NCBI RefSeq assembly: GCF_965363235.1
Contig: NC_134846.1
Location: forward strand, 74,188,724-74,252,723
Direction: 5' to 3'
DNA: 64,000 bases
Source of the DNA: Mytilus galloprovincialis
Lineage: Eukaryota > Mollusca > Bivalvia > Mytilida > Mytilidae
The notes below the pieces were generated by a model. It was not told the DNA's origin. It worked only from the letters and a program-made list of their open reading frames with translations, and searched no databases. The position numbers and the translations under genes were made by a program. This document shows, in pieces, positions 1-64,000 of this stretch. Position 1 is the stretch's first letter. Each line of letters starts with the position of its first letter.

Positions 1-74
1 CATAAAGAAGGAATGAAACTTATCACTAAACACAAGTCATTTTACGCACTAAGAACTGAAACTTGTACAGGATT

Positions 75-154
75 ACAATTACATACACTATTTATTTGAT
101 ACATTGGTGAATGAATACAATTACATACACTATTTATTTGATACATTGGTGAAT
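75..154. repeat. Direct tandem duplication, 42-bp period, two copies
   Basis: A segment of about 38 bases (acaattacatacac...) occurs at 75 and again at 117, nearly identical. It lies just left of the first large repeat element and has no coding content. Confidence 0.85.
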
Positions 155-170
155 AACATTTAACAAAAAT

Positions 171-2049
171 AACCAGATGCTCCGCAGGTTGAACCCTGAA
201 CGGTTGGGGCAAGTATGGACACAATATTCAAGCTGGATTTAGATCTAAATTTGGATTGTGATTAAATAGTTGACACAGCATAGGTGTCTGACACAGAATG
301 AATGTGGTCTAATGAACTTAAAATATTTTTTTTGCCTTTGAGCAATTCACTATGCTGTTGAAAAAATGTTTGAAGAAATTTTTTTTTTTTTTATGAAATC
401 TGAAATAAGAAAAATTTTATCCCCCCTTTTTTTTCACATCCCCCTTTCCCTTTTTCTAAAACTGATCTCAATTCAAATTTCTAATGGAGTTTGCAACAAT
501 AACTACTGATTTAAATACATCATAAAATATTAAAATGTAAAATAAAGTGCTTGTTATCACTGAATGGTAAAGATTGTTTTAATTTATCAGTTGGTAGTAA
601 AAGTGAATATACATTGTATATTGTATAAAACAATGATTTAAGTTGATTCAACTACTATTCTGGACAAAGAAAGATAACTCCAATTGAAAATTTCTTGCTA
701 TTGCACAATATTGTGCAATTAGATATTTCATGCTATTGCCCAATACTGTGCAATTGAAAATATTTGCTATTGCACAATACTGTGCAATTGAAGATTTCTT
801 GCTATTGCGCAATAGTGGCAATTGAAAATTTCTTGCTATTACACAATACTGTGCAATTGAAGATTTCTTGCTATTGCTGAATACTGTGCAATTGAAAATT
901 TCTTGCTATTGCACAATACTTTGTATAATAATTTTGGATCCTGATTTGAACCAACTTGAAAACTGGGCCCATAATCAAAAATCTAAGTACATCTTTAGAT
1001 TCAGCATATCAAAAAGGCCCAAGAATTCAATTTTTGTTAAAATCAAACTTAGTTTGATATTGGACACTTTGGACTTAAATGTAGACCAACTTGAAAACTG
1101 GGCCAATAATCAAAAATCTAAGTACATTTTTAGATTCAGCATATCAAAGAACCCCAAGGATTCAATTTTTGTTAAAATCAAACTAAGTTTAATTTTGGAC
1201 CCTTTGGACCTTAATGTAGACCAATTTGAAAACGGGACCAAAAATTAAGAATCTACATACACAGTTAGATTCGGCATATCAAAGAACCCCAATTATTAAA
1301 TTTTTGATGAAATCAAACAAAGTTCAATTTTGACCCTTTGGACCCCTTATTCCTAAACTGTTGGGACCAAAACTCCCAAAATCAAAGCCAACCTTCTTTT
1401 TATGGTTATAAACCTTGTGTTTAAATTTCATAGATTTCTATTTACTTATACTAAAGTTATGGTGCGAAAACCAAGAATAATGCTTATTTGGGCCCCTTTT
1501 TGGCCCCTAATTCCTAAACTGTTGGGACCTCAACTCCCAAAATCAATCTCAACCTTCCTTTTGTGGTCATAAACCTTGTGTTTAAATTTCATTGATTTCT
1601 ATTTACTTATACTAAAGTTATTTTGCGAAAACCAAGAATAAAGCTTATTTGGGCCCTTTTTTGGCCCCTAATTCCTAAACTGTTGGAACCAAAACTCACA
1701 AAATCAATCCCAACCTTCCTTTTGTGGTCATAAACCTTGTGTCAAAATTTCATAGATTCCTATTTACTTATACTAAAGTTATGGTGCGAAAACCAAGAAA
1801 ATGCTTATTTGGGCCCTTTTTGGCACCTAATTCCTAAAATGTTGGGACCAAAACTCCCAAAATCAATCCCAACCTTCCTTTTGTGGTCATAAACCTTGTG
1901 TTAAAATTTCATAGATTTCTATTCACTTTTACTAAAGTTAGAGTGCGAAAACTAAAAGTATTCGGACGACGACGACGACGACGCAGACGACGACGCCAAC
2001 ACCATACCAATATACGACCAAAAAATTTTCAATTTTTGCGGTCGTATAA
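171..2049 (+). mobile_element. Repeat element family A, copy 1 (non-autonomous, internally repetitive)
   Basis: This and the copy at 3058-5047 share the same order of parts. They have a head (agatgctccgcag, then gttgaaccctgaac), a run of short palindromic units built on ttgcacaatactgtgcaa (about 680-915), about three ~130-bp units (starting near 947, 1085, 1218), about four ~160-bp units containing cctaaactgttggga (near 1346 to 1826), a GAC-triplet run (about 1965-1990) and an end with gcggtcgtata. In copy 2 the head also carries tatacgaccgca, the inverse of the end, so the family has terminal inverted repeats. Copy 1 lacks about 25 bases there, between two cgcag words, which looks like a small microhomology deletion. 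No transposase ORF is visible; open frames inside the subrepeats are by-products. Confidence 0.75.
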
Positions 2050-3057
2050 AAATGTGTCTGAGAACAGGAATGCCCAGGCTAAAGCTTTACAATTTTAAAA
2101 GTTGAAAAGGGTCATAACTCTAGAATAATAATTGATTCAATACCCAAATACAAACTCTGTCTGCCAGCTTTGGTTCTTATACATATATTGTGTATAAGTT
2201 TCAAAAAAATTGGATGAGGAAAACTTTTAAAGTAGAGTGCAGAAACTGAAATGGGACAAACTGAAGGTCAAGGTAGCACTTAATGCTCTTTTTTTATGAT
2301 AATATGAACACAAACTTTGAAATATTTCTTAAATGTCCACATACAATGATTTACAGTATTAAGGAAAACATATGGAACAAGACTGGAAAACACCAGTATA
2401 GAAAAGCACTGTTTCATAATTTAAACCAATTTGATAATTTTTCAGCTTATAGTATGAGGCAGAGATGGTACGTATGAACGAGGATGAACTCCCTTCTACT
2501 TATATTGTATGTTAAACTGCATTAATTTAGATTAATTCAATAAACTTATAATAAGTTTTGTTCCAAAATCAAGTTTTTATTACTATTTAATTATTTTACT
2601 CTGTGCAATGACATTACAAAATCACATACAATAATCCATTATAAAAATATAAAGCTGAAATATCATACATCTTTATCTTCACGATCAAATAAAATAACCA
2701 AGTTTACCAAAGTTCTTGCATAATTTGTTGAAAATAATCTGGAATACAGAGTTGTCCCTGATGTTGATCATGTTTTTAGACAATTTATCTATGATGTCAT
2801 TATCTATGTAAACATTTTTTATCATAATAAAGTTTTATGTAATTAAAAATCCAATTATTTCTACACGAAAATCAGGTTGGCATGTTTTTAATCTTGTTTA
2901 CCAAAATTTCATTTATCTTCCCTGAATATGAATTTTCCTTTCTGTTTCCAATCTTAAAATCATAATTTTAATAAGTTTAAAATCCCTAAAAAAAATTTAT
3001 TTATTGAGTCTTCCTAGTGTACTCTTCCGAATGTTGTTGTGTGAAAAATCATGAAAA
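2050..3057. other. Spacer between the two family A copies; no gene seen
   Basis: AT-rich DNA with no splice-flanked coding stretch. Short open frames at about 2283-2477 have no recognisable content. The first ~200 bases resemble degraded repeat sequence. Confidence 0.5.
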
Positions 3058-5047
3058 ACCAGATGCTCCGCAGGGCGTAGCTTTATACGACCGCAGAGGT
3101 TGAACCCTGAACAGTTAGGGCAAGTATGGACACAACATTCAAGCTGGATTCAGCTCTAAATTTGGATTGTGATTAAATAGTTGACACAGCATAGGTTTCT
3201 GACACAGAATGAATGTGTTCTAATGAACTTAAAATTTTTGTTTCTCTTAGAGCAATTCACTATGCTGTTGAATATTAATCCTCTCAAAAAAATGTTTGAA
3301 GAAATTTTCTTTTTTATTTATGAAATTTCAAATGAGAAAAATTGAACCCAATTTTTTTAATCACATCCCCCTTTCCCTTATTCCAAAACTAATCTCAATT
3401 AAAATTTCTAATGGAGTTTGCAACAATAACTACTCATTTAAATACATCATAAAATATTAAGATGTAAAAAAACTGCTTGTTATCACTGAATGGTAAAGAT
3501 TATTTTAATTTATCAGTTGGTAGTAAAAAGTGAATATACATTGTATATTGTATATAACAAAGATTTAAGTTGATTCTGGACAAAGAAAGATAACTCCAAT
3601 TAAAAAAAAATCTTGCTATTGCACAATATTTTGCAATTAGATATTTCTTGCTTACTATTCTGGACAAAGAAAGATAACTCTAATTAAAAAAAAATTTGAT
3701 ATTTCACAATATTGTGCAATTAGATATTTCTTGCCATTGCGCAATACTGTGCAATTGAAAAGACTTGCTATTGCACAATACTTAATATAATAATTTTAGA
3801 TCCTGATTTGGACCAACTTGAAAACTGGGCCCATAATAAAAAATCTAAGTACATTTTTGGATTCAGCATATCAAAGAACTTCAAGATTTCAATTTTTGTT
3901 AAAATCAGACTAAGTTTAATTTTGGACCCTTTGGACTTTAGTGTAGACCAATTTGAAAACAGGACCAAAAATGAAGAATCTACATACACAGTTAGATTTG
4001 GTATATCAAAGAACCCCATTTATTCAATTTTTGATGAAATCAAACAAAGTTTAATTTTGGACCCCGATTTGGACCAACTTGAAAACTGGGCCAATAATCA
4101 AGAATCTAAGTACATTTTTAGATTCAGCATATCAAAGAACCTAACTGATTCATTTTTTGTCAAAATCAAACTAAGTTTAATTTTGGACCCTTTGGACCTT
4201 AATGTAGACCAATTTGAAAACGGGACCAAAAGTTAAGAATCTACATACACAGTCATGACAGTTAGATTCAGCATATCAAAGAACCCCAATTATTCAATTT
4301 TGATGAAATCAAACAAAAGTTTAATTTTGGACCCTTTGGGCCCCTTATTATGTTGGGACCAAAACTCCCAAAATCAAACCCAACCTTTCTTTTATGGTCA
4401 TAAAGCTTGTGTTTAAATTTCATAGATTTCTATTTACTTATACTAACGTTATGGTGCGAAAACCAAGAAAAATGCTTATTTGGGTCCCTTTTTGGCCCCT
4501 AATTCCTAAACTGTTGGGACCTAAACTCCCAAAATCAATACCAACCTTCCTTTTGTAGTCATTAACATTGTGTTTAAATTTCATTGATTTCTATTTACTT
4601 AAACTAATGTTATTGTGCGAAAACCAAGAATAATGCTTATTTGGGCCCTTTTTTGGCCCCTAATTCCTAAACTGTTGAGACCAAAACTCCCAAAATCAAT
4701 CCCAACCGTTCTTTTGTGGTCATAAACCTTGTGTCAAAATTTCATAGATTTCTATTAACTTAAACTAAAGTTATAGTGCGAAAACCAAGAAAATGCTTAT
4801 TTGGGCCCTTTTTGGCCCCTAATTCCTAAAATGTTGGGACCAAAACTCCCAAAATCAATACCAACCTTCCTTTTGTGGTCATAAACTTTGTGTTAAAATT
4901 TCATAGATTTCCATTCACTTTTACTAAAGTTAGAGTGCGAAAACTAAAAGTATTCGGACGCCGGACGACGACGACGACGACGACGCCGACGCCAACGTGA
5001 TAGCAATATACGACGAAAATTTTTTCAAAATTTGCGGTCGTATAAAA
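3058..5047 (+). mobile_element. Repeat element family A, copy 2, with visible terminal inverted repeats
   Basis: Fuller copy of the element at 171-2049, in the same orientation. Its head holds tatacgaccgcag near 3093 and its tail gcggtcgtata near 5034, which are inverse complements. The inner order is the same: palindromic ttgcacaata units (about 3610-3785), four ~130-bp units (near 3811, 3948, 4073, 4207), four ~160-bp units (near 4340-4820) and a GAC-triplet run (about 4960-4985). A partial copy lies at 51536-51950 and a degraded inverted fragment at 33965-34225. I infer a non-autonomous DNA transposon; the mobilising enzyme is not identifiable here. Confidence 0.78.
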
Positions 5048-6972
5048 ATTAAAACAAGACTTATTGTGCATATATGAGAAAGACAGAAAACTTGCATTGA
5101 AAATTTAAGATTCACTGGTACATGGATGAAAAGCATTCTGAAGATTGTTGTTACTTGGATAAGCTTGTGCATAGGACGACAACAAATAATATTATTTTAT
5201 TGACTGGTATTTAAAATATCTGCCAACATCACATTATTGACGCAAGATTCAGAATATTTGCAGCAAGAAACATGCATTATTTCAGACATCGCATTTCAGT
5301 ATTCTTTCATATCAAGTCAAATCATGAGTATGAGGTCAACATGAATCTTTTTAAATGAAGGTGATCATCATGATCAGTTACTATATAAAAAGCATTCCTG
5401 TCTTTAATAGCAAGCAGTTTACATTGACATTATAGTATTGAAAAAACTGAAAAACTTTAATTCATGATTTTAAAGTAATAATAACATTGGACGATTTATT
5501 CTCATTACTGTTTTATTATTTTCAAAGAGTAGTATTTGAGTACTGTATAAAATCATTACTTCCTTTAAAGTTTATGGTGATTATTTTCAATTTTCCCTCT
5601 GGGGTCATAGAGAGCATTGTTTTGATGATCAACAGGTGCATGTTTTATTTTGTTTACTCAGCTATTAGGGTCTATTAGTGACATTTAAATTGTTTTTAAA
5701 AGAAATAGAAAGCCATGAAAAAAAACAAGGATATTTCAGCATGTACTTCCTAACAACTAAACTTACCACTATTTGTCCCTTATATTTTGATATTATTACT
5801 ATCATAGTCAAGGATAAAAATTTGATAAAGGGATAGCAGTGGCACCAAAAATACGCAGTGGCAGTATTTTGACACAAGATGAAGTTAAGAAAATTGTATT
5901 TTGTGACATAAAGAACCATAGCTAGATCCTATTTTTTGCAAAATTGACAAAATTCCTGCACAACGAATACAAAAAAAATTCACAAATAAGAGATTTTTCA
6001 TAAAAATAAGTTTTAAAGCATTTTTTGGGGATTTTCAGAAAAATGATCATTTAGACATTGTAAATGACTATATTGTATTTCGCATTGATACTGATAGTTT
6101 AAATATTTATAAAGTATATGTTTCTATAAACAGCATAAATTTGTTGTCAATTCATTATACATGTATATGTTTTTGTTGTACTAATGCAGTTTCCAAAATC
6201 CAAACAGATCAATTCAAAAGAATTATCTCCCCTTCTTATGATTTATAAATCAACAATTGATTATTGATTGTTGTTAATTTATATATAATTAATGTCCAGT
6301 GGTAAAGATTTATAAAATGTATCTATATTATCAATATGCTTATTCAGTAATTCCAAAAAAAAATTAAAAACCATTGGCTTTTGTCTGAAAATAGCTTGTT
6401 TAAAAATATATTTTGAAAAGGTGTTATCAAATGCATGGGAACTGCATTAAGTGGCTATGAGTTTCTTTTGGCAATAAACATTGGCTATCTCTTGCCCTTC
6501 CATAATAAGCTTGGTAAATAACATAAGCCAAAATATTTTTTTTTTATTTCATACAGTTACATGATGTAAAACAAGTATTCATCTACTTGACAATCATTTG
6601 TTGTGTCCATTGGCAATCTACAAGAACTTTTTTGCATGTTCCTGTTGTATGTACTAAGTTATTTTTAAGCATATCACAAAAAAAATCATTGAATGCAATT
6701 GAAAGATCCACAATAACAGAAGAAATACTGTCTACTTTCGGGCATAAGCAATAACATTTATCTCCCTTTGACTGGAGTAAATACAGACAAACATAAATTT
6801 GAGAATGGAATTTGGTAATACATGTATGTTAAAGAGACAACAACCAGACCAAAGAGCAGATAACAGCCTACTTCTTATTTACACTAAAACAATAAGAGAA
6901 CAAATTTATACATGTTTTGTATTCTATTTTAGGCATTCTCATTTCTTGTAAACAAATCTAATATAGTCCTAC
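5048..6972. other. Probably intron of the MPRIP-like gene; no exon seen
   Basis: The exon ending at 6973 runs into a good donor, so the gene continues leftwards, but no further minus-strand coding exon is visible down to the window edge. A fragment of the dispersed repeat with agagacaacaaccagacc lies near 6830-6880. Otherwise the DNA is AT-rich. Confidence 0.5.
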
Positions 6973-9900
6973 CTTGAGTTCATCTGTTTCATTGTCTTTA
7001 GATGAGTACACACTGTTTACACTTCCTCTATCACTGGTCCCATCAACTGAATCAGTATGTGTTGTCAACCTATCTATACCAGATAAGGATGTCCTATTAC
7101 CCTTCTCTGGTGCCAGTGTAAACTGTGAATGGAAATCTTTTAGACTAGAAGATCGCTCTCTATGTAATCTGTTCCTCTCATTTGTATTTTTTGGTCGTGT
7201 GATGCCTGATCTCTCTTCTGGTTTCTTTGTCGCACTACTAGGTGGGGCTAGTGGTTGTGTCAATGCAGGCTGTGAAGCTGTCTGTCGGCTATTATTAGCT
7301 AGAGTTTGCCAGGTATTCCTTGGTAATGTGAAGTAGGGGTTATTTACAACCTTTGGATCATTAAGAATATTTTGAGCCCCATTTAACTTATCTAACTGTT
7401 CTCCTGACCTGCTGAGATACCGTGAAGCAGCCAGATCTAATCCAACCTCATCTGATGATAAATCATGTAGACTACTACTCTTACGCAGGCCATCCTGTAA
7501 GTGTTTATCTCCCTTGTGCTTCATATTTCGGACACCACGGTAGGTTACATAAGTTTCCTTTGGTTTGACTTTCTCTACCTGAAATCTACCTGTAGTAACA
7601 GCTGCTGTGTCAGCACTTTCACCTGACAATCTACCACTATCCAAAGGCTGAAATAATAAAGTATCATATTTTTAGAATCTTCAAAAAGGCATTTCCATAG
7701 ATATAAGAGGATGTGGTATGAGTGTCAATGAGACAATGTTCATTTCCAATTCATGTCATAAAACAATTAGAGAAATTACTTTGTTTATAGGACCCCATTG
7801 TAACTAATGTGTTGAGTTGTCTTAAGCAAATTATTTGTTTTATCAGCAGCCAAAGATTGAGAACAAGTGAACTGTTTCATATTTTACCAAGCATACATCC
7901 ATTCCTATTGATCTCAAAGGACAATTTTCAAAACTTGAATAACACAATATACTTTATCAGGCTGAAGTTTGAATAGGAATGTTCTGTTTTAAACAGATGT
8001 ATTTGTTATCAATTTAGAAAAGGAGAAGAGGAGAGTAATTCACTTGGTGAAATTTTAGAATAAGTTTTGATTTTTAAACAGATAAATATCTTACTGCTAT
8101 TTTGTCTTTGCTACTGAATATTGGCATGGTAAATCGTCTATTCTTTGGCTTCTGCAGACTTCTGGGATACACTACAAGAGCATCATGCCACCTGAATAAG
8201 AAAATTCAGCAAATTATTTTCTATTATTAATGCTAATCATGTACAGTCATTAATTTTAAGACAAAACAGATCTTTTGTATGCATTTAATTTTGGATTTCT
8301 GATGATCAATCAAATTGTTCATCTGTTTGGTTTTTTTTGCATGTTTTATGTACAGAATTATAAGAAATCATCGAAATTTATGTTTTTTATAACTAAAACT
8401 AAATCAGCTTTAGTCATTTCATACAAAGTAAAAAAATGAAAGTATTTGTGAAAATTTATTTCATACAATACTTCTTTAAATTAAGATACTAAAAAATATT
8501 TGTATATAATTTGTACACTATACTTGTTCATCCCTAAAACAGTCTGTATGATAATCACAAAAAAAATGAATTGTTCCAAAAACTACCATTTTTGGTCTGT
8601 ACATGAAATAACTGAATACTGATGCCTTATCTGGGTTTTTTTTTAAACATTACCACATAATTTCTTCCTTTGAGGCAGCTTTAATGTATGTTGTCTTGTC
8701 TGGTGTGATGACGGCCAAGGAACAGTGATGGGTTGTCAGTTTTTCTGCATCCTTCACCTCCGTACATTTATTCATATCTACTATCTGTTGGGGTATAGTG
8801 TCAGGCTGAAATGAAAACAATACTATTTAATAAGAAGGCAATTATACATTCTCTTAAATTAATCAGGTAATAGTCATAAATGGCAAATTTCAATTTCAGT
8901 TCATATCTGTATTTACAATATTTGAGAACCCTTGATCCACAAGCCTCTCCAAAATTAAAATCTTTCATAACTGATTATGTAAATAATTCACCCTTAAAGG
9001 TATTAGAATCTTTACTAGAGTAATCCACAATGGTATTTTTGTACCATTACTAGCATAACCAGAATAGAAAGAAGACAAGAAAAAATTTCAATAGTTTTAT
9101 TTATCTCCCTTTGCTGAAATTTCCAAATGAGATTTACAATGTTTCATCCCAAAAATTGAAAATAGAATAATTAAAGAAGTATGAATGTTTTGTCATTAAA
9201 AGTATAACTTACATCTTCATCCACATAGTATGACAGTTCTCCATCATCATACAATCGAAATAATCGTCGCTGCCATCTCTGAAATTATTAACAAACAGAT
9301 CAGTGATTATAGTTATTTTACAATGGCCACCACATGTTAATGTGAATGTAGAAAGGTCAAGGACCATGTCATTGGTATGCTTTTATAATTTGATTATAAC
9401 TTATATCTCAGTATTTTTGTTCTGTTGATGGTAGATCTTTGGGATTTCTATATACTCTCCCTTATTACTTAAAATTTCTCTTGACTTCAAGGATTCAGAG
9501 CTTGCGCCACTTGTCTATCAATGAAGATTACATATTGACTTCAATATGTTCTTTCTGTTTTTGTTATGATGGGTTGCTGCCTCATTGAAATACACCATCA
9601 TCTCCTTTCATTATAAATTATTACAGACTTCACAACAGTACAAATTTCCTAAATACATGTACATGTTTTATTTTTTTTGAGGTTTTTTTTTTGTCTTCTT
9701 TACCATGATTTTTAAGATGGCCGTGGAAAAAACTTTTCAGGTGCATATGTGTGTAAGAGGGATATGAAATATAAGCAATGTCAGTATTAATATGATGATT
9801 CAATTGTTGCGTAAAAACATATGTTCTTTATCCATACACATGTATATGGAAGGAGCCAAAGACACCTTACACAGAACACAACTAGTAATTTGGAGACTTT

Positions 9901-12900
9901 ATGTTTTATAAAGAATGTATTCATAGCTATTATACTCAAAACTATCTCTAGTGTGCCAAAACAGTATAGAACAAAGGTTCATTATCAGAAGAAGTCAATC
10001 AGTGTGAATTGAGAATGGTCCCTGTCTTGTCATTTTAAGTAAATTTTTAGTAAAAAAAATTGGGAATCAAAATTAGTGGGGTTAATGGAATTCTCCATAA
10101 TTTTGGATCTATTCTCATGGGTTATGACTCCTTTTATAGGACCCTAAAGAATGCTCAAAAATCCATTTATAGATGTTCCGGACCATATGAGTATTTGGAC
10201 CATACGCGTATGGTCATGACCATATGCATATACGCATATGGTCGGACCATATGAGTATAATACTTGTTTGGTTATTAACGGGCCGGACCATATGAGTATT
10301 TGGACGATATAGGTATATTTTTTTTTAAATCACATTATAAAAGTTTCAATAATACAAAAACTTATCTAAAAAAAAATGATGGTAACTTGACAATCAATTG
10401 TGTATTATTTTTATAATACAAATACTACGTAAAAATTAAATTTTGATGCCATAGTTAGTTTTCATCGTTAATTACATTATTACATGTAGGCTTGGGTGAC
10501 ATTTACTTCCATACGGTATCCGATCATATTTTTTTTTTTCATCTGCAAGTCTTGGTTGTGCACGATCCTTTTCATTTGCACCTTTTGTTTGCGAGTGAAA
10601 AGCTAGCCTTTTTGTAGCTTAGCGTACAGTGACACCGAGGTCTTGGGCCATTCCGATATGTCTACGGTGTTTTTTTAAAAGAAGCTCTAGATCTCAAATA
10701 TCGTAACATGACTGCAATACATCATATTCACAAACCACTTAAATAAACTATCCTACTTTCCAGTTACTTTTTAATTGTGTAATGTTGTTCAGTTCATTAA
10801 GAAATTTTTAAAAGTTATTTTTTTAAGTCAAAATATTGCCATTCACTCGTAATAACAAATCGATATTGACCATCGGTAATGACCATAAGTATAAAATGTG
10901 TTTATTATAGTTTAAAATTGTTGACAAGTAAGTAAAATTTACTAGGTGAAACTTCTAATTTTTATTTAGCTTATCTTTTTATTATTATAAAATTAATTAC
11001 CTATATAATAGCGTCTTTTTGATGAACGGTCATACCATATGAAGAGTTTAGAAGTATTAAAAGTAAACTGTAACAGAGTGTTAATTACCCCGACCATACG
11101 CGTACGGTCGGACCATATGAGTATATACCCATATGGTCATGACCATACGCGTATGGTCCAAATACTCATATGGTCCGGAACATAGATATACTAACTGGAT
11201 TTTGATAGCTTTATTTTTGTAATCTGCAACTTTAAGTTGTCCTTTATCATTACACAGAAACTTTTACAGCAACTTTTGGGATTAACTTTGATACAAAAAG
11301 AGATAGATTCCAGTGTTGTTCAGTTGGAGCTGGGTATACACATTCTATCCATGGAAGACCTCCCGATACTTAATGTCAATGTTGCTTCTTTTTTTTTAAA
11401 TATGAATGCCCAAAAAAACACATTCTTCATGTTTAAAACCTTGAGATATATAAATTACGTTTCAAGTTTACATAAACGAGATAAAAATGAGTCTTTTTAA
11501 AAAAACATATCATTATAAAGCAATTAAATATGTTATCTATCTGTGAAATGTGTATTTCATTTCTTTTCATTTTATTTTGATGATTTCACAATCAGTGGAT
11601 GTTCAAGGAAACATTTGTCATTCCTTCAGTGTTGTGATTGTGTTAAATGTAAAATTCCTTTCACATTTCTATTTGAAATATTGACCATTATAAATTGAAT
11701 GAAATACAAATATATTTGTTGATAGTGAGAGCTTACCCTAGATTTGTCTAAAGGATTATTAAAATCGTAATCTGGAGCAACAAACAGGTAGCCACACTTG
11801 GAAACTTTTCTGGAAGCCTGAAATACAAAAAAAAAAACACAATTAAATACATTAGGAAGCTGTGCGATTTTATATGCATAATAATTTTCACACACTTACT
11901 AAAACTTATGATATTGTTGATGCCAATATTGTATATGAATTTGTAACTTTTACCTGTTTTGAAAATTGTATATTTCATAACATTTTTTTATTTCATTATT
12001 CATGTATGTGTGTTTGTTTGTTTGATATTTTGTATTTGTTTGTTATATTACATTGTATTTCATGAGGGCCTCAGGGAAGATTAGCTTTATAGCTAACTGT
12101 GTAACCCTCTTTATAAATAAAGAATTATTATTATCATTATTATCATCATATATATCCAAATTATGTATCTATGTACTGAATGGACTGTCAAGTAATACAT
12201 TGAAATGAAAGTTAACAGTTTGCAAGTATATTTATATTGTTTTATCAAATTTACAATCATCATCAATATTATATGCCAGCTTTTGAACCTTGATTGTTAT
12301 AATTCATTTTAATACATGTATAAATGTCAACATGATGATCTTCTTCTGAATTCTCTATCCATTCGTCAACAACTGGTTTAGGAATATGTTAGCATCAAAT
12401 AGGAAGACAGAGAAAGCAACACATTCAGAAGAATATATATTTATTCAACATATAAATATTGGTAAATCAAGTTTAGAAAACATCTTCAAGAATGACATGT
12501 ATACTTTTACTATGATATAGATTCTGCATGTACTTTTCAACAGCCTCATGTCACTTAAACCTGTTAAACATGGATGAAAATAGAGTCGAGGTTGTAAAAA
12601 TAGTATTCACAACTGTCAATCAGTCTATAGCTACTATCAAACAAATGTAGTCGGAGTATTCCAAATTATGTAAAAGAATCAGCAGAGAATTGGAGCCTCA
12701 ATAACTGCTGTCATAGCGCTGGGAAATACCTCTAAGCAATAAATAGATAAAATTTCCTATTTCCTTCAAGAAAGGCCACACATCTTGATAATGCCATCCC
12801 AATAAGCGTAACATTTTACTTGTAACTTCAAGCTGAGACTCTAAGAATTCAACTGTTTTGAACTGTCTCCAAGAGGGAGATGAAAATTGCATTATCTGTT

Positions 12901-15900
12901 TAAATTAAATCTAAGGTAATGTTTTAACAAACAGAATATTGATTGTTTTGTATAGCTGTCTAACTTGAATTGAAATGAAACTTTGTATCAATATCTAATA
13001 CAGGCCTAAGTACATGTAGCACACTGGTTCATATGTGTGAATAACATGTTATAAAAATCTTCCTTCTCACTGAAGGCATTTGAGCAGTGAACTTATCACA
13101 TGTATGCATTGACTTCGAAATAAAATTAGATTAGTTTTTCTTTCCCCCGTCAAATGGGAGTAAACACAGGATCCTTTAAACTTGTACCTTATCCACCCTG
13201 TCCAACAGACCAACCCCCCTCCCCCTTTTCACATGGAAGAAGTGGACATTGTGTTTCTTTTGTTTCTACATGAGACTTGCAGGTTCCACAGATAAGTACA
13301 TTGTATTTGTTTTAGGTATCTATACTATTAAACGAGAAGACCTCATTTTGGGTGTCGCTTCTCCTCCTTCCACAATTAATTAATCATCATGCCTCTGTGT
13401 CCTATATGTAACATGTATAGTCGCATTTGTCATCCATTCTTATTATCATTCAGTTGGGGTTATTTTGGGATAAAAACGAAAAAGAATGCGTCCGGATATT
13501 TTCCCGTCATTGGACAAAACTTTAAGTCTGATTAGACTTCCGGTTTGTGTTTTTCTGTACTTTGAACATACAAAGACTATGAATAAAGTGTATAAATTTT
13601 ATTTCTGCTGTCATTTTGAGTTCTAGCATGTATCATCCTTGCTTAACTTGTTTCAGTTTGGGTTATTTTGGGAGGAAAACGAAAATGAATAATATTTGCT
13701 TTTTACTATCAATTAGTTTACAGTGGATCCAGAACTTTTCATAAGGGAGGGGGCACTGACTGATCTAAAAGAGGGGGGGGGGGCGTTCCTCTCATGCTTC
13801 AGTGATTCCCCATATATATAATCAACAAATTTTTTTCAACGAAATGGGGGGCAGGGCCTCCAGGCCCCCCCCCTGGGATCCGCCTATGGTTTATAATCAA
13901 CGGCGGTCACTGCGGATATATTTCTGTACATACTTACATGTATACATTTACTATGAATAACTGTATTTGTTATAATTTACTATAAATTCCTTTTCTGTAC
14001 CTTGAACATACAAAGATATGAATAAAGTATATAAATTTGCTATCTGCTATCATTTTGAGTTAGCATTCATCATACTTGCTTAACGTGTTTCATTTTTGGT
14101 TATTTTGGGAGGAAAACGAAAATGAATAATATTGGCTATTTACTATCAATTAGTTTACAGTGGCGGATCCAGAACTTTTCATTAGGGGGGGGGAGGGACT
14201 GACTGACCTAAAAAGGGGGGGGGGGGCGTTCCTCTCATGCTCCAGTGATTCCCCATATAAACAAAAAAATTTTCAACGCCCTCCCCCCCCCCTTGGGATT
14301 ACTATTCATGGCGTTCACTGATGTATATATATATATATATGTAAGTACCTTTGACTTTTGATACCTCTCCTGAAATTCTCTGTATAGTAATTTAATCAAA
14401 GTATATATGCATGTTCATAGAGTACAGAAAAACAGAAGGTATAAAAATCGGTATTTGGAAAATAGGGGGAGGGCAAAAAAATGGGCCCAGTCCCTAAGTA
14501 CCTTTGACTTTTGACACCTCTCCTGACATTCTCTGTATAGTAATTAAAGTATATATGCATGTTCATAGAGTACAGAAAAACAGAAGGTATAAAAATCGGT
14601 ATTTGGAAAATAGGGGGAGGGCAAAAAATGTGCCCAGTCCCTAAGTACCTTTGACTTTTGATATCGCTCCTGAAATTCTCCAGTCAGTATAATTTTTTTT
14701 ACAGTTTACATACGCTCTATTTCCCCGCGATTTCGCGGGTGTGTTCTAGTTTCTTTTTAATAAAAAGATAAAAATTTGTGTTTATGAATTATGAGTATGC
14801 AGCTATCTTTGGAAAAGCAGATCCCACAACACAACATGTTACAGATGGTTATAAAATCAAGAATGTGTCAGATCTAATAGGGAGTCCATTCCTAATCTTT
14901 CAAATTGTTAAACATGTGTGGGAAAGTGCTTGTAAGAAACATGTTCACAATTAAATATATAACTTTTTTATTTTTTATTTTATAGGAAGGTATATTAAAA
15001 TTAGATAAAAAGGCTTCAATCGCCACTCCAAAAATGAATAGTACTAAACATATGTATATTGAAAGACAAAACACTGGTGGTCTTACCCTTCTTTTGTAAC
15101 TTAAAAAATGACATGTACTGAACATATGTAAATTAAAAGACAAAACAATAGTGGGTCTATCCTTTTTTTGTATCTAAATTCTTTTAAAGTATATACATGC
15201 CCTGTTTAACACAAGTTTCACCTGTAATAATATATCACATTTCAAACATTGGTAACCTTGTTAAGTAGTGTTAAGATAATAACCCATATGTTTAAAACTT
15301 AACTTGAGATTTCTCCCTGACATAAGAATTGATCCTAATGTTATCTCCATGTACCTACTGACTTTGTAAACAAATATATGCTAATTTAATCAGTACTATA
15401 ATATTTAAAATTATTTGAAGTTTTCAAATTGATGCTTACATGTACAATTGCATAATGCCATTAGACATAAATTTCATGAAATATATGTTTTAAACAACAA
15501 TTTAATCAGTTTGATCAGATAAACATGTGCATACACCATGCTGTTTTCTCCCCTAAAAACTGTACCTGGTAATCTTTTATTTTGATAATGGAATGCAAAA
15601 AAAAGTTAATGCTTTGGTGCACTGCAATGAATGTCTAGTGCATGTACACTTAGAAAATGAATCACTCTCATAATAGTTTATCAAATAGTAATAATCTCAG
15701 ACAATGCTCCCATGTTTTGAGCAAAAAAATGGAGGGACTATTATGAGTGTTTTTTTTTCTTCTCTTCTAACCCTATTATTTTGAAAATGGTGAGTATACA
15801 ATATTCTCATCAAAGATACCAGGATTGAAATATTGTATGTATGCCACACATGCCTTTGTCCGCAAAAGACTTATCAGTGACGCTCAAAACAAAATTAAAA

Positions 15901-18900
15901 AAAAAAGCCAAATACAGTATGAAGATCTATGAAGTTGAAGAGCATGGAGGACCAAAATTTTATAAAATTTATACAATGTAAATATACTACATAATAAGCC
16001 ATACCCCACAAAATGTACTACTGCTATGGGGTGTTTAATGCCCTTGACGTAACCCATTCAGGTCAGTAGCAAACGATTTAGATGATAAGTAGAATTATTT
16101 CATGTTTATTGAAACCCAAATGATATTTCAGATATACAGAAATAAATATCAGGTGAAGTTATATTACAAGTACTTTTACATGTTTAAACAGTTTAGTACA
16201 TATATTTGCATATTGTATGCAACTAATCATTAAATAATAATGTCCCTTTTAGGGTGACTTTGATATAATAAATGTAAAGTAGACTGGTTTAATTTAACCG
16301 TTATATATATTTACTTTGCTTAGAATCTCTGATCTGTTGTTATGGTAGTTAGTTGTATATAAATGGCTCATTAGTAATAAAATGAACTATATTTTGTACT
16401 TCAAACAGAATGAGATTTATTAAGATTGCTAATGAGACAACTATCCAAAAGAGTCAAAATGGTGTGGATGAAAGCAACATTTTGTACTATTGGTACTCCA
16501 TTTCATTGAATCATCAGTTAATGATTTAAGTTTATACAATGTACATGTAAAAATTTGAAGGAAAAGGAATTTAATGAATACTAATAAAAATAAAATAATA
16601 AATTACCCCCACTAAAAGAAAATGAGGCAGAAGTGGGAAAATATTGAAACATTGCAAAATGTTTTCTTTCCGTTTGACAAAAATAGAAAATGTGGAAAAG
16701 TCAGATGGACCAAACTTCTTTACCAAACTTTCTACATGAAATCCATAAACATTTTGTAAATATTTTGGTTACATTTCATAGTTACTAGTCATATCAATAA
16801 TTAATACATTGTAGATGAAGTGAAGTACATGTGTGACATTCTAAAGGTCTCATTGTCTTAAAATCATCAGTGAAAATACAGGAGTCTTAATATTTTCTCT
16901 AGTATAACCTTTTTTTCAAAAGTTACAGGACCATAATATTTGTTTCATGTTGTTTTGTTGTCACATGTACAATATATAATTGTTCTGTACCAATGTGACC
17001 AACATAACCACAAAAGAAGTAGGTTTTAAAGAAAATTTCTCACAATAAAATCTACCTATGACAAGTGTGTCCTGATGAGGTAGAAATTTGTCATTTATAA
17101 TATGACAGAAGGGCCATGGTCAGAAATAAATGTACCATTATATAATGCTCTATAATAACATTGTATAAACCTCATGTTCACTCAATTAAATGTTATAAAA
17201 CGAGGTAATTTAAGGTGCTTGTATTTAATATTATTTACGGGTGACTGGTTTCAAATGTAAATCGTTAAACCTGTCATGAAGATTTTTTATTTGGGTCATT
17301 GATGATACTTTAAAATAATATGTGTACTTGTGAAAATGTGGAAGATGATTATCCAAATGACTAGCCATGTCCATATCAATCACAACACATTCATACCAGA
17401 CCCTAGGGCAGTGGTCGTAGTTAGTCACCTATGCTCAAAAGCATATTATTACTTAAACATTTTTGTGGGAGAAAAGATGAATAATTACAAGGACATTGAT
17501 GATATTTATTAATGAAAATATGAAAAACATTTTTGGAATCTTAAGGAGTTTATTCACTTTCACTTTATACACCTACATGGTTTAACTTTAAAGTAAATAA
17601 TTACATTGCCACTGATACATACAATCAATAAAATGATATTTACTACCTTTTTGATAAAGGCAGATGTGCACATTTCACATGTTTCATAGCCAACGATCAT
17701 TAAATTATAATAAATGTACAGAAATAAAGTTAATTGATACTATAAAACCTGCAAATTTTTAACCGATTTCAAATTAAGGAGTAAACAGCTATAGAGTCTA
17801 TTTTATTTATAAAATTACAATCATGTTCATGTACTTGTAGATATATTCTATTTGACAATTTGCATAATTAAACAAAATGTGTACTGGTTATCTGTTGATT
17901 TGTTTATTTTGTAGTTCTAATTTGTTTACAGAAGTGGTAGTGTATGTTCCTGATCAGCCCTAACAGCTGATATTGTAATTATTCCCTTCACATACATGTA
18001 TGATTCATGTGATGCAAAGAACAGCTTTGGCTAGAATCTAAACCTTAACCAATCTATCCAAACTTGGTTTCATAAAAAATGGCTGTAAATGAGTCAAAGA
18101 TGTAAATGTGAGACAACAACCCAACAATACAGAACCCAAAAGAAATATGTATTTATTTATGGACATATTTATAATTATTTTGATATATTTTTATAAAGAA
18201 AACATCAGTTTTGAAAGATTACCAGCTGGACAACACATGTATAAATTTAACATTGAATACAGGCAACAGTCCATTATTCCTAGGGCAAATGCAATTTAAC
18301 ATGTTTAAATATATTTCCTAAATGGTGCATCACAGTCATGACAGTGAGTTATTGAAATCTCACTACAGTACCTTCTGTATGGTTAGTGTGGAGAGCTAAT
18401 GAAAATATGTAAAATTAGCTAAATGTATGAATTTAGAACATGAGAACGTGGAGAACTAATGAAAATATGTAAAATTAGCTAAATGTATGAATTTAGAACA
18501 TGAAATAAAATACAATACATTTTTTTTAAATGGCATTTCATTTACATTGATGATTCAAAATGTACCTTAAAAAGCTTAATCTAAGTTTTGAGAGAGAGAA
18601 AAGCTTCCTACATGTACACGGATACATGCCTGCCAACTTTTCAAAAAGCTCATGGGGGTTTTACGTGCAAGTTGGCTCTTACAGTCCTAAATTATCTTCA
18701 AGGGGGCCTTCAAATGCCTCTTAATGTTGTTCTTTGGCTTCTGCATACTGTTTATAGCCTATAGCCATTGTAAAATTAACTGTTTTGTTTAAAAATTTGT
18801 GCAAAATTGCTCTTTCAAAATTTACATTTGGGAGCTCTCATGGGGGAAATCCCCTGCAAATAGTGACAGTTGGCAGGTATGATGGAAATTGCCCTTCATT

Positions 18901-20672
18901 AATTATATAAAACATTGGTTCTTCTATTCTATTTTTTTTTAATATTATCAGGCTTCAGAGCAAATGTACATGTAATGCAATTCCGTTATACATTTTGTAA
19001 TTGATTTTTCCAAGGGACATAACTAGTTAAAAATATTTGGTCACTTCTTTCCTTAAGTGTCAAAGACATTGCTGATATAAAGCTATGATATAAGTTTCAT
19101 AAAATTCTGGCAAGAATCAATTTACACATGAGAGCAAAAACAATGCAATTTTCCTTATAATCAAAATTTCCAAGGGACATAAATCTTTTTAAAATATTTT
19201 TTTTTCAAATTTATATGAGACATGGATAATATAAATTATCATGTATTCATAAACTTATATAAAAAATCATGCAAGAATTGAACACAAGACTGTCAAGAGT
19301 GCAAACAATGCAATTTTCCAAGGGCATACAATAAAATTTTAACTCTTTCAAAAAATAATTGATTGGCACTGATTTTCAAATTTGTGTGAAACTTGGATAA
19401 AACTTTCATAAAAATCTTGCAAGAATTGTACATGAGATAGAGAGTGCTTACAATGCAATATTCAATATAAATCAACATTCCTAAGGGGCATAACTCTTTG
19501 CAATATAATTGATAGGCATTGATTTTTAAACTACATTTTGTATTCCAAAACATTAAATGATGTAAACATAAGTTTCATAACATTCCGACAAGAATTGTAC
19601 ACAAAAAGCGCTAGCAAGACATTCAAACAATACATGAACTGTAACACAACTCCAAAAAGTTTTCAACACAAACTTATTAAAAGTTACACTGTATGAACGT
19701 ATAAGGTGTGAACATGTAAGGTGAGAACTGTTTGTGAAGGAGGCATGTGCTTGGTGTGCCTTGTGTGTGGTTCAACGTGTTAAAGTTATATCAAGTTAAG
19801 TGAAGTGTTTGTAACCCATAAAACTTCTTTTGGCTTAATAATTATAAAGCAGATCTGTTTGGAAATAAGTGAATTTCATATAAAGGTTCCCAACAAAATG
19901 TTTTAACAGCAAAGATTCGCCTTTAAATACGGGTCTTTTAATTAACCTTCATGAACAAATAACGGCAAAAATTCTTGCCAAATGACGTTAATATCAGTTA
20001 TTTTTCAGCATGACGATAAAATGGACACTTTCTTGTAGACGATAAAAAAATCTAATGATTTTGACAAATAAAATTAAGAAAAGAAATGGGGAATGTGTCA
20101 AAGCGACAACAACCCGACCATAAAGCTGACAACAGCCGAAGGCCACCAATGGGTCTTCAATGTAGCGAGAATTCCCGCACCCGTAGGTGTCCTTCAGCTG
20201 GCCCCTAAAAATATGTATACTAGTACAGTGATAATGGACGTCATACTAAACTCTGAATTATAACATGTTTAGTCATTTTCAATAACAGCAGCAATAACTA
20301 TTTTAGACCGCTGACGATTGCGGATCAGGATAATTCGAAAAATCACGGTAAATTCATAAATTAATTGACACAAACTATAGCTGAAATAACCAGTTGACGA
20401 GATTTCGCACCCTCTTAAATCCCTTCTTTTATTAATGAAACCAAGGATTAGTATAGTAATACAAATTTTACTATACAAATCCTTGATGAAACGAGGGTCA
20501 CATTTGTGCAGATTTTAAAGTATTTATATAGCTTTGAGGTGGGAATATGCAGTCATCATACCTTATTATTTTGAAGAGCCTCTGCAGAATGATGTTCCTT
20601 TGCTCCAAAACAGCTCTGACATTTAAGTTTGTTGAATATATTTGGTTCAAACTTTCTGCATTTAAGAGCCAT
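6973..20672 (-). CDS. MPRIP: Myosin phosphatase Rho-interacting protein (MPRIP / outspread) homologue, first six coding exons, partial
   Basis: MPRIP is a cytoskeletal scaffold that brings RhoA and myosin phosphatase to actin (family knowledge). Six exons chain in phase on the minus strand: 20562-20672 (ATG at 20672), 11737-11817, 9213-9278, 8654-8805, 8095-8191 and 6973-7647, all with GT-AG borders. Exon 1 encodes [18 protein letters not shown], nearly the human MPRIP start (CRKFQANIFNKSKCQNCF). Exons 2-5 give an N-terminal PH domain at about residues 40-150, including [40 protein letters not shown] and [12 protein letters not shown]. Exon 6 is a 225-codon Ser/Arg-rich linker, probably disordered. 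The second PH domain and the coiled coil expected in this family are not in the window; exon 6 ends at a donor (AAG|GTAGGA), so the rest lies beyond position 1. The 8.7 kb intron between exons 1 and 2 is full of mobile DNA. Confidence 0.92.
10174..11182. mobile_element. TIR element, 1009 bp, with TAGA target-site duplication and palindrome-rich ends
   Basis: The left end begins TGTTCCGGACCATATGAG and the right end finishes with its inverse complement CTCATATGGTCCGGAACA. Both ends are flanked by TAGA (10170-10173 and 11183-11186), a 4-bp target duplication. The terminal inverted repeats run about 90 bp and are themselves built of small palindromes (ggaccatatgagta, gaccatacgcgtatggtc). The interior is AT-rich with no transposase, so the element is non-autonomous. 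It lies in an MPRIP intron. The superfamily is unknown to me. Confidence 0.88.
12060..12150 (+). repeat. Probable retroposon 3' tail ending in an ATT microsatellite
   Basis: The sequence agctttatagctaactgtg followed by aaccctctttataaataaag and an ATT/ATC simple run resembles the 3' ends of short molluscan retroposons. A looser match, ctaaataaaggttatttatt, occurs near 49970. Only the tail is recognisable. Confidence 0.4.
12440..12445 (-). terminator. Polyadenylation signal (AATAAA, minus strand)
   Basis: TTTATT on the plus strand gives AATAAA on the minus strand, about 255 bases after the stop of the candidate terminal exon at 12698-12895. The spacing fits a normal 3' UTR. Confidence 0.45.
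12698..12895 (-). CDS. Candidate terminal exon of an unrecognised gene nested in the MPRIP intron
   Basis: The 64-codon open stretch from ATG 12892 to TGA 12698-12700 has protein-like composition ([40 protein letters not shown]). It is preceded by an acceptor-like tract (aatttaaacag) ending at 12896, so it may be a terminal exon in which the ATG is internal, or a short complete CDS. It is amphipathic and helix-rich, with no Cys cluster or catalytic motif. A minus-strand polyadenylation signal follows at 12440-12445. Adding it to MPRIP would interrupt the PH domain after residue 37, so it is either a separate nested gene or an alternative end of the MPRIP transcript. I do not recognise the family. 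Confidence 0.5.
   Translation of the reverse strand: MMQFSSPSWRQFKTVEFLESQLEVTSKMLRLLGWHYQDVWPFLKEIGNFIYLLLRGISQRYDSSY
13319..14749 (+). mobile_element. Non-autonomous Helitron, 1431 bp
   Basis: The 5' end is TCTATACTATTAAACGAG, starting with TC right after an A. The 3' end has the hairpin CCCGCGA-TT-TCGCGGG, six spacer bases, then CTAG followed by T. These are the classic Helitron marks: TC start, hairpin, CTRR end, insertion between A and T. There is no Rep or helicase ORF. Inside are two diverged copies of a ~400-bp block (about 13555-13965 and 13985-14310, each with a G-run near gatccagaacttttc) and a ~150-bp unit repeated from about 14338 to 14690. It sits in an MPRIP intron. Confidence 0.88.
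14750..18387. other. MPRIP intron; repeats only, one doubtful exon-like stretch
   Basis: AT-rich intron. A dispersed repeat with ataccaggattgaaatatt and cttatcagtgacgctca lies at about 15815-15960; the same family is at 21418-21500. A fragment with tgctaatgagacaactatcc lies near 16425. The minus strand at 17231-17438 is open for about 65 codons and begins after an acceptor-like catag, but no good donor or recognised protein supports it. Confidence 0.5.
18388..18506. repeat. 60-bp tandem duplication, two copies
   Basis: A unit beginning gtggagagctaatgaaaata at 18388 recurs at 18448 with very few differences, which suggests a recent duplication inside the MPRIP intron. Confidence 0.88.
18625..18881. 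mobile_element. Small MITE with short terminal inverted repeats (~257 bp)
   Basis: The left end reads CATGCCTGCCAACTTTTC and the right end ACAGTTGGCAGGTATG, which are imperfect inverse complements over about 14 bases. The interior has no coding content. A target duplication is not clear. Confidence 0.6.
18985..19640. repeat. Degenerate tandem repeat, ~150-bp unit, four to five copies
   Basis: Units carry the words ccaagggacataa, agtttcataaaattc, gcaagaattgtacac and acaatgcaattttcc in fixed order. Divergence between units is high, so the array is old. It lies in the first MPRIP intron. Confidence 0.65.
20070..20265 (+). repeat. Dispersed repeat family D
   Basis: Contains aatggggaatgtgtcaaag, gacaacaacccgacc, gtcttcaatgtagcgag and cttcagctggcccctaa. 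Other copies are at 31735-32050 (plus), 29230-29335 (minus) and 47028-47100 (plus, partial). Probably a SINE or MITE; no polymerase III box was firmly identified. Confidence 0.7.
20440..20487. other. Inverted repeat able to fold into a hairpin
   Basis: The arms ccaaggattagtatagtaa and ttactatacaaatccttg are near inverse complements around a short spacer. The same words (aacaaggatttgtatag) recur at about 20928 and 20966, so this is a local repeat cluster near the MPRIP start. Confidence 0.65.
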
Positions 20673-20935
20673 TACACTTTGTTTACATTACTTTCCCAGT
20701 ACTTTCAAACTTATATCTAATCGTACAAATTCACTTTAAATTAGTCATTGTTATAATTTGTCCGCCTGTTTTTTATACATTGTAAACAGACCAAGAAAAG
20801 AACAAGGCAACATATTCACGAAATATTATTATCAACAGGTCTTCTGAAACAGGTGTGGAACTGTCAACACGGCGTAGTGATATATAAGGTAACCGGAACT
20901 GAAAGGTTACACTATTGATAACCTGGAACAAGGAT
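20673..20935 (-). promoter_or_regulatory. Likely 5' UTR and promoter region of the MPRIP-like gene
   Basis: This lies directly upstream of the minus-strand ATG at 20672. No convincing TATA box is seen. The placement rests only on the first coding exon; a further upstream non-coding exon is possible. Confidence 0.4.
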
Positions 20936-21417
20936 TTGTATAGTATAGGTCACTATTGCTAACCTGGAACAAGGATTTGTATTGACTATAGTATCCTTGT
21001 CTGGATCTCGAAGCCTGGATCTTTAATTTTGAAATTATAATGAGGCAGTGGCTATTTTGATAGAATTTTGCTATTTTTCCGGTCCGGCTTTATCTGTTTT
21101 AATAAATTTTAAAAGAATAGAAAAAATATTGAAACATTAACTTTGATAAAATATAATTAAAAAAATCGCTAACTGAACAAATAGCTAGGTCTTATTTAGG
21201 CCTAAGACAAAAATTCAGTATACAAAACATGCATATTGAAATTGATATGCTTTACCAGAAACATAAATATTGGTAGGCCTGTATTTAGATCTGGGAACAG
21301 TGTATCTAATAATATATATGTTCCTGTTTAGATATACTAGTCCCAGTCTTTACAAGTTAATAGGAAGTCTCATTTTTTTTTTGTCTTTTTGATAACATTT
21401 TTATATTAAAAAATACT

Positions 21418-21505
21418 TATCAAAGGTACCAGGATTATAATTTTATACGCCAGACGCGCGTTTCATCTACATAAGACTCATCAGTGACGCTCATATCAAA
21501 GGATA
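21418..21505 (+). repeat. Dispersed repeat with a GC-rich core
   Basis: Contains tcaaaggtaccaggattata, acgccagacgcgcgtttc and catcagtgacgctcat. A more diverged copy is at about 15815-15960. Confidence 0.65.
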
Positions 21506-21759
21506 TTTGTATATTGAACACAGTCTACTATAGAATCTTCTCTGTTCAAGACTTTGCCAAAAAAAGTTTTGTTAACATGTTGCCAGTGGTCGGGTATACA
21601 GTTGCTTGTGATAAAGCGTGCTGCTCTTCTTTGCATATTTTTCAAGACCTAGATTTTTTTCTTTGGCTTGTAAGTTTAGATACGATAGCTGCATATTCAA
21701 TTAAAGGTTTCACTGGTGTTGTGACGGCTGCATGGTCTTTTAAATAACGGTCTTGATAC

Positions 21760-23402
21760 AGTCTAAAGAGTTATCATCAGAATTAGCGCCTGCTCTAGCA
21801 CACATCTTTCAATTCTCAATTAATGTTGGACAAGTTCCATAAGACTGGCGCATGCATGGCACATGTGGTGCCCCTCTTCAAGAAAGGAGACAAGAGTACT
21901 GCGGCAAATTACCGTCCCGTGTCTCTAACAGCAATTTGCTCCACAGTGATGGAGCACGTACATACTCCACTCAAAGATAATGGAACCTCTAGAAAAACAC
22001 TCCATTTTAACACCAGCCCAACATGGATTCCGCACAAAACGCTCATGTGAGACTCAGCTGATTGCCACTATTCATGAACTGGCAAATGGACTATCAGATG
22101 GCCAACAAATCGACGCAATACTATTAGACTTTGCCAAAGCCTTTGATAAGGTGCCACACAAGCGACTTCTCCATAAGCTCCAATAATATAGAGTCAGTGA
22201 CTATACTCTCAAATGGGTGGAGAGCTTCCTGAACAGTAGGAAACAACATGTTCTAGTGGAGGGAACAATGTCAGACGAAGCAGAGGTAGTTTCTGGTGTA
22301 CCACAAGGTACAGTAATTGGACCCCTGCTCTTTCTTGTCTTCATCAATGACCTCCCTGAATCGGTTAACTCTAACGTGAAATTGTTTGCTGATGACTGCC
22401 TGTTATATCGTCCTATTCGATCCACTAGCGATTCCACCAAGCTACAAGACGACCTTGATAAATTAGAAAAATGGGAAAATGATTGGCAAATGGCGTTCCA
22501 CCCGCAAAAATGTACCACCATCCATATAAGCAAGAAACGCAAACCCACCATATGCGATTACCATCTGCATGGCCATACCCTTGAAAGCGTCCCAGGGGGG
22601 AAATACCTTGGCTTATACATAAGCAAGGACTTGTCTTGGCGTGAGCACATTAACCAGATCACAGTCAAAGCTTCCAGATCTGTTGGGTTCCTGCGAAGGA
22701 ACCTCAGGAGTTGTCCTCAGGAGTTGTCCTCAGGAAGTAAAAAGCCAAGCCTACACAACTTTAGTAAGACCCGTCCTCGAGTACGCCAGCGCTGTCTGTG
22801 ATCCCTACCAGCAACAACAAATCCAACATCTGGAAAACGTACAACGCCAGGCTGCTAGATTCGTAATGGGGGACTTTTTTCTCGAGGGAACCAGGTTGTG
22901 TGACTAAAATGACTCAGCAACTAGGTTGGGAACCACTGGAACATAGGAGAGCCAGGAGCAGAGTCATCATGTTCTACAAGATAATAAACCATATTGTAGA
23001 AGTTCCTGTTCACCATCTGCTCAACTATCATGATACCAGAACCCGTGGTTCCGTGTCAAATAACATGACAGATAAGGACCAGACTGGACTGCTTTAAATA
23101 TTCATTCATCCCAGCCACCATCATATCCTGGAACAACATACCACCAGATATTCGAGCTTCCCCGTCTGTGGAACACTTTCGACACGCCATCCAAGATGCC
23201 AGCGTGTCGACACGCCATCCAAGATGTCAGCGTGTCGACACTACTCCACATCTAAATTACAGCACCGTTTTTAACTGTACAAACAGATCTCATTTTAACT
23301 GTACATACTTGAAGGTTTTTAGCTGTTCGATCACGCTGGAGTATATACACTCAAATATGAGTCCACTCCTTGACGGGAAGATAGATAGATAGATAGATAG
23401 TC
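21760..23402 (+). mobile_element. Decayed jockey/CR1-type LINE (reverse transcriptase fragment) with GATA tail
   Basis: Reverse-transcriptase blocks appear in order but in several frames: NYRPVSLTAICSTVMEH (about 21907), ILLDFAKAFDKVPHKRLLHK (about 22124), GVPQGTVIGPLLFLVFINDL (about 22293) and the catalytic LFADDCLLY (about 22383). After these come the thumb-like GKYLGLYISKDLSW and the usual C-terminal ENVQRQAARFV and LEHRRARSRVIMFYKIINH. The 5' part with the endonuclease is missing. At least four frame changes or stops interrupt it. One shift follows a local duplication of aggagttgtcctc (about 22707-22733), and a 34-bp duplication (cgacacgccatccaagatg) lies at about 23178-23245. The copy ends in a GATA run (23380-23400), as expected for a LINE 3' tail. 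Confidence 0.87.
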
Positions 23403-23924
23403 TTACATAAATAAGGCCGTTAGTTTTCTCGCTTGAATTGTTTTTTTATTGTTATCATAAGTTCGAAGCCTTTTATAGCTGACTATAAATATATATATTT
23501 CTGTTAATTTCTGTGTTATGTTGGTCTCTTGTGGAGAGTTGTCTCATTGGCAATCATACCACATCTTCTTTTTTTATATTTGATTTTTCTTCCAATAAAA
23601 ATCAAGTGTTCTGTTTCAGTTTGGTAGCTATGCTGTCGATGTTTTAATCCCGCTTACTTGTCATAATATAGGAAAATATTTAAAAGTCTCTTTAAGGGTA
23701 ATTAATCACGCAATGATCAAGATCAAAATTGATTTTTTTTTCAACATTTATAAAAGCGGAATACAGAAATAGTCAGTTTTGTAATAAGTAAACAAAAAAG
23801 ATTATTTGAAACATAGCCTTATGCGACCTTTGATCTAACCTTTGGTCTAACCTTTGAACCTTTATGGGACTGATGAATAATAATTTTGATTATGCATGTG
23901 CTCAGCCTCCTAGTGGAGTTTTTG
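23403..23924. other. No gene; one inverted dispersed-repeat fragment
   Basis: A reverse-oriented copy of family C (gagttgtctcattggcaatc) lies at about 23518-23575. The remainder is AT-rich DNA. Confidence 0.5.
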
Positions 23925-24514
23925 AGGTTCATCATAACCTTTTGGCTAAAATGGCCGTATTTACACCCCAAATTTTACTCTGAGTACAGACTAACCTATA
24001 CACCTGCAACAGTTTTAAGGGATGGCAGGAACTAGATATATAAATTTTAAATGCATTTTCTGTTTCAGAAAATTATAAACTTTTCTAGATTTTGCTTTCC
24101 ATTTTTTTTCGTTCCTGCAGAAGGTGCAAAAATTAACTAAGTAGTGAAAACGATTGAGAAGCTCCCCTCATATAATCAATGTTGTGAGTAGTATTGATTT
24201 AAATGGACAATAGATGGACAATAGACACCTGTAAACAATGGGTGATTTAACAGGTTTAAACTGTGTAACTGAGTGGACCGTATCAAATGAAACTCGGGTG
24301 TTTGTTTATTTTGCTATCTTCTGCAGACTGGAAAAAAATGAACATCAAAATCCAGGTAAGTTTTTAATTTCTGAAACATAGACTTCATATAACTTTTATA
24401 TATCTAGTTCCTGCCATGCCTTAAAACTTTCCTGGATGTACCAGTTTGTCTGTACTCATAGTAATTTTGGAGGTGTAAACACGGCCATATTTTTCAATTC
24501 CTTATGATGAACCT
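23925..24514. mobile_element. Long-inverted-repeat element (~590 bp)
   Basis: The left arm (about 23925-24055: aggttcatcataac, then taaaatggccgtatttacac, then atggcaggaactagatatat) is matched by an inverted right arm (about 24395-24514: atatatctagttcctgccat, then aacacggccatat, then ttatgatgaacct). Arms are about 120-130 bp with moderate divergence. The middle holds no ORF. I see no certain target duplication. A foldback-type MITE is the best description. Confidence 0.75.
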
Positions 24515-24871
24515 TAATTGGTCGTTTTTATAGTGATTATTTGATTACCAGACCAAATATTTTCTGATTATTTGAAAATCCATATTTTTGATAAATTTGA
24601 TTATATTGTTAAAAAAAATAATTAGTGATGATAATATATTGGCGAAAAAAGTCAAGTTGAGATTATGTGATTACTTGAACACACCGTGTGGGGCATGTCA
24701 AGGGCCGGTCAAATGATTGAACAAATATGAAAAGACAGATGAACAAGTGAAACTATTCTATTTGATGTTGAACTGTCTGTTTATATTAATATTACAAATC
24801 TCATTATTTATAGTTTGAGTGTATCGATAAATACATACAGAGATTCCTTTTTATGCTTTTTTGGGGGAAAG

Positions 24872-24927
24872 CAGTAGGACAACCGGATGTGCCTTTTTGG
24901 CCAAAATGTGATTCGGCGGCGCTCAGT
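24872..24927 (+). repeat. Short element shared in inverse orientation with 30735-30780
   Basis: CAGTAGGACAACCGGA...GCGCTCAGT here matches the inverse complement of 30735-30780 (ACTGAGCGCC...TCCGGTTGTCCTACTG). Both lie in unusually CpG-rich stretches. It could be a small dispersed repeat or a shared regulatory block. Confidence 0.6.
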
Positions 24928-24979
24928 AGTCCTACGCCGAATATTGGACTTTTTTGCGTCGGCCGACGTCAGCTGAAAA

Positions 24980-25046
24980 ATGGCGCGCTTTTGTAAAAAC
25001 ATTTCATTCGTTTACAGCAAAGTACCGGCGGTAAATGCTGTTGATT
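24980..25046 (+). CDS. Doubtful first exon of an unknown plus-strand gene
   Basis: An ATG follows a CpG-rich stretch and opens 22 codons (MARFCKNISFVYSKVPAVNA...) to a good donor (GATT|GTAAGC). No second exon can be chained with confidence, and the peptide is not recognised. It may be chance. Confidence 0.18.
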
Positions 25047-26074
25047 GTAAGCACATTTATAAGAGAAAAATATATGAGTTTACTTATTATTTACATGTTT
25101 GAACAAAAAAATAAAAGAAAATCTTATTTTTTCACATCTGAACATAGAATTTCGGATTTCGATATTCTGCACTGTAGAATTAAATAGCGATATTAAAAAG
25201 GGGTACAAAAAAAAGCCTATCCTTCAATTACCTTAAATTTTTTACATCGTAATTTCGCTAGTTTTTCAAATCGAAATCCGTAAAGAAAAGGGGTGTCCAA
25301 AGTAGGGCAAAAAATTGTACCCATTTTAAAGTAGGGGTCTAAGTTTTTTGAAGGTTTTTCCTTGCATGGCCGGTAGAATTAGCAATTGGAAAAGATTCTG
25401 TTTTTAAAGTAAATATTCATTCAACGATCAAGAATAGCTGAATCCTTATATATGTAACCCCTATAAAAAATCAATATGTGTCAATAAATTGTAAAATTAT
25501 AGATTTTTTTTCGAAAATGAAGAAGACGCCATTTTCGCCTATTTCTCTATTACGTCTATTGGTCTGCTATAATTATTAGATGATTCTAAAAAATCTCCGC
25601 CTCGATTTTTTTTATACTTTCATTTTATAATCTTTGGTACATAATGCAGATGTTATGAAAAAATTAGGCACTTCTATCGAGTAGAAATGGAGAACGGTCA
25701 TCTTTATTTTGTATGTCCCCACTATGGGGGCGTGGTCATCCTTTCACCTTGATTCTGAAGTACACGATAGCTATTCATCTCTCGAAATTAATTATCAAAT
25801 AAATATCATTGAAACAAAATGAATATATTTTAAGACATCAATAAATTTTAAGTGCTACTGATTTGTTTAACAGAATATGCCGGAATCGACCCCATCCGAT
25901 GTTGTGTCAATACATAGTTCAACGTTGTCAATTTCCGGCGCCGAAAATGTCAACGTAAAATGTCATTAAAAGTTGGAATCTTTTCTTCTTTGTGTCAATT
26001 TGGTTTATCTTAATGTCAAGAAAGTCATGCAATATGTTGAATCCATATCAACGTTATACCAAAACAGGCCTTAC
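25047..26074. other. No confident gene; CpG-richer patch at 25875-25970
   Basis: Mostly AT-rich. A GC-richer patch near 25875-25970 is open for 30 codons on the plus strand from an ATG at 25878 (MPESTPSDVVSIHS...), but it ends at a stop and is not recognised. Confidence 0.4.
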
Positions 26075-26131
26075 TTGGTAAACTAACAGTTTGAGGCCTA
26101 CATCATCACCATGAGATTGACTTGTTGACAT
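26075..26131 (-). CDS. Possible first exon of an unknown minus-strand gene
   Basis: The ATG at 26131 opens 19 codons (MSTSQSHGDDVGLKLLVYQ) that end in phase at a strong donor (CAA|GTAAGG). No downstream exon could be chained. Composition is protein-like, but the piece is short and unrecognised. Confidence 0.28.
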
Positions 26132-26599
26132 CGTACTTGTAGTTGATCAAGATTCATTTCGTGCATGTTGTTACCAGGTTACCGGTCGCTGAGTTTTTAA
26201 AATGAACAACTTTTCTGTTTGGTCATATTGATTTCTTTCATAATTATCCTTTCGTTCGTTAATACATTTATCGTTATGTGTTTTGTTTTGTTTCCTTTTT
26301 TTGGTCAAAAAGGGGGTCGGGGTGGGGTGCTCTTTTAATTTTATCAAAGACATGCGTGATTTTTAGGGCCGGCTTATGGTTCTCAATTTCTGGTTTGCAG
26401 TTAAGGTTCAATATCTACTTGACTTTACTTATTTCAAATCTGCAGTTTCTTAGATCAATGATTATTTATAATTACTATATTAGTACTACAAATATATAGT
26501 AATATATCTTGCATAGGGGGAGGGGGTGACCATTTGCTTTTCTAGGTATGACTAGGTGGTGGGAATTCAAAGAGAATCCTGGTGTGTTTGTTTTAGTGC

Positions 26600-26710
26600 T
26601 AATATAAAAAAGAAGATGTGGTATGAGACAACTATCCACAAAAGACCAAAATGACACAAACATTAACAACTATAGGTCACCGTACGGCCTTCAACAATGA
26701 GTCTTTCAAA
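26600..26710 (+). repeat. Dispersed repeat family C
   Basis: Contains agaagatgtggtatgagaca, acaactataggtcaccgta and ggccttcaacaatgag. Other copies or fragments are at about 7700, 16425, 23518 (inverse), 34735-34960, 40690-40870, 44385-44640 and 47705-47800. Likely a SINE or MITE family. Confidence 0.75.
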
Positions 26711-27073
26711 CAATTGCTTGTCTGTCCTAGGTGCTTTACCTTTATATCCATTCAAAGGTACCTGTTCATTTTTTTTTTGTTATTTTGTTTACTGTAAATT
26801 ATTTGAATGAAGTATGTAAAAGTTTGTTGCCAACTTTTTTAATAAACCGCATAAACCATAACATTGGGGATCTATAGGATTTTTTTCTAGATTGACTATT
26901 TATTAATTTGCATCCATTGCATCATATGATTTTATTTCTAAATATATTTCACTATTGCATACAGACACAGAATATATTCCTTTTCAGGTCGTCTTGTGTC
27001 ATGTTATTTAGGGGTCTTTTGTATATGTAGCTTACTATACGTTATTGGTTCTGCTAAAATAAATGTTGAAGGC

Positions 27074-27826
27074 TGATCATAAAATATTTCCATACACCAA
27101 ATATAGTTGACCAATTGCATATAGTATTAGAAAAAAGACCAAAACTAAAAAACTTAACTTTGACCACTGAACCATGAAAATGAGGTCAAGGTTAGATGAC
27201 ACCTGCCAGCTAGATATGTTCACCTTACAATCATTCCATACACCAAATACAGTAGACCTATTGCATACAGAATAAGAGAAAAACAGACCAAAACTCAAAA
27301 ACTTAACTATAACCACTGAACCAAGAAAATGAGGTCAGGTCAGATGACACCTGCCAGTTGTACATGTACACCTTACAGTTCTTCCATACACCAAATATCC
27401 TAGACCTATCTCTTATAGTATTTGAGATATGGACTTGACCACCAAAACTTAATCTTGTTCACTGATCCATGAAATGAGGTCGAGGTCAATTGAAAACTGC
27501 CTGACGGGCATGAGGACCCCGAAGATATGACATACCAAATATAGTTATCCTATAACTTATAATGAGAGAATATTTAATATTACAAAAAATCTTAACCTTT
27601 TTTTCAAGAAGTCACTGAACCATGAAAATGAGGTCTAGGACATTGGACATGTGACTGACGGAAACTTCTTAACATTAGGCATCTATATACCAAGGATGAA
27701 GCATCCAGGTCCTAAACCTTCTAAAATATAGAGCTTTTAAGTAATTATCTAACATCGCCGCCTTAGCAGCCGGATCACTGTCCCTTTGTCTAGCTTTCTG
27801 CAACAAAATTCGCAGGCTCAACAAAA
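27074..27826 (+). mobile_element. Dispersed repeat family E, 5'-truncated copy
   Basis: Aligns with the fuller copy at 51955-52730 from its atcataaaatatt point onward, to the common end gcaggctcaacaaaaatga. It consists of about four ~148-bp units, each with cataccaaatatag-like and catgaaaatgaggtc words. It has one unit more than the other copy. Confidence 0.72.
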
Positions 27827-28040
27827 ATGAGGAATCTTATAAATTATACAACCGTGATATTCCTTTGAAATTTTTTTTTCATGAAAACAACTGAGACAAT
27901 AATCTGAATTTTTTACTAAATATGGTGACATTTCACTGTCACTTATGCACATTTTAATGTTGATGAGTCTTGCATATTTCAAAATCCTCTTTTTACTACA
28001 CATTGAGCCCATAGTCAGCTTAAGACTGAGTTAAGTTTCA

Positions 28041-28046
28041 TTTATT
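28041..28046 (-). terminator. Polyadenylation signal (AATAAA, minus strand)
   Basis: TTTATT on the plus strand, 17 bases beyond the stop codon of the minus-strand exon at 28063-28221. Confidence 0.5.
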
Positions 28047-28062
28047 CAAATCCTGCACAAGT

Positions 28063-28221
28063 TCAACAAAAATGTCTGCTAATAACTCTTGAACCACCTC
28101 GGTTACCATTCTGTACATGAATATATCTCTCATAACAAATTTCATATAAATTTTGCTGATTCCAGGTATCAAAATTTTCATCCTCCAGTAAAATTATTTT
28201 TCTGACAGGATGTGTTGTGTA
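28063..28221 (-). CDS. Terminal coding exon of an unrecognised minus-strand gene
   Basis: After a clean acceptor (gattttcag) the minus strand is open for 52 codons, phase 0, to TGA at 28063-28065. The reading is protein-like (YTTHPVRKIILLEDENFDTW, LYEICYERYIHVQNGNRGGS, ending VISRHFC). An AATAAA lies 17 bases further. Taken together this looks like a genuine last exon. I do not recognise the protein and could not chain an upstream exon between 28222 and 30720 in phase. The gene may start at the divergent region upstream of HIF1AN. Confidence 0.55.
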   Translation of the reverse strand, partial: YTTHPVRKIILLEDENFDTWNQQNLYEICYERYIHVQNGNRGGSRVISRHFC

Positions 28222-30229
28222 CTGAAAATCAAAAAAAATATTTTGTTATTATTAAATTAAGTTTGTTGATTCAATTGAAAAGTAATGATGAATGATAATT
28301 AAATTATATTATATTTCATTGTTATTGGCATCTTTGACCAAAATATGGTCTGCTTAAGTCATTCTCTTATCTGAAGAAAATGGTCAATTTTATTAAACCA
28401 CTTCATTCTCATGGATATGATGCACATCAAGTAAGAGTTAATTCCCTTATATTGTTTTTTTATCTTTATAAATTAATTTTAAATTACAGTACCCTTCATT
28501 CTTGAAATTTGGTTTTACATCCAAATGAAACTATATTGAAATTATACAGCATAGATAATAGTATAAAATCTTTAAACTATTAAAAGTATACCATTTGGCC
28601 TTCAAGTCTGTGTATGATTTGACCTATAAATGTGCATTTCATAAATAAATAAAAACTATAAATTTTAACTTCCATTCCCAATTTATTCCATTGGCAATTT
28701 TCTTGTCTGACTGTTAAATGTAAGATATTTTCAGTCTATTTCCTTATCAAAATAGTTTTAATACATAATCATGAAAATGTCTTATCATGTTTTTGTTTCA
28801 TATTTGAGGGATTGAAATCATAGCGCATTGTAAATAACCCACTGTTGTAACCCTGAACAGACACATTTGGATTACTTACCCTTAATATATTCTAGTCATA
28901 TTATTTTGTATTAACAAAATAATTTTGCTTTAGACATTACTGGTTGTTGACTCTCTATTTGATTACTGTTTTCCTGCTGTATGTATATCAATCATACATG
29001 TGCATGTACTGCAATTGTTTTTGTTGATATATAAAAGTCCTCTGTTTTGAATTTTTGATTCATAGTAAACATCTTTCTCCATCCTGTATATATAAAGCAA
29101 ATGTACATACAATTACTAAATAAGCTGAATATATACTAAATTATTCAAAGCAAAATTAAACTTTGCATTGTTATTATCAACACATGAATACAAATTTGCC
29201 AAATAAATTACCAAGAAAAAAACATATTTTCTTGCTCCAATGAAGACCCATTGGTGGCCGTCGACTGTTGTCTGCTCTTTGTTTGGGTTGCTGGTTCTTT
29301 GACATATTATCCATTTCCATTCTCAATTTTATATATTTATTATGTATTAGAAATTGTTATGCCTCTAGCATTTCTGCTCAAAACATAAAAGTTACAGGCA
29401 AATAAAACATACATGTATTATAATAGTGTACATAAATATCTAACATGTCAATTGTACAATGCAAACTGAAATTTTATACATTTTGGGGGCACTCACAACC
29501 TAGTTTTAATTTAAATTCATGAACCATCACTGTCATAACACCATTAATTGGATAATATTATGATATTAATGAAGTTGGGGTACATTTTTTTAAAGTAATT
29601 ACTACAATGTATTGTCAATGGATTATCATTTCTAATTAGTTTGTATATATATATATATGACTATAGCCTATAGGATTAATATAAATTGATGGATATAAAG
29701 AAATTGTACAGGCATATTAAATTTGTAACATATCCTGCCATTCCTGGTCATGGGGATACATGTTAATGCATGTGTAAGCTCCCTAATGGGTGGGTGATTC
29801 AGTGGTTAATTTCAATGAGTAAATTTCTTTTAAAATATGAGATATAAATTTAGAGGATGGCTATCTTTTTTTTTTTTTTTTTTTTGTATATGTGAAAGAG
29901 AAATCTGTGACTGTGATCGCTTTCCCTTTGTATTTTTTGTCTATGAAAGATTTAATTTTTATGAATATAACATGTTGGTGTATATGAAATCAGGGACACA
30001 AAAATGTTTTTTCAAATGAAATATTATACCAGGTATAAAATAGCCAACAGTGAAAGTAGGTGTCTTTAATACATTCCAATGATTTAGTACATGGACTTTT
30101 AAGTTGAACCCGAGACGTTCAGCAGAATTCGTGTAGCCTCAGTGGCCTATAATTTGGGGCCTTGAAATTACCCCCCCCCCCCTTTTTTTTAGAGAACTTA
30201 CAATCGGCATGAAACGTGATCATACGTGC
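28222..30229. other. AT-rich DNA, probably intron; no exon chained
   Basis: An inverse copy of repeat family D lies at about 29230-29335 (cccattggtggccgtcgact). A TA run is at 29645-29660 and a T run at 29867-29885. A plus-strand stretch at 28379-28432 (MVNFIKPLHSHGYDAHQ then GTAAGA) looks exon-like but is unsupported. Confidence 0.4.
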
Positions 30230-30234
30230 TTTCG

Positions 30235-30650
30235 AATTTTATTCATTTTGGTCCGTATTTGCAGTTAGAGGTTTACAATGTTCTATTATCTGAACAAGAA
30301 GTGAGTGCGTGAATATTTTCCATGGAGATCGTGAAGAACACCTTGACCAGTTTGAAAACGGATGTTGACAACTTGTGTGGGTGTAATATTTCCGGAAACA
30401 AGTGCGGATACCTAAGACCGAAATCCGAATATAATACACCAGTAAATAGTTGATTAAATACTAGTATATGTCAGAAAAGGAAATGATTTCAATTTTCATC
30501 TTTGATATAATTTTACACTTTATTTTTACCGTTTAAATCATTTCTTTGGATCCGACTTATTTGATAATAATTAACTAAAATATCTGGAATAAACCTTTAC
30601 CTTTTGTGTTGTTTAGCATAAAGTGTAAGCATCCAAGAATGTCATAAATG
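30235..30650 (-). other. Possible short transcription unit divergent from HIF1AN
   Basis: On the minus strand an acceptor-like cggtcttag ends at 30406 and is followed by 41 open codons (starting VSALVSGNITPTQVVNIRFQ) to TAA, with AATAAA about 35 bases beyond, near 30240. An upstream open stretch at about 30612-30680 ends at a donor-like AAAAG|GTAAAG, but the two do not join in the phase of that reading. Another frame, open for 66 codons across 30239-30439, does join. I cannot decide between these, and no protein is recognised. Confidence 0.25.
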
Positions 30651-31053
30651 CAACTTTTCAGAGTGGAATGCCAAATCCAACGTCAAATAATGGCCGCCAT
30701 TACGTGTTGACAACGTCGTCTAGTGAACCGTATCACTGAGCGCCGAAATCCTTACTCAGGCGCTTCCGGTTGTCCTACTGAAAGTTCGATTATGTACACT
30801 GACCATCAAAAATATTTTTTGAAAATAGTTCCGGAACTTTCTTGAATACGGCTTACTAAAATATAGTCCCAAGCCATAAGGATTATTTTAGACTATTTTA
30901 CTTTACTTTGCAAATTGTATCACAATATTAATTTAAAAAAAAATATAATTCAGATTTATACAGAGGGTAATGAACTTCTGTGCACCTTTCAACAATAAAA
31001 TGTATTATTAGAAAAGTTCATGTGTAGGGGAGATAACTGAGAAGGTAAACAAA
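30640..31053 (+). promoter_or_regulatory. HIF1AN upstream region, CpG-richer and possibly bidirectional
   Basis: Less AT-rich than its surroundings. AATGGCCGCCATTA (30689-30702) contains the YY1-type core ATGGCGGC on the minus strand. ACGTG (30702-30706) matches the core of a hypoxia response element, about 350 bases before the ATG. No TATA box is evident. The small element at 30735-30780 lies inside. Binding is inferred from motif match only. Confidence 0.45.
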
Positions 31054-41090
<10,037 letters not shown>

Positions 41091-41187
41091 GGAGTTAAAA
41101 TTGCAATGAACAAAATCATCAAAACAAATTTTCATCCATGTATGAAGTTCAAGACTGTGCTAACCAAATATGGATAATTGACCTTGA

Positions 41188-41193
41188 AATAAA
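41188..41193 (+). terminator. Polyadenylation signal of HIF1AN
   Basis: AATAAA 98 bases beyond the HIF1AN stop codon, giving a compact 3' UTR. Confidence 0.7.
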
Positions 41194-41254
41194 AAGATTT
41201 ATTATAAAATTCATATTAAGTGCTGTATTTCATATGCTTTATAATAGTATTCTT

Positions 41255-41297
41255 ATAGTATGATATTAAACCCGTTAGGGGTTTAATATCATACTAT
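41255..41297. other. Perfect 19-bp palindrome with 5-base loop
   Basis: Arm ATAGTATGATATTAAACCC (41255-41273), loop GTTAG, inverse arm 41279-41297 with no mismatch. It lies about 60 bases past the HIF1AN polyadenylation signal. Confidence 0.92.
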
Positions 41298-41299
41298 CA

Positions 41300-43827
41300 T
41301 AAAATATATGAGAAGAACATAACCTGTGTCATGCCAAAAACTGGTTTTAAAAAAAGACAAAAATGTGTTTAGTTCCGATGCAAAGACCCTATAAGTGAAT
41401 CAATATTAAAGCCAAAATATGCAATCTCTAATTATCTGACAACAGTATCGTAACTATATCCCTTCTTAATAAGTCTGTTTAAAGGTTTTGTTAGTTTTTT
41501 AGGTGAATACCGACATTTTTGTGCTTTGTAAAGAATATTACCATAAAAGATTGGATGTGAAATACCTGAACGTATAAGATATCTGCATGTTGAGTTATAT
41601 TTTTTCCTTATACCGATGATAAAATTTAGCAAATGTTTTGACTAGTTTGTGATATCTAAAACCCTGGTGTAATAATTTTTCAGTAATACATAAATTTCTC
41701 TAGCTAAAATCTAATACGTTGTTACATACATGAGCAAATCATTGTTGAGATATATAAACACCATAAGATGGTGACAAGGGAATGTCACCATCTAGAAATG
41801 GATAATTAAGGATAGGAAATGAAACATACATTTAAAAGTGTCTGATTTTGATTCTAATTAATAGCTTGAAATTTTGAAATAACTGCAATTTTTTAAAGAT
41901 TTTGGAATATCAGGAACCAGATAATGACACTGTTTGTACCTCCTTTTTTGAAGACTTTGTTTTTTAGGTGTTTTATGTTGTGTTATAAGTTCAATAACGT
42001 TATAACTTGTGCTTTGCCATACTTTTTACTAATTTTGTCAACATATTGAAACTTTTTAGTTTGCTCTATGACATTTTATTTTGCTTCATTGAATTCGAGA
42101 GTTTTAATTTAGTAGTTGGAAAATTTTTATAAACTCTGAAGGGAGGGTGGTCATCTTTGAAGGTAAACAACATAATGATTTAGATCAGGACTTTTTATGT
42201 TTGAGTTTTTGCTCTCATTCCAGATGATGTCATGTAAATGTCCAGTTTAGTTGTTTTTTGAACTACTGTAAATTCAGAAATTATTTGTGCATTTATTATT
42301 GCGATTTTTAAAAAATTGACAAAAATGTGAGATTAATTATTGCGATGTCAGGAAAATCTGCATACAAATATATATTTCAGATATAAGGTTGCAAGTTCTT
42401 TTTATTGCTATACTCACTCAGTCTTTTTATTCACATTAATAATAACCTTACAATAATTTCAGAATTTACACTATATATTATATACTGTCCCATTTACATC
42501 TAATCTGGTTAATATACAGAAATTGTGTCAACACTTTTCTAACAAGAATCTGACAACACTCTGTTTTACTCTCTGTTTTGGTAATTTTTGTATTAGCCAG
42601 TGAAATTCCAACCTTCAAAATTTTATAGGTCTGAATAATGAGGACCAAACCAGAGGGTCCTGAAAGGACTATTGTCAGATTAATGTAAGCCAAGTTTGGA
42701 CGTCGATATGTATTTCAATCAGGTTGATAAACATCTGTCCCATATCTTATATTATTATATTCATTTTTGTCTGTTTTTGTAGTATACGCATTGTTTTGGT
42801 TGCACCTATTGTATTAAATGATAGACTACTGTAAACCATCTAATTTTCACAACAGATTCTTTTGTGAGTATTTATCGTTGAGATTATGACAAATTTGAAT
42901 TTTCTCTTTTATGAAAACAAGTTGAACAACTATTTTAGAAAATTGTGAGTTAATATTTCTCTGGAATCTGCTCGAAAAGGCTATGCTAAAAGATGTTTCC
43001 ATGAAAATAAGTTGGTTTACAATATACAGAATCCTTTGTAACATACAAGTAATTCTAATGCTTTCTAGAAAGATAAATAATCACGGTACAAATGTATTAG
43101 AAAAATTGGACAGATTTTTTAACAGTTTTATAAGAATTTATTATGTTTTACTAACTTGTATAGTATGTTAAAGTTGGCATTTTGGATTAATATTTGTACG
43201 TGTTATCTAATGTTAAGAATTAATTAATATAAACAAGTATATATAAACTGTTTTTCTTTTTTTTTTTAAAGTAATTAGATTGTCTTGTTGGCAGTTAATT
43301 AGTTTGGTAAAGGTGAAGATTGTCATATTCCAGTCTGTAAAACAATTTGCCCCTTAAATGGCTTAAAGTTAATTGAATGTCCATCTCATTGATTTGTCAT
43401 TCCACAGTTATAGGATCAAAATTGTCAGATTTAAGCATATATGATCCGTGTCACTTGATAGATTCTAACTCCATTCAAGTAATTCAAGTGAGTTTATGAT
43501 TTAATGGATGCAAAGTGTTTGCAGTAACCCTAATTTTCAAAAGATGGCCAAAAATACTAGAGGGTATTCAAACTGACAGATCAAAAAATGAACTGACAAG
43601 ACCATGGTTAAAAAAGAAAAATAACCAGACAAATAATAGAACACAAAACATAGCATAGAAAACTAAAGACCAAGCAACATGAACCCCACCAAAAACTGAG
43701 TGATTTCTGGTGCTCTGGAAGGGTAAGCAGATACTGCTCCAAGGAGGCCTTCTCTTTCTCTGTTAATTTAATCTTGTTTTGTCAGACTGATATTTATTTG
43801 TATCTTAGTTCTTTAGTTGTTTTTTAT
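41300..43827. other. Intergenic, no gene seen
   Basis: AT-rich DNA without splice-flanked or recognisable coding stretches on either strand. Open frames near 41432-41632 and 42478-42693 (minus) have no recognisable content. Confidence 0.5.
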
Positions 43828-44105
43828 GCCCCACCTAAGATAGTAGACGGGCATTATGTTTCCTGGTCTGTGGATCCGTCTGTCTGTCCGTTCGTCAGTC
43901 TGTCCCGCTTCAGGTTAAATTTTTGTCAAGGTAGTTTTTATGAAGTTGAAGTCCAATCAACTTGAAACTAAGTAAACATGTTTCCTATGATATGCTCTTT
44001 CTAATTTGAATGCCAAATTAAAGTTTTGACCCTAATTTCATGGTCTGCTGCACATGGAAAATGATAGTGTGAGTGGGGCATCTGTGTAATAAGGACACAT
44101 TCTTG
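43828..44105 (-). repeat. Dispersed repeat family B, inverse copy
   Basis: Begins atgccccacctaagatagta and ends ggggcatctgtgtaataagg, which is the reverse of the order at 36612-36885. Confidence 0.75.
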
Positions 44106-44384
44106 TTTAAATGTCTACTTGAAGTGTGTCTTTTTTTGTATGTTATGCATTGAAGAGAAGCACAAATGTAATGAGTTTGTGCTGTAGACTTAAAATGAGA
44201 AATTAAATTGTCAGTGAGGTCAAAATATGGTATAAGTTCCATATGGCTATAACTCCCATAATAATTGTCAAATTTGAATGAAGGTTTTATATGGTCAACT
44301 ACACATGATGGCAAACATTAGCACCAAGTGTTCAAGCTATTTGTCAAAGTGTCTCACTTGAGTTGACAAATCACAATGTAAGAA

Positions 44385-44640
44385 AGTAAACAATTATAGG
44401 TCAAAATACAGCCTTCAACACAGAATCTTGATTCACAACAAACTGTGAAACAGCAAGCAAGAAAGGGTCCCAAAATGATTAGTGTAAAACAATTCAAACA
44501 GGAAAACCAGCTGCCTTATCTATAAAAAACAACATGGAACACTTACAAAGGACACCTACAAACCACTGAGCAACAGGCTCCTGACTTGGGACAGGTGCAT
44601 AAAAATGACACCAGTTTAAAGGTTTCAACAAGCTCTAACC
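44385..44640 (+). repeat. Dispersed repeat family C/D composite
   Basis: Contains acaattataggtcaaaatac and cagccttcaac, and later ggctcctgacttgggacagg and tttaaaggtttcaac, as in the 3' part of the copy at 31735-32050. Families C and D may be two ends of one longer element. Confidence 0.55.
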
Positions 44641-44741
44641 TTCACCCTAACCTAAGACAGTAGTGTAGCATTACAACATAAATAGACCCTATAAAATATC
44701 AATTATATCAAATAAGTCTAGTATTTTTCAAATTTGGTAAA

Positions 44742-45035
44742 TCAGGAACAGAAAATATACTTAAAATTGTTTCTAAATATCGTCCAATGTATTGCTAAGG
44801 TTAAGACTTGTTGCACAATCAGGATGTGGTATTTATTTATTTACATTTTTTACATTTACCTGTGATTATCAGTAAATCAGGAACAGAAAATATACTTTGA
44901 CATTCCATCATTTGTACGAGAAATGTACTCTGAAGCTGCAATTAGTTGATTAAGAACCATAAAATTGTCACTTGATAATGTCCAATGTATTGCTAGGGTT
45001 AAGACTTAATGCACAATCAGCATGTGGTATTTATC
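44742..45035. repeat. Imperfect direct duplication
   Basis: taaatcaggaacagaaaata and gtccaatgtattgcta...gttaagactt recur at about 44742-44840 and 44873-45030. The second copy has an insertion. Confidence 0.65.
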
Positions 45036-45409
45036 TTCCACTATTGATTGAATGCAGTCAGTTACAACAGCAACTAATCAACAGTCACTTATGGATCTAA
45101 AACTGTATTTACCTAAGGTGGAGAGTAGGGGACTGGGTTGTAACCCTTGACTAACAAAGATTAGACTGGGTACAATTTAGACCTTGTCATATTGTTTAGA
45201 CACCTGTCTATATTTGAACTCATGAATGATATTTTTTTAATTTTGGTTGTTGGGTTGCTGTCTACCTACATCTTTTTTTTTTATCTACATTATAAAAGTC
45301 TGCAAATCAGAAGATAAATGTACTTTTTAATGTAGCATACTGAGTACTCCTACATTTTATTCATTACAACTTGTAGATATAAACAAACAGAACAGCAATA
45401 TCAATTAAA

Positions 45410-46690
45410 GGATACATAAATGGATTGGAAGCCGCTTTGTATGAAAAGACAATATCCAACTTTCCCATTATAATGTCCAAATGAGTAGACAATATCCAAT
45501 TTGCCCTTTAAAGGGTTCCAAATGAATAGACTATATTCAATTTTCCCATTTGAGAGTCCAAATGAGTAGGCAATATCCAATTTTCCCTTTAGAGGGTTCC
45601 AAATGAATAGACTATATTCAATTTTCACATTAGAAAGTCCAAATGAGAAGGCAATATCTAATTTTCCCATTAGAGAGTCCAAATGAATAGACAATATCAA
45701 CTTTCCCATAAGAGGGTTCAAATTGAATAGACAATATCAACTTTCCCATAAGAGGGTTCAAATTGAATAGACAATATCCAACTTTCCCATTAGAGTCAAA
45801 ATGAATAGATGATATCCAATTTTCCCATCAGAGAGTTCAAATGAATATGCAATATTCAATTTTCCCGTTAGAGAGTCCAAAAGAGTAGACGATATCCAAT
45901 TTTCCCATTAGAGGGTTCCAAATGAATAGACGATATCCAACTTTCCCATTATAAGAGTCCAAATGAGTAGACAATATCCAATTTTCCCATTAGAGGGTTC
46001 CAAATAAATAGACTACCGGTATATTCAATTTTCCAATTATAAGAGTCCAAATGAGTAGGCGATATCTAATTTTCCCATTAGAGGGTTCCAAATGAATAGA
46101 CAATATCCAACTTTCCCATTAAAGAGTCCAAAATGAATAGATAATATGCAATTTTCCCATTAGAGAGTCAAAATGAATAGACAATATCCGACTTTCCCAT
46201 CAGAGGGTCCAAATGAATAGACAATATCAACTTTCCCATAAGAGGGTTCTAAATGAATAGACGATATCCAACTTTCCCATTAGAGAGTCAAAATGAATAG
46301 ATGATATCCAATTTTCCATCAGAGAGTCCAAATGAATAGGCAATATCCAACTTTCCCATCAGACGGTCCAAATGAATAGACGATATCCAATTTTCCCATT
46401 AGAGGGTCAAAATGAATAGACAATATCCAAAGTTCCCATTAGAGGGTCCAAATGAATAGATGATATCAAACTTTCCCAATAGAGGGTCCAAATGAATAGA
46501 TGATATCAAACTTACACATTAGATGGTCCAAATGAAAAGAGGATATTCAACTTTCCCATTAGTGGGTCCAAATGAAAAGACAATATCCAATTTTCACATC
46601 AGAAAATCCAAATGAATCAGACTACCGGTATATCCAACTTTCCAATTAGAGAGTTTAAATGAATTGACAATATCCAACTTTTCCCATTAA
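45410..46690. repeat. Minisatellite, ~40-bp unit, about 30 copies
   Basis: Repeated unit of the form aaatgaatagacaatatccaa followed by ctttcccattagagggtcc. Two recognisable variants (tccaattttccc versus tcaactttccc) are interspersed. Unit length varies by one or two bases. On the minus strand part of the array stays open for about 106 codons (45401-45721), a by-product of the unit length. Confidence 0.92.
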
Positions 46691-48279
46691 ACTATTGGTT
46701 AACATAAAAATTATATTCAATATCCAAATTCAGCATTTATTTATTTATACTGTATCATCAACAAGATATGATTATGTAAACAACAACTAGATCCCATATT
46801 TAATCATTAGAAAACATGTACATACATATCAAAATTTACAGTTTTGTTTCAATCAAGCATGGAATGTACCATTATCTCACCACACTTATTTTACTTCTCC
46901 TTAATACTGATGATATAATGGTGTCCTTAATGAGCTAAGACTTTAATAAACAAAGTATAAAAGGTTGTTAAACTTAAAATTCTGTCACATTAACATACTT
47001 TTTTTAGGCAGCGACTTTATCCCATTTAACAAAATTGAGAATAGAAATGTGTCAAAGAGACAACAACCCGACCAGAAAACAGAGAAAAAGAGCAGAAAAC
47101 ATGTTTGTCTATATTTCCATGCACCATGCAATACAAATTTTCAATACAGTTTTTGAGGATAAATAATGATTGGTTATAATCGGAAAAAAGAAAGGTGAAC
47201 CTTTTTTGCAATTAACATCAATAGCAAGAAACTCAAAACTATAACTACAACAACACACTATATATTTTATATTTCAAACAACAACATAGATCTTTAATGA
47301 AATTATCATACATGTATGTACAAGCATATCTTAAAAGGTTCACCACAAGTTCCACTGTTTCAATGTACATGTTTGAATTTAACTGTTCTTAATATAAATC
47401 TGATTTTCTTTTTTCTTTTTTGAATTTTAACAACTACTTTTGCAAAAAGTGATGAAATTTGCTGAAGCATTTTGCATTAATCAGTGTGCATTTCACAAAA
47501 GAGACTTACTGTTTTCCTTGCATTTCAGCTTGCATGTAATGAATTTTCAAGAAAGTTCTTTGTAAGTTACTTTGAACACATGATTTTATCAAAATCACAG
47601 CAAAGAAAGTAATCGCCCAGAGGTTGACCCTTTCATTAGTTGTTCACTCACTGAGTTAAATTCCTACTGTGATATGCCAAAGCCTACTGAATGAGCACAG
47701 TAATTTCATATAAAAATAAGAATATGTGGTATGATTGCCAATGAGACAACTCTCCACCTCAGACCTTACGATGTAGACATTCAGAGCTGTGCACGATGTC
47801 TCAATGGCATTTATCCCATACCCCTTTTTATACACATTTACAATTTTTAAACAAATAAATTTAACAAAACTCATATATTTGAATTAATAATCTCATAGAT
47901 TTATGGCAGGATAACTTCTATCAAAGAAAAAAATGTTTTCCACCAGTGTTCAAACATTATATTAATTCAGCACTATTATTTATATCTACACCAAATATGC
48001 CCCAACTTAAAAGAATACAACATTGAAGTATACATAATTATATCTAATCAACAAACATTTTCAACAAAAGTTTTTGGTTTTTAAGTAAATGTTTTATTTC
48101 CTAAAAAACTACACTAACTATTACAAAATATTCCAGAAAAAGAACACTAAGCCAGGTGAATTTTGATAGCACTACAACTTCTGGTAGTAAGGCTCTCAAA
48201 GACAATTTTTCTAAAAAAAAAAAGAGCTAAAATACATCTTACATGATTTTGCTAATAAAAAAAATCAACAGACAAACTA
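46691..48279. other. Intergenic; repeat fragments only
   Basis: A short family D fragment lies at about 47028-47100 (gtcaaagagacaacaacccg) and a family C fragment at 47705-47800 (gattgccaatgagacaactc). No gene seen. Confidence 0.5.
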
Positions 48280-49177
48280 CAGTAAAACCTGTATAAACCG
48301 GCCGGCTACGGGATTATGAAAAGGGGCCGGTTTGGACAGTGAGCCGGTTTATTCAGGTTTCCGTTTTGACCGGAAGTTTATGACTTGTGATGTCCGACAT
48401 TTTGCATGTAAAAGTTCTCTCTGATTGTAAATTATATTTGATAAATTAAAATACTTTCACTTCGTTTTTCATTGTTTGCATTTGCATCATAATGTTCGCG
48501 TTATTTGGATTGTAAGACGAGAGTTTCGATTTACTCCCATGATCAATAATTTGAAATGTTGGAATGGCCGATTAAAAAGCCAGAATATTATCAAACGTAA
48601 TTTCATCACTTTCGAAAGGTTGTCGTACAGTGTACAATATCCATTGATTGTTGTCATCCAGGTGTTTTTCATTATCAAGGTCATTTGTTTAGGGGTTCAC
48701 AACAGGGAACCCAGGATTTCAAAATCACGATGTGAATTTCGTACTCCGCAATTTTAATTTGTTTATCCAAGTTAAAACGTAAGTTCAATCCGAGATATAT
48801 TCGGTGTTTCTTTTCGTTTAATTGACACGTTTATAATGTTTTAATAAATAATACGCTCACTACTGTACGATTGTAGGTTCACAGTTTGACACCTGACTAA
48901 TTGATTATCACGAAAAGCCATATTGTATAAACAAATATGTTTTGATTGCATATCGATCATTGAAATTAATTAGACAAACCGGTTTTGACAGGTAATAATT
49001 AATGTAATTAAGAGTATTGGGACTTCATAATTAGACCGGAATTCGGAATACACAGGGTCCGGTTTACAAAGGGTATTTTAACAAAAACTTTGAATGGAAA
49101 AATATGTGACTTTCATTTTCGGCCGGAATGGACAGGAAACCGGTTTATTCAGGGTCCGGTTTAATCAGGTTTGACTG
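48280..49177. mobile_element. pogo/Tc1-mariner-like MITE, 898 bp, flanked by TA
   Basis: TA (48278-48279), then CAGTAAAACCTGTATAAACC; the other end reads GGTTTAATCAGGTTTGACTG followed by TA (49178-49179). The CAGT-AAACCT...AACCGG terminus and TA duplication match pogo/Tigger-type elements. The subterminal zone is rich in ccggttta words. The 93-codon open frame at 48476-48757 is not a recognisable transposase, so the element is non-autonomous. Confidence 0.82.
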
Positions 49178-49481
49178 TATTTGAGGTAAAATATATACTT
49201 CATTAATATTTGCAAAGATAATATGTTTTACCCTATTCACCTTTAAAAAAAAGTGTGACTAGCATCTCAAGAATCAATACTTTAGCTTTTGTGAAAAATG
49301 GTTGACTTGAATAAAAGTTATAGCTGACAATCTACAAATTGTCTACAGACAGACAAAAACACCCAACACCTTACAATATAATGACTGGTACATTAATGAA
49401 GCAGCTATGTTAAACAGGAAGATAAAATGGGTTTTGGAATATTGACCATAACATATTCATTGGAATATTATAGTAAACAAG

Positions 49482-51348
49482 TTAATTCTGTTTGACTTTC
49501 TTTTGTGTTGTTCTAGGAAGGCTGTATGATTGTGTCATAATCTGGAAAAACCAATAAAATCCAAATGTACAAACACCACAAATAACTGCAATATATTCAG
49601 CATGGTTAGGAAATTTTGTTCCACAAATTGTATAATAATCTGTGCCAGGCTTTGGTAAATTCTTCACACAGTGGAAGTCAAAAATGGCTTCGTCATAGTG
49701 GTCCAAACATAGATATTTATTCTTTGCCAACACCTGAAATACAAAAAATAAATATTAGACATATATTCCAAGTTAGTGTGCCATTTCACAGTCTTCTCAA
49801 ATAGATCTTTTTAACGGACAAGCCCAAAAATTAGTCTTAGATACAATTTCTTCAAACTCCTATGATTTACGAAGCCTTTTTGCAGGAAAATTCATTCAGC
49901 TGACAACCTTTTTACTGGCCATGGCATTAGAGCTTATTTTGATGTCCTTGGTTGTATAATATGCAGACTCTAAATAAAGGTTATTTATTATTATCATGGG
50001 TAATCATGAAGACTGCTCTCACAATATCAATAGGCAAAAAAACATAAAGCCCTGGTTGCGCTACCATTTTCTATGTTCAGTGGACAGTGAAATTATGGTC
50101 AAAACTCTAATTTGGCATTAATTAGAAAGTTCATATCAGAAAGAACATGTGTACTAAGTTTCAAGTTGTTTGGACTTCAACTTCATCAAAAACTACCATG
50201 ACCAAAACTTTAACCTGAAGCGGGTCAGACAGATGAACAGACCAAAAACCATAATGCCCCTAAGTGGGGCATATAAAATTCTGTTTTTTTTTCAACTGTT
50301 CTACTCATTTTTCTTTGATTAGAATATTCAAATATTGAATTTATTCATTTAAATTTATGTACTAAGTTTTCAATAAGTCTGTCTCAGAATTGTGACAAGA
50401 TTACTTTTGAAATACAGTGCTTATTTTAAGAAGAACAATTGCAGCCAAATTATAATTACAATAGCATATCTTAAAAATTAATATGAGGCATAAAACATAA
50501 ATTCAGACAACTAGAGGCTCTGTGTCGCTCACCTTGGTCTATGTGCATATTTAACAAAGGACACAGATGGATTCATGACAAAATTGTGTTTTGGTGATTG
50601 TCATGTTTACTTATTATTAGATCTTACTTTGCTGAACATTATTGCTGTTTACAGTTTGTCTCCATCTATAATAGTAGTCAAGATAATAACCAAAAACGGC
50701 AAAATTTCCTTAAAATTACTAATTCAGGGGCAGCAACCCAACAATTGGTTGTCTGATTCATCTGAAAATTTCAAGGTAGATACATCTAGACCTGATAAAC
50801 AGTTTTACCCACGTCAGATTTGCTCTCAATGCTTTGGTTTCAGAGTTATAAGCCAAAATCTACATTTTACCCCTATGTTCTATTTTTAGCAATGGTGGCC
50901 ATCTTCGGTGGTTGGCCGGGTCACCAGACACACTTTATAAACTAAATAAACCAATGATGATTGTGGCTAAGTTTGGTTAAATTTGGCCCAGTAGTTTCAG
51001 AGGAGAAGATTTTTGTAAAAGTTAACAAAGACGACAACGATGGATGCCAAGTGATGAGAAAAGCTCACTTGGCCCTTTAGGCCAGGTGAGCTAAAAAGTG
51101 AGAAGAATAATATATATTCAACAAGTAGAATAATAATATATCATCCCCTTTTCAAGGTAACATAATAGTTAAAGATTTCAAACTTACATGACCAAATGCT
51201 GTATAGACTGGTACGGTTTCCTGACAAGCTCCTACTGGTTCGTGGAGACCTGTGACTACATTATTCTCTGGTTTAGATATGAATACAAGAATGACATAGA
51301 ATCCATAATGCAGGATTAAATGAAGCAGGATCTCGCTGTTGTATTTAT
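49482..51348 (-). CDS. Unrecognised membrane protein, last two exons, partial
   Basis: Two exons join in phase on the minus strand: 51188-51348 (after acceptor gtattttag, ending at donor CAT|GTAAGT) and 49482-49733 (after acceptor tatttcag, to TAA). Together they encode 136 C-terminal residues. There is a hydrophobic stretch in exon 1 (LLHLILHYGFYVILVFI), then a Cys-containing loop (GACQETVPVY, YLCLDHYDEAIFDFHCVKN, YYTICGTKFPNHAEY), a second membrane segment (IAVICGVCTFGFYWFFQI) and a short basic tail ending KKVKQN, which fits a KxKxx ER-retrieval signal. I infer a multi-pass protein of the ER or early secretory path with the loop in the lumen. Upstream exons lie to the right, beyond repeats and probably beyond the Helentron; none could be chained. 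No family is recognised. Confidence 0.72.
49900..49998 (+). repeat. Possible retroposon 3' tail
   Basis: ctggccatggcattagagct ... ctaaataaaggttatttatt followed by ATT-type repeats. Similar in form to 12060-12150. Confidence 0.35.
50052..50272 (+). repeat. Dispersed repeat family B
   Basis: Contains catgtgtactaagtttcaag, a shortened gacagatgaacagacc run and cataatgcccctaagtgggg. Lies in the intron of the unrecognised membrane-protein gene. Confidence 0.75.
50512..51096 (+). repeat. Dispersed element with gctcacc / ggtgagc ends
   Basis: Starts near agaggctctgtgtcgctcac and ends gccctttaggccaggtgagc, short inverse ends around gctcacct. The interior includes ggcagcaacccaacaattgg and ggtggccatcttcggtgg. 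An open frame of 104 codons at 50575-50889 is not recognised. Confidence 0.55.
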
Positions 51349-51535
51349 CTAAAATACAATTCTCTAGGTTAATCAAATAACATGTGATATATTTATAACA
51401 TAGTCTATGTTGTTCATTACATTAAGTTAAGCCAAAACATTTATGTGATATAATACACAAATGTAATCATACCTTTTATGTCATTATTGATCATGCCATC
51501 ATATATCTGATAAACTTACCACAGTGTAAATAAAA

Positions 51536-51950
51536 ACCAGATGCTTGCAGGGCACAGCTTTATACGACCGCTGAGTTCGAACCCTGAACAGTTGGGGCAA
51601 GTATGGACACAACATTCAAGCTTGATACAGCTCTGAATTTGGATTGTGATTAAATAGTTGACACAACATAGGTTTCTGATACAGAATGAATGTGGTCTAA
51701 GAACCTAAACTTAAAAACTTATAAATTTTAAATTGGACATTTACCTATTATGGTCCAATATCCAAAATCTAAATACATGGTTAGATTCAGAATATCAAAG
51801 AACCCCAAGAATTCAATTTTTGATGAAATCAAATAAAGTTCAATTTTGGACCCTTTTGACCTCAATGTGGACCAATGACCTCAATGTGGACCAATTTGAT
51901 AACCGGGCCCAAATATCAAAAATCTAAATACATGTTTAGATTCAGCATAT
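51536..51950 (+). repeat. Partial copy of repeat family A
   Basis: Carries the head (ccagatgcttgcagggcaca, gctttatacgaccgctgag, gggcaagtatggacacaaca) and two ~130-bp units, then stops where the family E element begins. Confidence 0.72.
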
Positions 51951-51954
51951 ATAA

Positions 51955-52730
51955 AAACAAGAGGCTCTCAAGAGCCTGAATCGCTCACCTGGTAAACAAT
52001 GCCTTATTGAACATATTGAACCATGCCAGGCAAACATGTACAGCTAACAATTCTTCAATATTACAAATATATATGACTTACTGTTTATAAATAAAGAAAA
52101 TGAGACCAAAACACAAACACTTAAAACTTAGCAATGGACTGTGAAAATGAGGTCAAGTTCAAATAAAACCTGCGTAACTGACATATAGATCATAAAATAT
52201 TTTCATACACCAAATATAGTTGACCTAATGCATAAAGTATTAAAAAAATAGACCAAAACTAAAAAAGTTAACTTTGACCACTGAATTATGAAAATGAGGT
52301 CAAGGTTAGATGACACCTGTCAGCTAGACATGTACACCTTACAATCATTCTATACACTAATTTTAGTAGACCTATTGCATATAGTATAAGAAAAACAGAC
52401 AAAACACAAAAACTTAACTATAACCACTGAACCATGAAAATGAGGTCAAGGTCAGATGACACCTGCCAGTTGGACATGTACACTTTACAGTTCTTCTATA
52501 CACCAAATCTACTAGACTTATTGCTTATAGTATCTGAGATATGGACTTGACCACGAAAATTTAACGTTGTTCACTGATCCATGAAATGATGTCGAGGTCA
52601 AGTGAAAACTGTCCGACAGGCATAAGGACCTTGCAAGGAACGCACGTACCAAATATAGTTATTCAATTCTGCCGCCGGATCACTATCCCTATATCAAGCT
52701 AACTGCAACAAAAGTTGCAGGCTCGACAAA
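51955..52730 (+). mobile_element. Dispersed repeat family E, fuller copy
   Basis: Begins with the small palindrome gaggctctcaagagcctg and ends gcaggctcgacaaaaatga. The body consists of about three ~148-bp units with tccatgaaaatgaggtcaag-like words. A truncated copy is at 27074-27826. Mechanism not identifiable. Confidence 0.7.
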
Positions 52731-52926
52731 AATGATCAAGACAATTTTTTTAACTAATCATTTATTAAGAGAAAAAAATCACACTATTTTGCTTTTTACG
52801 TTTTATTTATATACATATCTAGTTGATTTCACAATAAATAACAATGCATTTATTTCCTTTATGGAGATAGAATGTGTCATGCTTCTATGGAGATACATTT
52901 ATAAAACATTCTCTTCTCAGAAAGTC

Positions 52927-52957
<31 letters not shown>

Positions 52958-54133
52958 TCAGCCTTTTACATCTCACTCAACTGTTGAATTAGTCCATGCT
53001 TCATGCATACTAGTCAATCATTATAGTAAATGTCCTTGTTAGATTTTATAACAGTGCAATATATATTGCTTACAATATTCTCTACACATCAACATATAAA
53101 TTGAATCAAAAATACAGTTGAAAGTGTTTAGTACATAAGCAGTTATAAAAAAGAGTTCTTAAACAACAATATATACTCATGAAAAATTATAGAAACAAAT
53201 AACAAACTATCATTTAAATCAGATCCATAAAGTTTATTATATGACCATAGATGACTTTTTTGTTTTGTCTGGCCCTGCGACACTGTCGCATATGCGAGTC
53301 TAGTGTCTGTATTGGGAGACTGATCTCCTGCATATGTATCAGGTTTTTATGCCACCACATTCTTGTTTGTTATTCGTGCATGGCACAGGACACCTGTTAT
53401 CCTAGCATAGACCCTGACATTACATTATACCAGAACTTTTCTTCGAGCTATTTCTTATAATATAAATGTTTTTAAAAAATTTGCTTGCTTTAAAAAAAAA
53501 AAGGTTATTGCTAACATTTAAACCTGTTTTATAACTGCTTATATACTAAATACTTTTAACTGTATTAAAACATGTATATCGTGAAGTGATTTATTTTTCT
53601 ACAATTATTTTAACAACATGAAGATCATTCATCTTATCTGATACTTGTACTATTAAATTATCAAGATTATATCACAGCCATCACTATATGCTACAAATTG
53701 ATCAATCAACTACAAATATCAAAGAATTTAAAAATAAAACACAAATGATACCTCAATTATTGTTCTTAAAACATTTCAAAATGTTTCAATAAAAATTATT
53801 CAACATTTATTCTAATGGACCAAAAAATATATCCTAGATTCTCATCCCCTTTATACATGTACCCAATTTTTCCAGCCTTCACAATAAATTATTTAGATTT
53901 TTTGTCACATTTTCTTATAAAACTTAAGTATGTTTGAAAGCAGTATTAATGGTAATGGTCCTTTTGGCTCCAGATGTAGCAAAATTTTGAAATGTGGATT
54001 ATTTCTTTGTGTGATATATAATATTTGATATAAACATGTTTAACAAAATATAATAATCTTGGTTTTCAGAGGCCAATTATGCCCCTTACCATTCATACTC
54101 TTTTAACTGTATTGTCAGTTCCTTCCACAATTA
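52731..54133. other. AT-rich DNA, no gene seen
   Basis: Contains a TA microsatellite at about 52927-52952. No acceptor- and donor-flanked coding stretch was found on the minus strand for the gene at 49482-51348. Confidence 0.5.
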
Positions 54134-54379
54134 CACAGGCAAATTTTGTTCACGTGAATTTTATGTGAATTTAATTTTCACTTGAAATTCATGTGATGAA
54201 TTGAGCTTATACATGAAATTCGTGTGAACTCATTTCATTTGAGTTTCACATGAATATCATTTACATGAATTTGTTTTGATGTGAAATTCACATGAATTTT
54301 TTCACGTGAATTTCACAATCATTTCATGTGAATTTCACATGAATTTGTGTGAAATTCACATGAACAAAATTTGTCTGTG
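54134..54379. mobile_element. Foldback MITE made of palindromic ATTCACATGAA units (~246 bp)
   Basis: The ends CACAGGCAAATTTTGTTCAC and its inverse (gaacaaaatttgtctgtg) enclose a series of alternating gtgaatttcacatgaa and ttcatgtgaa words, so that almost the whole element can fold on itself. No coding content. No clear target duplication. Confidence 0.72.
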
Positions 54380-54439
54380 ACCCCATGCAACCTTTATAAG
54401 ATGGTGAGGGGAACCCATGAGCAAAAATAACCCCTCTTT

Positions 54440-54479
54440 GGACATTTAAGGTTGTTCTATTGAACAAACTTAAATGTCC
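54440..54479. other. Hairpin after the Helentron ORF, probable 3'-end structure
   Basis: GGACATTTAAGGTTGTTC, loop TATT, then GAACAAACTTAAATGTCC: an 18-bp stem with one mismatch, 42 bases beyond the stop codon of the helicase-endonuclease ORF. Helentrons end in a stem-loop near the 3' terminus, so this is the likely right boundary. The exact cut point is not established. Confidence 0.6.
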
Positions 54480-54520
54480 AAAAAAATGTGGTGGGTTTTA
54501 CACTTCTTACTTTAATATGT

Positions 54521-57052
54521 TTAATGTAACTGAACTGTAACATAAATAATCTGATGGTCGGACCAATAGGCATCAAGAATATCTGTCTCATAATGAAAAA
54601 TTTTATCAATATTTAGGAAAATATGATCTAATAATGTTGTGTATAATCTGGTAGGCTTAGTAAGAATTTGGGAGCACATAAATGTGTCCAACATAAAGTT
54701 CAGGAAATTATCATGTCCAGATAGCAAATCAAAGTTAAAATCTCCCATTATAATTAAATTTGAGTGTTGTAAATCCAAAGTAGGAGCAAGATCATAGAGG
54801 AAAGCTGTCTTCAAATCTTTAAGGGAACATTCTGATGCTCTGTAGACAAACACTACTTGGAAGAGTCCTTTGTTAGGCACAATTATTTCCACTAGTAGAA
54901 ATTCTAATGTAGGTGTTGAATAAGGCAATTGTCTTTGAAGTAAACAGCCATTTTTCAAGAATACAACAAGTCCATGTGGAGGTCTAGTATTTGGATGTTT
55001 TTGATTTTGATCAACTCGAATAGGTGTTTGAAATCCAGGAAATAAGTAATTTTCGTTGCAATCTGAAGGAATTAACCTTGATTCTGCGATACCAATGACA
55101 TCAGCATCCATAATGCTGGGATCTGCTCTAATGTCTTCGTGATGCAAATGCATAGATCTCGAATTGTTAAAAACCACCTTGAAATTTTCACTTGGCAAAG
55201 AATACAGTGGTTTGAAACACAATGAAAGGACCGCCTCAGATTTCAATCTCTCAACTTCATCCTTGACACAGTCAGACACAGCAATATTTTTTCGATTCAA
55301 GTTAAGTATTTGCAATCCTGATAAAGTTGTTACTCTGCTTAAAGCAACATAATGAATATGAGGAATCTTCCCTTTGCATTTAGAATCAAGACTCACAACT
55401 ACTTCTTTTAAAGTATCACCTTGTGACTTGTGGATTGTTTTTCCAGCAGCAGGTCGAAGAGGCATCTGGATTCGTTCAAAATTTTTGTATCTATAACTAA
55501 ATGATCTCTTAATATCAAAAACTGGTGTCCATCTTTTGTCAATATTTTGACTGTACAAGTGGCTATACTTTTTTCTTGTATTTGTTCCAATTTTCTCATC
55601 ATTAAATTTGACCCATACTATACTTGGTCTTTGCGATTTCGTCTTGTACTCAAATAATTTCACCTGACAAGATGAACCATTGGTGAGACCATCTGTTACT
55701 TCAATGTTAGCTGTTAGATCATATTTCATTCCAATAGCTAGCTCCACTTCTTTGGCTAAATTGGCTGTGTCAGACTGCTTTCCAGGTAAAGAACTGATCA
55801 ATTTTGCTTTAATAGGAGGGGAAAAGTCTCCAACTACGGTGTCTACAGCTTTTACACTTACTTTCTCAGATGTCAAATTTGTTATAAACTTGTTGTTAAA
55901 TTTATCAACAAGATCATTTTGTACAAATAAGTGTGTACTGTTTTTATTGTATGATTGATCTTCAATCCGGACAGTCCTTGTATCAAGAATAGCAAAATCA
56001 TTGTCATTGAGATTATTAAGTCTCAACCTATTCAACAACTCTGCAAACTCTATATCATCTTTTTGTCTCATTATCTGTGTAAGTTCATGAACCTTAAATA
56101 ACTCCTTCCACAAATTAGGAGAAAGAGCAGATATGCCTTTGTTAAGATCTTGAAAAATCCAACCATCAAATACTGGCTTCAGTTGAAAGAAGTCTCCAAT
56201 TGCAATCACACTTACACCTCCAAATATCTGGTTGCTGCCTTTGATTTTCTTTAATCTAGCATCCAAAAGGGAGAACATTTTGTTTCCAACCATTGAGATT
56301 TCGTCAATCATTACAACTGATAAATTTCTATATTTCATTCTTAGAGTATTTAGAACATCACATGACAGAGATTGATTTAATCCTTTATTGGGCTGTATTT
56401 GAAAAGCATTATGTATGGTCAAACCATTAATATTATAGGCTGCTTTTCCCGTTGGAGCACATAACAGAATTCTTATATCATCAGGATCTTCACCTTCGGT
56501 GGAACACAAATGTCTATGCAGTGCTTGAAATAGAGCTTTGACTACTACAGATTTTCCTACACCTGCACCACCTGTCAAGAACAGATACAATGGGTCACAT
56601 TTTCTTTTAATCCATGTGAGTACATGAAGGAAAAATTCTCTTTGTTTATTATTTAAAGACCGTATGAGCTTGTAATAGTCATCATCTTCAATGCGATTGG
56701 CATGACTTTTTACATCTATTATTCTAGCTGCTACACCAACTTCTTCTGAAATATCATAATGTCTATGTTCTGTTGGTCTATCTGGGTTGAAATGTACATA
56801 CTGATCTGCCTCTGTTGACCCTTCTTCAACATCTTCAAGCTCTACTTGCTGAGTTCCAGGAGCTATTTCATCATATTGATGGCAATCATTCTCTGCTTCC
56901 TCAATGGCTTTGTCAAGTTTTTCAACATTATGTTCATACTGTTTGGCTTTACTCTCTACTATTCTTCGAACAGAATTGTACATACTTTCATACGTTTCGT
57001 TTGTTCCCTTTAGATCAGATTGTTCATTTCTCCAAGGATAGAACAGTAGCAA
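54521..57052 (-). CDS. Helentron PIF1-type helicase plus C-terminal endonuclease (second reading frame)
   Basis: 843 codons. The helicase core shows Walker A TGGAGVGKS (about residue 165), Walker B MIDEISMVG (about 56300), GDFFQLKPV (about 56190), AAGKTIHKSQGDTLKEVVV (about 55430) and HYVALSRVTTLSGLQILNL (about 55340), all PIF1/RecD-family motifs for 5'-3' unwinding during rolling-circle transposition. From about residue 650 follows an AP-endonuclease-like domain: DADVIGIAESRL, LIIMGDFNFD, LLDHIFLN and WSDHQIIY, with the catalytic Glu, Asp-Asn and Asp-His in place. The frame overlaps the end of the Rep frame (57010-57052). Its first ATG falls in the motif LLLFYPWRNE, which in related proteins lies mid-protein, so this is the second half of one polyprotein-like enzyme and not a separate gene. 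Confidence 0.9.
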   Translation of the reverse strand: MLLFYPWRNEQSDLKGTNETYESMYNSVRRIVESKAKQYEHNVEKLDKAIEEAENDCHQYDEIAPGTQQVELEDVEEGSTEADQYVHFNPDRPTEHRHYDISEEVGVAARIIDVKSHANRIEDDDYYKLIRSLNNKQREFFLHVLTWIKRKCDPLYLFLTGGAGVGKSVVVKALFQALHRHLCSTEGEDPDDIRILLCAPTGKAAYNINGLTIHNAFQIQPNKGLNQSLSCDVLNTLRMKYRNLSVVMIDEISMVGNKMFSLLDARLKKIKGSNQIFGGVSVIAIGDFFQLKPVFDGWIFQDLNKGISALSPNLWKELFKVHELTQIMRQKDDIEFAELLNRLRLNNLNDNDFAILDTRTVRIEDQSYNKNSTHLFVQNDLVDKFNNKFITNLTSEKVSVKAVDTVVGDFSPPIKAKLISSLPGKQSDTANLAKEVELAIGMKYDLTANIEVTDGLTNGSSCQVKLFEYKTKSQRPSIVWVKFNDEKIGTNTRKKYSHLYSQNIDKRWTPVFDIKRSFSYRYKNFERIQMPLRPAAGKTIHKSQGDTLKEVVVSLDSKCKGKIPHIHYVALSRVTTLSGLQILNLNRKNIAVSDCVKDEVERLKSEAVLSLCFKPLYSLPSENFKVVFNNSRSMHLHHEDIRADPSIMDADVIGIAESRLIPSDCNENYLFPGFQTPIRVDQNQKHPNTRPPHGLVVFLKNGCLLQRQLPYSTPTLEFLLVEIIVPNKGLFQVVFVYRASECSLKDLKTAFLYDLAPTLDLQHSNLIIMGDFNFDLLSGHDNFLNFMLDTFMCSQILTKPTRLYTTLLDHIFLNIDKIFHYETDILDAYWSDHQIIYVTVQLH

Positions 57053-60000
57053 TCGTTCCCTGTAAAAATTTTCGGATCTGTTTTTCTATTGTATCGGACA
57101 TACCTAATCACTTTTTGTGATTTTCTTTGTCGAATGATTATGCCATTTTTAAGAGTAATTTTTATTTTTTTATGATTCTCATTTGACATTTCTAGCTCAT
57201 CTTCAGTTTCAGACTCATTCTCTGACTCACTTTTGTTTTGTTCGTCATCTGAAGCAGGAAATTTCACTTCAAGTTGAGATATGTAGTCTGCAAGACACCA
57301 GTTTTGTAGAAGTGCTGGTCTTTTTGAATAACGTTTGATGTCATTGTTTGACTCTACATCAGTAGAATCAGGGGATAATTTTTCAAGCTCTGATGTTTGT
57401 TTTAGCAAGAAAGTTCTCTTGTCAGGTGGAGAAGTGTTTATGAATACTACATGTCTGGTAGCTTTTGTCAGAGGCATTTGTAGCAATAAATACACAGCTT
57501 CTTGAGCACAGGTTTCGACTGAATTTGTAAAATAATTTCCAATGTGCCTAACTTGTCGCTTGAGGTCCAAATTTCCTTCTCTAGCTTCCTTTGCAGCTTG
57601 GTCTAGCAATCCACTCATTCCCTTTTGAGACTTGCTTATATATGAAACAATGTATACAGCACATGCATATGGATCTAGGACAAACTGCAAATCATGATTT
57701 GCTTTCCATGCCGGTAATAATGCTTTCATGTATGGATTTACACGAACTTCACTTGGCTTTCTTTTAAGGAACACTTTTGCACTAGATAGATTGCTTCTGA
57801 TTGCTTTAATATAATCCTCTCGACTTAACTGTAATACATTGTTAAGAAGCTCATCAAAAGTAATATCTTCAACATTATCCATTGTATAAAGTGAATCGAC
57901 CTTGGTTTGGACTTCTTTATAAATTGCCTTGTATTTATCAATATCTTCATCTAATGGTTCTAAAATTACTGTCTCATCCAAAGGTGGCAAAGGAAACCCA
58001 AAGCGACATATTGGCCGACCTTTAGTTCTGCAAGTCTTTGAATGTTTGTGAACTTGTAAACTAACCAAATCAGATGGAGCAGATGATAATGAACAACTTA
58101 CATATTTGTCAATAAACTGAACGAGGTCTTCATTTGAATCCTGTTCATAAATTGGAGCATTTTCAATCCATATCAACATGTGAATGTGGGGTGACCCTCT
58201 TTGTTGAAATTCAACACGATAGAAATAATCAATCACTTTCCCAATAGGGTCATGATCACTCTGTAAAACTGTCTTGATGAATTGTTGGACACGATAATCA
58301 AAAAACCTAGAGCATGTGACAGGATCTTTCTGTACTAGTCTGGACTTTGTATTCCAGTCCATTTGATCCAATTCATCATCAGAATAATATTTACCATCAT
58401 TCAACTTTCCAAGAATTCTAAGTAAATCCTTCCAATTTGTATCTGCTGAAGAAAAGGAACCAAACCATGTCGGTAAACCTAACTGTCTGATCATTGCAAA
58501 TACATCTTTCTTTCTCTTCTCAAGGTAAACAGGAGAGTTTCTAAGTGATCTGAAAATGTAATATCCTTCATCTAACTTTACTATATCATTCACAGTTGAA
58601 GGGTTCAAAAAGTCTCTTACTGTCCATTTTTTCCCTTCTGATTTGCATCTACGTAAGGCAAGATTTACTCTATCATTTATATGTTTCATTTGTATTTTCT
58701 TTAATTTGAAAAACAAATTTGGTACTGACTGTGCAACTCTTCTGTCTACAGATCTCAGTTCCCACTTTACAATATCTGAATAATGCACAGAAACTAATCT
58801 TTCTTTGCTATCTGGTCTGCGTTGTCCACAAAATATACTTGGGAATGCTAAATACTCAGCATCTGTGTCATTGTACAAACTCAATGGTCTCTGCCCTTCA
58901 CCAGGAGCAAAAACATACTGAGAACTGCCTGTGTCACTGGTCTCATCGAACACTTCGTCTAAAAGCGTGTCAGTATTTCCTGCATGGAGTTCCTCCTCAT
59001 TGATTTCATCAAATTTATCACCTGTGCTTGTTTCTTCATCTTCATTGCTGGTATTATTGGCTACTTCACTTTCATCATTGTTTTGTACAGCAGTGATTTC
59101 TCTTATCCAGTTTTGATCTATTTGTACACCAGAGGTTTTGTACAAGTCACTATTCTGCATAAGATAATGCAATGCACAAAGTACAGCAAATGGCCTAACA
59201 TTCTCACTGAAATCACATTTGTTATATGACAGTTTTTTTTTCAGTTTTATTGGTATTGTACCTGATTTCTCCAGAGTATGAGGAAGGGAATTAATTGTAG
59301 GTTGTACATCGACAGGTACATTTACTACATTTCCTTTGACTGAAAGTTGACCTCCTCGTGGTAACAACCGAATTTGCATAAATGGTATTCTTAATGACAA
59401 TAACCTTTCTTCTAATGGATACAGATTCAATTCTATTGGTTTTACTGGAAATCCCATTTTATTTGCAACAGAAAGCCTTGGTATTTTATTTTGTCTTATA
59501 GATTGTAAACATGTATTGCAAATCCATTCAATATTGTTGACAGATTTTCTATCAGTAAAACATTGCTTCAAATCACCCTTAACTGTCTGCTTTATTCTAC
59601 AAGCATTAACAACTGAATTACTAAACCATGTCTGAGTACATGATGTGCACAGGTAAGTCGGACCTTCAATAATGTTTTTAGAAAATATATCAATGCATTG
59701 TTCAAGAGAAGAGCCTTGCTGTTTTTGTTTCTTTAATTTTGATTCATGACAGGCAAATTCTTCTGCCTTCCTCTTTTGACTCTTAACTGATCTATCATAG
59801 TTTCTAATCTTGGATCGATCTCTATTTCTAGAAGCTTGTTTACATAATCTTTCTTTTTCATTCACTTGGTCATCCTTTCTAGCTTTTCGCTTGGCATCTA
59901 ATTCTTTCTGTCTGACTTCATCATCCCTTCTCATTTTTCGCTTGGCATCTAGTTCTTTCTGTCTGACTTCATCATCCCTTCTCGTTTTTCGCTTGGCATC

Positions 60001-61821
60001 TAGTTCTTTCTGTCTGACTTCATCATCCCTTCTCGTTTTTCGCTTAGCATCTAGTTCTTTCTGTCTGACTTCATCATCTCTTCTCGTTTTTCGCTTGGCA
60101 TCTACTGCTTTCTGTCTGACCTCATCATCCTTTCTCGTTTTTCGCTTGGCATCTAGTTCTTTTTGTCTGACTTCATCATCCCTTCTCGTGTTTCGCTTGG
60201 CATCTAGTTCTTTCTGTCTGACTTCATCATCCCTTCTCGTTTTTCGCTTGGCATCTAGTTCTTTCTGTCTGACTTCATCATCCCTTCTCGTTTTTCGCTT
60301 AGCATCTAGTTCTTTCTGTCTGACTTCATCATCTCTTCTCGTTTTTCGCTTGGCATCTACTGCTTTCTGTCTGACTTCATCATCCTTTCTCGTTTTTCGC
60401 TTGGCATCTAGTTCTTTTTGTCTGACTTCATCATCCCTTCTCGTGTTTCGCTTGGCATCTAGTTCTTTCTGTCTGACTTCATCATCCCTTCTCGTTTTTC
60501 GCTTGGCATCTAGTTCTTTCTGTCTGACTTCATCATCCCTTCTCGTTTTTCGCTTGGCATCTAGTTCTTTCTGTCTGACTTCATCATCTTCTCTAGCCTT
60601 TTGTTTAGCATTAAGCTCTCTTTGGTGTATGTATGGATCTTCCCTTCTTCTTTGCATGTATGTTTTCATATATACCTTACGTTTATCACATTCGTCTGTC
60701 AGGGCTTTGGTCGAAATTTGAATTATATTTCTACGATTTTGATCTTTAAAATAACTATTAATCTGCCTCTGAAGTACTAATGAGTTGTCCATGTCAATTA
60801 ACTTCACTGGAAGAATTTCATACTGTGACTGTAAATCAATATGCATGCTTGTGTAGTGAGAGTACATATAATTCACCAGACTTTGGATGTCTCTGAATCC
60901 TATGAGTATTGACATGCCTTTAGACTCTCGTGGCTCATATAAACCAGACTTGTCATGTGAATGAGAGTCAAAGAAAAAATAAGTATCGTTGTCAAAATAA
61001 ACACCAGAACATATAGCGCCTATCATAACTAAAGCAGCCTTAGCCTTTTCAAATGCTTCTACAAGGGCTTCTTGTAATGTAAGGAAGTCATTTGTTGAAT
61101 CAAATTGAACAGCAGTACCAAACAAGACATTTTTTCTTTCCACTATAATTTTTTGTCCTCTAATTTCAAAGACATTTGGAATTTCGTTTAAAGTCAATAA
61201 CATGTTTCTAAATCTACCTTCCTGTTTGAGATTCTGCACAGTTTTGAGATAAACTTGATCTCCTATTTCTAAAATATCATCTAAGTTATACTGTTGGTCA
61301 TCTATATTCTTAGTTGCAAAGGCCAAATAAATTAAACAATTGCACGTGCATTGATTTCCTCTAGTAAAATTGGAAAAACGACCATCAAATTGATCAAAAC
61401 TTCCAAAAGTCAACGTAACATTATCAAAAATATGAAGAGCATTTATTACTGAGTAGTTCATAGGTGTATCATTCGCATATTCTTTAGTATTTTTACTTTT
61501 AGTATCAGTAAGAATAGTTCTTGTTTTCCCACAAGGGGCATAATTTGCAATCTGTTCAGTTTTCCTACAAGAGGTGAAATGTACAATCTGCTCAGTTTTC
61601 CCATAAGGGGCATGCTCAGTTTTTCTGTTTTTAGGGAGGACAGACTCCTCAGGCTCATTTTCAATAGTATTCCCACAAGGGGCATTTGTTTTTCTGTTTT
61701 TATAAATGAGGGCAGACTCCTCCTCTCTGTCATCTACTGAGTGTTGGTCACCAGTCTTCGTCATTGGATTGGCAGCCCCCATGATGGCTTTGGAACGTTT
61801 CCAGTTCTTTCTTCTAGGCAT
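57010..61821 (-). CDS. Helentron N-terminal part: protease-like domain, 17-residue repeats, Rep nuclease
   Basis: The frame is open from 62025, but the likely start is the ATG at 61821 (MPRRKNWKRSKAIMGA), just after an acceptor-like tttcgcag, giving 1603 residues. Approximate layout: repeated APCGKT-type segments (residues 60-110); a cysteine-protease-like domain (115-365) with Gln-Cys in GNQCTCNC (Q157/C158-C162) and Asp-Ser-His at 285-287; fifteen 17-residue repeats (399-653); CxxC pairs (CTSC near 727, CNTC near 771); a DUF6570-like region (ELNLYPLEERLLSLRIPFMQ); and the Rep domain with HUH motif SPHIHMLIW (about 1213) and the two-tyrosine motif VYIVSYISK (about 1391). Rep nicks and joins DNA at the transposon ends. 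The frame ends at 57010, out of phase with the helicase part. Confidence 0.88.
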   Translation of the reverse strand: MPRRKNWKRSKAIMGAANPMTKTGDQHSVDDREEESALIYKNRKTNAPCGNTIENEPEESVLPKNRKTEHAPYGKTEQIVHFTSCRKTEQIANYAPCGKTRTILTDTKSKNTKEYANDTPMNYSVINALHIFDNVTLTFGSFDQFDGRFSNFTRGNQCTCNCLIYLAFATKNIDDQQYNLDDILEIGDQVYLKTVQNLKQEGRFRNMLLTLNEIPNVFEIRGQKIIVERKNVLFGTAVQFDSTNDFLTLQEALVEAFEKAKAALVMIGAICSGVYFDNDTYFFFDSHSHDKSGLYEPRESKGMSILIGFRDIQSLVNYMYSHYTSMHIDLQSQYEILPVKLIDMDNSLVLQRQINSYFKDQNRRNIIQISTKALTDECDKRKVYMKTYMQRRREDPYIHQRELNAKQKAREDDEVRQKELDAKRKTRRDDEVRQKELDAKRKTRRDDEVRQKELDAKRNTRRDDEVRQKELDAKRKTRKDDEVRQKAVDAKRKTRRDDEVRQKELDAKRKTRRDDEVRQKELDAKRKTRRDDEVRQKELDAKRNTRRDDEVRQKELDAKRKTRKDDEVRQKAVDAKRKTRRDDEVRQKELDAKRKTRRDDEVRQKELDAKRKTRRDDEVRQKELDAKRKMRRDDEVRQKELDAKRKARKDDQVNEKERLCKQASRNRDRSKIRNYDRSVKSQKRKAEEFACHESKLKKQKQQGSSLEQCIDIFSKNIIEGPTYLCTSCTQTWFSNSVVNACRIKQTVKGDLKQCFTDRKSVNNIEWICNTCLQSIRQNKIPRLSVANKMGFPVKPIELNLYPLEERLLSLRIPFMQIRLLPRGGQLSVKGNVVNVPVDVQPTINSLPHTLEKSGTIPIKLKKKLSYNKCDFSENVRPFAVLCALHYLMQNSDLYKTSGVQIDQNWIREITAVQNNDESEVANNTSNEDEETSTGDKFDEINEEELHAGNTDTLLDEVFDETSDTGSSQYVFAPGEGQRPLSLYNDTDAEYLAFPSIFCGQRRPDSKERLVSVHYSDIVKWELRSVDRRVAQSVPNLFFKLKKIQMKHINDRVNLALRRCKSEGKKWTVRDFLNPSTVNDIVKLDEGYYIFRSLRNSPVYLEKRKKDVFAMIRQLGLPTWFGSFSSADTNWKDLLRILGKLNDGKYYSDDELDQMDWNTKSRLVQKDPVTCSRFFDYRVQQFIKTVLQSDHDPIGKVIDYFYRVEFQQRGSPHIHMLIWIENAPIYEQDSNEDLVQFIDKYVSCSLSSAPSDLVSLQVHKHSKTCRTKGRPICRFGFPLPPLDETVILEPLDEDIDKYKAIYKEVQTKVDSLYTMDNVEDITFDELLNNVLQLSREDYIKAIRSNLSSAKVFLKRKPSEVRVNPYMKALLPAWKANHDLQFVLDPYACAVYIVSYISKSQKGMSGLLDQAAKEAREGNLDLKRQVRHIGNYFTNSVETCAQEAVYLLLQMPLTKATRHVVFINTSPPDKRTFLLKQTSELEKLSPDSTDVESNNDIKRYSKRPALLQNWCLADYISQLEVKFPASDDEQNKSESENESETEDELEMSNENHKKIKITLKNGIIIRQRKSQKVIRYVRYNRKTDPKIFTGNDCYCSILGEMNNLI
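59863..60627 (-). repeat. 51-bp coding tandem repeat, exactly 15 units, with five-unit higher-order period
   Basis: Unit RQKELDAKRKTRRDDEV (17 residues) occurs 15 times without a break (765 bases). Variants NT, RK and AV mark units so that units 1-5 and 6-10 have the same variant order, a 255-bp higher-order duplication. The first (HQRELNAKQKAREDDEV) and last (ending RKARKDDQV) units are degenerate, as at the edges of a growing array. The charged, Ala-containing units are predicted to be helical or coiled coil. The plus strand is also open across the array, an artefact of the repeat. Confidence 0.95.
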
Positions 61822-62025
61822 CTTGAATGACTGCGAAATCACAAAAGAATGTGTAAAAATCATCAAATGAACAAGAGAACTTTCGAACATAGGCATCCTC
61901 AAGTTGGAACTCTGTTGTATGTGGGGACAAGAAACTGATTTGTTATTTATTGCTTTCATGAACTCTGTTTTTGTTGAAGCTAGGAGCATCTGTAACTTTG
62001 ACACTAACAGTGTACATGTAATCAA

Positions 62026-63283
62026 TCATCATGCACCTAAGACTTCTAATACAGACTGAAATAATACTCACATGTGTATTTCATGTTGGTAAATATTTTT
62101 TGTATAAATTACAATTTTTTCTTTGAGCAAACGTTATTTTTTTCGAAATGCACTCTTGTTTCAGTTTAATAAAAATATTTAGGATTATCCTTTAATGTTA
62201 TGAACTTGAAGTGTTTCATATATATATATAAAAATAGAAGACACTTACGGCACTGAATTATCTACTTTTTACATTTACACATAATAAACTCTGGCCAAAG
62301 TCGTTTCTTACTTAATCAGATGTTCATTCTGATTCTTTCAACAAGATCATTAATGTGCCTTAGTAATCGTTATCAGGCATATACAAGAGCTTGGAAAAAT
62401 ATCAAATGCAAATGTTTCTTTTGGGTTAAATTTGTACAACACTGAATATTGTATTCATTCAGTCTATAAAACTTTTAAAAGACCTAGAATAAATAGATTA
62501 TCTAATAACCAACAAGATTTTGCAATGGACGAAATGACGAATTCCTGTGAACAGTATGATTTCTATCATATCTTATATACAACAACTTTACATCACTATA
62601 TCATGTATACAAACAATTGGCAAGGTCTTTTAGCCACTCTAGATTTCAAGTGCTGTACCTAAAACAACTCTAATACACATGAAATCTCGAGTTGATTTTG
62701 ACCAGTCGGAACTACTATTTTTGTAATGTTGCACACTACAAATAACTAAGTTATTGTGTTCTGATTACATTTTGGAACTTTTTAATGCAAAATGCAGCTT
62801 TATCAAACAATTTAAAAATGAAACATAACACAGTTTGTTTTATAAGACTTGGTTGCAATTAATAAAAATTAAAAACAATGCATATAACATTCAGAAGTAG
62901 GATAATTTGCCTTAACTCATTATACCCCCCATGAAGCAAACAAAATCGCTGGAGTCTAGATACCATTAAAGGAAAGCTGCCTTTAAAAACATGCACTACA
63001 TTGTAAATGTACATGAACTGCATAAAAATACAGATATACTGCATATTGCTCTTATTTCTATTTCTTGTAAATGTACACGAACTGCATAAAAATACAGATA
63101 TACTCCATATTGCTCTTATTTCTATTTCTAGAGAAATCCAAAAACTAACATACATGTATAGTGCATTGTGTAATATAATTTTGGCATAAAATTTTGAATT
63201 GTGGTGATTTTATTCTTATCAATTCAATTTATGTATGGATAATCATTCACTATAGCGCTTGTATTTGTGAAAAAACAAAAATG
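62026..63283. other. AT-rich flank of the Helentron; no gene seen
   Basis: A TA run lies at about 62219-62230. No sequence matching the 3' hairpin region was found that would mark the 5' terminus. Short open frames near 62432-62662 are unrecognised. Confidence 0.5.
63001..63128. repeat. 64-bp tandem duplication, two copies
   Basis: ttgtaaatgtacatgaactg begins at 63001 and recurs at 63065 with only two visible differences: a recent duplication. Confidence 0.9.
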
Positions 63284-63930
63284 TGTCCAAAGTACACGGA
63301 TGCCCCACTCGCACTATCATTTTCCATGTTCAATGGACCGTGGAATTGGATAAAAAAAATATAATTAGGCCTTAAAATTAGAAAGATAATATTATAGGGA
63401 ACATGTGTACTTAGTTTCAAGTTGATTGGACTTCAACTTAACCAAAAACTACCTTGACCAAAAACTTTAACCTGAAACATGCACTTTCATTTTCTATGTT
63501 CAGTGGACCGTGAAATTGTGGTCAAAAGTTTAATTTGGCTTTAATATAAGAAAGATCATATCATAAGGAACATGTGCACTAAGTTTCAAGTTGATTGAAC
63601 TTCAACTTCATCAAAAACTACCTTGACCAAAAACTTTAACCTAAAGCGGGACAGACGGACGAACGAACAGACGGACGGACGCACAGACCAGAAAACATAA
63701 TGCCCCTCTACTATCGTAGGTGGGGCATAAAGATTGAACATTTGATCTTGTTTATTATGCTCAGGGGACAAAGAAAATATATCTGGACACTTCAACTTCA
63801 CCAAAAACTACCTTGACCAAAAACTTTAACCTGAAGCGGGACAGACAGACGAACGAACAGACAGACAAAGGAACGGACGCACAGACCAGAAAACATAATG
63901 CCCCTCTACTATCGTAGGTGGGGCATAAAA
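63284..63930 (+). repeat. Two to three stacked copies of dispersed repeat family B
   Basis: The head (tgtccaaagtacacggatgc, ccactcgcactatcattttc) is followed by the middle block twice (about 63300-63470 and 63480-63640), then the gacggacgaacg run and the end ctctactatcgtaggtgggg. A second end block with the same run and terminus follows at about 63780-63930. Confidence 0.75.
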
Positions 63931-64000
63931 ATTGAAGATTTGATCTTGTTTATTATGCCTAGGGGACAAAGAACATATATAGGAACAATGGTACCACAGT

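Follow-up and report, generated by a model that had tools for sequence, protein, structure and literature searches.

The coding region at positions 54,440-62,025 of the window, the whole 64,000-nucleotide stretch of DNA analyzed here (C9:74,188,724-74,252,723 in a 1.38-Gb genome), raises the question of which mobile element it belongs to, where that element ends, and how it relates to shorter elements in the same genome. We conclude, with a probability of roughly 93%, that the element spanning coordinates 51,958-67,967 is a Helentron of about 16.0 kb, that its three close coding copies moved recently, and that it is probably the coding partner of short nonautonomous elements (HINEs). Helentrons are endonuclease-bearing rolling-circle transposons, and the window copy is a real member of this class from a recently mobile family. 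This reading is built on direct observation of the motifs, both ends, copies with unrelated 3' flanks, shared ends, and frame breaks. VTD-bearing Helentrons are a known kind, and what makes this one of interest is mainly that it probably ties directly to a large family of HINEs.

Open Frames and Protein Domains

Two open frames on the minus strand make up the coding region. The upstream frame of 1,671 aa (57,013-62,025; 57,010-62,025 with its stop codon) holds a VTD domain, a repeat region, DUF6570, and Rep, and the downstream frame of 854 aa (54,524-57,085; 54,521-57,085 with its stop codon) holds the helicase and endonuclease. Their overlap on the minus strand (57,013-57,085) is the frame break of the C9 copy, situated between the Rep and helicase parts, and it fits a single frame change. 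An earlier note had described 7.3 kb with one frame change; the frame change stands, but the size does not, since the element measures ~16.0 kb. The note's Helentron with Rep, PIF1 helicase, and endonuclease is borne out by Helitron_like_N and PIF1 matches, a sub-cut-off Exo_endo_phos_2 match, and motifs. It had seen only this coding core, however, and overlooked the VTD/Herpes_teg_N domain, the 17-aa repeats, and DUF6570.

The VTD (viral-tegument-like) deubiquitinase-like domain is encoded at 60,952-61,401 on the minus strand. Pfam places Herpes_teg_N at aa 209-358 of the 1,671-aa frame (E 2.6e-13), and the domain matches PF04843 with E 7.4e-15. Its match to the solved VTD deubiquitinase of a zebrafish Helentron (8ADD) has E 1.4e-19, and both the cysteine stretch and the D-x-H line up. 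The predicted catalytic residues, Cys in NQCTCNC and D-x-H in FFDSHSH, are both present in this Herpes_teg_N-like domain, which is putatively deubiquitinase-like. Between it and the DUF6570 domain (59,104-59,493, minus strand; Pfam E 1.7e-17) lie 14 units of a 17-aa tandem repeat (51 nt; 59,870-60,588, minus strand) that is rich in lysine, arginine, and glutamate. This repeat region has a length in the C10 copy unlike that in C9 and C3.

Rep (Helitron_like_N; aa 1136-1285, Pfam E 4.5e-27) is encoded at 58,171-58,620 on the minus strand. It includes the HUH motif VEFQQRGSPHIH (58,180-58,215, minus strand), which has the Helentron-type form ExQxRGSPHxH. The rule for a Helentron-type Rep motif 2 is that of PMC4067079, and the full pattern (F/Y..R, then ExQxRGSPHxH) can be read in FYRVEFQQRGSPHIH. 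The two-tyrosine motif (Y..Y) follows as YIVSYISK at 57,631-57,654 on the minus strand. The PIF1-like helicase (55,331-56,656, minus strand; Pfam E 3.3e-26) has motifs I to VI, among which we read Walker A GGAGVGKS, IDEISM, GDFFQLKPV, IHKSQG, and YVALSRV. The HUH, two-Tyr, PIF1, GDFN, and SDH signatures reported earlier are all readable. Inactivation of the HUH or Walker motifs had been named as an outcome that would count against the element, and a second reading of these motifs revealed no inactivating change.

The C-terminal AP-type endonuclease domain (54,524-55,300, minus strand) contains AESRL, FVYRA, GDFN (54,734-54,745), LLDHI, and SDH (54,554-54,562). Its match to Exo_endo_phos_2 has E 0.0032 when the 854-aa frame is scanned and 0.00053 when the domain is taken by itself, both under the Pfam cut-off, and similar sub-threshold matches occur in all four members that were compared (best E 5.2e-5; window copy 0.00053). 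The domain follows Rep and the helicase, all of which form one single frame in siblings of the element. A search against PDB sequences found no relevant match, and a structure model has low confidence (mean pLDDT 35.8). By score, the endonuclease is the weakest point of membership in the class, and its predicted identity draws on the motifs together with the four sub-threshold Pfam matches.

An additional RPA gene is seen in some Helentrons and is not required. RPA is absent from the Pfam matches in the two main frames, and no second frame of RPA size was seen between the start of the ORF and the 5' end, where the longest other frame listed has 116 aa; past the window edge, no listed frame exceeds 111 aa. 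A scan with NCBIfam gave only weak matches below the cut-offs, mainly to generic helicases.

Termini and Extent of the Element

Comparison of the DNA of the coding copies shows that their similarity extends beyond the open frames on both sides. Aligning the flanks of several copies, as the earlier note had suggested, put the 3' terminus at 51,958 and its 5' counterpart outside the window. The in-window part (51,958-64,000, minus strand) has a 3' end that is sharply common to copies. According to the comparison of copies in the host genome, the 5' terminus lies 3.97 kb past the window edge at coordinate 67,967 (C9:74,256,690). Because both ends were mapped by copy comparison, we take the element to be 51,958-67,967, a total of 16,010 bp.

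The 3' junction falls at a T-run (51,953-51,957), with a T|T target. Eleven 3' ends, those of the window, C3, and C10 and eight others that we chose, were read side by side. All eleven share CTCTTG|TT followed by unrelated sequence, and the stretch common to them is AGGTGAGCGATTCAGGCTCTTGAGAGCCTCTTG, then TT. When 49,800-52,790 was used as the query and 40 of 22,171 candidates were scored, the main matching piece stopped at query positions 834-851 in 38 of 39 other places and at 880 in one, which corresponds to a stop near 51,957. Just inside this end, the minus strand carries a palindrome, AGGCTCTTGAGAGCCT (51,962-51,977), and a subterminal repeat, AGGTGAGC (51,983-51,990). At the 5' end there are a T-run and AGCTCACCTGGCC, with GGCCATGTGAGCT as its inverted repeat, as well as a GTC microsatellite. 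A corresponding search with 40 of 2,896 candidates scored found that 34 of 39 other places start at query positions 47-49, in or beside the same T-run; the remaining five start six to twenty bases farther out (28, 40, 40, 40, and 42).

Canonical Helitrons have a 3' CTRR and insert at A|T. The element departs from this pattern with its 3' CTTG|TT and with the S in Rep motif 2. It has instead the subTIRs of Helentrons (AGCTCACCTGGCC...GGCCATGTGAGCT at the 5' end and AGGTGAGC at the 3' end), a 3' palindrome, and insertion at TT within a T-run.

Two other positions were considered as element boundaries. At first sight, the sharp boundary at 52,777 could have marked an empty site or the end of an element, but reading of C14, C3, and C10 explains it most simply as the deletion junction of the C9 copy. 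This junction lies in a T-run (52,775-52,778), where C3 has ~0.7 kb and C10 ~3.8 kb of extra sequence. A second candidate boundary near 64,021 was set aside because the elements on C11, C6, and C5 are derived by deletion, each with a different junction.

The noncoding parts of the element contain several repeats. A 3' terminal block that is common to many short copies (51,958-52,777, minus strand) includes ~147-bp tandem repeats (52,034-52,533, minus strand). An inverted-repeat block of 246 bp in the 3' noncoding region (54,134-54,379) is found in all three coding copies. A hairpin occurs directly after the stop codon (54,437-54,482, minus strand); by eye, siblings have a hairpin similarly placed after the ORF. 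Upstream of the ORF there are two satellite-like tandem blocks with 169- and 198-bp units (63,311-63,980), and an array with a 499-bp (~500-bp) unit lies beyond the window between the ORF and the 5' end. The 5' part of the C9 copy also contains a ~480-bp insert that is missing from C3 and C10 and is held at many other places in the genome. The description "nearly intact" that the element had been given is fair for its coding part, but besides having this insert the C9 copy is missing the ~0.7 kb of 3' noncoding sequence found in C3.

Close Coding Copies and Recent Movement

The window copy (C9) is 98.9% identical to C3 over 10.4 kb and 97.7% identical to C10 over 11.3 kb within the window. Across an aligned 10.3 kb, C9 and C3 differ at 61 of 10,319 sites, C9 and C10 at 97 of 10,302, and C3 and C10 at 102 of 10,264 (p-distances of 0.6-1.0%). 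The 3' flanks of all three are unrelated past the T|T end. Divergence this low together with unrelated flanks indicates that the family moved recently, and the earlier proposal of recent movement gains two more coding copies at 97.7-98.9% in its favor. A lack of both close copies and an empty site was to have counted against that proposal. This outcome did not arise, but the window element's own candidate empty site is only approximate, agreeing with a neighboring tandem unit at 232 of 267 positions.

Each close coding copy has a damaged frame, in a different place. C9 is broken once between Rep and the helicase, C3 once before the two-Tyr motif, and C10 once before the Rep domain, with an early stop in the endonuclease as well; these breaks are taken from the assembly, where single-base errors are possible. 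No working master copy was therefore seen in the assembly, and the frame break in the C9 copy has probably cost it its autonomy. The changed codons, counted over parts of the frames, have nonsynonymous to synonymous ratios of 14:5 for C9-C3, 18:12 for C9-C10, and 22:9 for C3-C10. This looks like the pattern of unconstrained decay after insertion.

Diverged Siblings and a Nested Insertion

A DNA search in which 40 of 415 candidates were scored yielded three places that are nearly identical, one of them the window, and a further 37 at 69-72% identity. A count by eye gives 41 rows with open frames of at least 2,500 aa among 138 for Helitron_like_N (one with a stop inside the match). Sixteen of these 41 are siblings of ~71% identity, and the other 25 are known as Helitron_like_N rows only. 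Among six sibling loci that we chose to fetch, five have a single frame of 2,536-2,665 aa in which the motifs of the window copy recur, and the frame of the sixth (L045) is broken in two. The one sibling scanned with Pfam (L044) has the same domains as the window copy. Since 16 siblings have open frames of more than 2,500 aa, intact relatives are not rare in this genome, and the claim that intact Helentrons are uncommon does not hold here.

Comparison of the window's helicase/endonuclease frame with five siblings gives omega values of 0.10-0.12, and comparison of its Rep half with two siblings gives 0.09-0.10, in both cases with dS near saturation; dS was not computable for the VTD part. Omega ranges from 0.23 to 0.40 across 10 pairs of siblings. 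Relative to its siblings, the element has been under long-term purifying selection.

One sibling appears to have inserted into a copy of the family itself. An insert of 14.88 kb splits the C3 copy at window position 63,141 and holds the Rep and helicase of a sibling, in matching orientation. It has AGCTCACCTGGCCCGAAGGGCCAAGTGAGCT on its 5' side and GGTGAGCGACACAGGGTCCTTGGACCCTCTAG on its 3' side, in a T-run, and is presumably a single sibling Helentron. The window preserves the corresponding empty site as a T-run at 63,138-63,142, compared with which the filled site is longer by two Ts.

Short Relatives That Share the Ends

Both ends of the element are abundant in the genome. Allowing up to two mismatches, the 37-nt 3' end has 1,863 matches (893+970) and the 56-nt 5' end has 1,207 (579+628), with none for the reversed control of either. 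Contig C1 has 66 exact 5' ends, and for 24 of them an exact 3' end lies on the same strand within 20 kb, at spacings of 758-4,395 bp for 23 pairs and 14,849 bp for one; the wrong-strand control gives none. The other 42 lack an exact 3' partner within this distance, so many of the counted ends may belong to truncated or diverged copies. The junctions on C6, C11, and C5 reflect internal deletions of the long element, a different one in each case. The short elements are mostly 96-99% identical to the family's 5' and 3' noncoding blocks, with some at 90-93%, and for many places in the 3' end search the match is confined to the final ~600 bp of the 3' block.

The end counts, C1 pairs, and junctions establish that these short elements share the ends and noncoding blocks of the Helentron family, and the element is probably the coding partner of this large family of nonautonomous HINEs. 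We lean toward the more specific view that the window holds one of the three close coding copies found of the source of the HINE family, that it carries the satellite-like array of the HINEs, and that a VTD Helentron spreads this repeat. Many short Helentron-like elements with satellite-like repeats are described from oyster genomes in PMC7492417 (2020), which also reports that none of 10 autonomous elements could be related to these HINEs as a partner. The excerpts of PMC7992393 similarly report that no autonomous element was found in oyster. Within a limited literature collection, partly in excerpt and including PMC11136912, PMC12628747, and PMC12818792, we found no other work on such a partner link. 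Our analysis also brings to light a VTD-bearing Helentron family that moved recently. If the link is true, then a VTD-bearing Helentron is the vehicle that disperses a tandem repeat genome-wide, a connection that the oyster work had left open. With the coding element, ends, repeats, and short derivatives together in one assembly, it becomes possible to test mobilization in trans and the dispersal of repeats.

Proposed Mechanism and Alternative Explanations

By analogy with the family, Rep would nick and join DNA at the palindromic ends through its HUH/two-Tyr center, and the PIF1 helicase would peel off a strand to give a single-stranded intermediate. The AP-type endonuclease could help to open T-rich targets, where the intermediate would enter. 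The VTD domain might remove ubiquitin and thereby shield the transposition protein from degradation, a protective role proposed in PMC9741609. The same protein may mobilize HINEs in trans.

Segmental duplication rather than transposition could in principle account for three coding copies that have >10 kb in common, noncoding parts included, at 97.7-98.9% identity. However, all three cease to be similar at one T|T 3' end, past which C3, C9, and C10 have differing flanks, and on the 5' side, read for C9, the terminus of the window copy is common to many other places. On the evidence of the 3' flanks, we reject this very improbable reading. Even less credible is a host gene domesticated from a Helentron. 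Long-term purifying selection relative to siblings is what such a gene would display, but the frames of all three copies are broken, the transposon ends are intact, and many places share those ends.

A more serious competitor, although one that we hold to be less probable than the partner relationship, is that the family is already dead and that its short copies were moved by other intact Helentrons, such as the ~71% siblings. Damage to all three close coding copies agrees with this, as do the 16 sibling rows with frames above 2,500 aa and the AGCTCACCTGGCC / GGTGAGCGA core that sibling ends have in common with this family. Nevertheless, it is the 5' and 3' noncoding blocks of this family that the short copies match, mostly at 96-99%. 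This alternative overlaps with the recently mobile Helentron that we favor, and only the partner claim would fall if it were correct.

Comparison with Known Systems

Helraiser (PDB 7lcc) is a bat Helitron. Like Helraiser, the window element combines an HUH Rep with a PIF1-type helicase, although the Rep match is weak (E 2.2e-4; helicase 3.5e-8). In the same alignment, Helraiser has VIEFQKRGLPHAH with a Helitron-type L, whereas the window element has VEFQQRGSPHIH with a Helentron-type S.

The closer counterparts are the mite, Culex, and Drosophila Helentrons, for which Helentron-HINE partner pairs are known, as far as the available text of Thomas et al. 2014 (PMC4067079) describes them. Like these, the window element encodes Rep, PIF1, and AP endonuclease in one protein with a Helentron-type Rep motif 2, and it has subTIRs, a 3' palindrome, and TT insertion. 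In those systems too, deletion-derived HINEs outnumber their partner, and Culex HINEs are >95% identical. Unlike the Helentrons in these sections of PMC4067079, the window element has a length of ~16 kb that includes long noncoding stretches and a tandem array of ~500-bp units, and it has a VTD domain and 17-aa repeats, with no RPA-sized second frame seen.

VTD domains in Helentrons, those of molluscs included, have already been published (PMC9741609, in the portion at hand). As in zebrafish DrT1 from that portion, a VTD deubiquitinase domain with Cys and D-x-H is part of the Helentron ORF; compared with the VTD-bearing Helentrons described there, the window element has one VTD domain, of putative activity, followed by the 17-aa repeats.

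The ends of the element resemble those of oyster Cg_HINE / Pearl, to judge from the available passages of PMC7492417. Both have a 5' subTIR, an inverted repeat, and a short GTC-type microsatellite, along with satellite-like arrays, a 3' subTIR with a palindrome, and a T-rich target. Unlike the oyster elements in those passages, the ones analyzed here are accompanied by a coding element that shares both of their ends.

This Helentron copy appears to have inserted into an array of ~125-135-bp tandem units. Tandem units of ~125-135 bp and ~161 bp recur at window positions 950-1952 and 3811-4944 and in the flank of the element itself (L056:980-1406, in the genomic stretch that holds its 5' end). 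Another array in the window, at 45441-46689, consists of ~31 copies of a 40-bp unit.

On another contig of the same genome, 5' and 3' ends of the Helentron family lie on the same strand with a spacing of 14.8 kb (C1:80051367-80066215). The genome-wide domain search found no match to Helitron_like_N, the Pfam domain of Rep, inside this pair, which could be read as a nested insertion or as captured cargo.

Two other open frames occur in the window. The 237-aa frame at 6958-7671 on the minus strand is perhaps a host exon, and the 204-aa frame at 22187-22801 on the plus strand resembles, by eye, a reverse transcriptase fragment (FADDCLLY).

At 27088-27409 lies a tandem unit of ~148 bp, possibly another HINE, a short non-autonomous Helentron relative; its text is similar to that of the 147-bp repeats at 52,034-52,533 in the 3' block of the element.
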